This document shows positions 1 to 64,000 of a stretch of 64,000 nucleotides of DNA, in pieces (position 1 is the stretch's first letter; the number at the start of each line of letters is the position of its first letter). The notes below the pieces were generated by a model. That model ran no database searches, had not been told where the DNA came from, and saw only the letters and a list, made by a program, of their open reading frames with translations. The stretch comes from Hysterium pulicare CBS 123377 (lineage: Eukaryota; Ascomycota; Dothideomycetes; Hysteriales; Hysteriaceae). Position numbers and translations under genes: made by a program. The DNA lies in contig AJFK01000001.1 of the NCBI GenBank assembly GCA_000467715.1, positions 1-64,000 on the forward strand, read 5' to 3'.

Positions 1-139
1 ACAAAAAAAAAAAAACCCCCCCCGCCGTATCCAATAACCCCCAAAAGTATCTTTCTAGCGCCAATCCACAATTCATATCCATATCCATATCTACCTCCCT
101 AACCTCTCTCATATAATCCCTATACCTATACCAACCTTC

Positions 140-2257
140 TCACATAACAACACAACCCCCCGGCCCACTCCTAGCCCTCCTCCTCCTTCCCACACCCCCA
201 GCCCCACCACCCGCTCCACCCTCCTCTTCATCCGCATGCAACATCTGCGCCTCCCTAGCCCTCCTCCTCCTCCGTCTCGACCCCGTCCCACCCATGCCCG
301 CCTCCTCATTCATCATCATCCAATCCGCCCATTTCCGCTCCAATCTAGCAGCCGCCGCAAAATCCCCTCTCAAGACGCGTTTCGTGTGTTCTTCGACTGT
401 CGGTTGCCAGTTATAGAAGCATTTGAGTTGAATGATTTCGCGGGGGTAAGTTGGAGTTGTGGAAGCCGAGGTGGGCGATGGTCGCGAGATCTCTGCGTTT
501 CGAGATAGGACTTCACGCACGCCGGTCCAGGTTACGTTTGCGCAGTCGTAGGCGACCATTCGGAGGGCGATGTGGGGACGTTCGGAGCCTGTGAGTGGTC
601 TAGCGAATCGATTGCGGGAGCGGACGGAGGCGGCGGCTTCGGCGAGGACGAGGTCGGAGATGCGCGTGTTGTCCATGTCGAGGGATGAGAGGACGGGACA
701 GGATTTCAGGACGGGAAGCATGCCTGAGTCACCGAGGTTTTCACAGTAAGAAATACTGAGGTGACGGAGATGAGGGGCACATGGAGCGTTGGCGAGGGTT
801 TTCAATGTTTCGTTGGTGAGGGCGTCGAGCTCTTCGAGGTCTAAATGGGTGAGGACCGGGCAGGTTGGGATGACATCGGTTAGGGAGGAGTCAGTTAGTG
901 CGTGGCATTTTGAAAGTTGAAGGCCTTCTAGGAATGGCACGTTATTGGCAAGTATCTTGATTCCGTCATCAGTAAGGCCTCTACACCGGGTGAGATCGAG
1001 GTGTTTAAGTTTCCTAGGGGGAACGATGGGACGGTCGGTGAGGACATCGACTTCGCTATCGACACCTTCAATAAGTGCGGTAAGAGATTCGTCATTGACG
1101 GTGTCGCAGTTCATAAGAACAAGTCGTTCCAATGTGTTACGCTTGAAAAGTTCGAACATAAAGTCGACATCATCCCAACCTCGGACTTCGCCAGCTCTTA
1201 GATCTTTCAGGTTCGGGCACCCCTCAAGGACTTTACGGAGGCCTCGAGTGTCGACATTGTTGCACCAAGAAACGTTGAGATGCTCAACCCTTAGACAATG
1301 CGACGCAATGATCTTCATAGCAGCATTTGTTGCTCCTGCGAGCCCCGAGACATTAACATGAACGAGCCGGCTGTTTTGAAGGAGGAAGCAATGAAGTGAG
1401 GTTCTATCGATACGGCAACCTTCGAGGGAGAAGTTCTCAAGATTCCGACAAGCATCAATCAGTCCGTTCTTCGACCAGTGGTCCCTCAATTGCACGCAAC
1501 CTCTTAGATTGAGGTCGCGAACAAATGGGCCGGCAGCTGTAATAATGTTGACCAATGAATCCGCTGGTATATCCCTGTAGTACTCGGAAACATCGAGGCG
1601 GCCCCACAACTGGCCATCGAAGCACATGGAGTGCCAGGACTTCGAGACTGATGAACAGCGAACGATCTCCTTGGGTTTCATGTATTGCAGGATCTGCATC
1701 CGAACCTCAGGGGGCATGTCTCCCCAGAAACTGAAGTTCGGCCTCCGCTGCACTTTCTTGACTTGTTTGATCGGTTGCGAGAAGTAATCCCCTCCTCCCT
1801 CGACGCCCTCTCTTGACATCGGCCTCAACTCCGAGGGGAGAGGTACGGAAGTGGGTGCATCTGACCCAATCATACGAAGTCGAGTCATATCGTCGAAGAT
1901 AGGACTTCCTGGACCAGGACTGTTTGCTACAGAAGTGGGTGCCGTGGAGTACCCTGCGGACATCTCCGAAGAGTAAGAGCTTCCGTATGAGTATCCATAG
2001 TGAGAGGAGGAAGACGCCAGCGACACGCAGGACATTGACGCCTTACCTCCAGTCCGATAGCCTGAAGAGGGTGACCTCCCCATCTTCGCCAATGAAGGCG
2101 AAGAGCTTATCCGTTGTAGGCCTTGCAGCAGCCTTTGTCTTCCCTTCAGCTTCTGACGGTCAATTGGTATGGCATCGCTTCGAGGGGTGCCCGGCGTGTT
2201 TGGAGTCATATCGATGGGAGTGTCAACGACAACGGAGTCAATTGAAAGGGGCTCCAT
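140..2257 (-). CDS. F-box/leucine-rich-repeat protein with C-terminal CaaX box
   Basis: Single-exon gene of 705 codons. The first 170 residues are Ser/Pro/Thr/Gly-rich and look disordered. An F-box follows at about residues 176-215 (FWGDMPPEVRMQILQYM, then a Cys/Ser/Trp-rich helix), and then LRRs of the AMN1/FBXL type to about residue 560 (repeats such as LEHLNVSWCNNV and LKHLDLTRCRGL). Such proteins are substrate receptors of SCF (Skp1-Cullin-F-box) ubiquitin ligases. The tail is Arg/Gly-rich (about residues 665-700) and the last four residues are CVVM, a CaaX motif preceded by basic residues, as in the prenylated FBXL2/FBXL20 group. I infer farnesylation (X is Met) and membrane tethering. 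The start is the first ATG; no intron is needed. F-box and LRR identity is confident; prenylation is inferred. Confidence 0.88.
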   Translation of the reverse strand: MEPLSIDSVVVDTPIDMTPNTPGTPRSDAIPIDRQKLKGRQRLLQGLQRISSSPSLAKMGRSPSSGYRTGGKASMSCVSLASSSSHYGYSYGSSYSSEMSAGYSTAPTSVANSPGPGSPIFDDMTRLRMIGSDAPTSVPLPSELRPMSREGVEGGGDYFSQPIKQVKKVQRRPNFSFWGDMPPEVRMQILQYMKPKEIVRCSSVSKSWHSMCFDGQLWGRLDVSEYYRDIPADSLVNIITAAGPFVRDLNLRGCVQLRDHWSKNGLIDACRNLENFSLEGCRIDRTSLHCFLLQNSRLVHVNVSGLAGATNAAMKIIASHCLRVEHLNVSWCNNVDTRGLRKVLEGCPNLKDLRAGEVRGWDDVDFMFELFKRNTLERLVLMNCDTVNDESLTALIEGVDSEVDVLTDRPIVPPRKLKHLDLTRCRGLTDDGIKILANNVPFLEGLQLSKCHALTDSSLTDVIPTCPVLTHLDLEELDALTNETLKTLANAPCAPHLRHLSISYCENLGDSGMLPVLKSCPVLSSLDMDNTRISDLVLAEAAASVRSRNRFARPLTGSERPHIALRMVAYDCANVTWTGVREVLSRNAEISRPSPTSASTTPTYPREIIQLKCFYNWQPTVEEHTKRVLRGDFAAAARLERKWADWMMMNEEAGMGGTGSRRRRRRAREAQMLHADEEEGGAGGGAGGVGRRRRARSGPGGCVVM

Positions 2258-3790
2258 TCTGTGCGGAAGAGAGTGCCGAATGCAGCTGACAGGTCGGAGG
2301 AGAAGTGCTTAGGTCAGAGTGGTGGCAGCGAGGTATCGGCAGCGGTGGGCAGGAGATTGTGGAAAAAACGTGTAATATAAAGATGGGTCAATTGATTCTC
2401 CTCCAATTCTCCCTTCCAGGCGAGTCTGACAAGCGATTCGAGCGTGGCTATGGAGAAAGCTAGAAGCGCGGTTTATGTTTCCCGCCGCGGGTCCAGAGCG
2501 GGGAAGTGCGGACGTCGTGGAGTCAATGAGTAATGCGATTGCGCGAACGCCAATGATTCAGAACGGCACAGCGAAAGAGAAGTGGTGGTCGGCAGAGGAC
2601 TGATGCCGTTATACAATGGCAGAGCAGCGGGAGGAAGGGATTCGGGAGTGGTGAGGAGAAGGGGCCTGCGTTGTACCAGCAGCTTCGGTGGTGATGGTGG
2701 TTTAAGTGGATGCCCACTCTTATCGCGACACCACCCACCAAGATAAAGAGCGATGGTCAAGGGGCCGAGAGCACCACGTGCGCCAGTCAACCTGAAGTTC
2801 ACACGACTACCTCGCCTGAGGCAGCTGATCGTTTGATCTAGAAATGAGACAAAACATACAGAGCATAAAGACTCAATATGGAGAAAGCCCCCGTGAGAGA
2901 GAAAGCCGTAGATAGGGGCTCGACCTCGGGGAGTAATAAATTGTTCGTTCGGTGTTTCGTCGCTCTCCACCACTCCTCCACCGCGCCAAGTCCAGGTAGC
3001 ACGCCATGTACTTACGGAGCTGCGACTATCGACTAAGCACATATAAGCTGAGTAGGTGTAGGTCCGCCGTATGCAAAGAGAAGGGGGCAAGCCGAGTCAA
3101 TACTCTCATCCAGATTTGTTTCCCACAGATGCATACCATATAACTAGTATCAATGCCCGTTTGAAATAGAAGCAACACGCATCAATCCACCACACCTCTG
3201 GTACTTTGCCCAAATGTTGTACAACATGCCCAAGTGCCCTCGTGGGGCTGGCAGCTGGCCGACATGGGCACACTTTGTAGGCTCTTCATGCAGGGCAACG
3301 CCCGGCATGTGCAAAAGGTTCAAACACCGCACGGGAAGCAGAACCCAGCTGCCGGATACAGCCAGCCAGAACCCACCAGTTTGGAATCTCCATCCAGACC
3401 CTACCCCCTCTACATTCAGCTCGGCCGCCATAACCTCCGCGCAGTATCTGGGCTGATGTGGCGCTCGTGATGCAGGCACTGAGACCTCCTTATCTCTCTC
3501 CTGGCTGCATTCACTACTTGCGATACGTTCGCTTTGGTAGTAACAGCTGATTCATCGGCAGTCACGAATCAAGTCGCTCTTTTAGTGGAACAAGTTTCAA
3601 GTCTAGAAGGTCGCTAGAAGCGTCGCTTCGAGCGCTTAGTGCTAACTGAGTAGGGTGTGATATCGAACCCACCATTCGCCCAAGAATGCCATCTAGGAAA
3701 TACATGTGCGGATGTGCCGATTTCGGGTTGAGTACCTTAGGCATCTCATATCCTCCTCATACAAAAATATCAGGTGCTCTCACGATTTAA
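2258..3790. other. Intergenic, no supported gene
   Basis: This is 1.5 kb between the divergent-side promoter of the F-box gene and the 3' end of the DUF1772 gene. The longest open frame (2473-3090, minus strand) has low-complexity composition, no recognisable domain and no splice logic. It probably holds the 5' UTR and promoter of the F-box gene. Nothing else was seen. Confidence 0.5.
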
Positions 3791-4579
3791 TCAACCCATC
3801 CTATTTGCTCCAGTCGCAAGTCCAGCCTCGCGGACCACCTCACGGAAGCCGATAACGTCGTATTTGTTCACCACAGCCCAGAGAGCAGCGAAAAAGCTCA
3901 CTCCACCAAGAGCTACACGGCCCAAGTTCAGCACTCCCCAATTATCAATCAACGCATGCACCGTCTCCTCCTTTGAGACGCCCGCTTCAGCTGCTTTGTC
4001 GGTAAGCTCTGCGCTTGCTAACGAGGACGCCTTGTCCATGAGCTTGTCATTCGTGGGCTTCATGACGCCGATAGTGTATGGCACGACTAAGGGGAGGAAA
4101 ATGGCAGATGTGAGGTAGAGCTTGAATTGAGACGTAGAGGACGATTTCTCTGGAGGAGCGTTGCTGTCAGTGACGAATCCAAAGGCCAGGCACTTTTGTT
4201 GGCGCAGCTATAGCTGTCGGAGATGAGAGGGACGTTATACATACCATGAATAGCCAAATAACCCGTCGCAAGGACTCCTACTAGAGCAAGAGCGGGTCCA
4301 ACTACAACACCAGTATCGTAAACCTTCTTCCACTGACGCGCAGCGAGAGGCGCGGGGGCTTGTAGGAGAGTGGGCACGATTGAGTACGACATCACAGCGG
4401 CTTGTCCTGTCCTCGAAGTTAGCATCGCTCATGCCTATTCACTGTCTCGTCTGAAGGCAAACTAAGTATCGTTCCCACTACTCACCAGTAAAGAAAGCCG
4501 AAGCCGTAAGGCCAAGGACCTGCGCAATGCGCACAGTCGCCGGCAGCTTTTCAGCATAGAAGAGACCTTGCGTAGTCAT
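3791..4579 (-). CDS. DUF1772 (anthrone-oxygenase-like) membrane protein
   Basis: Three exons: 4486-4579, 4245-4406 and 3791-4149, giving about 204 residues. The 5' intron has a clear donor GTGAGT and a branch site GCTAAC. The second intron is 95 nt and restores the frame before EKSSSTSQFKLYL. The protein begins MTTQGLFYAEKLPATVRIAQ and has four hydrophobic segments (around ALVGVLATGYLAIHG, YLTSAIFLPLVVPYTIG, and near the C-terminus VALGGVSFFAALWAVV). The NDKLMDKA-type motif between segments is typical of the DUF1772 family. Some members (HypC-type) oxidise anthrones in polyketide pathways, but most are uncharacterised and no polyketide synthase is nearby, so no substrate is proposed. Family call is fairly sure; the second intron's exact boundary is my inference. 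Confidence 0.75.
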
Positions 4580-5200
4580 GATGAATCGGATTAGGGGTTG
4601 ATGGAGGTGGGAGAGTTGTCGAGGAGATTTGTTCTGGGAAGCTTGAAACGTGAGGCCTGGTCATTGAACCTTGCGTCATTGGGTAAATACGTGCGAGTCC
4701 TGATTGGTTGTTTCGCGGGCTTATAATTGTGGACTTCCATTGGCGCGAGAATGCCAGAATTTTATTGGGGGAGCTTGTAGAGTATGAGTTATACAGGTAC
4801 ATATGAACTTGATTGTTTTATAGCTCTTTAATAACTTCACCGGGGGATTTAGGCCGGCGCTACTTCGGGAGATCAGTTCTCCGAATATGGTTAGTGTTCT
4901 TGGATGGAAAGAATGGTGGGTATAAAACCTTCATAGATAATGTTAACTGTAGAGGGTCTTAAAAGAATCCTTTTACCTATCTATACATAATTAAAGGCGA
5001 AGAAAGAGGTTTAAGTAGAATGAGTAGAAGTTATGAACCTGAAAGTGGGACATGGAACAGAGTCATATGGTTGCAGTATATCAAATAGATCAAGTAAGCT
5101 TTTGCTACAACATAAAGCATTAGGTATAGACACTGAAGAGACTTCCGGCAATGCTCCGTCCGTTAATCTTCTTTTAAACCCTTTCCCAAAGTTCAACCCA
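4580..5200. other. Intergenic, no supported gene
   Basis: About 620 bp of rather AT-rich sequence (especially 4800-5000) between the DUF1772 start and the 3' end of the next minus-strand gene. Short ORFs on both strands show no domain. Nothing else was seen. Confidence 0.5.
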
Positions 5201-6046
5201 TCACATCCCCACCATTCCACCTCCCAATAACGTGCTTAGATGAGCCCGTCCATACTCACGATAGTCCCCTGTATCTGCTGATAGTGTAACCCGACTCTCA
5301 TTCGGAATATAATCCCAAGCGTCCATGTGTACTGGTGCGGTCAACAATACTTTGACTCTCACGTCGTTGAATGTAATTTGTGTCGCTTCATTGAGCAGCT
5401 GCACGATGAATGTAGCTTCTGCTTCGTCTTCGGCGGCGTGACGTGCAATTCCGTCGATGATAATGAACACTGTTCTCCCTGGTACGGCAGATAGGAGGTG
5501 GATGAAGAAGTTGCGGAGTTGATATGGATTGTTGTAGAGGAAGGAAAGTTGTTCTGGTGTGATGGCCACATTAGTAGGGAAGAGAAGAAGCTGGTATATC
5601 AGACTTCGAAGGAGGTAAAAGCTGCCAGGTGGATCTGCCGAATCTGATATAGGACAAAAGAAGTGTATGGTGATGGCAGATGCGGGCTCTTGCAGTGAGA
5701 AGGCAAGCATGGCGGCGAAATACGAGAATATGGTATTTGATTCCTCTGAGTTGCGACTTAGAACCTGGATTCCGGATTGATTTGAGCAAAGCCAGCTTTT
5801 GAACCGGGGTTCTCGTGATAGTTGTTGGATTAGTGCGGAGGACTGACGGCTAGGCGCTTGATGAAATGCCTTGGTGATCGCATTTGTAATTGGTTCGGGA
5901 TTGATATTCAGCATTTGTCTAATCAAGGCGTGACTGACGTAGACTGGGGTTGGGACATAGACGGGGGTCTGGACGTAGACCGGAGTTGGAGTAGGTGTGC
6001 TAGGCCGTGATGAGAGCAGCGAATCTGTGTATTCGTAAGTAACCAC
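5201..6046 (-). CDS. NACHT-like P-loop-region protein lacking a Walker A lysine (copy 1)
   Basis: Open frame of 281 codons, paralogous to the plus-strand gene at 45605-46324. Both keep the order of a NACHT core. A short WL..SGI strand precedes the position where Walker A should be, but it reads SGIQVLSRNSEESN, with no GKS/T. Then come IHFFCPISDS, a helix FYLLRSLIYQLLLFP, a Walker-B-like TVFIIIDGIA with acidic residues after it, and a sensor-like VKVLLTAP. The N-terminus has a Pro/Tyr/Val repeat (PVYVQTPVYVPTPVYV). There is no ATG at the 5' end of the frame; the first in-frame Met is at 5914 (MLNINPEP), so translation may start there or in an unidentified upstream exon (an acceptor lies near 6028). 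NACHT relationship is my inference from motif order; loss of nucleotide binding is likely. Confidence 0.5.
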   Translation of the reverse strand: MVTYEYTDSLLSSRPSTPTPTPVYVQTPVYVPTPVYVSHALIRQMLNINPEPITNAITKAFHQAPSRQSSALIQQLSREPRFKSWLCSNQSGIQVLSRNSEESNTIFSYFAAMLAFSLQEPASAITIHFFCPISDSADPPGSFYLLRSLIYQLLLFPTNVAITPEQLSFLYNNPYQLRNFFIHLLSAVPGRTVFIIIDGIARHAAEDEAEATFIVQLLNEATQITFNDVRVKVLLTAPVHMDAWDYIPNESRVTLSADTGDYREYGRAHLSTLLGGGMVGM

Positions 6047-6318
6047 ATTATCGAGATCTTTACTGTAAAACCTAGGACCAAGCTCGTAACATTAACGATA
6101 TATCCTATACAGGTAACTCGCACAAAGTATTAGAAGTCCGAAAGAGCCATGCAGTATTGACTCTTGATCGGGAATCCGAAGAATTACGGCGAGGCTCCAG
6201 GTATGACCTTCATCTGGCAAGAGAACGGTTGCAGGCCTGTATCCCCCAGATGAGGACATAATTATTTGATAAACTTACAAAGTTGTTTTCTTTCCTCTTT
6301 TATTCCCCCTGCCTGATA

Positions 6319-7775
6319 TCAGCTCAGTCTATTTAAAAACAAAAATGCCATACAATCTAAATTAGCAAGCCAGCCTTTGAGCAACTCGAGTTCTTCATTT
6401 TTGGCTTTCAGTGCATGCTCTCCGGCGTACTTTTCGGCACACAATTTTAATTGGTCTGGAAGGTCTCGAATTGCTTCATTGGTAGAGATGCTGAGAGCAA
6501 CTTGCTTTTCGACGTTTACGTCAAGCCGGGACACGGAACGGAGTGTTTCCGTTGCAACATGTTCATGGCACTCGTAAGCGCTCCGCCGTAGGTTCTCCAA
6601 CTTGATGTTTAGTTGCTTTATGGAGTTCTCAACATCCGTCTTGTACTCTCCCTGCTTCAGGATTACATTCGCAATTTTATCTGTGATGTTTCAGACGCAA
6701 ATCCAATGCCTCAAGTGCTCAAAGGGGTCGAGCTAAGGTGGTTGAAAGAGAAAAATGCCTTACATCGCTTGGGCTTCTCGATCCATGCTATGAACTTCTC
6801 CACAGTTTCCAATATTGCAATGAAAAGAGAAAGCGAACGCTCTCTCAGGGCAGAAATCCTGTTCATGTCGTTGATGTCCCGATAGGTTTCAAGCTTTCCG
6901 TTAGCCTCCTCAACGATGTCCGGAAGAGAATGCAGACATTCCATGATCAGATTCCGAGTATCGTTGTATGTAATCGCGGCCTGTCAGCGCAATAGTCAGC
7001 TAATGTACCCTTTATCGGCCTCGATCTTCACGTTAGCATCAAGAAATCCTAAATATCGAGAGCTAGATCAACCATGGAGCGTAGCGTTAAAACAGTCCGG
7101 TCGACCATTTCCTTTCCGATCCTGTCCTGCATCCGGAATGTTCGTGTAGATTGATAGCAAAGAACGTTATGGGGATTGCATGACTTCCAGAGACGTATGA
7201 TAAAAACACGAACGAAGCCAATTGACGAATTTGAACTTACGTTGAAAAGTAACTTGAGCCCGCCACAAACGATTGAACCATAATCGCCTCCTGGCACAAG
7301 GTCGAGCCAGGGATTGACGAACTTTGCCATACTACCAATGCTTCTGCTTTGCTTTCGAACGAAGCCGTTTCGTCCTTTTGACTTCTTGGTCCACTCCGCC
7401 TCGGCTTTCTGAGCTTCGATCAATACGTCTTCCCATGATGCGCGAGTCGTAGGCGACAAATTTGCATTGTAATGGGAGCGGCCCTGCATGAATGCCAACA
7501 TAGCTTTCTCACAGCGCTCGACTTGCTCTTGGATGTCTCGTGCAAATGTTCGGTTGCTTCTGTAACTTTTATCATCAGCATTGGGATTCGGATCCAGAAT
7601 CAACCTTTCTTTGTACTTACAGGACGGTCAACCTATCCTGTTGGCATAGCACATATTTTTGTGATATCTGATCGAAACTGGAGCTTTGGTCTTGGAAGGC
7701 AGGGTGAAACTGTCCGGCATGGTTATCAAGGAAAGTTGTCGCAAGGGCGACATTTTCTTTGCCTCGAAGAGACAT
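6319..7775 (-). CDS. DUF7708-like STAND N-terminal domain protein, stand-alone
   Basis: Four exons: 7621-7775, 7241-7559, 6764-6980 and 6319-6680, about 350 residues. The splice frames agree at every junction (phases 2, 0 and 1). Exon 2 carries the conserved block WEDVLIEAQKAEAEWTKK, then a basic stretch, then PWLDLVPGGDYGS and IVCGGLKLLFN, which I recognise as the DUF7708-type domain found at the N-terminus of fungal NACHT/ankyrin proteins. It continues across a 260-nt intron into a helical region (SLPDIVEEANGKLETYRDIN). The last exon is helical and likely coiled coil, ending near LELLKGWLANLDCM. No NACHT or repeat domain follows, so it is either a stand-alone adaptor or a shortened STAND gene. 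An upstream in-frame ATG at 7883 exists, but a possible donor/acceptor pair lies between, so 7775 is preferred. Domain name is from memory. Confidence 0.6.
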
Positions 7776-9040
7776 ACTTGTGCTAAGCACACTGCAAAGG
7801 ACAAAGGTTGGAAAAAGTTCTACAAGGACATACCTATCACCAAACCGCGAGCGCCTGGCATAGATGCGTACTGAGGCTACCACTATGCGTCTACCCCTGG
7901 TGCTTCATCAGATCAGGCTGTGTACTTCGTAGGATAGTATCATCCACGATGATTGCATGATATTAGTTTTACAACAGCTAAGATACTGTTACGGCCGTAC
8001 GCAGAGCTCCACATCTCGAAGTAACCCTGTTATCAATGGCCATCTCCTTCCATGCGGTTGAACATCGTTGAGAACTTGAGACTGAAAGGAGACCCCGATT
8101 GTAACACAGTAGTGCAGTTAATATCCGACGGTGTCACAATGCTATAGATTGGGCATGGCTGTGTAAAGCTAGTGTAGCGGATGTCAAAAGGGGTGTCGTA
8201 ATTCGTCGTTTTGGAGGGTGGGTCTGCGTCTACCACCTTCTTTACTAACACTCTACAAACCTGCTTTAAACTCTGGGAAAGGCATTCAAGTGAGTTGCCA
8301 TCCTTATGGTTATCCACTAAGTAGCATATAGAATAGGATGTTTTCAGACTTACACAGCCAAAGGAGTTCTCAAACTACAAACAAAAACACCCACCGTGGT
8401 CCTCTATTGGAAGAGCGAATCGTACCTCAAAGAATTTGTGGATCCGCAGCTTATTAGTCTGCGATTATGAAGTTGTCGAACCTCGTCGGGCGTCAACAGT
8501 CCAGGCTTTGCGAAACGTGCCGAATTCATGTTCCCTACCATAGCCTTGTTTGGTGCAAAATCTGCCTGCCTCTGTGGTTCAGAGTAACGGAGAGATCTGG
8601 CTTCTACCAATCACAGTAGAGCGTGAAACTTGTGAGATGAATGATCAGTTGCAAATACGGCAGCATGTGTACTGAGCCTGTCCGGTTTGCCAAATGTATT
8701 TGTATCATTACACCCAGCTCGGACGGTGTTCCGTAAATAGAGGTCGGCAGGTTGTACTCACGCATTCGGGTGCCGGGAGATGAATACTCTGTTGTGCAGT
8801 GTGCGTTGTGAGCCCTCCCGGGCTTTACTCCTGGATTTTGTTTGGACCAAGCTTGGATAAGAAAGCTCCAAGTGTTTGAGCATGCAAGGCGAAAGGAGGC
8901 GAAAGGCATAAGCCTGTCTAAAAATAAGTCTGTAGCTAGAACTGGCTTGCATATAGAGGACTGTGACTCAGGCTCCGTTCTCCCTCTTCCTACGCTCATA
9001 TCTCCCGCACGTCCAAGCTGTTACTTCGATCACCGCAATA
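7776..9040. other. Intergenic with weak minus-strand ORFs
   Basis: Divergent region between the DUF7708 gene and the AAA+ ATPase gene. Two minus-strand frames (8033-8317 and 8404-8610) could be exons of a small unknown gene. I could not find donors and acceptors that keep frame, and neither shows a domain. Treated as promoter plus unassigned sequence. Confidence 0.35.
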
Positions 9041-12000
9041 ATGTCATATGTCAAGTCCGGGGTCCTAAACCGCAACGTAACAGGGGAGCGGGTCTCGGCA
9101 GTTGTGAGCTCTGTGACGGACAGCCCGCGCGCTGACTTGGACGAAGCCAAGTCAAAAACGATGGGCTCGAACAAGCCAGCAGAGTCGGAAATCAAAGTGG
9201 TCAAACAAAGCAATTCTCGAGATGAAAAAAATGCCAAGGAACCAGAGATCATGGATCTGGGCGAATTTAGCGACGGCAGCGAACCTGACGTTGTCTTCCA
9301 AGCCCGATCGGCGAGATTAGATCCGAAAAACCCAAAAAGAGTCGGCCAACATATGCACCACATCTGGCTAACAGAAAGGCGTGTAGCTCGCATGGAAGAG
9401 AGACTAAATGCATTTGAGAAACATGATCCGTCTCCTCAATCAGCCGCCCCCAAGATCGAGAAGGCCGTTAGAAAATCAGCAATCCCGAAACTGAATTTTG
9501 TCAACTGGACGGAGTTCAAAGAGATCAGGAACAGGAAGGAACCCCACTACGCAATCGACATTCTGGTCGGTAATCCAATTCTGTATAGTCAGCAAGGCGA
9601 ATTTCAGGGAATGTCAGATATTGAGAGAAGCGAAAGTCGCATCAAAGAAGGGCGTGAGATGACGCTAAACGAGTTTCCGGAAAGAATACGCATCAATTCC
9701 GTTCCAATTCTCAGAATCCTTCGCAAAGTGATGGAGAATTCTCCTGTTGACGCAAAAGCAAGTCCAATTGTACTCTTGCGACCGTTCAAGCCCTTGATCT
9801 ATCATCTAGAAGAGCTTAAGTCAATTCTTAGCAGTTTGGACGAAAGATGGAGTGGCGAGTTATCAAAAGACGCCGACGAAACAAATAAGAGCTTGACTGA
9901 TATTGAAGATCAAAAAGGCGCCCATGTGGACGGAAAGGATTCGGCTTTGGGAACAACCGCGAGAGATGAATTGTGTGAGTCAGTTGAAGCTCAGGAAGAT
10001 CTCCAATGCCTCATCCGTTTCTTCGACCAATGCCTTAACGACTTACATTACCGCTTGGACAAAATTGAGAACAAAGAGCCAGATATCCAGTTTCACGAGC
10101 TATGGCATATATTCGAACCCGGGACGTTTGTGATCTCAAAGGAGCGACCACAGACTCTGTGGAGAGTACTGCATGTAACGGGGGGTAGGTCATATCTTAG
10201 CTATTCAACCTCAGGAATGAATGGAAGTGCTTTGGCCAATACTGGGTCCGAGAAAGGGAGTAACTTCTTGCTTGACTGCTACTATATCGATTTTGACGGC
10301 AGGGAATGGGGACCTTGCCAGAATACGTTCTATATATCGCCATTCGATGGCTGGAGAACGGTGACTTCTCTGAACGTCTTCCCTGCGAAGTATGGCAATA
10401 ACGAGGGCCTTTTGAGAACCCTGGAGACCCAGGGCAAAGCCTTTGTTGGAGCTTCTAACGTCAAGCATATGTATTGCAAAGGGAGAACAATGATCCAGTC
10501 TCCTGCCGGAATGCCGCTACACAAGGTGTCTCACGCCGAGGATATCGACAGCCCAGTGATGGTGGATTTTGATCGGACGCTGCAATTCAATCCAGAATGG
10601 CGTCCTCATATTCGTTGGAAGGATATGTCCCAGAACGATAGCAAGGAATCCTGGGAGATGTCGCGGAAACTTGACGGATGCTACTCCAATTACTCAACAA
10701 TGACGTACCCGAGCGGATTCTGTGGCACACCCGGCTGCTGTCTGAACGAACATATCGTGCAAGATTATGTTTGGGACCAGAAGCGATCGAGAGATTTCTT
10801 TCAAAACCGGCAACTGGAATCAGACTCGCCACTAAACATGCGGATCCGTGGAACCGAATTGAAACTGCTGCCGAACAGAGTGTTCGGATTCATATTGCGT
10901 AGTCGCAAATGGGGTAAGTTTCCACGCTATGGATAGTTAGAATTTGGACACTAATCCGGATTTGTATAGGAAGCATTAAAATCAGCGACCTGGAGCCGGC
11001 ACAAAAGGACGCAGCTGGTTTTGATGGGCTCAAACTTAAGCGGGACACCAAAGAGGTAGTCCAGAGTCTCGTTCAGACCCACTTCCTTAAGAATGAACAG
11101 GCCAATTTAGGCAAAGACCATGCTTTGCGATTTGATCTTGTAAAAGGCAAAGGTACGTACCGTGCTAGTCTGGCCTGATTTTCAAGCATATAGCTGGGTA
11201 AATGAGCAATATATGGGAGGGATTATCCAAAGAGTGTAGCATGGTGCGCGTTTCGAAAACCCCCGACTTTACCGCAGAGCACAGATGCATCTAGCCAGGG
11301 TGTATATGGGACCGCTGGCGGACGAGCACTGGACTGGCTGGTCAATGCGAAGTTTGCTATACGTTATATTTGAGCCAACGCCAGACCTGATATTATCCCC
11401 GTTAACAAAGGCTGGAATGGTCCCAGCGCATACCGACCATATTGACGGCTCATGATTATGAGATTCATCACTGACTAGTACTGCAGGGAAAGGTTTGATC
11501 ATTCTTCTGCATGGAGCGCCTGGGGTAGGAAAGACGTCTACTGCTGGTAAGTATCCCTCTAGACGAGATGGAAGAATGCTGACATAAGTTGCAGAGTGCG
11601 TCGCAGCATTATACTCCAGGCCATTATTCCCCATCACTTGTGGTTCGTCCGGCCGGCGTAGAGTGCGCTTCAAACACTAATGCTATGACTAGGCGACTTG
11701 GGCATGACCCCGAAGGAGGTGGAAGAAAACCTGGAATTCAACTTTCAGCTAGCACAGTCATGGGGCTGTGTTCTGTTGCTTGATGAGGCCGATGTATTCC
11801 TAGCAGAAAGAGCGAAAGCCGACGTGAAGCGGAATGCGCTGGTGTCTGGTTAGTTTGAGCACTTGAACGCTGCGAATGTAGCTTATGAGACTAGTCTTCC
11901 TGCGCGCCCTCGAATATTATACCGGTATTCTGTTCCTCACTACCAACAGAGTCGGAACCATTGATGAAGCCTTTAAGTCTAGAATTCACATGAGCCTTCT

Positions 12001-13006
12001 TTACCCACCCTTGGATTTGGATCAGACCAAGGCGATCTGGATACACCATCTGGACCAAGTCATCTCCCACCAGAATATTGTTGTGGATAAAACCGATATC
12101 CTTACCTTTGCCGAGAGGCATTTCCTGGCTCAAATGGAAAGACATAAGATTGGATGGAATGGGAGACAGATCAAGAATGCATTTCAAACTGCAGTAGCTC
12201 TCGCAGAGTACGAGGCAGAAAAGAATATGGCAGATAAGGAGCCCTCTAAGCCCTCTGTGCCTAATTTGACACGGCGGTTATTCGAACAAGTGGCCAAGAC
12301 ATCGGAGGAGTTCGACAATTATCTAAAAAAGACACTTCATATGTCAGCCGTTGAGCACGCACACTCCCTAGGCTGGAGGGTAGACTCAGTCGGAAGTGCA
12401 GAAGACGCTGCGAAAGAGGCGGGGAACTCATCTGACCCGTGGAAGTCTCCGCAATATAGCAATGTATCAGGAATGTTTTCGAATCCAGCCACGGCACCCC
12501 AATATGTATCAAGACTACCGCAAAATACAAACTCGTATGCCGGTCAATCTGGGTTCCCCCCTGCCGCAACTCGAAATATGAATCTTATGGGACCTCTGCA
12601 GCAACAAGGCGGGTACAGCAATGACCATCTAGTACCGAACGGTCTGCCCTACCGGCAGGGATACGGTCAACAATCTTTTGGGGATCAGCATTTCGGACGT
12701 GTAACAGCAAGTCATAGTGCGCAGTTACCTATTAACCAAAGTCTGAACGATTATCAAGTGGCTGCGCCGAATGCACAAGAGCAACAAATGGCAGGCTTGA
12801 TCTCTCAAGACAGGCCTGCCGGTGGGGACAACATTGCCCAATCCGCTTCTCTAGAACAGCAAATGAGCATGAGACAAGCGCAAGGTTTGATGATGGGGAT
12901 GCAGGGCATGCCTGCGTCTGGATCTCAGGGATTTCCGGGACCTCAGGGACTTCAGGGATTCCCGGGAACTGGACCACCCAATGCCACGCACCAACAAAAC
13001 ACCTAG
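9041..13006 (+). CDS. Large AAA+ ATPase with DUF7025-type N-terminal region and collagen-like tail
   Basis: Six exons: 9041-10913, 10970-11152, 11487-11546, 11595-11642, 11693-11848 and 11895-13006; all junctions are phase 1, giving about 1143 residues. Residues ~350-620 carry a DUF7025-like domain (core around FHELWHIFEPGTFVI and LDCYYIDFDGREWGP). The AAA core follows: Walker A HGAPGVGKTST in the 60-nt third exon, then PLFPITCGDLG, Walker B CVLLLDEADVF, sensor-1 ILFLTTNRVGTID and the arginine-finger region FKSRIHMSLLYPPLD. After the lid comes a Gln/Gly/Pro-rich tail of about 200 residues ending in collagen-like GxxG repeats (GFPGPQGLQGFPG). This family is common and uncharacterised in filamentous fungi; its AAA resembles the BCS1/spastin-like group. 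The ATG at 9041 (MSYVKSG) is preferred over 8963. Family confident, function unknown. Confidence 0.85.
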
Positions 13007-14110
13007 CCGCAAAGTGGTTGAACAGAGCAATGAAGTCATGGAAGGAGCCTACACGTAATGGTAAATAACTCGGCTGATTTGCAAACACAATCTTTGATTT
13101 TCTTTTCTCCTTTCTTCTTAGTATGGTTGTCGAAATTGACTTGATGGTGCTGGAGTTCATATCTTGGTTATGCAATGAGACATACGAATTATGGATCATC
13201 AAGAACTTACCCACGTTATTGTAAACTTGAACAGAAGTACCGAAATCGACTGAATCTTGGAAACGCTTTTAAGGCAATTTTCAGCCTGGTACTGTCTCCG
13301 TTAAGCCTTAAGTGCTTACATCCGGGTTGTGGCTGTTGGCCAGGATCCAATTTGCTAATCAGAACTTTGCTAGCTAGACAAGTTCGTAGTCTCTGAAGGT
13401 CTGTCTAACTGGGTCTGTGGTGTGATCGGAGGTTGGCCCATTTCAGTTGCACTGAGGGTGACATAGGAAAGCAAGTTGCCGGCCGTATACTATGCTGAAT
13501 AATTTCACAAAACTCTATACCAGATCCCTTATGGGGTAGAAACAGGAAAGAATAAATTCGAGGCTTTGGAGAATTTTCATGATTTGGATATGAGGTTGAA
13601 GATGAATGTGGGCGGACGTCGCTGAAGTCGTGATCTGGGAGACTAGCCGTCTTGGGATTGGCACGAAGCGGATCTCAACCGTCCCCATCTTCGTCTCCAT
13701 TTGCGAAAAAGGCCAGGAGTGTTTTGAATATCTCACCGTTGAAATAACCTCTCTCATACAGGCAAATTTATTTCGCAGCACGTAAAGACTCGTCAACCGT
13801 AAGCTTGAACGATCTGAGACAATTCTAGAACTCTAAACACGTCCGGCTTCAGAGACGCCCCTTAGAAAGGACTAACAGCCGTGGTAGCTCGCACGCTCTC
13901 TTGCTACAACTCATTTAGAAATTTCAACTTACTGCCATTTCGATTACAATTACCCGATAGATCCAGCACGTTTATCTTTCAGCTGTCAGATCCATTAGAA
14001 CGAACCGTGGAGCTCTATTGCAACCACAGCATCATCCTAAACATCATTGCTCCGCTGATCTCACCTAGAAGCCAGTTTACGCAGCACAGTCGACTTTACA
14101 CAATCCAATT
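13007..14110. other. Intergenic, no supported gene
   Basis: About 1.1 kb between two plus-strand genes. ORFs on both strands (for example 13515-13796 minus) have no domain or splice logic. Nothing else was seen. Confidence 0.45.
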
Positions 14111-14714
14111 ATGTCTTGTACGTCTCCTTCTCCCCGATTCTAACCTTCAACTAACCACCGCCACAGTCCTCAGCACAACCGCCAACCTCCACCACCGCAC
14201 TCCCCTCCCCCCAAGCACCACCTCCACCCACGCCATCGCCCAAATCCACAACCACGACCTCCTCATCCGCCTCGATCCCGAACTAGCCCACTACGAGACC
14301 CTTGCCCCTCCTCCGTCCAACCCCCGCGACACAAAATACTACAAAGTAACCGACCACATGCACACTCTCCCCCGCGGACTCTGGGACACGACAGTCACGT
14401 TCGAAGCGCAGATAACGGATACACAGGATGGGGTCGAGTGGATTATTAAGGCGCCGCTGGGACTGGTGCAGACGACTACTTGGAGGATTTTGAAGGCTGA
14501 GGAGGGTGATGTGTTTGAGGGGGAGGAGGATAAAGGGAAGTCGGAATGGTGTCTTGTGGAGGATGTGGAGATTAAGGCGTCGAGGTTGCTTGTTGGGACT
14601 GTGAAGGGGAAATGTGAGGATAATTGGAGGGGCATTCATGGGAGGTTTGTTAAGAGTCTGGGGGAGGGAGGGGTGGAAGCGGAGGGGATGGCGAATGGAG
14701 AGGTGAAGGTGTAG
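14111..14714 (+). CDS. DUF7053-type fungal protein
   Basis: Two exons. A 7-nt first exon (14111-14117, ATGTCTT) and a 49-nt intron with GTACGT donor and CCACAG acceptor join to 14167-14714, giving 184 residues. The protein starts MSFLSTTANLHHRTPLPPS, then IHNHDLLIRLDPELAHYE, which matches the opening of the fungal DUF7053 family (a lipid-binding START-like fold has been suggested for similar folds, but no function is known). The rest contains alternating strands (WDTTVTFEAQI, GVEWIIKAPLGLVQTTTW, WCLVEDVEIKASRLLVGTV). A longer in-frame ORF upstream to 13881 would avoid the intron, but its N-terminus is low-complexity and unlike the family, so the spliced start is preferred. Confidence 0.65.
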
Positions 14715-15599
14715 TGAGTGTCGCGATGTGGTTTTCCCAAGTTCGCATGTGTTGAGAGGGTTTCATGCGATTTGGTTTAGAAAAGGTTCTAGAATAGCTG
14801 TACTGATGAGACTGTAGACAAGAGAAATAGATTTCACTAGTTTCTTCATCGCTCAGAATCCAATTTTTTTTGGCAAATGCGGATATGCAAGATCCAACTG
14901 GTCTCGCCAAGTCATGCACCTCTTGCGTACAGCTGAAAGAGCCGGTGGGGTGTCGCCAAAATCGGATCCGGTCAATTGTACAGCCCTCCATGCCGTGCAC
15001 TTGAGGCAATAATCTGATAGGTGTTATACAATAGCACAGCGGACGAACACTGGGGCAGACGTGTATCCCAAACTCCTTCATCGTGAACATACAAACCAAG
15101 CCTTACGACGGTAAGTCTGCCTTGTGCCGCATGACCCAAGTCCCAGTTTATCATAAGATACACAGTAGTTGGGACATTTATGAATTTCCAATCTTCCCTT
15201 TTCCCACGCACTCAAGAGTAGCAGGTCATACAACTAACAACTCCGACCTCCGCTGCGAGCCAGTCACGCCTTTAGAACCATATTCCGGAGCTCGACCCGT
15301 GTCCGCGAACATGCAGAAGAGTCTTAACGAGGTTGACGCGCAGCCAGGCTCCAATAAAATATTACACCCGGTGTAGATGCATAGCACAAATGACTCCACT
15401 ATGCGGTGAATCTCGAACACGATCCTGGTCGGTGAGTAGAGAATGGGGAAACTGAACTTCGTACCAGCCTCTCCAGCCAGCTATTTGGCCAATGGTAAAA
15501 AATAGGCCCAGGATGCTCCTTTCTGTTTTCCCTCATTAAATCACGAACAGATGCGCCAAAAGCCCTCGCTTCAGAATTCAGTACTGCTATACACCAAAC
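14715..15599. other. Intergenic containing a dispersed-repeat fragment
   Basis: About 880 bp. The only structured element seen is a roughly 70-bp fragment around 15313-15380 that is also present near 24310 (listed separately). ORFs here are short and without domains. Confidence 0.45.
15313..15380. repeat. Dispersed repeat A, copy 1
   Basis: The segment containing CGCGCAGCCAGGCTCCAATA and the following AAAT-ACACCC stretch aligns, at about 75% over roughly 60 bp by eye, with 24311-24372. Many differences are C/T or G/A. It looks like the remnant of an old mobile element altered by repeat-induced mutation, but no family can be named. Confidence 0.45.
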
Positions 15600-16846
15600 A
15601 TGGCAGACGCCCTCAGCCTAACCCTCACAATCGGAAAAACAATCACCCAAGCATACGAGCTCTACTCCGCCTGCAAAAAAGCCCCCTCCGAAATCCGCCT
15701 CGCATGCGAACACATCGACAGTCTGAAATTCGTCCTCGAATGCGTCCGCATAAACCTCATCGACAACCCGCGCTCGTCGATAAACCGCCCGGGCGACATC
15801 GCCAAGACCAAAGCGCAGGGTCTAAAGAAGCTCCTTAAGCGCTGCGAAGGGAGTTTGGTGCAGCTGGGGAGTTGGTGAAGAAGTATCATGGGTTCGAGAA
15901 AGAGCATGTTAGTGGCTGGGATCGGTTTTGGTGGAGTCAGAAGGGGAAGGCGGAGATGGCGGAGTTGAAGGCTGGGGTTGTGGAGGCGAGTTCGTCGCTT
16001 GGGATGTTCATGCAGAATGAAGGGGTTGCGAGTCAGTGGCAGGCTGAACACGCGGTTGAGCTGTTTATTAGGAAGTTAGATGCGCTGGATATCGTTGAGA
16101 TGAAATCAATGTCTGGAGTTCAAAAGCGCGAGAGATCTGGTTCGAGCATTGGTCGTGCGCTTATTGTTAGCCTCTTTATCAGTCGACTCAAGGCTCGATT
16201 GAAAATGAAGAGGTTGAAAAAACTGGTTGCTTTAAGGAAAACTCAGACGCAAGGCAAAGGCTCTGGGAGAATCAAGCCAGTGGTCAGAGTGAAGTCGGGG
16301 TTGGGACCTAACCAGAAGAAGAACCCTTTCATCGAGTCTTAAGTCAACAAGCTTGCGGCAGGGCAAGCGGAACGCATCAATAGCAAGCGCAGAAGATCAC
16401 ACACACCAGATCCGGAGCCACTTCCGGGTACACTCACTCGACGTTCAAGCTCAATGACCCGCTTGGTCGGAATGATAAACGTTCAAGCTGCAAAGCCGAA
16501 GAAGGAGAAGAATGAATACCTAGAGTGTTGGCGCGTTGGAAAAGGCAAGCCTGTATTCGGACCCTCGGTCTGGGGATTTGTCCACTACAAACGGGGACAG
16601 ATGCAGTTGAGAAAGATGGCGAATATTTTTCAGGAAGCATCAAGGTATGGAAAAGGTGCATTGAATGAGCACGATGATAGAGTAAAGGCGATGAATAAAG
16701 AGAAGAACAAATACGAGAAGCGAAATTCGGGAAAGCGGTGGTTCTTCGTTGCGGGAAGGGTCCTCGGGCGTGATCCAGGCAGAACGGGACTTGTTGTCGT
16801 TGAAAAGGCGATGATCGTACTTTGTCGACGGGGAGTAGAGAGGTGA
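15600..16846 (+). pseudogene. Broken gene for a Helo-like/fungal STAND N-terminal domain protein
   Basis: The 5' frame (15600-15878) encodes MADALSLTLTIGKTITQAYE and the following helices (residues to about 85), typical of fungal STAND N-terminal domains (Helo-like or azaphilone-cluster-L type). Homology then continues in another frame from about 15863 (ELVKKYHGFEKEHVSGWDRFWWSQ ... ) with the helical SSSLGMFMQNEGV region, so one frameshift is needed near 15855. That second frame meets TAA at 16340, and after it the same frame is open again from 16343 to 16846 (KKEKNEYLECWRVGKGK, WGFVHYKRGQMQLRKM). No intron of reasonable size removes both problems. I read it as a decaying host gene with one frameshift and one nonsense codon; a sequencing error could explain one of them. 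Confidence 0.6.
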
Positions 16847-17141
16847 AGATTCCGCACCTTTGTGTTCTGTCTTAATAAGTAGGAATCGAACTGTAAGATC
16901 AGTTGTTGGAAATGATGTTTGGTGATCTGCTCTTGGTTTCTGCCGCCCATACTACGGCTGAGCTTCGTATTATGATTTTAGAGGAATATCTAGCCCTTAG
17001 CTGATATCAAAGTTGTTGTCCGCTATGCTGCTAACGTTGGACTCGTAAGGAAAGTGAAGGGAGAATCTATAGAATCGTGACACCCATTATGCGCCATTGC
17101 ATTTAGCGCTTCAATGTAAACTTCCTTCAAACTTGCCGATT

Positions 17142-19503
17142 TCAGCTTGCGGAGGTAAAGTTCTCTCGATGCACTGCTAAGAAAGTGAGACTCCAAAGCT
17201 GCCTAATGTCGGATTCCGTCGCGGTCAAAGCACCCAATGGTTCCACTTTGAACCCATTTTGATAAGTCCATGTCCAGACCTCACTACTGAGCTGATCGCT
17301 GTTCTCATCAATCACATCCCAGAGATGGTTGTACGCGGAGATTATCTTGGAACGAAGGGTTTTGTCATTACAGAAGTCTGGCAGAAACCGTAAGCTTCGT
17401 AATTTTATGAGCTGCAAGAAGGGATTACCTGGTGTATCGTAGGAGCCACAACGCCCAAGTTGTCTTGCAAGACCTGCTGCCATCATAGCGAGCGGCCAAC
17501 TCCAAACCACAGTACCGTGGTATGCCAAATTATCGAACGCGGAAGCATAGTAGGGATTTCCGCCATATGCAGGATTGGCCACAAAGAGGCCGACGGAAGT
17601 AGACAATCCGACTGGGAAAGGTTGCAGGATGTGGTCGGCTGCTTGATTTAGGAAAGAGCTGAGTTGAGTTTGGTTCGTGGTATTAAGTAAGAAAAGGCGG
17701 AAACAGTCATCGGTATTCATAACGCGTACAATAGTTTGATTGGCATCTCCATCCAGTGCCAGACCATGAAATGTCACGTCAGATGTGATATTTCCCGTAT
17801 TCGAAGGGCCTGTAAATGAGGAGTTCTTGACATAGGATTCCACCAAAGATACCGCTGTGGCTTTGGGAATGTTGACTTCGAAGAATTGGAGAGTCTTGTC
17901 TTCCCAAACTTTGGCATACTGATTAGCTGTCATGTTCCAGTCTGGATGGAATGGGAAGAATCCCGCACTAGCTAGCTTAGCAATTGCTCGAAGAGCAGCG
18001 GGAACTAATGCAGTGTTGACATCGTATGGAATCTGTCCGCCACCGAGGCCTAAGTTCGAGTCTCGCCATTCGCCCACAGGTTGGCCTGCTTTTAGATGGA
18101 TAAGATTGCCACTTGTTTGACCGCCATTTGCGGCAAATGCTGCGGAAGTGTTCATAATTTTCTCCGCCGTAGTGAGGAAGAGGTCAGAGTAGCTAGTTCC
18201 AGTATTATTCGGAAGAAAGGTTGCTGTTGTGTTGAAGAATGCTGACGCGCGATCGCTTCCCGTCTTTGTATCTACAAAGTAGTTTTTGACGACAATCGGC
18301 AAATAGTAATCGGTGTCTACCATTTTATAATCGCATTCCGGGGCGGTTGACCAAATGTTCTGCTGAAGGTTGAGATAAGTGACGTAGTCTCCGATGACCT
18401 CCTCGTGGCATGCGCTTCCATCAGTGCGATTAATGCGCTCAATGACTGCACTGATCACTGCTTCAATAGCGCCACCTTCGCCTTCACTCAAAACAGGTTG
18501 CATGAGAAGTAGAGTGATCATAGTATCTCTGCCGAAATAAGTTAAGAACCGCCATGTCCCCGCCAGGAGCTTCTGGGTATACGACAGAAAAGACAAAGAT
18601 TCTGTCTGATCTGTATTTTGGCTGATCAGGCCCTGAGATCCGGAATTGAGGACCTCTGAAGAGTTCAGTTGCTCGAGCTGAGGATAGTTGAATGAGGCGT
18701 TAAATTGGTATGTTCCGGCGTCGAAATAGAGAGTACCATCCCGAATAACGATCGAAGTAGTGTCATTTATTGGGGTGAATCCAAGAACAGTAGTTGTTAC
18801 GTTATCTAGCCACGTCCTACTGAATTCTGCCCATCCATTTGGGAGTGCAGCTAGCTTTGTTGCATCCTGAATCAATTCAGGAGGGGGAACACCGCCTTCC
18901 ACGTAGTCTCGAATAGTTCGTATGCTTCCTAGGATCGGCAATGTGAGGACTGCAGAAGTGTTGAAATTGATGAATCCGGAAACTCCGACTTGTGGATTAC
19001 TTGTGCCGGAGTTGCCTAGAACATAGATGGGATCAAGGGATGTCTCCGACGTTGTCGAGTTTACCAGTTGAATAGCGAGCGCCTCGTTCACTCCATTTTC
19101 TGGTTGAAAGAGGGCGACAACACCGCTATTTCCGGAAGGCCAAGCGACGAGCAACCTGGGCTTAACAACCGATGAATTGCTGTCTGGCAAAGGACTGGTT
19201 ATCACAACATGGGCGCTAGAATGACAGTCCGAGTAAAAGAAGTTTTCATATGGCGGGTCGCTTAAATGAAGCGTCGTAGCATTATTCGAACAAGACAATT
19301 TGCTCGTAATCCGGGAAGAAGTGACTTTCGAGTGACACTGGAAGTCTTGGTCAGCCGATGGAAGGTCTGAGTATGATACTCTAAGTTACCTTCACTCCGC
19401 AATCTTGAAAGGTATGATCTATAAGCGGCGATGCTATGGCATATGTTAGGTTAAGGGTCAATATGGCGAATGAGACTGCCAAAGAGCATTGGAAAGGGAA
19501 CAT
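17142..19503 (-). CDS. Secreted (alpha/alpha)6-type glycosidase, debranching-enzyme-like
   Basis: Two exons: 19390-19503 (signal peptide MFPFQCSLAVSFAILTLNLT...) and 17142-19337, with a 52-nt intron (GTAACT...CCAG), giving 769 residues. The secretion signal plus about 30 N-x-S/T sequons points to a secreted or cell-wall glycoprotein. The C-terminal two thirds show six-hairpin/debranching-type motifs: FGRDTMITLLLMQPVL, an acidic CHEEVIGDY, DTDYYLPIVVKNY, GEWRDSNLGLGGGQIPYDVN, YHGTVVWSWPLAMMAAGL and SSEVWTWTYQNG. The Asp and Glu residues in these motifs are candidate catalytic acids. I cannot assign a GH family with certainty; annotation pipelines call such fungal proteins glycogen debranching enzyme or six-hairpin glycosidase. 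The intron model is supported by Cys spacing and a clean signal peptide. Confidence 0.65.
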
Positions 19504-21105
19504 TTTGGAGATGAAGGAGCATGGAGATTGTTGCTACTGACATGCGAAGTCCCATCGAAAGTACACGACAAATGCTACTCCAAAGAAGCCCAGGAAACGA
19601 AGGAAAGATGGGCGAAAAGGTGACCTTGAAGAGGGGCGATGGACGTCATGCATCGTTAGCCCGGCAGAAGAGGGTTTTTACAGGAGCAACATGGCGCTAC
19701 TCGAGGCTCGCAGCAAGCGGAGAGATGCGGGGTTCGAGGAGGAGAAGAGCTAAGGTGGTCATGGTCTGCGATGGAGGATGCGATGGAACGCTGTGGAGAG
19801 AGGTTATGATTGATGGATGCATGGCGGATGGCTTGCTGCAGACCTCGGAAGTCGTGTCGATCATGATGGAGTAGACTAGCCTAATTTGGATTGGTGTGTT
19901 TAGTACCTGAAATGAACACCATCTTTTCAGCCTCCACGGGAATCAAGTCCTTGTGCAAAACGGACATCCAACCGTCCAAGATGAACAAACCCATCAAATG
20001 GCCTTTTACTCTCATTTCAAACCTAACACGCTAGAGTGCTAAGTTTCGATCCCGGGTTCAACGCCTCGTTCTCCTGCATAAGCCGCAGTGGTCAGCAGAG
20101 CCGGGAACACCACAGTGCCTCCATGTTCCATTGCAGGCGAGAAGTCAAAGCGGATAGAAGCAGGCTCCGCGTGCAGACCGAGAGGTACGCTCCAAATTGC
20201 CTTCCAATTCCTGACGCCGTTGTCGATAGATCATGACAATGTGAAAATTGCACACTCCCGTAGGAGGGTAAGAGCAAACATAGAGCAGAGCGAGGATTCA
20301 TTTTGGTAAGGAATGGCCTCTACGTTTTTCGTGAGTCTGTTGCTCTCCTGAAACCTCAGTCTCGCTCATTCTACGATCAGACTTGGTCTACAAACGACCG
20401 CCGACAGGAGATAGCGCGCCATAAGACTCGATTCAAGGCATCGTCCATGCTGATTAGTTGTAGCGAAGAGAGGATTTGACCTGAACACGCGGACGGTCGT
20501 TCGTTGTATTCAGATAGCCTAGGCCAGATCGCCATGCCGTTTCCAAGGTTATAATAGAGGCTAGATGGAGCACCCTGGTCCAGCACACCGCTTCAAAAGT
20601 CCGTTCCAGTAGCGTTGCGAGCCGAGGGCGTCATGCCGACGGATGCGGAAGAATGCCTGCACAGCCACAACCTAGTAGGCTTAGCCGCGCACAGCCACTG
20701 CCCGTAGTTGCGGTAGAGATGATGCTTTTGAATGTTATGTCGGTTACCAACCTGCTTTTACTCGCATTTTACTCGCATGCGGCAACGCGCAAAGTATCTC
20801 GAGTCGCCCTCGACCATCTTTTATGGTTCCTCTTCATGACATCATAAAGATTGTTGGTTCCCCTAACGATGCCTACCAGTTTTGTGTATTTCTGAACCTG
20901 TTGTGATACTTGATGGTCATCACCCTCATGACCTCCAAAATCGTCATAATCTCAACAAACAAATTCGTGAGCACCGTTACATCATAAATGAATTTACCCA
21001 CGAATATATAACCACCCTTTACGCGTGCTTGAGCTTTACCAATCTCTTCGTCAACCTTCGTCAACAACCTCTCTTTACCACAACCAACCTGATTCGTGCT
21101 CTACA
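19504..21105. other. Intergenic, 1.6 kb
   Basis: Divergent promoter region between the secreted glycosidase and the MARVEL gene. ORFs (for example 19521-19874 plus) are of biased composition and have no domain. The final 130 bp contain repeat B (listed separately) and a pyrimidine/CAAC-rich leader just before the MARVEL start. Confidence 0.45.
20971..21078 (+). repeat. Dispersed repeat B, copy 1, in the leader of the MARVEL gene
   Basis: The stretch with CTTTACGCGTGCTTGAGCTT and its flanks aligns with 33131-33232. A 37-bp core differs at about 5 positions, and the upstream CATAAATGA motif and downstream CAAC/CTCTTTC tract are also shared. It lies directly upstream of the ATG at 21106 in the same orientation as the gene, so it may be a shared promoter/leader segment rather than a transposon. 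Confidence 0.45.
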
Positions 21106-21880
21106 ATGGCACGCTACAACGACGGCACTACTCGCGAACGAGACACCGGCCTCCTCACACGCTTCGTCCCTGAAAAGTTCAAGCACAGCGCCTTCTACCG
21201 CTTGCTCCTCCGCCTCACCCGTGTCTTCCAATTCCTCTCCGCCGTCATCTCGCTCGGCATCTTTTCTTCGCGCGTCTACAAGGTCTACCGCCTCGTGAAC
21301 TCGGTCAAAACCCACCATGGCGTCTCTCACTCCTACGGTGCCGTCGAAGGTATCCTCGCCGCTGCGGTCTTGTACACCATCATCGCTACGCTTATGTCCT
21401 TCCTCTTGAAGGGCGGCGGTCCTAAATGGCTGCGCTGGCTGTGGGTCCTTCTGGATCTCCTTTTCGTCGGCGCCTTCATCGCCGTCTCTGTTCTCACGTC
21501 ACCGAACGGCGGGAGCGCTGGGCCGAAACATTGCTACACCGGCAGAAACCCACAGGGTGGTAATGGCCTCACTGGTAAGAAGGCGAACAGCAAGGATCAG
21601 ACTTGCAATTTGCCCTGGGGCACCTTTGTCCTGGCAATTATCAGCACGTAAGTACATCATGCTGGCGTTCAGCCCCCGCACAGTTTAGGCGCTGTTTTTG
21701 GTAGCAGAGAAGACTAATCTGGTATCATTTAGCATCCTCCACGCCATCACTGCCGCGTTCCACGAAGTCCACGATCGTCGCAGAGCACACAATGTTCGTT
21801 CCGCTGAGGAGAAGAGGGTTATGGAGCAAGAGCATGCTGGAGGTGTTTCGCCACAGGCACACAACGATTACCGGGCATAG
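21106..21880 (+). CDS. MARVEL-like four-helix membrane protein
   Basis: Two exons: 21106-21647 and 21733-21880 (intron GTAAGT...ATTTAG, phase 2), 229 residues. Hydrophobic helices lie around VFQFLSAVISLGIFSSRVYK, GILAAAVLYTIIATLMSFLL, WLWVLLDLLFVGAFIAVSVL and the last across the splice junction GTFVLAIISTILHAITAAF. Between helices 3 and 4 is a loop with two cysteines and CYTGRNPQGGNG-type residues. The topology, the Arg at the start of helix 1 and the cytosolic C-terminal tail (RRRAHNVRSAEEKRV) match fungal MARVEL-domain proteins of the plasma membrane/eisosome-associated group. The specific role is unknown. Confidence 0.8.
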
Positions 21881-22319
21881 GGTAGAGAGAACTTACCGAT
21901 AACTCATGAGGCCGACAATCAAAGACTACGTGATATGAACAGGTGAAGGAAGGCGATGGTGGGTGGGCGTCAAGGTAAATGGCCTGGGACTACTTTTCAG
22001 TCTCCATATAGGGGTTTCTGACCGGGAGAATTTAATAATGAATCAAATATGCTATTCTACAAACATGTTAAACGTTGACATCAGTTCCCATGTCATATGA
22101 TGTGAGCTACAAAGATGAAAGCTCGCAGAGATAAAGATGATGTGATGATAAGCGGTTGTGGCTGTGTAGACTTAGCTAATTTGGAAAGCCGGCCTAATAA
22201 GATTTCTACTAACCTGCCGCAATAAACCAACCAGCACGGTTTTACGTCGCGGAACATTCATTTAAAATTTTCTAAATATTTCATAGCGCCTTTCTTCAAG
22301 CTTTTTTTCTCTCTCAAGC
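21881..22319. other. Convergent intergenic region
   Basis: About 440 bp between the 3' ends of the MARVEL and AA9 genes. It presumably holds both 3' UTRs and terminators; no other element was seen. Confidence 0.45.
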
Positions 22320-23123
22320 TCAATCCCTCCTATTCTCATTCCCCTGCCTAATCGGACTCGCATCCTTCCACAATCCCGGCCCCGGAATCGGATACCCACC
22401 CAACTTCCTATGAATATCAATTTTAATCCCCGGATCATCCATCTTATAGAACCTCGGCGCCACCACCCCCGGCGTCGGCGCAACCGTCTCCCTATCCGCT
22501 TTCCCGATCCTCAAATTCACGCACTGCGGATACGCCTGCGCTCCATCGGGCTCATCCGCAATATGCAACGCGATGATCTCGTGTCTCAGGACATAGAACC
22601 CTTCGTTTAATCCTTCGGGTATTTTTACTGTCCAGGTGAAGTTGTTCGCTATTAAGACGTCTGAAGCCCATGTTCCGCCTAACCCGGTCAGGTTATGTGG
22701 TTCAGAGCCGTTCAACCACCCTTGCTGGTCTATCTTCACGAAGTCTAGTTTCGTTTTATCTACGTCTGCGCAGCTGGAATTACACGCTGCGAGGTACGTT
22801 AATACGGGCCCTTTATGGCTGACGGGCCATTCGTTCCAGTGGAGTGTCACTGTGTGGCCGGCTGTGATGTTGACGTGAAGGGCGCCGGGTCTGGCGTTTA
22901 TGTGGCAGGTTATGTTTGTAGTATTGAAGGAAGAAGGCGAGACGAAGATGTTCCCCAGATTGGATGCCGACCAGGCAGCGAGAGGTGGTGGTGGAGTTTT
23001 GGTCTGCGCCATTTCGGGATCCCAGCCCTCGTAGTTGATTCCATCGGCCGTGATGTTGGTTATTCTGCCGTGCGCGGATATGAGTGGAGTGAGTAGGCTC
23101 AGAAGAGCGAACGAGAGCTGCAT
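22320..23123 (-). CDS. AA9 lytic polysaccharide monooxygenase
   Basis: Intronless, 267 residues. The signal peptide MQLSFALLSLLTPLISA ends exactly before HGRITNIT, so His1 of the mature enzyme is the first ligand of the copper histidine brace. The second brace region is around WNEWPVSHKGPVLTYLAAC, and the conserved C-terminal block FYVLRHEIIALHIA...AQAYPQCVNLRIG supplies the buried His, Gln and axial Tyr typical of AA9. The family cleaves cellulose or xyloglucan oxidatively outside the cell. There is no CBM1 and the protein ends in a short charged tail. The start at 23123 is chosen because it gives the canonical signal peptide; the ATG at 23180 would add 19 residues before it. Confidence 0.92.
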   Translation of the reverse strand: MQLSFALLSLLTPLISAHGRITNITADGINYEGWDPEMAQTKTPPPPLAAWSASNLGNIFVSPSSFNTTNITCHINARPGALHVNITAGHTVTLHWNEWPVSHKGPVLTYLAACNSSCADVDKTKLDFVKIDQQGWLNGSEPHNLTGLGGTWASDVLIANNFTWTVKIPEGLNEGFYVLRHEIIALHIADEPDGAQAYPQCVNLRIGKADRETVAPTPGVVAPRFYKMDDPGIKIDIHRKLGGYPIPGPGLWKDASPIRQGNENRRD

Positions 23124-24867
23124 TTTCGATGGCTTCTCAAATATTACAAAAAGTCGAATAACGCAAGTAGAAATATTCAAGAAGACCCAAGTCCAAAATA
23201 TCTACAAGAAAAACTAAGAGCGTAGGCATCGCCCATGCCACATAGGTAGCTCCTCCAAGCTCAATGGGTACAATAAGTATATACATACCGACCCTCTACA
23301 TTACCTCCGAGCACAATTAATGTTGGTACGGCACGACCGTTGCCTCGATTATATTGAACCCGTGATGATCGTCTCCCCGCAAATGCCGGGTCCCCGGATT
23401 CGCAGCCGGTGGTCGTCGTGTTTCATGCATAGCAATCTGGGATCTTGCGAGATGCTTGCTGGATCCTTGCGGTGATTGGCTACCGAAATAGCCGAATAGG
23501 ACTGCGTGTAAGACACACTTTGGGAATAGGGTTTTTAGCTCACGCTTCAATGGATGTGGGTAATGATCTGGTTAGTTTTGCAAGACGAAGGTGATATGAT
23601 TTGGAATGATTTGGGCGTGGAAGGTCGTAGCCGAAGTTGTGAATACTAGGGAAATGTTCGACAGAGGGGACTTGTGGACTTGTAAGGATCTTGAGACGAA
23701 ATATTCCACTATTGCGAAGATAGTGCGATAGTGAAACCTGAAAGTGAATATTCCAAAAAGCGACGAAGAGTGTGATGTAGAAGCTTTCCTGGCGTTTCCC
23801 TCGTCTGTGCGCAGTCGAATGAATCCAGGAACTTATTGGCAGAAAGCCCATATAGAATGTTAGCTATATTTATGTAGATCTTGAAAGCATGAGTACTCAG
23901 AAGATCCTTCCGCCTCATCGGATACGGATCCGTGAGAACCTGGAAATACGACCCGGGAATTTCGAACGCGCCTCGTGTGTGTCAAGCTTTGCGGGGCAAG
24001 GATTTCGTCCTGGGTATCTCCTGGACGGCGATCTTCCATCATAAGTCCATCAAGTTGAACGCAGAGTAACTTTTCTTTTAATGCGATCGAGAATAAGGTG
24101 GAAGGGGGAGAGTGAACGGAAATTGGTGGGCGGCTGAGGCTGGGTTTGACGCTAAGCCTAATTGAGGTCCCAAGTGTCATAATTTTTAGTTTTCACTTTT
24201 TCTACACAACCATCAACAGAAGGCTATGCAGACAACATCCTTAACACCTATTAAGGGATATATGCTCCCTTATAGTCATGATACTAAGGTCAACTGTATA
24301 TGCTCTTATCAAGAAGAGTTATTTTGAGGCTGAGGCGCAGCCCAGTGCCCAATAAAATACCATACCCATTGTGGGCCCGTCTCCTCTTTCAACTGAATAG
24401 AAGTCCCTTGTGCTCGGCGCACTAACGAAACTCTATTTTCCTAGGTACAATAAAGTCCGGTGCTGGCTAAAAAGAAGAGTCAGATTAGAGCCATGGTTCT
24501 ATGGGTCCACTAAGATAGGTGCTATTCATTATTCACTTTACCTTCAACTTTTCAATACCCAGTCCGTCAGAGTTACTTCATATGCTACTTCTCGGCTTTC
24601 CTTCATGGGAGCAACTTGGTTTGATGCCTTGTACTGAGTCCAAGTCATATTTGTAGGCTGATCGTAAAGAAGTTAGTAGACGGTCCCCAGCCTCCTCAAA
24701 TATTAGACCATGACACCTATACATAGTCATAAGGTTAGATGCTTGATCAACTCTTTGTTTTGTTGTGTAATTATGGGCTACTTGACACTTTATGAGGTAG
24801 AGTACCGATCGAACTAGGCACAACCATGTTTCGCATCTGCACTGAACTCTATAAATTTGACCTCTGA
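23124..24867. other. Intergenic, 1.7 kb, with a repeat fragment
   Basis: Only short ORFs without domains (for example 23860-24180 minus). The sequence from about 24190 to 24840 is AT-rich and contains repeat A copy 2. Likely a region of degraded repeats; no gene supported. Confidence 0.45.
24311..24372. repeat. Dispersed repeat A, copy 2
   Basis: Contains GGCGCAGCCCAGTGCCCAAT followed by AAAATACCATACCC and aligns with 15313-15380. The surrounding AT-rich sequence and the transition-biased differences suggest an old, mutated mobile-element fragment. Family unknown. Confidence 0.45.
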
Positions 24868-26171
24868 CTCAACAATGGTCACTCGAGGCCATATGAGAAC
24901 TGTAAAGGCTCACCAAAATCTTCTGCCAAAACAGTAGCACCTCCATCTACTTCGCAGGAGACCTATTTCGACATCATAGCCATCACAACCTATCCCACCG
25001 ACCTCAAATCCCGGCCATGTAACTTTCAACTCCCGAGTCTTCGGAGAAGTTTCTGCTCGGATGCATATCCTGGCACGAATATAAGAAAAACCGTTCTTGA
25101 AACCACCGAATCTAGCAAACTAGTCACTACCGTTTTGACCGAGGCACCGATTCCAACGTCTACCCTTCTAATCTTGGCAACGGTTTCATAGATACGGTCA
25201 TCACTGCCTATAGCAAGTACCACCGCCTAGCACTACGCCCTGACGACGTCTGGAATGCGATCACCGTTCAGATGAGTTTCTACATCAATGCGCATGCCGA
25301 GGAGTTGCGACACATGTTCGTTCAACATGAGGGGAAGAATATGTTGGATATCGTTATGCCGGAGCTATTTGTAGAATGTAGTGATTGGGCTGATTTTGCG
25401 ACGCGAATGTCGAAAGTGTTGGAAGAGCATATCATCGATGCTGGACTTCGATGCTGGATCCAGCAGGAATTCACCACGACAACGGACACAGATCGCGTCA
25501 TCTCCGCCGTTGTACTCATGGGCGTCCTCCCGGAATACTTTAACTATCGGGGTGCTACTGGCTGCGGTCTTCCATCCGTCACCCTTCTTGGCACAAAAGA
25601 AGACTGGGAGAAGCTTGACATCGCCGCGGAGAAGCTTGGAGATTTCGGCGAGACAGCCCAGTGGCTGGAGATGCTGAGACCGGTCCTCAAGCGCTTTGTT
25701 CGGACTTTTGATGGACCCGAGTCCAACGAGATCAAGGACTTCTGGAAGCGTGTCGTTCACCGAAGACATGGAAGCGGCTTCGATTATTGCACTGGTTGGC
25801 TTTCTGCATTCTGCTACTTTGGGCGAGACGGGAAGTGCATCCTCAAAGAAGCAAACCCCTACGATAGTTCCCTCTATCACCTCAAGAACCCAGATCTGAA
25901 CCCAGAGGAGCTGGCGGAACTAACGTGGGGAAGGGGTCTGCTGGAGTTGGATGGAATTAAATATCGAAGAGTGGATTTCGATGCGATCCCGTCCGGATAT
26001 GTCTCCATACCAGTAACGGCGGTACAGTCTAACACTGGAACCGAGTATATGACCAAGATGATTGCCGGGAGTGTCGGCACGAGAGTCGAGAGTAGTGGTG
26101 AAGAGATGGAAGATGGCAATAAAGGGTTGGATCTGGTGAAGCCTGAAATGGGCTGGTGGATCTTTTCTTAG
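24868..26171 (+). CDS. DUF4419 protein, 5' end broken or mis-spliced
   Basis: The solid part is the frame open from 25116 to 26171. It contains the DUF4419 signature: NGFIDTVITAYSKYHRL, then LRPDDVWNAITVQMSFYINA, HAEELRHMFVQHEGK, later FDYCTGWLSAFCYFGRDGK and the C-terminal WWIF. The family (Pfam DUF4419) is widespread in fungi and of unknown function. The expected N-terminal ~90 residues are not in this frame. Related-looking sequence (QETYFDII ... LPSLRRSFCSDAYPG ... KTVLETTESS) lies just upstream in the +1 frame (24868-25201), and the nearest plausible ATG (24875) is in a third frame. I found no intron that joins them cleanly, so either the 5' part is damaged or the splicing is complex. 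The ATG at 25272 inside the domain is unlikely to be the true start. Confidence 0.6.
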
Positions 26172-26624
26172 AGGGATGAAATGGTCTGGGCTAGAAGTCT
26201 GTTATTCCTATTGGAGATAAATAAAATCTGTGAGTATTACAAAAAGATGATGCGATGTATACTTATAGAGAAGTCTCTTGTTCTTCCTCAAAATGTCCCT
26301 TCTAGAGAGTATAAAGCTACGTGACGACCGAACTTCTAAGATGCGAATGTCATGAGGAAACATCAAGATGAATCTGGAGCTCCCAAAGGCGAGAGAGTAG
26401 TGAAATATCTATGCTCATAACAGGCATCTTAAGATTATGACTAAGCGGACTCGTTTCGTCGCGTCGCGCTTCATATTCCATCCTGCACGCAAATGATGCT
26501 CATGTTCTCATCTCGTTCCATTCGCTTGCCAGGATCAGGCAAACCTCCCCCTTAATATTCGCCTGCACCATTCTGGTTGAGTCGAAGATAAGTCTTCCTC
26601 GAAACCTCTCGTGGCTCAACGTAT
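26172..26624. other. Convergent intergenic region
   Basis: About 450 bp between the DUF4419 stop and the stop of coiled-coil gene 1. No element recognised beyond presumed 3' UTRs. Confidence 0.45.
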
Positions 26625-28042
26625 TCATCTGGTCATTGAGACTCGAATGGCACTTCTTTCGCATCCTGCCACCATCTCTCCTTTATCGAGCGATTCGCCG
26701 GTCGAATTGCCATACCTGCAAAGCCCCGGTTTGAGTACTAATTCAAGGACGTCTTCTTCTTGCGGTTCCGGACCAGCTCTATCTATCAAGAGCCTACAGC
26801 GCTGTGTCCCAAAAGCAATCCATGTAGTGGCGGCCTTTTCGGTGACTTCCTTTATGGACTCTAAAGTCCTCTCGTTCAAATCAGAAACCGTCTCGAGCGC
26901 ATCCGACAGCTTCTTTTGAACATCGCTAAGGGAAGTTTTGAATCCTCTATGAAGTTTTGAGTTAGGATCGTATTCCGAAGGTGGATGTTCTAACAACCGC
27001 TGGCATTCCTTGAGGGTTTCGTATCTCCACCTCTCCGAGTCCAGACTAGGCTCTGGCCAAGTATAGAGGTCGTTCGCTGCTCTAGAGTCTGAATGCACAC
27101 TATCAGTTACTGGATATGACACAATAGGAGAAAGGGAAGAACTCGACCTTTGCCAAACGTTTCATTCCATTGATATTCCAATGTCTGCCCTTCCTTTCCA
27201 AAAACTCTGAATGGACTGCAGAAAATGTTTTCATGGAGGATGCTCCATATACTGTCCTGCAATATCTCTTTCTTCAGTCTCCTCGGATTTTTTGAGAGTC
27301 GTTGAAGTAAGTCATCCGGCCAAATCGCATGGTTCCCCTTCCACTCGAGTCTTGCCAATGAGACAACACTATTAACGACTTTCAAAAATTGCTCTTTCAG
27401 CTGATGGTCCGTGATTTGCTTGAAACGCTCTCGCGCGACAAGAGATCTATTTAGAGTCTCGATATCTTTTCTCAGACGGTGTTCTTGAGCAGCATGTTTC
27501 TCTTCCAAATGCGATTTTTGGGTCGCAAAGTCCATCTCTAAATGCTCCTGCTTTTCATCCGATTCCTGTCGCATACGAATTTTCTCCGAGTTATGCCAAT
27601 CTTCTAGTTTCCGCATTTGGTTGTTGAATTCGGACTGCATTTGCTCCTTCTTAGATTCCGCAGTAGACTTTGCCAGAGTAAGTCTATCATATAAATCCCT
27701 GATGTTGTCTTCTTTGCTTCGAATTTCACCGTCTTTTCTCCGAACATCATCTTGTAGTTTTTCATTTCTCTGAATCAGGCCCCGCAAATCGCTATCCTTC
27801 TTCCTACCCTCCTCTTGTAACCTTTCGTAGTCATCAATGAGATCTGATACTAAGGCCTGCGCATCTTCTGGGTTTTCGCTTTGAGGATGCGCCTGAAAGA
27901 ATTGGTTCGCCGAAGCTACACTCAGTGTACGGGATACGTTACGGCTAATGGCGCTGAGCTTGCCGTTCTGATCTTTTAAACTTGGTTCCGACGATTTCCC
28001 CCGACTGAGCACTGCTGGTATGAGCACTGCTGGTATATGCAT
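26625..28042 (-). CDS. Coiled-coil protein with conserved C-terminal module (module copy 1)
   Basis: Two exons: 27148-28042 and 26625-27088, with a 59-nt intron (phase 1), 452 residues. After a short Ser-rich N-terminus there is a long coiled coil, about residues 65-200, rich in Glu/Lys/Arg/Gln (for example DDVRRKDGEIRSKEDNIRDL). A conserved module follows: LVARERFKQITD, W..D.L, KEILQDSIWSILHENIFCSP, FRVFGKEGQTLEYQWNETFG. The second exon continues WPEPSLDSERWRYETLKECQ and ends in LVLKPGLCRYGNSTGESLD...GCE. The same C-terminal modules, with an intron at the same place and phase, occur in the gene at 38014-40765. It is divergent from the Hsp70-like gene at 28496 with 453 bp between. The family is fungal and unnamed; function unknown. 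The start codes for a short duplicated motif (IPAVLIPAVL). Confidence 0.75.
28006..28036. repeat. 15-bp tandem duplication at the start of coiled-coil gene 1
   Basis: TGAGCACTGCTGGTA occurs twice in a row near the start codon of the minus-strand gene and produces the repeated IPAVL in residues 3-12. Small and probably recent. Confidence 0.5.
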
Positions 28043-28495
28043 GATAACAAATCAAAGTGAAAATGAGATGTTTGATAGATGAAGTATTAGAAGCGGGTGA
28101 AGTGTGTGGTAGACGAAATCCATCCAGATCCCAACCTAGTGGTTCCAGACCGGCCTCAACGAGGCAGCTGAATGTGCAGGCAATGGGTGCAGAATGAAGG
28201 CTAAGGTTCTCTCGGCTTTAATGGAAATGAGGCGCTCAGCTGGCGAAAGGTATGCGTGCACTGCCCCACCCAGCAGTACTGCCTGCAGCTTGGAGCAGGT
28301 CTCAATAATGCAGAAACCCTCATTAGGCTGCATTAGTTGCTATTCGCGAAATCGCGTGGGGTTGTCGCCTAGTGCAACGAGGCTGAGAGCGGGCAGAAGT
28401 CCCAAGAGCTGCCTCGCAACCTTAATTTCTTCCTTGAGATCAATCTTTCTAATTCAACCTCCATAAATTCCAAATTTGTAGGTGTTGGTATCCTC
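28043..28495. promoter_or_regulatory. Divergent promoter of module copy 1
   Basis: This is 453 bp between the start codons of the coiled-coil gene (minus) and the Hsp70-like gene (plus). The matching pair at 40766-41310 has the same arrangement, which suggests co-regulation from a shared bidirectional promoter. I did not find clear heat-shock elements or sequence shared with the second spacer. Confidence 0.45.
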
Positions 28496-31210
28496 ATGTC
28501 TAACAGGCGTAAACCCGTTTCAGGAGACACTCCTCCAGTCAATCGAGCTGGAAAGCCATCACTCTTGGGTGGCTTCAAGCCGGCGTCAAGAAACTCTTCC
28601 ACGGAGTCGAGAGTGTCAAATTGGAACACCAGCAACGCCAGTACGATAGGAAGTGACCAGCGGAACCCAGAGTCTGCACATGAAGATGTTCAATTCACAC
28701 CAAAAAATATTCTAGAGCAGTTCGATCACCAACTTCGAGAGCAGTTCGATCAGAGGCTTTTACCCCAACTTCGAGAGCAGTTAGATCAGAGGCCTGTACC
28801 CCAACCCGCTCCAGTGAGATCTCCTTCGATACAATCTCCTATGAGGAGGTCTCCACCTCTAAGGTCCGGAGGGATATCGTCGCGACGACTTGTAATTGCT
28901 ATCGATTATGGCACTACATTCACTGGTGAGTAATGAGCCAATTCTGCAATGAGGATGCTATCGTGTACCTCTCTGACTGATTACTTCTTTTCCAAAAAGG
29001 CGTCGCATTCTCCACGCCCGAGAGCGTAAATGCTGATCTTGAAGAAATCACCGTTGTCCAGAAATGGGGTCCACAAATGAGTAATGACGACAAGATTCCA
29101 AGTGTCATTAGCTACTCACCTTGCAGTCCCGCGGGCGAGCAGCAATGGGGGTCCAGCTTGAGCCCAAAGGCCGTCGCTATGGTCAACACGAAGCTCGAAC
29201 TTGATGTTCAAGATAACAAATCAGACGAGCTCGACTTGATTATTCAAGTGCTCGACGGTATGAACAACCTCGACTTCGATCATGTCAAAGCATCAAAAGG
29301 CTATCCGAGCTACACCTGGAAGGGACCTGAGGACATCGCAACCGATTACCTTGCCAAGGTATTCCACTGTTTGAATCAGGAGATGGATTACTTTGGCGGT
29401 CCACTGAGGTCTACGATGCCCGTCGATATCGTTATCACAGTGCCAGTGGTATGTGTCAAGTCTTCTCTCCCACTGGTTGCTTAATAACAATGACCCAAGA
29501 AATGGTCTTATAGGGCCAAAAACTCAACAATGCGAGCAGTTCGGAATGCTGGTTTCAATGAAACGACATTTCCTAACCTTAAAGAATTCATCATGGTCAC
29601 CGAACCGGAAGCTGCTGCAATTTATACTGCGAGGTACCTTAAGGAGGAATTTCTCAAGGTTAGTAAATTCAAACCGGATGTGAAATTCATACTTAGTCAA
29701 AGAATAGCAAGGAGAATGTTTCGTGATTTGCGATGCTGGTGGTGGTACCGTTGATGTGGTTTCGTACAAAGTGTCTCAGCTCGAACCGAATTTTGAATTC
29801 GAACCTATTACCTTACCAACCGGTCTGTCATTTTTCATTCATTGGTATCCTGCGGTATGGGAAGAGACTGACAACAGATATAGGTGCTAAATGTGGCTCA
29901 ACTTTCATAGATGGATACTTCAAGCAGTGGCTCAGTTACGTCTTGGGAGACAGATATTATCGCGAATTGGACCCCAAAAGTGCGAGCCAACGGATCAGCG
30001 CACATGCCACTGAGGGAGCACAAATGAGAGAAGTCATGAAGCAATTCGAAGTCCACAAACGATCCTTTTTTGGAAACGCGAACGAAATGAAGATCGATTT
30101 ACCAGAACCGCTGGATAATTTGAATATTACCGGCAGAGTGAATGGAGGGGAGCTCACAATTACAAAGTATGATTACTTTAGTCCTATGCATAGCTCCCCG
30201 CTAATCTTCTTAAGTGAGGAGATGAAGTCTTTTTTTGATCCATGTGTCGATGAAATTATAGACTTGATCCAAAGTCAAATTTCACAGGTTGAGAGAAAGA
30301 GAAGCCGGGTCAAAGTAAGAGTCCCTGAATGCGGGCTTGAATTAGATGACTCATTGGACGATTAGAACATATTCTTAATCGGCGGCCTGAGTGAGTCGCT
30401 ATACCTACAAGAGGAGTTGAATTTCTCTTTGCGGCTCAGAAGAATTCAGCTCCGGAGGCCGGATACCTCGTAAGTAGTTACGACGTATAGTTTTGAAGTT
30501 GACCATGGGATATATCTGACACTGAATTCAGATGGTCTGCCGTTGTCAGAGGTGCCGCCGTCTATGGCGTAGAAAAGAGCTACCACAAGAGTTCGACGGT
30601 CATGGCACCTTGTCCCAGAAGCTATGGGATTATCCTACATCACACCTTCTCTGGAGTAACGCATGATCGTCGAGACCGACAAAGGGATGCCATAACGAAT
30701 AGGGACATGGCGAACGGGCAATTAACGTGGCTCCTTCGGAAAGGCGATTTGCTTCTCTCCGACGAGCCTCGACAGTCTGAAAAAGAATTTGCTTTCAATT
30801 TCCGAAACACTGACGAACGGAAAGTTGTTTTGCCTGTTTATGAATATCTGGACGATGATATTCCAGACAGATATGAGACTGCACACGAAGGTTTGTTCCC
30901 TCTTCATGTTTCCGGGTAACTGCCTTGTCCATAACAGCTGACACATTTCACCTTAGAATTGACGGAGGCTGCAGTACTTAATTGCGACCTTTCAGACATC
31001 CCGCTCACCGAGTTCGACCGATATCATAACTCTGAAACCGGCCAACCATACTACACTACGCATCTACTATGCAAAATGGTCGTCTCTGGCAATAATTTGA
31101 CCGTAGAGATACTGTGGAATAAGATTCGAAAGTGCAGCACTCAAATCAGAGACATTCACCGAGTTAGTTCCAAGTCGAAGAAGTCAACGAACCCCTTTGC
31201 TCGTAGATAA
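28496..31210 (+). CDS. Hsp70-like ATPase with 130-residue N-terminal extension (module copy 1)
   Basis: Eight exons: 28496-28925, 29000-29448, 29500-29658, 29708-29822, 29884-30314, 30366-30469, 30532-30890 and 30957-31210; 766 residues with all phases consistent. The first 130 residues are Ser/Pro-rich with a repeated LREQFDQR-type segment. The actin/Hsp70 ATPase fold follows: phosphate-1 loop IDYGTTFTG (about 136-144), IPSVISY, VTEPEAAAIYTARYL, phosphate-2 loop CDAGGGTVDVV, and the adenosine motif NIFLIGGLSESLYLQEEL, then WSAVVRGAAVYG. This is the divergent HSPA12-like fungal class, not a housekeeping Hsp70; the C-terminal ~200 residues do not look like a canonical substrate-binding domain and no EEVD tail is present. 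It is paired with the coiled-coil gene upstream and the PPWED gene downstream. Confidence 0.85.
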
Positions 31211-32317
31211 ACCTTGGTACGATCTCTTGGTTTAAGACCAGAGGAAGATCTGAGTGTATCATGATCCTGGTTTACGACCCCACGCCAAGACATCGTAGTG
31301 TTTCTGGAAGACGCACGAGGATTAAAACGAAAATAAATTGAAACAAGGCATTCTTTTTTTCCAGTCCCACTTTTTATCCTTCTTTTGTAAGTCCGTTTGC
31401 GCCGAGCAAAATGCATCGGAGGGAAACGGCTTTCCCGTAGGTGAGGGGAGATGCCACAAAATGCATGGCGATAATAGCTAAGCCACGGCACGAAGCTAGC
31501 CAAACGGCATCCCTCAAAATCAGCGGATATTCGGGACTCTGGGCTCGCCGGACTTAGGCATGATTGCCGAATTAATGCCCAAGGTGTCAAGAAGTGTGCT
31601 CCTTCTTGCATGATGCGGGTGCGTGTTGGCAAGGCTGAATTTCAGCCTTGCATACCGTTCCTCCTCCTCGGACGGAGGCGTGCATAATACCCTACCTCGG
31701 CTTACTCCAGGCTGTTCTAGATGGGAGGAGATTATGCTACTTCCGGAGACTCACAGGTTAGAGTGCATCAATGATACTATCAACCAGCAAGACGAGCCGA
31801 AGCATGTGATCGACAACCTGATATTACTCCTTCTCATTCGACCATGAGATGTATCGTTCCGCGCCTCACTTTCAGTGCTGCTCGCCACGTCATATTCTTT
31901 CATGCATTAAAGGTGGTAGCTCGAGACTTCTGCCTTGCACCCTTCGTTAAACATTCGGCCAACGACCAACGAGGGACATTGCGTGGCGGAGTACACAAGC
32001 GCCCATTTCTCCCAGTTCGCGAACCATTTATCCTGACTTGAATCGGAGCATGACTTTGCCTCTTTGCTGCTTGGATTGGTCTGCATCCGCGGCTTGACCA
32101 TGCTCCCCTACCTTGATAGAGTCTCCCCGGTTGAGGCCATGAACATCATCACCTCATTTCGACCATATCCTGCCTTCCCTCCGACTTTGACCTCTTATAC
32201 TTTCAATTACTAGATTCTCCAATTGATCTCAAATCGGCGATTGCTGTTCAACATCGCATCTCGGCTTCGAGGAATATCCCAAAGTCTAAGCGCCAATAGA
32301 ACGCGATCAAAATCTGT
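31211..32317. other. Intergenic, 1.1 kb
   Basis: Between the Hsp70-like gene and the PPWED gene on the same strand. ORFs on the minus strand (31156-31632) overlap the Hsp70 terminus and show no domain. Nothing else was seen. Confidence 0.45.
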
Positions 32318-32962
32318 ATGCCACTGCAGAAGGAAAACTCACGACTCGCTCCAATGGTTGATAGACGGTTTTCAATCTTCGGGAATAAGAAGAAATTGGA
32401 GGAGGCGCGACTAGAGGCAGACCGGTTGCAAGAGCGGCTTCGTCAGGAGCGGATGATGGACGAAGAAAGACGAATGAGGGAACGTCAGCTCAACGACCAA
32501 GTCGAACAAATGCAACGCCAACTACAGCAAGTACAAATCGACCGAGCGAACCAGGAGATCGAACGCCAAGAAAGACGACGGATTGAGCAGGACCGGAAAC
32601 GACAGGAGGAAATACAGCGAGAGCGGGAGCGTCAGAGGCATGAAGAAAAGCTTGAAAGGTTGAGACAAATGTCGCCAGAGACGCTGCGGAACCTGCGAGA
32701 ACTCATACGGCAGAGATACGAACTGGATGTGGAGATTTGGGGACTTCGGGGGGTTAGGAAGCCGGACCGGTGGATTGTCACGGAAAAGATGGAGAAGGCG
32801 GATGCGGTGTTGCAGGAGATTTTGACAATGATCAGGGCTTGGGAGGGAACTCAACGCTCGTGGTCTGGCGGTGAGTGGGAGAGAGTGCAGGAGATCCAGG
32901 GTCGCATACAACTGGATGGGAAGAGGTGGTGGACGGGCAATCCTCCATGGGAAGATGATTGA
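32318..32962 (+). CDS. PPWED-tail helical protein (module copy 1)
   Basis: Single exon, 214 residues (202 if the in-frame ATG at 32354, MVDRRFSIFGNKK, is used). Residues ~25-125 are a strongly charged coiled coil rich in Glu, Arg and Gln. The C-terminal ~90 residues form a conserved unit: LRELIRQRYELDVEIWGLRG, then EKMEKADAVLQEI, WERVQEIQGRIQLDGKRWWT, ending NPPWEDD. The same unit, in the same order, ends the protein at 36897-37380 (LRELMRQRYALDVEIWNLRD ... GGKRSW ... PPWEDQ). I do not know a name or function for it. Its place beside the Hsp70-like/coiled-coil pair in both copies argues for a shared process. Confidence 0.7.
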   Translation: MPLQKENSRLAPMVDRRFSIFGNKKKLEEARLEADRLQERLRQERMMDEERRMRERQLNDQVEQMQRQLQQVQIDRANQEIERQERRRIEQDRKRQEEIQRERERQRHEEKLERLRQMSPETLRNLRELIRQRYELDVEIWGLRGVRKPDRWIVTEKMEKADAVLQEILTMIRAWEGTQRSWSGGEWERVQEIQGRIQLDGKRWWTGNPPWEDD

Positions 32963-33560
32963 TCGTTGAATCTACTTTAATGCTTGGCCAGGGTCTAACT
33001 TCTCATGTGTTTAATTCATTAACCATCCACAAGGAGTATCATAATCTAAGTCCAAACGTCCAAATTAGTTTTCTCGGGTGTAATTACCAGGATCTATTAG
33101 AGTAGTATTATCGCTATTTCTGGCCGTATAAATCATCGTTGAATACATAAATGAGAGATTTAACCCGCTTTACGCGTGGTTGAGCTATATCAAACTCTTC
33201 TTCATCGTTGAATACACAACTTCTTTCTCACATAATGTAATGAACTATCAGTAACAGGACGCTATGTGGCACTGATTTAATTTGTTACTTTGTACGGAGA
33301 TTTGACTGCTCAGCCACCACCGCTAAATGGCTGTGTTCTTAGCTGAGTAAGGCAGCTTCAACCTTAGGGAATGTTGCCTCTATGACCCAGGCCTCCACCA
33401 GGCAACTGAGGTAAACGAAATACAGCCTGAAAACCGCACCAACGACCCGTCCGCTGGATCTTCAATTTACAGGGCCTCTAACACCCTCCTAGTTGCGTCA
33501 AGCTTTTATTTCCTCTCAACTGTTTGTCTCAATTGATTTATCTTGGCAGTCATCTCCAAA
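32963..33560. other. Intergenic with repeat B copy 2
   Basis: About 600 bp upstream of the NACHT gene. It contains the dispersed repeat B copy at 33131-33232 and a doubled ATCGTTGAATACA motif (33136 and 33203 areas). No gene seen. Confidence 0.45.
33131..33232 (+). repeat. Dispersed repeat B, copy 2, upstream of the NACHT gene
   Basis: CTTTACGCGTGGTTGAGCTA and flanking CATAAATGA and CTTCTTTCTCACA tracts match 20971-21078. Same orientation relative to the downstream gene as copy 1, about 330 bp before the NACHT ATG. Confidence 0.45.
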
Positions 33561-36448
33561 ATGGTTGACCCATTAACTGCGGTTGGCCTTGCTTCGAATG
33601 TTGTACAGCTGTTGAGTTTTACCAGCGACTTAATTGGTAAAGGAAGAGCCATAGGCAAAAACATTGATGGGGCCCTGGTGGAAAATCTTGAGCTGGAGGC
33701 TATCACACGTAGTTTGTCCACCTTGAGTAAGGGACTCTCTGTGCCAAGGGAAGAAACCCTTACCAGGGCCGAGAAGGAGTTGCTTCAAGTCTGCGATGGA
33801 TCAAAAGAAGTTGCCACGACATTGTTGGATGCTTTGGTAGATCTAAAAGCCCAGGGCCGGGAGGGTAGATGGAAGAACTTCCGGCAGGCTCTTCTGTGCA
33901 TTTGGAACCAAGATAAGATAGAAAACCTGTCTACCCGACTCGAAAGGTATCAACGGCAGATCAATAGCGCGTTACTAGTGACTCTTCGGTATGATACTTT
34001 CACTTGGTCTACCCAGCATGTTGCTTACATCTATTCTAGCGAAAAGACTGAGGACGCAGAGAAAAGGCGAGGGGAACGTGATAAATGGTTTAATCAAGTC
34101 TTGCACGATCTCATCAAGTCGAATAAGTCTTGGCAAGAAGAGCTTTTTGGCGCCATACTCCGCAACGATTGGCGTCCTGAGAGAGAGAAAGAGCTCGCCT
34201 CCTTTTCCGATCTACTTCACCGCGGCACTGAATTCGAGAGAAAAGACATCTTCAAGAGAGAATACACGAATCCCTTGTTTTCCAGGAGATTGAGGAGCGC
34301 CACGAGACTATTGCTGAAGCTTACCAGAAAACGTTTGAATGGATGTTCCGGGACGCACAATCGGCAAGCTGCGGGTTTTCCTCTGGAATTGTTTCGTTAC
34401 CGCGGAGTCAGCAGAGGTCTCACTGGGACAGCTTTCCAAAATGGCTTCGCGGCGATGAGCCAATATACTGGATCACCGGAAAGCCTGGTTCAGGAAAGTC
34501 GACCTTGATAAAATATCTCTACAACGAACCAAGAACTTCATCATATTTAGGAGAGTGGAGTGGCGATCTCGAACTCATCACGTCTGGTTTCTTTTTGTGG
34601 AATTCTGGGACGGCAATGCAGATGTCTAGAATGGGTCTGCTACGAACACTTCTTCAACAAGCCCTTCGCGAATGTCAGGAGTTAATTCCACTCTTATTTC
34701 CCACGAGATGGGCAAAATATCAACATTTTGGCGGAGATTTGCATCCGTGGACATGGCTAGAGTTAACGGATGCCTTGAAGAGACTGATCAGTGACCAATC
34801 CAAGAGATTTGTGTTTTTTGTGGATGGACTCGACGAGTTTGACGGCGATGGTGCCGAGCTATCGAGTTTCATTCTAGACTTGATCGACAACTCATCCCAC
34901 AACCTTAAGATTTGTGTGGCTAGTCGCCCACGGTTAGCATTCGAAGAAGCCTTTGACCAGCGGCCTTGGCTTCGACTCGAAGATCTCACAAGACCAGATA
35001 TAGAACACTACGTGAGAGAAAAACTGGCCGGTAGTACCAGATGGACATCTTTACAGGACTTCTCCCGTGCTGCAGCTTCGGACCTTGTCTCTGAGATAAT
35101 CGACAAAGCAAATGGGCTATTCCTATGGGTATATCTCGTTGTTGCAGCACTTCTAGAAGGGCTTAGAGATGGTGATAGCCTTGAAGATCTTTGGAAACGC
35201 CTAAATGCACTCCCCTTGAATTTAAAGGAGCTTTTTCGAAAAATATTGGATGACTTAAGTCCACAGTACTTTGCACAAGGTTCTGAGCCTTTCCAGTTGG
35301 TGAGAGCTTCTTCAGAACCCATCTCGCTTCTGCAACTATCATTTGCTCACGATGGTCTTCCGACTGCATTACAAGCAGAAGTACGGACTATCCGGCGACA
35401 AGAGATTAACTTCCGAGCTGAAACTATGCGTCGTCGTTTGCTCAGTCGGACCAAAGGTTTACTTGAAGCGCCGGACGAACCCACTCACGGATACCAGGCC
35501 AAAGTGAGGTATTTGCACCGTAGCGTGCGAGAGTTCTTTCAACTTGAGTCCGTGTGGAATCATATCTGCTCTGGGTCGCCCACTTTTACACCATATGCAC
35601 CACTTTGCGGCTCCTGGCTTCGACAAGTGAAAAGTACTAGGGTCAACCCACATTCCTCGCACTTCGAAGATTTCTGGTCCCCATTCTTCGCATGTATTCG
35701 TTACGCTAAAATGCATGAGTTAGATACCAACACATGTCAGGTCGCTGTTTTCGAAGAGCTTGACAGAACTGGTTGCTTGTTCTGGGGTCAACCATCTATT
35801 TGGAGATATGAAAACTGGCTGGCTGAGCTTGTTAGCCTCACTGACGGCAGGTATAAATCTGTATGTAATCGCCTTAAAGGATTGGTGGATTCCGAAACTC
35901 CGTCAAGGAAGCAACTCCAACTCCATCAGTATGTGCTCAGTCATGGTGCGTATGATACAGACCATGCCAGGATCCATGCAGCTAGTGCAAACTCAACGGA
36001 AGAGAAGAACTAAACCAAAAAGCTACACTGGACGAATACAGCTTATCTATGTAGCGAGTGGAGGGACAATGGTTTTCCTTGTCACTCGTTTTTCGAATTT
36101 GCCTTCATTCTTTCTCTCCATTCTTACGTAGCTCCTAGGCTAAACCATGATGTGGCCATCAACTACCGAATCAAAGACAAACCGTTACTAGCTCATGCTG
36201 TTGCCAGCCTAGATCTAGAGATGACACAATTGCTGTTGGAGAAAGGTGCAGATCTGAACGCGAAGAAAGGGAAATCCGAAACAATATGGTCATTTTTCCT
36301 TGAAGCACTGTTAGGAAATAAAAGTCAAGACGATGACATGCTGTACAAGATGGCTGAACTGTTACTAGATTATGGCGCAGATCCTTCCTCATTTACTCGC
36401 AAGTTAGCTTCCACGGAGAAGTTATTAGACCCCTCTTTTCACGAGTGA
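33561..36448 (+). pseudogene. NACHT (STAND/NLR-type) gene with ankyrin-like end, one frameshift
   Basis: The exons I infer are 33561-33988, 34040-35984 and 36042-36448. The N-terminus MVDPLTAVGLASNVVQLLSF...GALVENLELEAITRSL is the fungal N-terminal domain of NACHT NTPases (SesA/NACHT_N-like). After the conserved FGAILRNDWRPE and FSDLLHRG blocks, homology moves to another frame at an A-run near 34246 (HESLVFQEIEERHETI, AEAYQKTFEWMF); the shift equals one missing base and no intron explains it. Then come Walker A GKPGSGKSTLIKYL, Walker B RFVFFVDGLDEFDGDG, sensor KICVASRPR and a winged-helix region. The in-frame TAA at 36011 can be removed by a 57-nt intron (GTGCAA...CTAAAC...ACAG). The end has one or two ankyrin repeats (MTQLLLEKGADLN, MAELLLDYGADPS). 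Either a recently inactivated NLR or a one-base sequence error. Confidence 0.7.
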
Positions 36449-36896
36449 GAATCCGAACGGACTAGATCCCTAATGACGAAATTGATCGTTGCGAGAGGTG
36501 GTTCAGGAAAGACCAACGGGTCGAAGGCAATCGCGAAAGAGGGAGTACAAAGGAATTCAAGGCGTACGGGCTAGATCAATGGGCCCCTAATTCTCGGCTG
36601 ATTCTGTGCTTTGTGCCACCTATCGGTCCTGATGCAAGAGTAAGATAAAGCATGAACATCAAGAGTCTTTCTAATGCTAGTCCAGACTTGAACATCACTC
36701 CCTCCGCTGAGGAGTTCTTTATCTTTCTTGCCGTGCAAATTCACCGCAACTCCATCCGTCAATTTTGCTTCAACATCAGAGGCACACCAAGTAAGCACGA
36801 TTCCAACGCCCTTCCTGCAATTGTTGTCGAAAACCCGGTTCTGTATACATCTTCCGTGGCGAACTTTTACGCCAAGAGAAAGCAAACTTAGATAAA
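36449..36896. other. Convergent intergenic region
   Basis: About 450 bp between the NACHT gene and PPWED copy 2. Short ORFs only (36652-36891 plus), no domain. Confidence 0.45.
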
Positions 36897-37380
36897 CTAT
36901 TGGTCTTCCCATGGCGGATGCAGAGCCCAACTTCTCTTTCCTCCTTCCAAGATCCGAATCTTTATCTCCTGAAGCTTTGCATAATCCCTCCGGGATGCAA
37001 AATACTCCACGTTATCCAATGACATGACAACTCTTTCAATTTTCGCCAGGGCAGCATCCGCTCTCTTCATTTTCTCCTCCACAATATCTCTATCCCGCGG
37101 CCTGACATCCCTCAAGTTCCAAATCTCTACATCAAGTGCATAGCGTTGCCTCATGAGCTCGCGCAGACCGCGCAACTCTTCGGGGGTGACCTTTTGGCCC
37201 TTGGCACGCAATGGAGGTATGTCGCCGGGCTTGGCTTGAACAGGAGTGACATCTGTCAACTTTGAGCGTCTATTAAAGAGATTCGATAGACGTTTGGATT
37301 TGAGCGGTTTTGGCACTTTTCTGCAGGATATGTCAGATGTGTAAGCTCAGCGTGTCACTTTATACGGCATACTCAATCAT
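36897..37380 (-). CDS. PPWED-tail protein (module copy 2)
   Basis: Two exons: 37373-37380 (or longer upstream) and 36897-37320, with a 52-nt intron (GTATGC...CTGACAT...CTGCAG, phase 2). With the start at 37380 it is 143 residues, beginning MIEKVPKPLKSKRLSNLFNR. An alternative ATG at 37578 in the same first-exon frame would add 66 residues of low-complexity sequence and is less likely. The C-terminal 90 residues match copy 1: LRELMRQRYALDVEIWNLRD, EKMKRADAALAKIE, YAKLQEIKIRILEGGKRSW, PPWEDQ. The long coiled coil of copy 1 is absent. It lies head-to-tail upstream of coiled-coil gene 2 on the same strand. Confidence 0.68.
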
Positions 37381-38013
37381 CGAAGCTCCTGTGACATCGA
37401 AGAAAAAGCGAGTCGCGCCAATTTTGCTAAATCGTTCTTCTATTACTTGGCGGCTCTGAATACCTGGAAGAGACGGGAAATATGGCAAGGAGGAGTTTGA
37501 AAAGGCGTTCAGTATAAAATGAGGCTGCCAAGAATTTAAAACACTAAGTCGGCGACGAACACGGCGCAGAGCTGCCATGATATTAATCACCCCGCCCAAC
37601 AGCAACGCCTACGGCTGCGCAACCAATGCATAGCATAAAAGGCGAAGTGAGGACCCGAGGAAGAGTAAGGTTCGCAGAATGGGTGGGGAAGAATTAAGGC
37701 AACAGACATGGACCGCAGCTTCGCTGGGCCGGATAGGCTTTCTCAGCGCAGTCGATCGCTCCGGCTGTGCCAACGCGTACATGCATTAATACGAGGTGTT
37801 TAGTCGTTGCGTTAGGCGACTAGGTAGGATCTCATGACTCATAAGCAGCCAATGCTTTAGAGGGAGCAAAAAGCAACATTGTGGGATGCATCTCAAGCTA
37901 AGCCTCATAAGAAAATTGAAGTTCACGTGATATGCTATCGCTCAGTATTCACAACTTATCGCCATCTGATATTGTACATGCATTCCTGAACTTGGATAAG
38001 TCTTCTTAGTCCA
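37381..38013. other. Intergenic between PPWED 2 and coiled-coil 2
   Basis: About 630 bp, with no convincing ORF apart from the 5' extension of the PPWED 2 frame (37381-37605). Probably the PPWED 2 promoter and the 3' UTR of coiled-coil gene 2. Confidence 0.4.
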
Positions 38014-40765
38014 TTACCACGGATCAAACTGGCTGTACTCCCCTTCACAACCCCGAACAGTTTCTCGCCTATCTAGCTCTTGTCCTTGTGAATTGCCAAT
38101 TCTTTGCAGCTCAGGCTTCACAGTAAGCTCTACAGTCTCTCGTCCCCTTGGCTTATTCGCCAATAAGTTTCCACTGGACTTGGATAAGGCAATCTGTACT
38201 CTGAACCGTTGCAGTCCAAGATCTAGCCAAAGTTTGGCGGCCAGTCTGACGAGCTCCCTTATTCTTTGGATATCACTCTTACCAACAAGAGTGACAGATC
38301 CTAAACTTGAGCAGATTTCTTTTTCCAGCGTAGATAGAGAGTGATCATAGCATTGTTTTCGTCTCTGCCTTACTTCGTCGCTGCCCGACTTCTCTAGCGC
38401 CGCAACACACTGCTGTATAGTCTCATATCGCCATTTCTCTGTCTCTCGCTCAGGCTCAGGCCACTTCGGAGCATCTCGACCTTGAGCTATTTAGCTGTGA
38501 TTAAAAATATGACAGGCGGAGTAACTCACTTTCTCCGAAAGCATCAACCCACTCACGAAAGAGTGCTTTACCTTCTTCTCCAAAAACTTGAAAAGGGGTA
38601 TGGAAAACCCAATAGTAAAGCAAAACCCATATGCTATTCTGCACTATGTGCTGTTTGGTTCTCCTGGCGTTACCAGACTTTTTCAGCGCGCCCTCTGAGA
38701 AAGGCCATTCTGCTTCCTTGACTTTCTCCCATGGAACTCTGGAAATACTGTCAACCTCGCTCGCCAGTTTCTGGAAGCGACTTGACACTCCAGGGTCCGT
38801 CATCCCTTTGAAGTGATCACGAGCTACCAGTGCTCTAGTTAACGCCTCATAATCACTCTTTAGATTTATCGTTTTCTTTTCGTAAGTCTGCATCAACTCT
38901 GCCTTTTCCTTTTCACGAGCATCTCTCAATTCTTTCAATTCTTGCTCGTGACGGCTTACCAGCTCGGCCCTTTCGGCTGCAAATGTACTTTGGGCTTGCT
39001 GTTCCTTATCCGCGGACTCTTGTCTTCTTCGCTCCATTTCTTCATTCGCAGCGGTTTGCATCTGAGCCATTGAGAGTCGAAGCTCAGCCTGCTCGCTCTC
39101 GTGTTTCGTTGCCGCGGCAGCCATTTGATCTTCGCCGTGCTTTCTCTCGGATCTGCACCTCTCGTCCCACTTCGCAATGGCCATCGCTTGGTCATTTTTG
39201 AGCTTTTCTATCGCGGCCATGTGGCGTTTTCCAATGGCTTGCCTTTCCATAGCCTCATCTTGGGACATCTTCATGACATATTGACTGTGGCTGGCTGCCA
39301 TGATTTCCTTCTCGCTTCGATAGGACTCGTGCAAACTCCGTAGTTGCTGCTGGTATTGGCTATCTAAGATGTTCTTGTCTTGCTCTATCTTGCGGGTGTC
39401 ACCTTGTATTTCTTTTATTTCGGTTTCGTGCTCCATTTTCAATTTGGCAATATCTTGTTCACGTTGCCATTGCTCCCTCTGTATGGCTAGGTTGTTGATA
39501 CGACGAATTTCTTCCTCCCTCTTTTGAGACTGTGCAATTCTTCCTTCGAGCTCGATAATTTGATTGCTCAAATCACGAATTTTCATTTCATGAGTATCAG
39601 ACAACTTTTTGACTGCGGTGTTATGCCGCTGCTGCAAGTTTTCTGACTGGATTTTATGGTTGTGCTCCATGTTGTTTTTGTCGCTGGTCAGGGTCGAAAC
39701 TCGGCCAAGAAGCGCACTATTCTCATTCTCCGTGGTCACGAGCTTTTTCTTGTATCTGGAAACATCAGCTTCGGAAGAATTCAGGGCCTTTTTCGTGTTT
39801 TCCAGGTCCACAAGGTCTTTCTCGAGTTTCTTCACCTCTTCTCCAAGTTTCCAGACTCCGTGAAGGGTATGCCGAAACTTCTCAAGCATGCGGGAAACTG
39901 CGCCTTCAACGTCCTCAATGGATGCCACTCTGAGGTCTGCGTGGTATTGTCCCATCTTCGAAAACTGGTCACGTAATCGGCCCAAAATCTGTGCAGCAAA
40001 GACACCCTCGTCGAGCTCATCTGAGCGATCGTTGCTACCGGGATTTCTCTCGGTCTCATGGATTGAGCTAGCTTTACTCGATGAATCCAGAAGTTGAGAT
40101 GTATTTGGCTCTTCCAGCCTGTCGACAGGAGAGTCGACTTGAGTGCCTTCACCTGACGCTTGATTTTCACAGGCCGTATTCCTTGATTCCGCTTTAGCTT
40201 GTTCATCTTTCGGATATTTCTTCCTCCTGACCTTGGGGATTTTGACGATACTGCTCCCAGGAGGGAACACGACACCACATGATAGATCGGGCGATATCGA
40301 TGTCAAACTATTCTGAAATGCGAGTTCTAAGGATGGGGGAAGATCTGATCGGAATGAAGGTGGCGGAGGGGGTGGAAGACCCTTTTCGTTATTTGAGCCC
40401 CGGCCTAAAGTACTTCGCGGAGTATCATGCTCATGAGTTTCGTTTGTATCTTGGTTTGAAGCGCTATTGCCTTCGGAAGACCTTGGCTTGTTGTCATGGA
40501 TAGTATCCAGTGGACGATCGTCTGTCTTCTCTCGTCTGAATTTTTTCCCGGGCTTAAGGCGCAATAGGTTATTCGATTTTGGGGATATCTCCTTATCGCC
40601 TTTAACCTCAGGCCCGGATAATCTGTCTGCCTTTAGAATTCCTGTATTTCCGTCCCCTCCTCCCTGAAGACTCTGGATCAAGCCTGGATCTGGCTTTCTT
40701 CCTTGTTCATCTGGTCCCCACAGAACACGATTCACTCGTTCCTTAACTACTTTGTTTAACCCCAT
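38014..40765 (-). CDS. Long coiled-coil protein with conserved C-terminal module (module copy 2)
   Basis: Two exons: 38530-40765 and 38014-38486, with a 43-nt intron (GTGAGT...CTAAATAG, phase 1), 902 residues. The first ~270 residues are disordered, Ser/Pro/Asp-rich, with GLPPPPPPSFRSDLPPSLE. A very long coiled coil spans about residues 285-670 (rich in EEEIRR, EREQ, KLKN heptads). The shared module follows: LVARDHFKGMTDPGVSSRFQ, then HIVQNSIWVLLYYWVFHTPF, QVFGEEGKALFREWVDAFGE. Exon 2 gives WPEPERETEKWRYETIQQC and ends ELTVKPELQRIGNSQGQELD...GCE. Module order, intron position and phase equal those of the gene at 26625-28042, but the coiled coil is more than twice as long. Divergent from the Hsp70-like gene at 41311. 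Function unknown. Confidence 0.8.
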
Positions 40766-41310
40766 GTGATACTCACTTCGTTGGAGTGTAGGTTTCCGTT
40801 GGGTTTAGAAAGCGAAGCTCAATCTCGGCTTCTATGGCCAAAAACCCCGAAAGCTGAAGGTTTGAATGGTCAATGGTGAGTGAAGAGCAGGTTTTTTAGT
40901 CAGATATGAGGGTGGGGTGAGGTGGTAATGCAGTTGCAGCCTGACCGGTGGCTCCAGGTCAAGCTGCATCTCTCATAGGTGCGCACGGACGCCTGAAAAT
41001 GCATTCCATCGGATTCAGCGGGACAAGTGTCAGCGGGACAAGTGTCAGCGGGACAAATGTCAGCGTGGCTTTTCGGCAAGCCTACACAGAGGGGTAGTTT
41101 CAGCCGATCACATACTCAGCCACAACTTTCCCGCTATAAGCCTTGATATGTATGTCTACCAACTCTGCCTTGACTTCAGAGCCTCATTATTGTTATTTGT
41201 AATGGTCGGCCTCTTCCACTTAGGTTGCTTCAAAGGAAGAAAAATTTCCCGCATGAGATTGCCACACCCATCATTTTGAGTTCTTTATTGCTCTCATCAA
41301 GAGGTCAATC
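40766..41310. promoter_or_regulatory. Divergent promoter of module copy 2
   Basis: This is 545 bp between the coiled-coil gene 2 start (minus) and the Hsp70-like gene 2 start (plus). It holds a 15-bp minisatellite (41016-41065). Architecture parallels 28043-28495. Confidence 0.45.
41016..41065. repeat. 15-bp minisatellite in the divergent promoter
   Basis: CAGCGGGACAAGTGT occurs three times in a row (third unit with one change) followed by a partial fourth. The repeat is absent from the equivalent spacer of module copy 1. Confidence 0.85.
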
Positions 41311-43697
41311 ATGGAGGACGCCCCAGAAGTTCCAAAGACGCGATTGGTAATTGGCATAGATTATGGCACCACATATACGGGTTAGTTGATTTATATCACT
41401 GGAGAAGGGATGTTCAAGTGCTGACCACTCTCAACTAGGTATTGCTTTTGCAACTCCCGTTGGCAACACGTCCGCTCTCAATGAAATTGACGTGAACAGC
41501 AACTGGGGTCTTCAAATGGGAAACCACGACAAAATACCCTCCGTCATATCATATTCGGATTGCACTGCGGACTTGGAGCAACAATGGGGTAGCAGCTTGA
41601 GTCCAGACGCAGTAGCCATGGTACACACTAAGCTGGAGCTGGACGTCCAGGATGTTTCGGAAGAGCTTGACTTCATTCTGCATGCTCTAGACGGGATGAA
41701 GAATCTTAATTTCCAGTACGTGAGAGGAGCCGGCGGGCTACCAGCGTACACCGACAAAAGCTCGGAAGAAATCGTGACGGAATATCTTGCCAAGATCTTC
41801 GAGTACCTCCTGCAAGCGGTAGACAGTTTTTCGAAAGAACTGAGGGATAGAATCACAACTGATATCGTCGTCACTATACCAACAGTATGGCTCATATCGC
41901 CTTCCTTTTGGGTTGGCTGCTTTCATTGACCACATTGGTAGGGCTGGTCGTATAGGGCCAAGAATGCCACCTACCGGGCACTCACCCAAGCCGGATTCAA
42001 TCAGAAATCCTTTCCAAGATTGAATGATGTTATATTCGTTACGGAACCAGAAGCGGCGGCAATGTATACAGCGAGATACTTGAAGGATATCATGGGACAA
42101 GAGTTCCTCAAGGTACGCAAGAAGGCTTTGGCATCTCTGATAGATAGACGTGTCACTGATCTTATGCTGTAGGAAAAGGAATGTTTTGTGCTATGCGATG
42201 CTGGAGGAGGTACCGTGGTGAGTTCATTTACTCAACGACATGATCCTACGACCATGACCTGATTACCCTTTGCCCAACAGGACGTAGTGTCGTACAGTTA
42301 TGTTGGCCCCTTCTGGACGGCCCTTGGTAAAGCCATAAGTTGATAGTCTCATGCAGGGTAACCCAACTCCTTCCATCGCTTGAGGTGGAAGAAATCGGAT
42401 TTCCCACAGGTATGCGGCTTGAATGCCACTCTTTGCCCGCTTAAGTCTAGCCATGAAGCCTTCTTGTCAACCATACACTAATGGCCGCGAAGGTCGTAAA
42501 TGCGGGTCGATATTCATCGATTTAGCATTCAAAAAATGGCTTCGAGATTTGATCGGAGATAAAAACTACCAGATGCTTGACCCAAATACCGATTTTGATA
42601 AGATTAGTTCGCACGCCACGGAAGGCAGAGAGATGCGGAGTCTTATGAGGAATTTCGATACACTCAAGAAACAATTTAGTAAAAACTCTAGGGATATGCA
42701 TATGGATCTACCTGCACCCTTGGATAATTTGAACCTCGATAACAGAGTAGATGGTGGGCAAATTACCATCACCAAGTACAACAAACGCTTATCAAAGTCG
42801 TGGAGAAAGCTTGCTAACGAGCCATAGCGCGTTGATGAGGTCACTATTTGACATCTGTGTCGAACAAATTGTTGAACTACTCAAAGGCCATATTGATCAA
42901 ATTGATCGACGCGGAGCACGTGCGAAGGTTTGCATTGCTCCATCACTTCCCAAGCCTTCACTCATCCATTTTTATAGAACATATTCCTGATCGGCGGGTT
43001 CGGTGAATCCGAATACTTGCAAGAAGAGATCGGCTTCTCTCTAAGTCTAAGGGGAATCACACTCAGGAGGCCTGACACGTCTTGGACCGCCGTCGTTCGT
43101 GGAGCTGTGATCTGTGGAATTGAGAAATCAACGACCAAAAACCTGACTAAAACTAGCGCATGTCGAAAAAGTTATGGTATCAGCGTCAAACAACTTTTCT
43201 CTGAGATTGAGCACAAGGATCAGGACCTTATTACCCACAACCTCAGCAAAGTCACTATGGCCCAAGGGCAGCTCCTCTGGTTACTAATAAAGGGAGACGT
43301 AGTGCTTTCTGATGAATCTAAAGTAGGAGAGCAGATGATCACAGTGTCGTTTACCAGGACGGAACAGCGGACTGGAAAGATGACTATTTACATGTATGCT
43401 GACGATGACCGCCCAGGGAGAATCCATAATGCAATCGACGGTACGTCTGTTCAAACCATATGCGTGTGAGGGAGCATATTCTAATCGGGAGCAGAGCTTG
43501 AGATTGCAACGGTCTTACAGTACGATTTGTCAAGTACTCCGTTGAGCGAGTTTGAAGAAAGAAGAAGCTTAGACCGCAAAGAACCCTACTTCGTCGTGCT
43601 CCTGACGCTGCGGATGATACTACAGGGAGAAGAATTGGAAGCGGTCATCACGTTTAAGAACAGGGTGCTTTCTCGGGCGACGGGTATTTCGTACTAG
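41311..43697 (+). CDS. Hsp70-like ATPase (module copy 2)
   Basis: Ten exons: 41311-41380, 41439-41884, 41942-42112, 42173-42217, 42281-42291, 42357-42409, 42493-42775, 42828-42927, 42978-43440 and 43495-43697; 614 residues, frame closed at every junction. Motifs: IGIDYGTTYTG (residues 14-24), IPSVISYSDC, VTEPEAAAMYTARYL, LCDAGGGTVDVV (split by an intron), NIFLIGGFGESEYLQEEI and SWTAVVRGAVICG. It lacks the long N-terminal extension of copy 1. Six introns are at the same sites as in copy 1; copy 1 has one extra and copy 2 three extra, including a micro-exon of 11 nt encoding the DVVS segment. The C-terminal region ends in FKNRVLSRATGISY and is not a canonical Hsp70 substrate-binding domain. I place it in the HSPA12-like fungal Hsp70 group. 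Confidence 0.83.
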
Positions 43698-44280
43698 GAT
43701 GATAATATTTCTTCAAAACCTTGTAATGCTACCTACCAAAGCCTTCCGGCTCGCTTAATCACCAAGCCCGCCGTTTACATCGATCCAGCATTTGTCCTGG
43801 CTCAGCCTTCCTTCAGCTTGTTAATCGATCTGTGATTTCGATATTGTGATGTCAAGGCACTTGTCTACCTAGGCAGCAGTGAGAGGAAGCCTACGTTGCA
43901 CTGCCTGCAGCTGCCCAAAAATGGTAGTGCCGAGGCTATGATGGTGTCACTCCGGGAAACGCCTTGCATCCTTCCCATCAAAGTTCGATAAATTGAAAGC
44001 AGCAATGATCACTTCGACACATGTGAAAGACACGGCTGAGGAGCATCCAACCAATCACGCTTCCAAGCAGTGCATGCATACTTTACCGAATCCGGCGTCC
44101 TGCAAGAATGTGGCGCTTACTCCGCCTCTTCTTGCCTGTTATTAGAGGACCACGGGCCCATGACTCTTCGAGGATTCATAACGTGTAAGGACGTCTCCAC
44201 CTCGCACTGTCTCAATCTTCTATCCCTCTTCGCCTTATCACGTGATTTAGAAGGCTTCACACCTCGATCGACCAACCACA
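43698..44280. other. Intergenic, no supported gene
   Basis: About 580 bp between the Hsp70-like gene and the lectin gene, same strand. No PPWED gene follows this copy. Nothing else was seen. Confidence 0.45.
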
Positions 44281-44985
44281 ATGGCGGATATAGAATTATC
44301 TGCCCAATACTTCCTACTCAATTCATACTCCGGCCCCTCGGAAGTCTTATCTTCGTCCATCAACGATGATGATATTTGCATGTCCTCTGAGAAAGGGGAT
44401 AGTGAAACATGGTACTTCACATCCGTTGAAGGAGTCGACCAATATCGACTCCATACAGTGGAAAAAGGCGATAACAAGGCTCTCGACGTTCTCAGCTACG
44501 ATGGCTATAACAACATCACCTTACATTTCTCCATCACCAGTTCCCGCACCGGACAGTATTGGTCAATTGATGCATGGGGGGACGGAACATTCAGACTAAG
44601 CAATAGTTATACCGGTCCAGATCTCCGCCTCGATGTCCAGTCCGATAGTTTTCTAGGTGGAGGGGATTATCCTGGTCAGCACTGGACGCTCAGTCAATTG
44701 GGGGCCGCGGCGAGCACAGCTGCCAGTACCGCTGCCAGTAGAGTTTCACCAACGTCCTCCACGCTGACCTCCGCGGCGCCTTCTATAACATTAACCGCTT
44801 TAACATCGCACCACAAAGATCTTTCAAGCGGGGATATTGCTGGGATAGTAATTGGACCGCTCTGTGCGGGGGCTATCGCTATCTTGGCAACCATTTTTGT
44901 TATCGGATGGAGAAGACGTAGGAGGCAGGAACCGAACGTACCGAACGTTCCGGATAGAGTTCCTGATACACAGTTGAATGGATAG
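44281..44985 (+). CDS. Ricin-type beta-trefoil protein with a transmembrane anchor
   Basis: Single exon, 234 residues. Residues ~5-140 have beta-trefoil/ricin-B repeats: AQYFLLNSYSGPSEVLSS, YRLHTVEKGDNKALDVLSYD and QYWSIDAWGDGTFRLSNSY, with LRLDVQ...GQHWTL, each with the LDV/QxW pattern that marks carbohydrate-binding lobes. A Ser/Thr/Ala-rich linker (150-180) leads to one hydrophobic helix, IAGIVIGPLCAGAIAILATI at about 190-212, a basic stop-transfer RRRRR and a short Pro/Asn tail. There is no N-terminal signal peptide; orientation would follow positive-inside (lectin out, RRRRR in). No known symbol. Family is confident, sugar specificity unknown. Confidence 0.78.
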   Translation: MADIELSAQYFLLNSYSGPSEVLSSSINDDDICMSSEKGDSETWYFTSVEGVDQYRLHTVEKGDNKALDVLSYDGYNNITLHFSITSSRTGQYWSIDAWGDGTFRLSNSYTGPDLRLDVQSDSFLGGGDYPGQHWTLSQLGAAASTAASTAASRVSPTSSTLTSAAPSITLTALTSHHKDLSSGDIAGIVIGPLCAGAIAILATIFVIGWRRRRRQEPNVPNVPDRVPDTQLNG

Positions 44986-45604
44986 GTATTTCCTGACGGA
45001 ACTTGTATGTTTAGAGCAAGTTCAGTCTTCTCAAGTTATGAATCTCCTTGAACATATTTCCAGGTTTTTCCTCTTATTGGGATAGATGGGGAGTAGGCCA
45101 CGTAGGTAAATGATGGTAATGATATCCAAATATGTCGCATTAGATTCAGACCATGTCTTATATGGATTGACCAACCCGGTCTCTGCTCTTCCGTAATGAA
45201 TTGGTTCTTCATCTACGTAGGAGACTCATTGCACCTCTTTGTGAGTCTATCTATCATCGTTCGACCTTTCCGTGGCCAAGTAACGGTGACTCGATGGCAA
45301 GTCACCATTACTCTTTTAGACTTTGATAGCTTGACTCCCATTTGACTCACAGGGGAGTATTTATGGGTACACAGCCTGCTTCAACTCCCAACCCCAATCT
45401 CTATGCTATCAAGAAAGACGAACAACGACAAAATCATCATTCTTCATATTATCCTCCTCTACAAACATCTATCATTACTGTTACAGAAGCTTCAAGCAGA
45501 TTCCGACCTTGGAACACTAGTGATCATCAAGCTCGGCGCTTTCGTACAGTACGTCTGTCATCGGCCAATTCGATCAAATTAATAATTGGCATAGTTCAAA
45601 CAGT
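44986..45604. other. Intergenic, no supported gene
   Basis: About 620 bp. A frame at 45342-45548 (MTHRGVFMGTQPAST...) could be an upstream exon of the next gene, but the GTACGT donor at 45549 and nearby acceptors do not give a frame-compatible join. Nothing else was seen. Confidence 0.4.
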
Positions 45605-46324
45605 ATGGCACGGTATTTCTTCGATGGGCAAGCGCTCTTTCAATACCTCAACATCAACCCTACGATACTCTCACAAAGCTATGACAGAGCGTCAGAGCAG
45701 CCTGATGGCAGTCGTAATGCCAATATGCGCGTTCTACGGGGTCCACGGTTATTATCACTCCTCAGTTCCAACGCCAATATGCGCGTTCTACGGGATCCAC
45801 GGTTATTATCACTCCTCAGTTCCAATGCCTCCGGTATGCTTGTTATAAACTCTGGGGCCCGCAATAAACCCTTATCTTACCTCGCATCGAACCTGGCATT
45901 GCTCTTTAGGATGAACCCCTCAGTGATGCATATCGACTTCTTTGCCCCTGTCATAGAGCATGGCCTTTGGGGCCCATTTTATCTACTCCGCGCCTTAATA
46001 TTACAACTTCTACTTTTAAATCCCGGCTTCATCCTCGCAACAGAAACGGCCCTCGCGATGCCGTGGAATTTCGAGCAACTGAAAGGTTTACTTATTGTCA
46101 TTCTTAAAACATTGCCTGGAAGGACCACCTTTGTGGTGATAGATGCAATAGGGCTGCAAGAGTTTGAAGACGAAGGAGAAGTCATCTTGATACTGGAACT
46201 TCTTTTCGGACTTACCCAAACGTCATTTCCATTCGAAAATATTCTCGTCAAGGTCATCTTAACGGGACCGGTTCCACAGGCATTTCTAGCAAGGGTACCG
46301 GATGAACTTATACTGCATCATTAG
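45605..46324 (+). CDS. NACHT-like P-loop-region protein lacking Walker A (copy 2)
   Basis: Single frame of 239 residues, paralogous to 5201-6046. N-terminal ALFQYLNINPTI aligns with ALIRQMLNINPEPI there. Then MRVLRDPRLLSLLSSNASGM, where Walker A should be, reads SGMLVINSGARNKPLSYLAS with no GKS/T. The rest matches in order: MHIDFFAPVI, FYLLRALILQLLLLNPGF, RTTFVVIDAIG (Walker-B position) followed by acidic residues, and VKVILTGPVPQAF (sensor). An 18-residue segment is repeated in tandem (NANMRVLR[G/D]PRLLSLLSS). The ATG at 45605 is the only good start seen. A NACHT-derived fold is my inference from motif order in the two paralogues. Confidence 0.5.
   Translation: MARYFFDGQALFQYLNINPTILSQSYDRASEQPDGSRNANMRVLRGPRLLSLLSSNANMRVLRDPRLLSLLSSNASGMLVINSGARNKPLSYLASNLALLFRMNPSVMHIDFFAPVIEHGLWGPFYLLRALILQLLLLNPGFILATETALAMPWNFEQLKGLLIVILKTLPGRTTFVVIDAIGLQEFEDEGEVILILELLFGLTQTSFPFENILVKVILTGPVPQAFLARVPDELILHH
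45716..45823 (+). repeat. 54-bp in-frame tandem duplication
   Basis: Two adjacent 54-bp units differ at about two positions and encode 18 residues each. Near identity means the duplication is recent, and its length keeps the reading frame. Confidence 0.88.
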
Positions 46325-46602
46325 TTCAAGTTGAAGACAGTCAACAGGGACTGGAGGACTGTATCTTTGGATGGGCCCCTTTTCATTATGCGTCAAGCTG
46401 TATAGATCATGTTTATGCGAGCAGCGGAATGTGGCACGGTTGCATTTGCATTGCCAGATCTTCCACATTATTGTAATTTGTAAACACAACCTTATGTAAA
46501 TGCTCCTACACGTAGTCATTCGCAGCTGAAATCAAAAACACCGGCGAACACATCCTGAGAATCCCGAAATGGACCTTAGAGCTGCAAATACTTCTTTCCT
46601 CC

Positions 46603-47050
46603 TCATTCATCCTCCGCAAACTCATTCCTCCCCTCCTTAGTATTCAGATACGCGTTTCTACATCAAAAACGTCAGCAACCCATCCTCTCCCCATCCTCCC
46701 CCTCCTCATTTCCACACTCTCGTCCTCCACTCACCTCTCAACCGCCCATCTCATAACCCACCAAGCCCCCAAAAGCGGCGGCACGACATAAAGCACCTGC
46801 CCCCTAACCCTCCTAACACCGTTTCAAAACCCCGTCTTCAGCACTCCAGCAAACGGCGCCTGCCGATTCGCACTCATGGCGTAGGACGTGATGTATTTGG
46901 ACGGTTTACCACCTCCTGCGTAAGGGTCGCCCCATTTACCTATTGACCAACTGGAGATAAGGGGAGAATGTTAGTATTACGATGGAGACCGAGAGGATGG
47001 AGCAGTATGGGGTGGAGTGGTGTTCTAGGGTAGGGCTTTGGGTGGTTGGG

Positions 47051-47087
<37 letters not shown>

Positions 47088-47195
47088 TAGGGGCGGTATG
47101 GACGGAGGGAGTGTCGATTTAACTTGCGGTACATATTGAATTTGAACTTACAGGTGTTTCCTCCTCGCATTATCAGTAGGATCGCCTGCGCCCAT
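46603..47195 (-). pseudogene. QCR8: Ubiquinol-cytochrome c reductase subunit 8 (QCR8) with an in-frame TGA
   Basis: Three exons: 47152-47195, 46735-46950 and 46603-46657; introns have GTAAGT/GTGAGT donors and the first a perfect TACTAAC branch site. The reading gives MGAGDPTDNARRKHLWSIGK, then WGDPYAGGGKPSKYITSYAM, SANRQAPFAG, the membrane segment QVLYVVPPLLGAWWVMRWAV, and C-terminal NAYLNTKEGRNEFAEDE. This is the fungal complex III subunit 8 (SANRQ..AG, QVLY..PP, RN.YLN.K.GR.EF). The protein would be 104 residues but codon 57 (46824-46826) is TGA, between GVLKTGF and NGVRRVRGQ. No intron removes it. A TGG-to-TGA transition, a sequencing error, or a second copy of an essential gene would explain it. 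The first intron contains a (GA)n microsatellite. Confidence 0.82.
47054..47084. repeat. (GA)15 microsatellite inside the first QCR8 intron
   Basis: An uninterrupted GA run of about 31 bp; on the transcribed strand it is a CT tract within the 201-nt first intron. Confidence 0.9.
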
Positions 47196-47990
47196 ATCAA
47201 TTTCCTGAACCGAAAGGAATCCGCTTGGTAACTTCTAGTAGAATCCAGGAAGACTGGAAGCCACAGATTTTGAAAGGAAAAATGGCACAAGAAAACCCAA
47301 ACCAGATCCATTGCAGATACTTTGGTATCCCCATATATACATTCCCATCTCCACCTCGAACACAGACCCTTTCAACTCCCTAGTCTTTCCGATCCTTCGT
47401 CAAATCTTAGCGTGCGGAGACTAAACCTCTTGTGGGAATTCCCAGCATCCGCCGGTGGAGCACAAAGCACGAGCCATGTCCGTCACCTTCAATCATCTCA
47501 GTACGAGGCTGGAAGGGGTGGAGACGAAATTTGTGGGACCAGGGTATTCGTGTTCAACGGCGGAAGACCGAGACGGCGACTCGCCTTATAAAAAGTTCCT
47601 ATTGGGCGATGGAAGCAGGGTTTCCTATAACAGCACCACTGCTTACATGTGTACTCTATTAGCATGGAGGATGTGAATTGAAATCGCATATCCGCACTCA
47701 AAGGATAGAGATTCCCAAATCAAAGATACTTGATTAATATAGTATGCCTGCTAGAGGCACTCACTACCCATGAAACATAGCTCGGCAATGAGTGAGTGAT
47801 GCGCTGATGTGCAAAGTAGCCGTCGATAAAGAACCAACGTGAAGACTCCCATGATCCCAAACCCCAATTCAATTTATACCCATACCGTGACCGCACACCA
47901 TCCATGCCATTGCATAACTTCAAAACCCAAAAACTGCCCACAAGCATAACCCGGTCACCAATCCCTACCTCGCACGATACCATTCATGAA
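47196..47990. other. Intergenic with small unassigned ORFs
   Basis: About 800 bp between the QCR8 start and the 3' end of the exchanger gene. Plus-strand frames of 73-89 codons overlap at 47322-47676 in three phases; none shows a domain, so none is called. Likely the QCR8 promoter plus unknown sequence. Confidence 0.4.
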
Positions 47991-50474
47991 CTAACAAGTT
48001 CCCTCCTGCCCACCAATCTGACTCGCATCGCAACCATCGGGGTAGAAGAAAGATGCCACGGCAATGATGACGTAGGCGGCGATGAGCAAGCTGCCCTCAA
48101 GGTAATTGCTCCTTCCGTCAAGAACCAGGAAGTTGACGACGAAAGCGGTGACGAAGAGCGAGACGGTTTCGAAGATGTTGAAGTAAAGACTCATATCTTT
48201 ATTCATGATCCATCCAAGCATGACGATGAATGGTGTAACGAATATCGCTAGCAGAACGCGTTAGCAGGTGTATCATTGCTTTAGCACGAGGAGGAAAACT
48301 TACCAATCTGAATGCTGCTACCAACCGCAACCCCAATAGCCAAATCCATTTTGTTCTTGGCAGCCATAGTCACAGCAGTGACGTGCTCGGCGGCGTTACC
48401 AACAATCGGGAGAATGATCAAACCAATGAAAGCCTGACTGATACCAGTCTTCTCAACCATGGGCTCAATGGCATCGCTCATGAAATCCGCACATACCGCA
48501 ACCAGAGCAGTACTGAGAATCAACATCATAATCGCAGAGGTTTGAGACATTTCGGCACCATCGGCCTCGGGATGCGCTTCGGGAGGAACGACAGCTGGGC
48601 TGGCGGTGTGAACTGGTGCTGGAGGCCGGTTGTTCGAGCTAGTTTGCGAAAGAGGCTTGTTAAAGCGATCTGGAAGCGAGCTTGTTCTACGTAGAGTCTT
48701 TGCACTAGTCGTTCTTGGGCCAGCCATGCGGATATTCCCAAGAGCGGGAGAACCGGATGGAGGTGGTTGCTGGGGATTCGAGAAGACATTGTTGGATAAT
48801 AGAGAGGGCAGAACCGGCCGCATAGGAAACGGTCGTTTGGGTGTTGGAGACGAAAACTCAGTTTGCTGAACCTCATCGGCGAAAGCGACGGTCGGTTTAG
48901 GCTCTTCGGTGCGAGATATAGCGATTTGTCTAGGCTCCAAATCATCCACGGTATCTGGATAGTTGCGGTTACGCTTCTTGTGTTTCTTCTTGCTCTTGTA
49001 CTTGCGTTTCTCGCGCTTGCCATTAGGTGGCGAATTGGAAGAGCCTGCCTCAAAATCGCGAACACGTGGAACACTACCAATTCTCTCGTTTTCGTCAAGG
49101 TCGGCTTCATCTCCACTCATAATAGCCCCAAGAGCCGAACCACGCCGAGACATGGGATTGGAGTGATCATCAATAGCGTGCTCGGGTACATTGCCACTTC
49201 GCTGCGTCTCGAAGAAATTCTTGTGGTTTTCAACGGAAGGCGAGCTCATAACCGAGGGGATCGATGGAGAATCCTTGGAGCTTGCGCTCGATTTGCGGCG
49301 TCTTCTGAACGCCCTCTTGATCTTCTTAGCTGTGGTATGAGAGCCGGATGAGCTATCGGTATCGGAACTACTGGAAGATGAAGACGAAGATGAGGAGCTC
49401 GACGAGTTGAGCATATCTGCCAAAACACCGGGATGCGACTCCTCATCGATGATATGCTGAGGTGTACTTGCATACATGTATGCATGCGACTTGAGCTGGA
49501 ACAGCAGGTAAAGAACATAGACCAGCAGTAGCACCACACTTGTGCCACGGCTGACCTGGAGAGTCTTGTAATCTGCCGTCGCATAGTTCGCGAAAGCGGA
49601 GTGGAATGCAGTCGGAAGTAGAAGACTCATGACTGCAAGACTGAGCATACAGGCGCTCATTTGGGTAACTGTACTGTTATAAATCTGATTATATGATGAG
49701 TTTAGCTTTTTTAGGGTTAGATAAGCTTGTGCTTACTTGTTCCTGGTAACGCAGACCGCCAAAGAGAAATGCCATTCCGAGAATGAGCAGCAAGTTCGCA
49801 AGGATTGAGCCAAGCAAAGCTGCTTGAACAACTCTGATCTGGTTGCCGGCCAACAGAATGATGAATAGAATCAATTCAACGGCATTGCCGAATGAGACAT
49901 TTAGCAATGCTCCCAGAGTATCTCCAACTTTCACGGCAACTGACTCAGTCGCGTGTGCCAGCAAGCCAGCAAGTGGAATGATGGCGATAGCATTGATAGA
50001 GAAAACAATCTCGGGGTTTAGGCCGGCTGGCTTTACAGCGATGCCAATGGGAACGAAGATCAGCAGGACATTGATCCAGCTGGAGAATATTGCATCCTTT
50101 GTATGTTGTAGAAATCTGACTGATCCTTTTTTCATGCGTGTAGATAGCGGAGGTTTGGGTTCGGCTCCTATGGGGGAAGGTGTCGCTCCCTGAGCCTGGG
50201 TATTGACCGGAGGCGGAGCTGGGGGAGGCGGAGACGACGATGTATTGTCGGAGACATTGTTGTAGTTGGCACCGTTATCGAGGTGTTGTGTGCCATTTTC
50301 AGCGGCTGGCTTCTCTGAGATTGCGTTGTGGTTGGGGGTCGAACGTGTTGTTGCGGTGTGGGTCGGAAGGATTGCAGCGGAATTGTCGGAATCCTTGTGA
50401 CGTCTCAAGCCAAGAGCTTTCGCCTTAGACTTGATACTGCCTAAATAACTAGAATCTGTACCAGGTTCTCCCAT
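47991..50474 (-). CDS. Vacuolar-type cation/H+ exchanger (CAX/VCX1 family) with large loop
   Basis: Three exons: 49737-50474, 48304-49684 and 47991-48247, phase-consistent, 791 residues. The N-terminal half has hydrophobic segments with the exchanger motif GNAVELILFIILLAGN (alpha-1 repeat); the C-terminal half has the matching GNAAEHVTAVTMAAKNKMDL (alpha-2), as in Ca2+/H+ exchangers of the vacuole. Between them lies a very large loop of about 300 residues, with a poly-Ser run (14 Ser, then DTDSSSGS), a Lys/Arg-rich tract (KREKRKYKSKKKHKKRNR) and Pro/Ser regions. The long loop is characteristic of some fungal VCX1-like proteins and is a likely site of phosphoregulation. The first in-frame ATG is at 50474; the frame further 5' has no ATG. 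The C-terminus ends with FLVLDGRSNYLEGSLLIAAY and FYPDGCD. Confidence 0.86.
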
Positions 50475-51794
50475 CGATGGTGTTGCAAGAAGCAGTGGTG
50501 GTGTTGAGTACGAGAGTACTTTGATGGACGACAAAAGTGTGGGGGGATTCAGATAGGCAAGGTCGTAGACGCCAAGCGACGCTACGACGCGTCTATGCCA
50601 ATAATCTACACTTGCGCGCCCTGGAATGATCCCTGCTTTGCCTCGTTTTACTGTTGCGGTAAGCCTTTCTATTACCCCTGAACCGCGTCACGTTACTAAC
50701 CTAAATACGGTTGCCTATTGGTAGTGTCGTTATCTAATTAGATCTATTTAACTATTTAACTCCTTATTATAGCTAGTTTATTATTCTAGCTACCTTTTTC
50801 TACTATTACTATTAAAATGTTTACCTTAATATCCTCTTTATACTAAAACTAAATATGCAACCTCTATAGAGCTACTCTATTAATAGTACTATACTAAATA
50901 CCTGCCTATATCTTTATAGGATCTATAGGCTACCTATGTAATAAAGTAAGGGAGGAGAAATTTTAAGTTGCTTGCTATAAGGACTAGATTAAAAAGTAGT
51001 ATACCTAGTTAGAACGTCTTAAAAAGAAACTAAAGGATATTAAGGAGGAGGTCTAGAATAATTAGGAGCAGCTAAGAAGGATAGTCCATAGTTCCCTTAA
51101 GAGGTTGGAAGGAATGTTACGTATTCTTGGTGTAGATTAGTCGCTTACCGCACTGCGGCCTGCCGCCTTCGAATCTCGGCGAGCCCTGCAGACAACCCGA
51201 ATCAAATGCTGCACTCCGATTCGTCTATCCTGCTGGCCAGCGTCATCGGCCACCGGTTTTGGTGGTATCGGTTGTCTGTTCCGAGCCTCCGCCAGCCGCT
51301 CCAGCAAGCACCGCCACAATGACGCCACACGCAGCTGTCAACTGTCATCCTTCACCATGAAGACCTACGTAGGACACCTATGAATATTCATCTCTACATG
51401 CTAATAACACCTGCATCTACTTATCATTGCCAAGCCTCCTTTGTGCATACAGAACGAGGTATCCCAAAAGTAAGGCTTGACTTGGTTTCGCCTAAAGGGA
51501 TGGTGCGGCCATAGGCTTCGTGAACGATGTCATGCACCAAGGAAAAGTTTCTACGTCAACACATTATTTTTCAGCGTGTTGCCCAAGTAAATTTCAGAGT
51601 GGTGCTTCAATAGGCATGACTGAACATTCCACACCGCTAAAGTAATGCCAACGCGAAGCTCCTTGACTAACAACCTACTTCTTCCAATATTTACCCTACA
51701 AATTATAATGACAAGGCCGGTGGAGCTGATTTCAACATGGGGTTGAACAGTCCAAAGCCCCGAGCATCAACTTCGAATGGTGTCATAGTCACAC
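50475..51794. other. Intergenic with an AT-rich relic
   Basis: 1.3 kb containing the AT-rich block described separately (50690-51135), followed by a GC-normal stretch to 51330 and a plain tail to the oxidoreductase stop. No gene seen; ORFs are short. Confidence 0.45.
50690..51135. mobile_element. AT-rich, RIP-like relic of an unassigned mobile element
   Basis: Very AT-rich sequence dominated by TA, CTA and TAT words, with abrupt edges (about 50690 and 51135) against normal-GC flanks. Stretches of purine-rich Lys/Glu-type codons interrupted by stops suggest former coding sequence. This is how repeat-induced point mutation leaves old transposons in ascomycetes. No family can be named. Confidence 0.5.
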
Positions 51795-52847
51795 TCATTT
51801 CTCGCCGACTTTTACGATGACTTTCCCCCAGAAGTCTTGACTTTGGAGACACTTATACGCCTCCAAAGCCTCTTCAAAGCTAAATATCCGATCATGGATA
51901 ATAGGCTTCAGCTTATGCTTCTCAAAAAACTCAACCACCTGTCCCAATTGTTCTCTCGATCCAACATGCGTACCTCTAATGATACAGCACGAGCTCATAA
52001 TCTCCGCTATCCCCGCCTTTGGCACTTCCTTACCTCCCAAGAACCCTACTACAGAGATCACTCCCTCAATCCGAATAGCCTTGAGAGACTGCGGCATGCC
52101 CGAATCACCGACAACCTCGATAACATGATGCACGCCTAGCCCATCAGGAGACAACTTCCTCGCTGTTTCTCCCCAGTTCGCATCGGTCTTGTAGTTGATC
52201 ACATGACGGACCCCCAACTCTTTCAATCGCCTCTCTTTCTCCGTAGACGAGGTCGTCGCAATGACCGTTGCTCCAGCCGCCAGTGCTATTTGGATTGCAA
52301 ATAGTGAAACGCCACCTGTTCCCTGCGTCAAAACCGTTTGTCCAGACTTCAAGCCACGAGACTCAACACCGTAGAGCGCATTCCAAGCCGTGACGGCCGC
52401 GCACGGGAACGTCGCGCCCTCAATCGCAGAAATCGAATCCGGAAGTGCCACGAGACCCTTTCCCTCGAAAGTCGCAAATTCCCTCAGAACGCCATCGTAA
52501 GGATGTCCAAGACTGCTTTTGCGCGCTTCAGGGGTGAGATAGCCGTTTTGATAGTCTTGGAAGAATGTGGTCATGACCCTATCACCTACTTTGAATTGGC
52601 TTACGTCGGGACCGGTGCCGACGATGGTTCCGGCGCCATCGGAGCAGGGGATGAATTTCTTTGCGAGGGCGTTGATGTAGGCGCCTAGAGGCATGGCGAT
52701 GTCGCGGTAGTTGAGCGATACGGCTTCCATGCGGATGACGCATTGGAATCCTTCAGGTTTTGGTACTGGCGCCCGTTCGGAGAGTTTTAGACCGTCGAAT
52801 CCCAGTTCTGGTTCTATGGTCCACTGTGAACCAGAGAAAGTAGGCAT
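51795..52847 (-). CDS. Zinc-independent MDR oxidoreductase (alcohol dehydrogenase-like)
   Basis: Intronless, 350 residues, start MPTFSGSQWTIEPELGFDGL at 52847 (no ATG exists in the upstream part of the frame). GroES-like domain: VSLNYRDIAMPLGAYI, the quinone-reductase-type SLNYRD motif, then FIPCSDGAGTIVGTGPDVSQ and VGDRVMTTFF. The Rossmann domain has LTQGTGGVSLFAIQIALAAG (the usual GTGGVS nucleotide loop), then ATVIATTSS, VGFLGG and the final ALEAYKCLQSQDFWGKVIVK. The catalytic-zinc Cys/His set is absent, so it belongs to the zinc-less NADPH quinone oxidoreductase-like branch, annotated in many fungi as zinc-type alcohol dehydrogenase. Substrate unknown. Confidence 0.9.
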   Translation of the reverse strand: MPTFSGSQWTIEPELGFDGLKLSERAPVPKPEGFQCVIRMEAVSLNYRDIAMPLGAYINALAKKFIPCSDGAGTIVGTGPDVSQFKVGDRVMTTFFQDYQNGYLTPEARKSSLGHPYDGVLREFATFEGKGLVALPDSISAIEGATFPCAAVTAWNALYGVESRGLKSGQTVLTQGTGGVSLFAIQIALAAGATVIATTSSTEKERRLKELGVRHVINYKTDANWGETARKLSPDGLGVHHVIEVVGDSGMPQSLKAIRIEGVISVVGFLGGKEVPKAGIAEIMSSCCIIRGTHVGSREQLGQVVEFFEKHKLKPIIHDRIFSFEEALEAYKCLQSQDFWGKVIVKVGEK

Positions 52848-53667
52848 ATTGATACTTGTGAGGGGTTGTGATCGAAGATGGTAAAGTCTTGCAGCGCCCG
52901 ATGCGCCCGATTCTATAGATGAGATACGGAGATGGTATACCAAAAACTGGCTCTTGAGAACGAGTATACAACGAGAGTACTGCTTATTCGATTAGAGTCC
53001 AGTTTCTCTCCATGTTTGAGAAACAGTTCACAAAAAAGATGGTCTCAAAGGTAGATAAACTAGGTGCTCCAAACGCCCCTCATTATGCTGACTAATGGGT
53101 CGCCGTTCGCTTTTGCGGACCCACTCCACACCACTGGCTTGGTAGAGTCTCGGAAACTAGTGTCCACTGATACTGGGCAGAAATGGAAACGTTAACGTAT
53201 GGCCAGAATGTGGGGCAGGATCTCAATGCTTCTTCCAGGGTTCTTAGGCCAGCGTGCATTTAGGCAAGGACCGTGATCAACCTTTGACCACTTTACAGTC
53301 AATTTGAATCTCCATGCTTGTTCAGAAAATAAGGGTAATGGAAATAGAAACCGCCGGATGTGGCCAGTTCCGCGAGTCACCATGAGGGCTGCATTTCATC
53401 TCTACGAGTGTCCATTCGACATTAAAGAACCATGACTTGCCAAGGGACTTGAGAATCAGTGTCATAATGATGCATGGCATTGAAGACCTATGATACTGCT
53501 CCCATCGTCTCTTTTCGAGGCCCATGCGAAGCTAAAGTACTGTTCTTATAGCTGTCCGTGGAACTTACAACGGGCCGCACAACAATGCATGCGAATATCA
53601 ATGCCCATGCCTCTCCCACCTCCCCTTGTTCAACCTCCCCAATGTCTTCGGTCCCTCTTTCCGACCC
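52848..53667. other. Intergenic, no supported gene
   Basis: About 820 bp between two minus-strand genes. Plus-strand ORFs here and through 54370 mirror the repetitive 3' end of the amidohydrolase and are shadows. Nothing else was seen. Confidence 0.45.
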
Positions 53668-55218
53668 CTACTCTTCCATGGCCTCACCTTGCTGCTCTCC
53701 ATCATTGTGTACTTCATTGGCTTCGTCTTGCCCTCCATCTTTGGTGAGCGCTTGTCTATCGTCGCCCGGCATCTCTGCTGCACCGTGCATTTGTGCGGCT
53801 TCGGTGTTTCCATTTTCCTTGTCAAGTTTGATGTCCTCTGCCTGCTGTTCTCCATCGTGGCATGTCTCCGAGCTTCCAATTTGTGCTGCATGCTCGTCTC
53901 CGCTTTTGGTATTGGGGTCCGCTTGCTTCGCTACCTCGTTGTTTGTTATAATTCCAACTGTTCTGGACTCGTCATCGTACTCACCCGCTTGCCTGTATGT
54001 TTTGAGGAATAGTGGATTCTCGTCGTCGTCGCCAAGATTGACTTCTTCACCTCCCACCCAGACTTTGCATACTTTTTTGAGAGCACTCCAGTCCTCTAAT
54101 GGATTACCGTCAACAAGAAGCAGATCCGCTCTCTTCCCCACCTTAATGACACCTCTATCATGCAACCCAAAGTGTTTGGCGGGTAGACTCGTGGCTGCTT
54201 TCAGGACTTCGAGTTTCGACAACCCAGCATCTTCAAGGAGTTCCAATTCTCGCAAGAAGCCCTCGCCATGCTTGACCGGAGCGACAACACTGTGGTTAGA
54301 GTCCGTCCCAGCAATGAGTGGAACATCGGCGCGATGGAGTTGTACAACTGACTGTTTGGCAGCTTCGTAACCGATAGCCGGAAGAAATGCGGCTTTGGTC
54401 AAAGCCTCCGCCATTACCAGTGTTGGCACACACACACGGCCTTCCAGTGCCATTTTTCGAGCTGCTGCTTCATCGATAGCTGTGTCCAGAGGAACATGTG
54501 TGATGATGTCGACGTTTCCGTCTTGTGCTATCTCGAAAGCTTTGTTGCGTGCAGCGTGGGCGACAGAAGGTTTGCCTTCTTTCCTGGCTTCTTCGGCGAG
54601 AAAGCATATTACTTCTTGACTTGGTCCGGGGCAGTCAGCGACGATCTTGAAGTAATCTGCTCCATCTCTATATCGCCTCTTGATGAATTCGATTGCATCC
54701 TCGATGCTATCCACTATGCTGTCCTTCGTAGTCATGGCAAATTTGCTATGCATGGCATCGCTTGATGTTGCAAAATTACCGGCAAAGCGAATATCTGTCA
54801 CACCGGGAATATTGTGGAGAGAGTCCCTGTGAGCTTTTGGCATACGACCCATGTCCAAAGCCGTGGTGATGCCGGTCTTCGCCATATGTTTGAGGAGAGC
54901 AACAGTTTTGTTGGTCGACTCCGGTTGGTCGCAATCGGGAGTCGTTAGATGGACATGAGCATCGATGAAGCCGGGTAGAAGCGTCATTCCCTTAGCGTAG
55001 ATGATATTAGCGATACCGTTGTCGTCCGCCAATTTCCCGTCATCGATCATGACAGTTTGATTGTCAAGAACTTTCTCTCCATCGAAGACACGAACATGGG
55101 TGATCGCTACCCTGGAGCAAGGCATGGTATCGGAGGCTGAAGTGTAATGTTTCCTTTGGAGTAGTGAGAGTAGATGAGGTGAAGAGAAAGCATCTTCAAC
55201 TGCTGTGATGGTCGCCAT
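53668..55218 (-). CDS. Amidohydrolase-superfamily enzyme with long acidic C-terminal tail
   Basis: Intronless, 516 residues from ATG 55218 (the frame continues upstream without an ATG). TIM-barrel metal-hydrolase signatures: DGEKVLDNQTVMIDDG, LLPGFIDAHVHLT (HxH), the beta-strand TTALDMG, ADYFKIVADCPGP, HAARNKAF, DIITHVPLD (His) and LIAGTDSNHSVV (catalytic Asp), closing with FGLHDRGVIKVGKRADLLLV. It resembles the imidazolonepropionase-like/organophosphate-acid-anhydrase-like fungal group. A Lys in YFKIV is the usual place of the bridging ligand but the metal set cannot be decided from sequence alone. The last ~130 residues are acidic, rich in Asp/Glu/Gln/Gly and methionine (DGEQQAEDIKLDKENGN..., DGEQQGEAMEE), unlike the catalytic domain. 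Substrate unknown. Confidence 0.85.
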   Translation of the reverse strand: MATITAVEDAFSSPHLLSLLQRKHYTSASDTMPCSRVAITHVRVFDGEKVLDNQTVMIDDGKLADDNGIANIIYAKGMTLLPGFIDAHVHLTTPDCDQPESTNKTVALLKHMAKTGITTALDMGRMPKAHRDSLHNIPGVTDIRFAGNFATSSDAMHSKFAMTTKDSIVDSIEDAIEFIKRRYRDGADYFKIVADCPGPSQEVICFLAEEARKEGKPSVAHAARNKAFEIAQDGNVDIITHVPLDTAIDEAAARKMALEGRVCVPTLVMAEALTKAAFLPAIGYEAAKQSVVQLHRADVPLIAGTDSNHSVVAPVKHGEGFLRELELLEDAGLSKLEVLKAATSLPAKHFGLHDRGVIKVGKRADLLLVDGNPLEDWSALKKVCKVWVGGEEVNLGDDDENPLFLKTYRQAGEYDDESRTVGIITNNEVAKQADPNTKSGDEHAAQIGSSETCHDGEQQAEDIKLDKENGNTEAAQMHGAAEMPGDDRQALTKDGGQDEANEVHNDGEQQGEAMEE

Positions 55219-55682
55219 GTTTACGGCGGGAAAGGAAGAAGTCACAACGACTCGATACGGAAGGAGTGAATATTGGTAGGACAAAACAGAAAGTGAAGGT
55301 CAACCACAAATTTATATGCCCTACTGCTGGAACCTGCTCCATAGAATTAATTCCACATCAAAACATTCAGAATTAGCGTGAAAGCGCGCATATCCGCTAC
55401 GCTTATATCGCATTACAGTATTCCGATAGCGAGTTGCGCGTTGAGAGCTTTTTTGATGCATGTTGTAGCGTCTGGTGAAGGATTTGTAGGGGAAGGAGAG
55501 TCCTTGTCGTTGAACTTGCAGGGTATCTCGCGCAAACGCCCTAATCAGGCCTAGCGTGGTGCATCGCTCCCTACCTAAATTTCTTTCGACCTCTAATGCC
55601 ACCGTCAGACTTTAAGCCAACATTGATAAATTCCACTCATGCCAGTGGCTCGCGTTGCCATCTATCTCGCATTGTTTTAGTT
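55219..55682. promoter_or_regulatory. Divergent region between amidohydrolase and Zn2Cys6 regulator
   Basis: 464 bp separates two divergent genes, so a shared bidirectional promoter is possible. No clear CGG-type binding pair was identified. Confidence 0.35.
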
Positions 55683-57159
55683 ATGGTAAACATTGGCGGT
55701 CGTTCCAAGGGTTGCACAACTTGCCGTCGTCGACGCGTGAAGTGCGGTAAGTGCAGCACGCGCTCGCTTTACTTTATATCTCGCTGATTCTGGTAATTCA
55801 GATGAAAATCGACCTATCTGTAACCGTTGTAACAGATGGGGGTTTCAGTGCGATGGCCCCAAAGGTATCACATTCATTGATCACAGCAGCAGCCGAAATT
55901 TGGAGCGGAAGCGGGCTTCTCTGCCGCAGAAGAAACCGAACGAATTCCATGGAAAGCAGGAGCATGCAACTTCAACGCATCTTTGCCCGTACCTACCCTT
56001 GATTGGTTTTGAAGATGATATCTGCTTGTCTTATGCGCGCAAGAACCTATTTCGCGGAGAAGGAGCCGCGGAGAGAGCCTGTAACATGGTCAACTTCAAT
56101 AACGTCAGCCTAGAATCCGAATACCTCCTCACCTATAAGCTTCTCCAGAGTGCCGTGTTGAGTCTATCTGTTACCTTTTTTGGCACGCAACAACGGCAAT
56201 CTCAGATAATGCAGAGGGGTCTTTGGATGTATGGATCAGCTCTCCGCCAATTGAACCGGGCTCTGTCAGACCCAGTCTACCAAACACGCGATGACACACT
56301 ACTTGCCATTGTCATTCTCGTACTTCTAGAAGCCTTCACTCCGTCTGGGAGGAACCATTACTTGAGACATATTGGTGGTCTTGAGCGTATTCTCGAAGTC
56401 CGGGGACCACCTGCCAACGGTACCGATAGCCTTGATATAGTTCGAAGTCTTCGCGTAATGCTCATTTTAGGATGCCTCACCACGTCAACTCCATCCATCC
56501 TCGCGCAGCCTGCATGGAAGCCCTTGCTTTTGGTTGAAATCAATGGTATGGTCTCCCTTCAAGATAGCTTTCTCTCTGTTTTGGCCGACTGCACAGCAGT
56601 TCGGAGCAAACGAGATGGCTTTCTTCAGGCCAACGTGCTAGATGACGAAGAAAGTATTCGTCGCCGCCAAACATGCATTCAATCGTCCATGGCCTTACTG
56701 GATGTGTTGAGATCGCTACGAAAAAGGTGGGAAAGAGAGAACGCCTTCGAGCTCTCGAAACAACTCAAGACTTCCTCAACTCTTAGTCACTATCAACTCG
56801 ACAGACCCGAATCTAATGAAGGGATTTACCTCGGCATCGCGAATTCTTCTTTGGCGACAAACTTGATGTTGTACAACACCGCGATCATCTCTGTTACCGA
56901 CGTCCTCGCCTCACTTTCTCCATCACTGCTTTACACGTCGCTTTCCCATGATGCAGCTATGGAGATTTGTCGCTGCGTAGAGTTCAATTTATCGCAGAAG
57001 GCTGTTCGTGGTCCCGAAGCGATGACAATTGGTCACCTCGCCATCAAGACTGCCTGGTATACGCTCGGGAGCAACATGACTCCCGAAGGCAGAATACTGG
57101 AACAGTTGATGAGGCTTTCTGTCCCAGGAGTTTTTGCGAAAGGCCTGTGGGATGATTGA
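55683..57159 (+). CDS. Zn2Cys6 fungal transcription factor
   Basis: Two exons: 55683-55746 and 55802-57159 (GTAAGT...TTCAG, phase 1), 473 residues. The start MVNIGGRSKGCTTCRRRRVK leads directly into CTTCRRRRVKCGDENRPICN and RCNRWGFQC, i.e. Cys-x2-Cys-x6-Cys...Cys-x2-Cys-x6-Cys, the binuclear zinc cluster that binds CGG half-sites in the nucleus. The splice falls inside the cluster, as in most of these genes. The remainder fits a fungal-specific middle homology region (DTLLAIVILVLLEAF, HYLRHIGGLERILEVRGP). It could regulate the divergent amidohydrolase, but this is only positional. After the stop the other frame is open for 50 codons (57150-57299); a frame slip or an extra 3' intron could extend the end. 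Confidence 0.9.
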
Positions 57160-57796
57160 GTTCACGACGCTCAAACTCGATTTTGCCATCACGGAACGGC
57201 TACCTTTACGACATTTCGCGACCGTTCTTGATATGGGGACCGATCCGCACTTCATTAGCGAATTTGATTCCCGGGTGCTTAAGAGCAAGGCACTTGCTTG
57301 ATTTCCTGCGCTGCACTATTTAGCCGGCGGGAACAACTTTCGAATTTGAACATATAAACCGGATGAAAGGGCCACCTAAATTTCAACTATAGTAGCCAAG
57401 ATGGCTATTTCATTCCCTTTTCTGTAAACAACCTTTAGTGGGACCGCTCATGAGGGCCCATGGAGCGGATTCTCGAATCCCCATCAATTAACTGCACCGT
57501 CCACTACTAAGTCGCGGGACAAGCGTCGAGATTACACCACACTCAGATGGGCCACGATGGAATGCGCGAGAAATTGTATCCGGAAGTTTCTTCCTCAACC
57601 GGGTTATTGGATAATAAAGTGTCGCTTCCCAGGCTTGAGCCAAGGCGCCATTGATCACTTTCATGAGTGTGAAAAACCGCCGACGTCCCTTGAGTAGTGG
57701 ATGTCATAGCCGAGCAGGCGCATTCAGTATTAAAGTCATATCCATCCCACGACCAATTGCCTGGATAATCGCATCTCAAGTTTTTGCTAGATCAAG
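57160..57796. other. Intergenic, no supported gene
   Basis: About 640 bp; a short possible extension frame of the transcription factor (to 57301) aside, no ORF or repeat was recognised. Confidence 0.4.
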
Positions 57797-58689
57797 ATGC
57801 ACGTCACTTCCGTAATCACCGTTTCGCTCCTGGCCTTGACTTCCATCGCCAGTCCTGTTACGAGCCCTCTGCAGGAATTCAAGCGCGCCGGGCCTGCCGC
57901 TGGTCAAGTTATCACGAAATGCAGTTCACCTGGCGTGCTTGCTCTTGCATTTGATGACGGCCCGTATCAGTACACACAGAAGCTAGTCGACACTCTGGAT
58001 GCAGCTGGCGCAAAAGGAACTTTCTTCGTGACGGGCACGCTTTACGGTACTGGCCCCCAATATGAGCGACTAGTCTCTCCTCGCGCTCAATCTCTTTCCT
58101 TTCGTATTGAGATCTAATTCGCTGCAGGTTGCATATACAACCAAAAGACCGCCTTGCAGAATGCTTACAAAGGGGGCCACCAGATCGGTTCGCACACCTG
58201 GACGCATTCCAGCCTGTCTTCGATGTCTGCCGCCGATATCACAAGCCAGATGCAGCGGGTGGAGACTGCTCTAGTGAACATCATTGGCAAGAAGCCAACC
58301 TACATGCGTCCACCAAATCTTTCAACGAGCGCGAGCATGCTCAGCACGCTGAAGACTCTTGGCTACAGAGTCATCACGGATGACGTGGATGCGGGAGACT
58401 GGAACAAGAAGACCCCTCAGCAGAGCGAGCAAATGTTCACACAGGCGGGCGCGAGTGGCAACGGGCATATCCCTCTCATGCACGAGACGTACTCCACCAC
58501 TGTGGACACACTTGTGCCGTGGTTGATTAACTGGGCTAAGACCAACAACTTAAAAATTGTGACTGTCGGTGAGTCTCTTCAGCTCATGTATTATGCGATT
58601 CATTGGCTAATCTGTTTCCAGCGGAGTGTCTTGGTGACCCTGATGGCGCATATGCCGACGGCACAGGAAGCAGCCAAACATCCTGCTAA
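57797..58689 (+). CDS. Secreted CE4 polysaccharide (chitin) deacetylase
   Basis: Three exons: 57797-58046, 58128-58568 and 58622-58689, 252 residues, with GT-AG phases consistent. Signal peptide MHVTSVITVSLLALTSIAS, then a short propeptide-like SPVTSPLQEFKR. The NodB/CE4 domain has LAFDDGPYQYTQ (motif 1), GHQIGSHTWTHSSLS (motif 2 metal His), YMRPPN (motif 3; the aromatic after PP is Asn here), DVDAGDWN (motif 4) and IPLMHETYSTT (motif 5 His). Such enzymes remove acetyl groups from chitin in the cell wall. The C-terminal exon adds AECLGDPDGAYADGTGSSQ and ends in a cysteine. The Asn in motif 3 is unusual and may change activity. Confidence 0.88.
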
Positions 58690-59368
58690 ATGGGGGCCAC
58701 ATCATGGGCTGCTCTGTATCACTACCTCCAAATTCAGCTGGAAGGTCATGGAACTAGATCATTAATTCAGGTGGACAGTCAATTATAACTCATTCCTCGA
58801 TTTACTACCTATGACTATCTCCGTAATCACGTGCTAGGAAGGAAGGGGGCTTAGTAATTTCCATCGGCCACAAGATGCCCGACTTACCGACGTCATACTC
58901 TTGCCAAGCTGATTGAGGTATGCCTGCGCTGAGAGATGCTTGAGAAAACGCCGATACGAGTCTTCTCGCATTCATGTTCGATTTTGCTGCGCCCTTCATC
59001 CATCTCATTGGACACGTTGAATACACCGAACTGCGCATCTTTTGGCCTAGTCAGTGTGCCGCATGATAAACGCGTAGGAGCCTTCCATTGACTGAAAATA
59101 CTTTTGCGCTATAGGGTTGCATCCATCTGGGTGCTGACTAGCTAATCGGAAGCTGACAAAAGTATATGGCTTTTTGCGGTGATACAAACATATTTTGGCA
59201 AGGCGGTCGTGAAACTCCACCATCGCTCAAATTAGAAGTCCATGGAGTTGCCAATCTGCCTTGTGGTAAGTATAAAGAACATGCATATACCTCCAACTCT
59301 CGAGAATCATCAGTATCGCATTTTCGTTTTTGCAAAGTTGGCTTCACTCTTCCATCCATAAAACCAAC
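58690..59368. other. Intergenic, no supported gene
   Basis: About 680 bp; ORFs 58805-59038 and 59138-59542 (minus) are without domains, and the second overlaps the start of the next gene. Nothing else was seen. Confidence 0.45.
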
Positions 59369-60614
59369 ATGAAAGGTATCAGCGTGCAAAAAGCAGGTGT
59401 CGAGATGGAGCTCCGCTCTGACCTCGATGTCCCTGAACCCGATGATTCTCAGATACTTGTGAAATCCATTTATACGGCGATCAACCCTGTGTAAGTGTTC
59501 ATCCATCGAATGTTCCGCCCTCCTGAAGACTACATCGATCATCTATGATCTTGTTAATCCTCTCAGGGACACATACATGGCGGCAATAGGAATCCTTGTA
59601 GTTGGCTGGCCCCTCGTTCCAGGTTGTGATGCCGGTGGTATTATCATCAAGGCTGGAAAGAACGCCATCAATCCTCTTGGAAATCGCTTCAAAGAAGGAG
59701 ATGAAGTCTGCGGCTGTACAAGACGTGGAAGCAAAGGATACTCCCCATGGCAGGAATATGTACATCGATTTACATCCTCTGCGATCTACGCAATTGACGT
59801 TACTAAGCCTTGTCGCCATATAGTTCTTGATGGATGCTGCTATTACTATTCCAAAACCGAGTAACATCACACTTGCTCAAGCATCGACTTTGGGCGTTGG
59901 AGTCCTCACCGCTTTCTTGGGTATGGCTTGGATATCCCTCTTTTAGATCCCGGGAATCTACCTTCGACCAAAGATGAATGGGTCCTCGTCCTCGGCGGAG
60001 CGAGCAGCGTCGGAAAGTACACTATTCAGACGTTGAAAGCGTGCGGACTCAAAGTCGTGTTGTCCTGCCCTGAGAGCTCCTTTGATGTATACTCTCCATC
60101 GCTCTACTTCTTTAAACATCGTCGTTAACTAGTCTCGCAGCTCCTCAAGTCTTTGGGCGCAGATGCCACGGTTGACTACAAAAAGCCCGAATCAGAGATT
60201 ATCGAACAGATTAGATCGCAGACGTCCGGTTCCCTCTCCCGAATCTATGATACAGTTGCCCAAAACACCGCCCTCGTAACCTCCATCTTCACATCGCTAT
60301 CTGCCACCACCTCCGGTCCCCGGTACTTCACCACTACAAATAATTGGGATCCACTTCCCGACGCGTCTCATAGCTTCACGTCGCGTTCTATTCTGCTAGG
60401 CGAGATTGGGCGGCCGGAGGGTGAGGAGGTGAATGACAGAATAAAGGCGTTTATCCCGGTTGTGGTCAAACTGGTAGAGGAGGGGAAGCTGGTGGTGAGT
60501 GAGTCCTTGCTCGGCGAGAAGGAGGGATTCGATGGGCTGGAGGAAGCTTGGGACTTGCAGAAGAGTGGAAAGGCAGGGAATAAAAAGGTTATTGATAAGG
60601 TTGGGGAAGCCTAA
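59369..60614 (+). pseudogene. Zinc-less enoyl-reductase-like MDR gene with one frameshift
   Basis: Exons inferred: 59369-59490, 59567-59759, 59824-60086 and 60141-60614, with clear donors and acceptors. The product begins MKGISVQKAGVEMELRSDLD, with AINPVDTYMA, VPGCDAGGIIIKAGKNAI, FKEGDEVCGC, TLGVGVLTAFLG, LVLGGASSVGKYTIQTLKAC (nucleotide loop GGASSVG), LKSLGADATVDYKKPESEI and a C-terminal PVVVKLVEEGKLV, the pattern of trans-acting enoyl reductases (LovC/ToxD type). The third exon is 263 nt, one short of keeping frame: between TAFLG and LDIPLLDPG, near 59923, one base is missing. A 26-nt GT-AG stretch there is too short to be an intron. So the gene is either recently inactivated or affected by a sequencing error. 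Not next to a polyketide synthase. Confidence 0.7.
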
Positions 60615-60974
60615 GCCTCGATTACGGAATGATCTTTTGCCGAATCACTCCTTTGAGGAGGATATCTTAATATTGAGAATATGAACCTGCGCGTTTCTTC
60701 GAAATAATTAGGCCTAAACAATGATACTTCTGGTACATCTCCGTTTACTCTTGAATGCAGATGATTAAATCAGCTCTTGTTCCATTGACCATGGCCAGCG
60801 ATGAGGCGAGATACCTAGATAACGTTTCACATGATCACGTGCGCAGACCCGCTGCCAAGACTCTCGCCTTCTACTTTCTTCCAACCACACTTCCACAGTT
60901 TATTCTTTCACCACCAACATCTTCTGCAAACGTTTCTCGCAATCGCAAGGTAATTATTCTGCGGCACAACGGAG
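60615..60974. other. Intergenic, no supported gene
   Basis: 360 bp between two plus-strand genes. The upstream ORF 60755-60988 is a leader frame with no domain. Confidence 0.45.
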
Positions 60975-62386
60975 ATGGAGCTACTTAGTCTCCCTTTGGA
61001 GATCTCTCACATGATCGTTCATGAACTGGTGGAGGTCGAAGGAGTCTGCGACGCTCAGAAGCATAGGTTGATCTGCCGTGAGTAAACCACCTCATCTATT
61101 TGAATCCTCTAACCCTAATTGATTGCTTTCAAGGTCTTTTCGATGAGTCAATCAGAGATGAGGTGTTCGCTAAACAGCACATCAAAGCGTTCAACAACTC
61201 CCGCGCCGAAAAATTCCTCAAATCCAATCTATACGTCATCATTCGCAATAGGATGAAAGCAATTCCACAAGGTGAACTCGGTTGACTTCCTTCAACAATT
61301 CTCGAAATTATCAGTGCACTCCAGGGCCGGACAGGAGACCAGACAGAAGAAGCACGGATGAGGTACATGGACATGTTTTGCCAAACGATAGTGCTCCTTT
61401 GCCAAACGATAGTGCCGATTTGGACCTGCGCGCCACTACGATTGTTCAACCAGACATGTGCGACCAAATGGCCGTGTAGACTGGCATTAGTGTACTGTCT
61501 GGCGGCAGCAGTATCAGTTGGCGACCTCCAAGCCGCAGAAAGTTTACTGGAGGAGGGCGCGAAACCGTATTGGGTCGGATCATGCCTGCTACAACCTTTA
61601 GAAGTTGCCGTTGGATTTCCTGATATCCTCGAGGTGCTTTTAGCTCAAATGGAACCAACAGATGATTACAATCGCGACATCGATAGGCCTCTTGATTCCG
61701 CGATCGTCACAGCCATCGCAAGGAATCAAGTCGACTTCACAAGAAAACTTCTTGCATGGGAAGCTAAATTTCTCCCCTGGTATGAAGCAGTCGAGGCGGG
61801 TCATCATGGTCCTATTTGCGTCCTGTTCGAACATGAGATACCCCCAGAAATTAAGGCTATCACACTGACATATACCATTGAAAACAATGACTTGGACATT
61901 GTGGGGCTTCTCTTGGACAAGAAATTTGTTGAGATTCATGAGATAAATGGTGACTATGAATTGCCCCTCGAAGTCGCGTTTAGACAAGGTCATTCATCCA
62001 TGATTCAAAGACTTTTAGATGCTGGTGCGGATCCGAACCGTCGAAGTCAAAGCTATTCCGCTCCAGATGAAGGCACCTCGCTATCTATCGCCGTTCACGA
62101 AGGACACAAAGAGGCGGTAGAACTACTACATAACTATGGCGCGGCTTTTGAAGGATATAGTAAAGACGTGGACTCTCCATTGGAAATAGCTTTGAAACTA
62201 CCCCAAAAGGACATATACAATCTTTCAATGTCTAGCATGATCGATAGGGAGTTGAAGGCAAGGAATAACGAGGTGGGCCATGCGGAGCTGAATCGTGAAG
62301 CCGTAGATGGCGCAGCTGAGGGAAATGAGATTAGCTCGAACCTTACCATCAGTCAGATCCACGTGCTATTTGACTCTTTGGGATGA
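60975..62386 (+). CDS. F-box-like/ankyrin-repeat protein, tandem copy 1
   Basis: Three exons: 60975-61077, 61134-61271 and 61335-62386, 430 residues. The first exon (103 nt) encodes MELLSLPLEISHMIVHELVE, an F-box-like helix pair, and splices in phase 1 into CRLFDESIRDEVFAKQHI. A TGA at 61283 is in frame, but a 63-nt intron (GTGAAC...GGACAG) removes it exactly, giving PQGDQTEEARMRYMDMFCQ. Ankyrin repeats follow: AAAVSVGDLQAAESLLEEGA, AIARNQVDFTRKLLAW, AVEAGHHGPICVLFEH, DLDIVGLLLDKKFVE, VAFRQGHSSMIQRLLDAGAD and VHEGHKEAVELLHNYGA. Proteins like this are abundant, uncharacterised and fast-evolving in leotiomycetes. If the 63-nt intron is not real, the gene is interrupted. The neighbour at 62927 has the same first-exon length and phase. 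Confidence 0.7.
61377..61418 (+). repeat. 21-bp in-frame tandem duplication
   Basis: TTTGCCAAACGATAGTGCTC recurs 21 bp later with minor change, giving CQTIVL and CQTIVP in adjacent positions of the ankyrin protein. Likely recent. Confidence 0.75.
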
Positions 62387-62926
62387 AATGGTGGTGGCTG
62401 TTCACGGAGATTTCGAGCCTCAACAGTCGGGGAAGGCTGCGATTACCTGGATCAACCAGAACTTGAACTAGTATCATGGCCTGTTAGCGACGTTGGATGC
62501 ACATCAAATCCTAATGTTTCGTTCAATAGACCCTAATCGATTGCACTTATTTCAAACCTTTGGTTGCTCCTTCTTCTTTCATTTCATCGTCTTTTGGAGT
62601 GCTGGATCTTGCGCCCTCTTTCTGCTTCTCCGTATACATAACGGGCTCAGTCACTGACATCTACGAGTTTGACAACATTCACATCTATCTTCCACTTCGT
62701 GGTGAGGTAAAAAGAACACTGTGATCGGCTCAACGCAAAAGGCAGTTTCACCCTTGAGGTAAAGTAAGTTGCCTGGTATTATCCTTCATTACACGACCTT
62801 GTTCACTTAACTTCTCCAAAGCCCTCCTCCTTCTACTTATTTTCTTGGCTTCACTTATCACCTCTTAAATCAACCTTCCGTCGCGGTTGAAGTCACATCT
62901 CACGAATCGGCTTGAGAGTCGCCAAT
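62387..62926. other. Intergenic, no supported gene
   Basis: 540 bp between the tandem F-box-like/ankyrin genes; promoter of the second copy presumably. No element recognised. Confidence 0.45.
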
Positions 62927-64000
62927 ATGGAGCTTCTTGACCTTCCTCCAGAGCTTTTCGAGTATGTCATTCATGACCTAGTGACGACGGTGGGGATTCG
63001 GACCGTACAAAAGTACAGGGAGGTTTGCAGTGAGTCAAATGCAAAAAGCTGTGAGTTGACTAAAGCTTATCCAGAACAGAGGTATTCGACCAGGCTATCT
63101 CTCATGACGTGTATGTCAATCAATCTCTCGAAGCCTTCAGTGGGCCTGCTATGCACCTCCTGACCAAGGAGATTATGCCCGACTTTCTCTTCAATAAGAT
63201 TAAAAAACGTTGCGGCGCTCATGAATATCTCCCGTTATCAATTTCCCGAGCTGTGGATATGGTCTTGTCTCAAACAAAAGACAAATCTGAAGCTACAAAG
63301 GTTGAGTACACCAAGCTCGCTTGCAGACTTTGCGACAACTGGAGTCCTTGGTCTACATACACGCTTCTCAGCTCTGGCCCAAATCCTTGGTCCCTACAAA
63401 GATGCAGTGAGGGGACTGCTCCGGAAAATATCATTGGACTCGACAAAGCTCTTGCTGTCGCGGTTGCCATTGGAGACATATCCTTAGTAGAGCACTTTTT
63501 GAAACAGGGAGCCGATCCTCGCCACAAAACTCTGTACTATGGTCATCCATTGGGCATAGCAGCCCGTTTAGGGCACATTGACGTTGTGAAGTTAATCTTG
63601 GTAACCTTCACATGCTTTCGTCTGGACTCGGATACTCCAGACGAAGACAGTCCCCAGTATTTGGAAAACTTGGACAGTGCCTTCCGCCAAGCTCTCGACC
63701 GGAACCAAATCGAAATTGCGAAGGTTTTAATAAGATGGACTGCACATAGTATTTCCAAAATGCCAAAGCAAACCTACAATGGATGGCTATCCGCTGCTGT
63801 TCTGCGAGGCCAACTTGATGTACTGCGAGGTTTGATGAATGTCAGAACTACAGGCGGTCCCAAGGTTTCTTACGAAACCTTCATATTGCCGTGTAGGCAT
63901 GGACAAGAGGCCGTTGTGCGATTCTTTTTGGATGAGAAGAAGGTCGATGTCAAGAAGCTGCGATGCGGTTCTCGCGACACTCCGCTTGCTGCTGCAGTGG
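62927..64000 (+). CDS. F-box-like/ankyrin-repeat protein, tandem copy 2 (3' end outside window)
   Basis: Partial. Exon 1 (62927-63029, 103 nt) encodes MELLDLPPELFEYVIHDLVT, the same F-box-like opening as copy 1, and splices in phase 1 (GTGAGT...GAACAG) to 63080, giving VCKVFDQAISHDVYVNQSLE. The frame then stays open to the window edge. Ankyrin repeats: VAVAIGDISLVEHFLKQGAD, AARLGHIDVVKLILV, ALDRNQIEIAKVLI, AVLRGQLDVLRGLM, CRHGQEAVVRFFLDEKKVDV. The C-terminus and true length are not visible. Paralogue of 60975-62386, so this is a tandem duplication. Confidence 0.8.

What the first reader, a model, noticed from the sequence alone, without database searches (positions are those of the whole stretch)
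26625..43697. Duplicated three-gene module: coiled-coil protein, Hsp70-like ATPase and PPWED-tail protein
Two copies of a divergent pair (coiled-coil on minus, Hsp70-like ATPase on plus) lie 13 kb apart, each with a PPWED-tail gene close by (32318-32962 and 36897-37380). All three families occur here as pairs. Keeping three unrelated families together in both copies suggests that they work as one system, perhaps with the Hsp70-like ATPase acting on the coiled-coil partner. The NACHT gene between the copies makes a link to fungal immunity or incompatibility attractive. Seen: paralogy and arrangement. Inferred: joint function. I know of no description of this trio, but cannot search.
Basis: partly seen in the sequence, partly recalled or inferred. 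Interest (0 to 1): 0.88.

Follow-up and report, generated by a model that had tools for sequence, protein, structure and literature searches.

The report
Hsp70-like ATPase with coiled-coil partner
In one fungal genome, genes for an unusual Hsp70-like ATPase repeatedly sit back-to-back with a gene for a coiled-coil protein that shares one conserved tail, which suggests a dedicated two-protein switch that has been copied many times.

Summary
Two old copies of three gene families lie in 17 kb: a coiled-coil protein (CC), an Hsp70-like ATPase (H) and a PPWED-tail protein (W). Copies are 53% (H), 51% (W) and 33% (CC) identical, and third codon positions are near-saturated while the proteins are kept. 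In the 37.2-Mb genome, searches found W and this CC type only here, two genes each; H has 13 further places. Those gave the main result: a diverged gene with the same C-terminal module lies upstream and divergent of H at C107, C178, C550 and, weakly, C545 and C267. Searches blind to position added C104 and C202, in all 9 of 15 H genes. Against it: C379 has the module but no H found; C180 and C250 have H but no module found; C48/C477 resemble by eye only; C518/C551 are untestable. So the H-CC pair recurs; W is local; the NACHT gene does not recur and looks frameshifted. Best reading: an Hsp70-type switch with a dedicated partner that docks by its tail. Contact, control and any immune role are inferred. 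Other fungi could not be searched.

The parts
26625..28042 (-). CC1: coiled-coil protein with C-terminal partner module (2 exons; splice sites of the intron near 27089-27147 not canonical)
28496..31210 (+). H1: Hsp70-like ATPase, 9 exons, 750 aa, with an N-terminal extension of about 125 aa
28043..28495. 453-bp region between the start codons of divergent CC1 and H1 (450 as printed, which starts one codon further out)
32318..32962 (+). W1: coiled coil plus PPWED-tail three-helix domain, 214 aa, no intron
36897..37346 (-). W2: PPWED-tail protein (5' end and start codon not resolved)
38014..40765 (-). CC2: about 900-aa coiled-coil protein with C-terminal partner module (2 exons)
40766..41310. 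545-bp region between the start codons of divergent CC2 and H2 (542 as printed)
41311..43697 (+). H2: Hsp70-like ATPase, 10 exons, 614 aa
33537..36448 (+). NACHT-ankyrin gene between the copies; a neighbour, not judged part of the system; frame change in the overlap 34232-34508 without a convincing intron

Best explanation
A two-gene unit: an Hsp70-type ATPase (H) and a dedicated partner read from the opposite strand. SHOWN: H keeps the Hsp70 nucleotide-binding domain by profile match and its phosphate motifs by sequence, but has no detectable Hsp70 substrate-binding domain and too little length for the helical lid; partners share one C-terminal module of about 250 residues (its second half modelled, at low confidence, as three helices and two strands) behind coiled coils, and behind another N-terminal region at C267; pairs recur in the genome after deep divergence. 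INFERRED: the module is the part that docks on H (the constant part of one protein meets the constant part of the other), H's ATP/ADP state sets whether the partner is held or released to assemble, and the variable N-terminal part decides what is built or where. The two would be made together from a short shared upstream region. At this locus the pair was duplicated and a third gene, W, was added, perhaps as a local adaptor. Which process it serves (immunity, stress, cell structure) is open.
For: A profile made without either window copy finds CC1 (E 3.6e-6) and CC2 (7.2e-5) ahead of the other 820 decoy frames and 400 shuffles; only C550's second exon, which was in the training set and by oversight also among the 821 decoys, ranks higher. 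Left out singly, C178 scores 1.1e-10, C107 4.6e-6, C550 3.4e-4 (best shuffle 0.0075), C545 0.038. A phase-1 intron with a consensus-like donor lies shortly before the W-x-x-x-T segment in CC2, C178, C545 and C550. Two places came out of whole-genome partner searches upstream and divergent of H genes whose flanks I had not read: C104:68773-69627(+) (E 0.005 and 0.036) and C202:57737-58150(+) (E 8.4e-4). By my arithmetic 15 H genes x 5 kb in one orientation is about 0.1% of the genome; 2 of the 3 new places meet it (the third is C379). H sisters have related partners: H1/H2, C178/C104, C267/C202, though C178's partner is nearer to C379's than to C104's. H profile vs Hsp70: E 9.9e-16 over the ATPase domain, nothing over the SBD.
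Against: C379 carries a module gene (E 3.6e-7 and 2e-5) but no H was found there (flank not readable). C180 has an H gene and no module hit better than E 0.18 in the 20 kb held. Before I expected partners at both C202 and C250; C250's was not found. The module is not visible by BLAST; the two-copy window profile reaches the other partners only at E 0.22 and 0.31, and single-sequence hhalign gave E 0.0047 for C107 but no real alignment for C545, C178 or C550 (E 0.87, 0.83, 0.18). C545 and C267 rest on weak scores (0.038; 0.003-0.011), C104 and C202 on coordinates and scores only. The C48/C477 membrane proteins do not score against the module profile (E 0.76 and 14). No interaction, expression or knockout data; no usable structure of the module (pLDDT 46). 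One genome only.
Confidence: 0.55

Rival explanations
1. Co-duplication without joint function: one ancestral divergent pair was copied as a block many times, and neighbours stayed neighbours by inheritance and a shared promoter.
For: H sisters have related partners, as block copying predicts; H1/H2 and CC1/CC2 lie as two copies of one pair.
Against: Modules are diverged to where only multi-member profiles see them while side and orientation are kept at 9 of 15 H genes; fungal gene order usually decays over such divergence (general knowledge, not tested). W changed place between the copies while H-CC did not.
Confidence: 0.22
2. The full trio (H, CC, W), with the NACHT gene, is one immune or incompatibility locus.
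For: W and this CC type were found only here, two genes each; a NACHT-ankyrin gene lies between; [quoted passage not shown]
Against: W and NACHT do not recur at the other H loci as far as held; the NACHT gene looks frameshifted; no HeLo, gasdermin or other death-effector domain among the Pfam matches of CC, W or H.
Confidence: 0.13
3. W is a nucleotide-exchange factor for H, of BAG type, and CC is the client.
For: The W domain is predicted as a three-helix bundle (pLDDT 82, pTM 0.71); chains at ranks 5, 6 and 9 of the Foldseek list come from HSP70 entries and are, from recall, BAG domains.
Against: Those hits have E about 2 and TM 0.29-0.37; rank 1 is a designed three-helix bundle; none of 156 matches reaches E 0.001. 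No W was found at the other H loci.
Confidence: 0.05
4. Conflict pair: the partner is harmful when free and H restrains it, so that the pair behaves like a poison and its antidote or a guarded effector.
For: Divergent ATPase and partner with diverged sequences and differing N-termini; an AIG1-like GTPase beside H at C550 and fused to it at C180 recalls prokaryotic conflict systems that link GTPases with HSP70 (PMC7159879, passages).
Against: No effector domain recognised; the GTPase was seen at 2 of 13 other H loci; codon data show conservation in the conserved blocks.
Confidence: 0.1

Closest known systems
Canonical Hsp70/DnaK (PF00012)
   Same: Nucleotide-binding domain: 11-member H profile aligns H2 143-440 with a canonical Hsp70 of this genome, E 9.9e-16; DYGTT and DAGGGTVD in the sequence (their names as Hsp70 phosphate motifs are recalled)
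   Different: No detectable substrate-binding domain (E 0.17 over 9 columns), no room for the helical lid; H1 below Pfam's cut-off
HSPA12A/B-type Hsp70s
   Same: Described as the most diverged human Hsp70s with a few kept motifs (PMC2266713, passages); likeness to the fungal H is recalled, not tested
   Different: That paper found HSPA12 only in vertebrates among the eighteen eukaryotic genomes it looked at; no partner gene in the passages seen
Fungal two-gene NLR/effector clusters (nwd2/het-S, PNT1/HELLP)
   Same: NTPase and partner encoded side by side as one functional unit (PMC12881547, passages)
   Different: The ATPase is Hsp70-like, not an NLR; no HeLo/HELL/gasdermin match in the partners scanned; amyloid motifs were not looked for
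Prokaryotic GTPase-centric conflict systems with HSP70 (PMC7159879)
   Same: HSP70 with a GTPase (passages); here an AIG1-like GTPase lies beside H at C550 and is fused to it at C180
   Different: GTPase matches are below Pfam's cut-off and seen at 2 of 13 other H loci; tubulin, vWA, DnaJ and GrpE were not searched for

Membership tests
Hsp70 superfamily (PF00012) | Hsp70 nucleotide-binding domain | tested here: met
   H2 22.7 bits vs cut-off 20.6, H1 19.2; 11-member profile vs canonical Hsp70 E 9.9e-16
Hsp70 superfamily (PF00012) | Substrate-binding domain with helical lid | tested here: not met
   C-terminal part vs Hsp70 SBD E 0.17 over 9 columns; H2 ends about 174 aa after the matched ATPase domain. 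A diverged SBD beta part is not excluded
HSPA12 group | Closest to HSPA12A/B among Hsp70s | not tested
   No HSPA12 model or sequence was compared; the name is a recalled lead
Fungal NLR/effector cell-death cluster | NLR (NACHT or NB-ARC) as the NTPase of the pair | tested here: not met
   H is Hsp70-like; the window's NACHT frame has no counterpart in the stretches held around the 13 other H genes
Fungal NLR/effector cell-death cluster | Partner with HeLo, HELL, gasdermin or other death-effector domain | tested here: not met
   No such Pfam match in CC1, CC2 and the C107, C178 and C545 partners; the C550, C104 and C202 partners were not scanned
Fungal NLR/effector cell-death cluster | Shared amyloid motif in both proteins | not tested
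   No amyloid-motif search was run
Prokaryotic GTPase-HSP70 conflict system | GTPase and HSP70 in one neighbourhood | tested here: inconclusive
   AIG1 matches at C550 and C180, 20.0 and 15.5 bits vs cut-off 27; 2 of 13 other H loci
Recurrent H-CC pair (proposed here) | Upstream, divergent neighbour of H with the C-terminal module | tested here: met
   9 of 15 H genes (window x2, C107, C545, C178, C550, C104, C267, C202; C545 and C267 weak, C104 and C202 by coordinates and scores); C48/C477 by eye only; C180 and C250 not found; C518 and C551 untestable
Recurrent H-CC pair (proposed here) | Module genes do not occur without H | tested here: inconclusive
   C379 has a module gene and no H match in three searches; its flank could not be read

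The most novel reading that the evidence does not exclude
Fungi carry an expanded, undescribed family of Hsp70-based two-gene switches: an Hsp70-like ATPase without the canonical lid that controls one dedicated partner through a conserved docking module, the partner's N-terminal part being exchanged (coiled coil, membrane anchor, other) to give different outputs, in the way NLRs and their effectors are paired in fungal immunity.
Probability: 0.3. Interest if true: 0.85.

Novelty: new variant of a known kind. Interest (0 to 1): 0.63.

Why it matters
Hsp70s are known as general chaperones with J-domain and exchange-factor helpers. A repeated head-to-head pairing of an Hsp70-like ATPase with one conserved partner module would give the unexplained Hsp70-like genes of filamentous fungi a testable job, and would add an Hsp70-type ATPase to the NTPases that fungi pair with dedicated partner genes. 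The pair is small enough to be tested by co-folding, co-precipitation and single deletions in a laboratory fungus.

Tried and rejected
Trio as the general unit: rejected, because W was found only at this locus. NACHT as a regular member: rejected, no counterpart in the stretches held around the other H genes. BAG-type W: not supported. W and ATP-synthase subunit D (18.4 bits, cut-off 25.7), CC1 and HEPN_RES_NTD1 (13.9-15.4 bits, cut-off 27.4): below cut-off, taken as chance. PADLOC: the C107 partner matches LmuB (E 1.1e-4, 19.5 bits) and JetC (E 0.0023) and W1 matches AbiEi (E 0.012), all over coiled-coil stretches and taken as composition. NCBIfam: H2 matches HscA at 22.2 bits, far below the cut-off 743. 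Fold of CC exon 2: pLDDT 46, used only for its helix-then-strand outline. Membrane proteins at C48/C477 as module members: the ending is alike by eye and the two are related to each other (E 7e-6), but they do not score with the module profile; not counted. Heptad score: besides the four partner frames it flags frames that are no partners (C48:19056-20483, C267:20746-23546 and others), so coiled coil alone is no evidence. Shared promoter motif between the two intergenic regions: only chance-length matches of up to 10 bases. Relatives of H, CC and W in viral contigs: 0 confirmed in three scans. Solved structures: none for H or CC; best for W E 0.03. No collection here holds other fungal genomes, so linkage across species was not tested. 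In one search C550's second exon stayed among the decoys although it was in training; it ranks first in six of the seven runs for that reason; left-out C545 also ranks below a C267 frame that is itself a candidate partner. Papers: eight searches showed 98 rows of longer lists (the counts were 53, 140, 5, 10, 342, 54, 44 and 21 papers); none of the rows by title or abstract start describes such a pair. Subscription journals and bioRxiv are not held.
Full report
WHAT IS THERE. Gene models give, in order: CC1 (-), H1 (+), W1 (+), a NACHT-ankyrin gene (+), W2 (-), CC2 (-), H2 (+). H1/H2 are 53% identical over 605 aligned columns, W1/W2 51% over 96, CC1/CC2 33% over 349. Seven introns of H1 and H2 coincide in column and phase (H1 has 8, H2 9; the models were chosen with the other copy in view), and third codon positions are 0.34-0.42 identical against 0.68-0.78 for second positions in conserved blocks: an old duplication with all three pairs kept at the protein level. 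CC1's intron has no canonical donor, so its exact splice is open; the start of W2 was not resolved.

WHERE ELSE. Protein searches of the whole genome found the W domain in 2 places only, both here, with either copy as query and E up to 10, and this CC module in 2 genes only (4 exon matches; E up to 1 and 10). The tool scores only the best candidates of a loose first look, so these are lower bounds. H1 gave 25 exon matches at E<=0.01: 10 in the window and 15 on 13 other contigs, C107, C545, C518, C551, C180, C178, C48, C477, C550, C267, C250, C104, C202; canonical Hsp70 genes lie elsewhere. H1 and H2 are each other's best match by far (678 bits; next 157). Taken alone this would say: one local duplication of a locus-specific trio.

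THE RECURRENT PAIR. I read the neighbourhoods of 10 of these 13 places at up to 20 kb; of C250, C104 and C202 only about 3 kb was held. A crude heptad score flagged coiled-coil frames upstream and divergent of H at C107, C545, C178 and C550, among other frames, and their C-terminal parts looked like the CC module. BLAST did not see this; the two-copy window profile put the C178 and C107 partners first among foreign frames but only at E 0.22 and 0.31; and single-sequence hhalign gave E 0.0047 for C107 and nothing for C545, C178 and C550. I then tested it by leave-one-out profiles of six modules against 821 other reading frames of the neighbourhoods and the window and 200 shuffles per left-out sequence. 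Left-out scores: CC1 2.8e-28, CC2 1.6e-22, C178 1.1e-10, C107 4.6e-6, C550 3.4e-4, C545 0.038. With both window copies left out, CC1 scores 3.6e-6 and CC2 7.2e-5. The best foreign frame or shuffle per run lies between 0.0005 and 0.4 (C550's own second exon, left among the decoys by oversight, is set aside). The frame that recurs there, C267:11047-11565 (-), lies upstream and divergent of the C267 H gene: E 0.003 to the six-member profile among the 831 frames plus shuffles, 0.011 among the 5327 fragments. A phase-1 intron with a consensus-like donor shortly before the W-x-x-x-T helix in CC2, C178, C545 and C550 is independent support; the C107 frame runs through without an intron and CC1 is ambiguous.

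SEARCHES BLIND TO POSITION. The C178 partner, searched against the whole genome, returned itself, C379:39934-40816 (+) (E 3.6e-7 and 2e-5) and C104:68773-69627 (+) (E 0.005 and 0.036). C104 carries an H gene on the minus strand with its 5' end near 65.1 kb, so this partner lies upstream and divergent. The C267 partner returned itself and C202:57737-58150 (+) (E 8.4e-4), upstream and divergent of the C202 H gene, whose 5' frame ends at 55.67 kb. Before that search I expected hits at C202 and C250; C250 gave none. C379 has no H match in three searches and its flank could not be read; it counts against the rule unless a missed H is there. So 2 of 3 new places fit. By my arithmetic the chance for one place is about 0.1% (15 genes x 5 kb, one strand, of 74.4 Mb of strand). 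The C107 partner found only itself and, at E 0.14, C379.

TALLY. Of 15 H genes, 9 have an upstream divergent gene with the module by sequence score (window x2, C107, C545, C178, C550, C104, C267, C202; C545 and C267 weak; C104 and C202 by coordinates and scores, their letters not read). At C48 and C477 a gene with one membrane anchor carries a similar ending by eye; these two match each other and nothing else in the genome at E<=1 (E 7e-6), but do not score with the module profile (E 0.76 and 14), and at C477 the gene is on H's strand with another open frame between. C180 has no module hit better than E 0.18 in 20 kb; there a GTPase-like and coiled part stands in one open frame ahead of the start of H, and its relative lies beside H and the partner at C550 (E 5e-79; AIG1 match below cut-off). 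C250: none found. C518 and C551: H's 5' side runs off the contig. A degenerate phosphate-1 pattern found 6 places, all known H loci, with 0 in the reversed control.

PARTS. H: an 11-member family profile aligns with a canonical Hsp70 of this genome over the ATPase domain (E 9.9e-16) and not over the substrate-binding domain (E 0.17 over 9 columns); DYGTT, DAGGGTVD and LIGG segments are in the sequence (motif roles recalled). CC module: its second half is modelled as three helices and two strands at low confidence (pLDDT 46). W: three-helix bundle, pLDDT 82, no significant fold match.

HOW IT MOST LIKELY WORKS. The parts that stay constant across the pairs are the ATPase and the partner's C-terminal module; the parts that vary are the N-termini. 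The simplest reading is that the two constant parts meet: the module docks on H, the ATP cycle of H sets whether the partner is held or free to assemble, and the N-terminus sets the output. Shown: homology, adjacency, orientation, conservation. Inferred: contact, direction of control, co-expression from the 453- and 545-bp upstream regions, and any role in immunity. W is then a local addition. Block duplication without joint function remains the main rival.

KNOWN OR NEW. [quoted passage not shown] a study of fungal NLRs recalls that plant NLRs occur in head-to-head sensor/helper pairs (PMC12258605, passages); prokaryotic conflict systems link GTPases with HSP70 (PMC7159879, passages). HSPA12 was found only in vertebrates in a survey of eighteen genomes (PMC2266713, passages). 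One survey notes Hsp70 expansion in some early-diverging fungi (PMC8778642, passages). PMC8195603 was seen in passages and adds nothing direct. Among the rows shown by eight searches none describes an Hsp70-like/coiled-coil gene pair in fungi (listings only, apart from the six papers named). Whether such pairs are already known from other fungal genomes I cannot tell.

Noticed in passing
window 33537-36448 (+): NACHT-ankyrin gene: the N-terminal frame and the NACHT frame overlap with a frame change, and only introns with weak donors and AAG/GAG acceptors would join them; decay or an assembly error.
   Followed up: partly
G000:C180:43195-44313 (+) and G000:C550:35567-36730 (-): AIG1-like GTPase plus coiled part, in one open frame ahead of the Hsp70-like start at C180 and a separate frame beside H and its partner at C550.
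   Followed up: partly
G000:C48:24125-25627 (+) and G000:C477:13734-15190 (-): Membrane-anchored proteins of one two-member family, both near Hsp70-like genes, with an ending that resembles the partner module by eye.
   Followed up: partly
G000:C379:39934-40816 (+): Partner-module gene without a detected Hsp70-like neighbour; flank could not be read.
   Followed up: partly
window 44251-44985 (+): Ricin-B-type lectin domain (26.1 bits, cut-off 25.6) plus one membrane segment just downstream of H2; its frame matches the membrane protein beside H at C477 (E 3.7e-7), perhaps only by membrane and Ser/Thr-rich stretches.
   Followed up: no
window 25116-26171 (+): DUF4419 protein next to the cluster (E 6.9e-100).
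   Followed up: no
window 45524-46321 (+) and 5204-6091 (-): Two related reading frames 40 kb apart (E 5.5e-29); no Pfam match for the first.
   Followed up: no
window 55741-57156 (+): Frame related to G000:C551:5248-6879, which lies a few kb from an Hsp70-like gene there (E 2.2e-6).
   Followed up: no
window 61286-62383 and 63064-63999 (+): Tandem related frames at the window's edge (E 7e-12).
   Followed up: no
window 28705-28800: Short tandem repeat (36-nt unit) inside the N-terminal extension of H1; H2 has no such extension.
   Followed up: no
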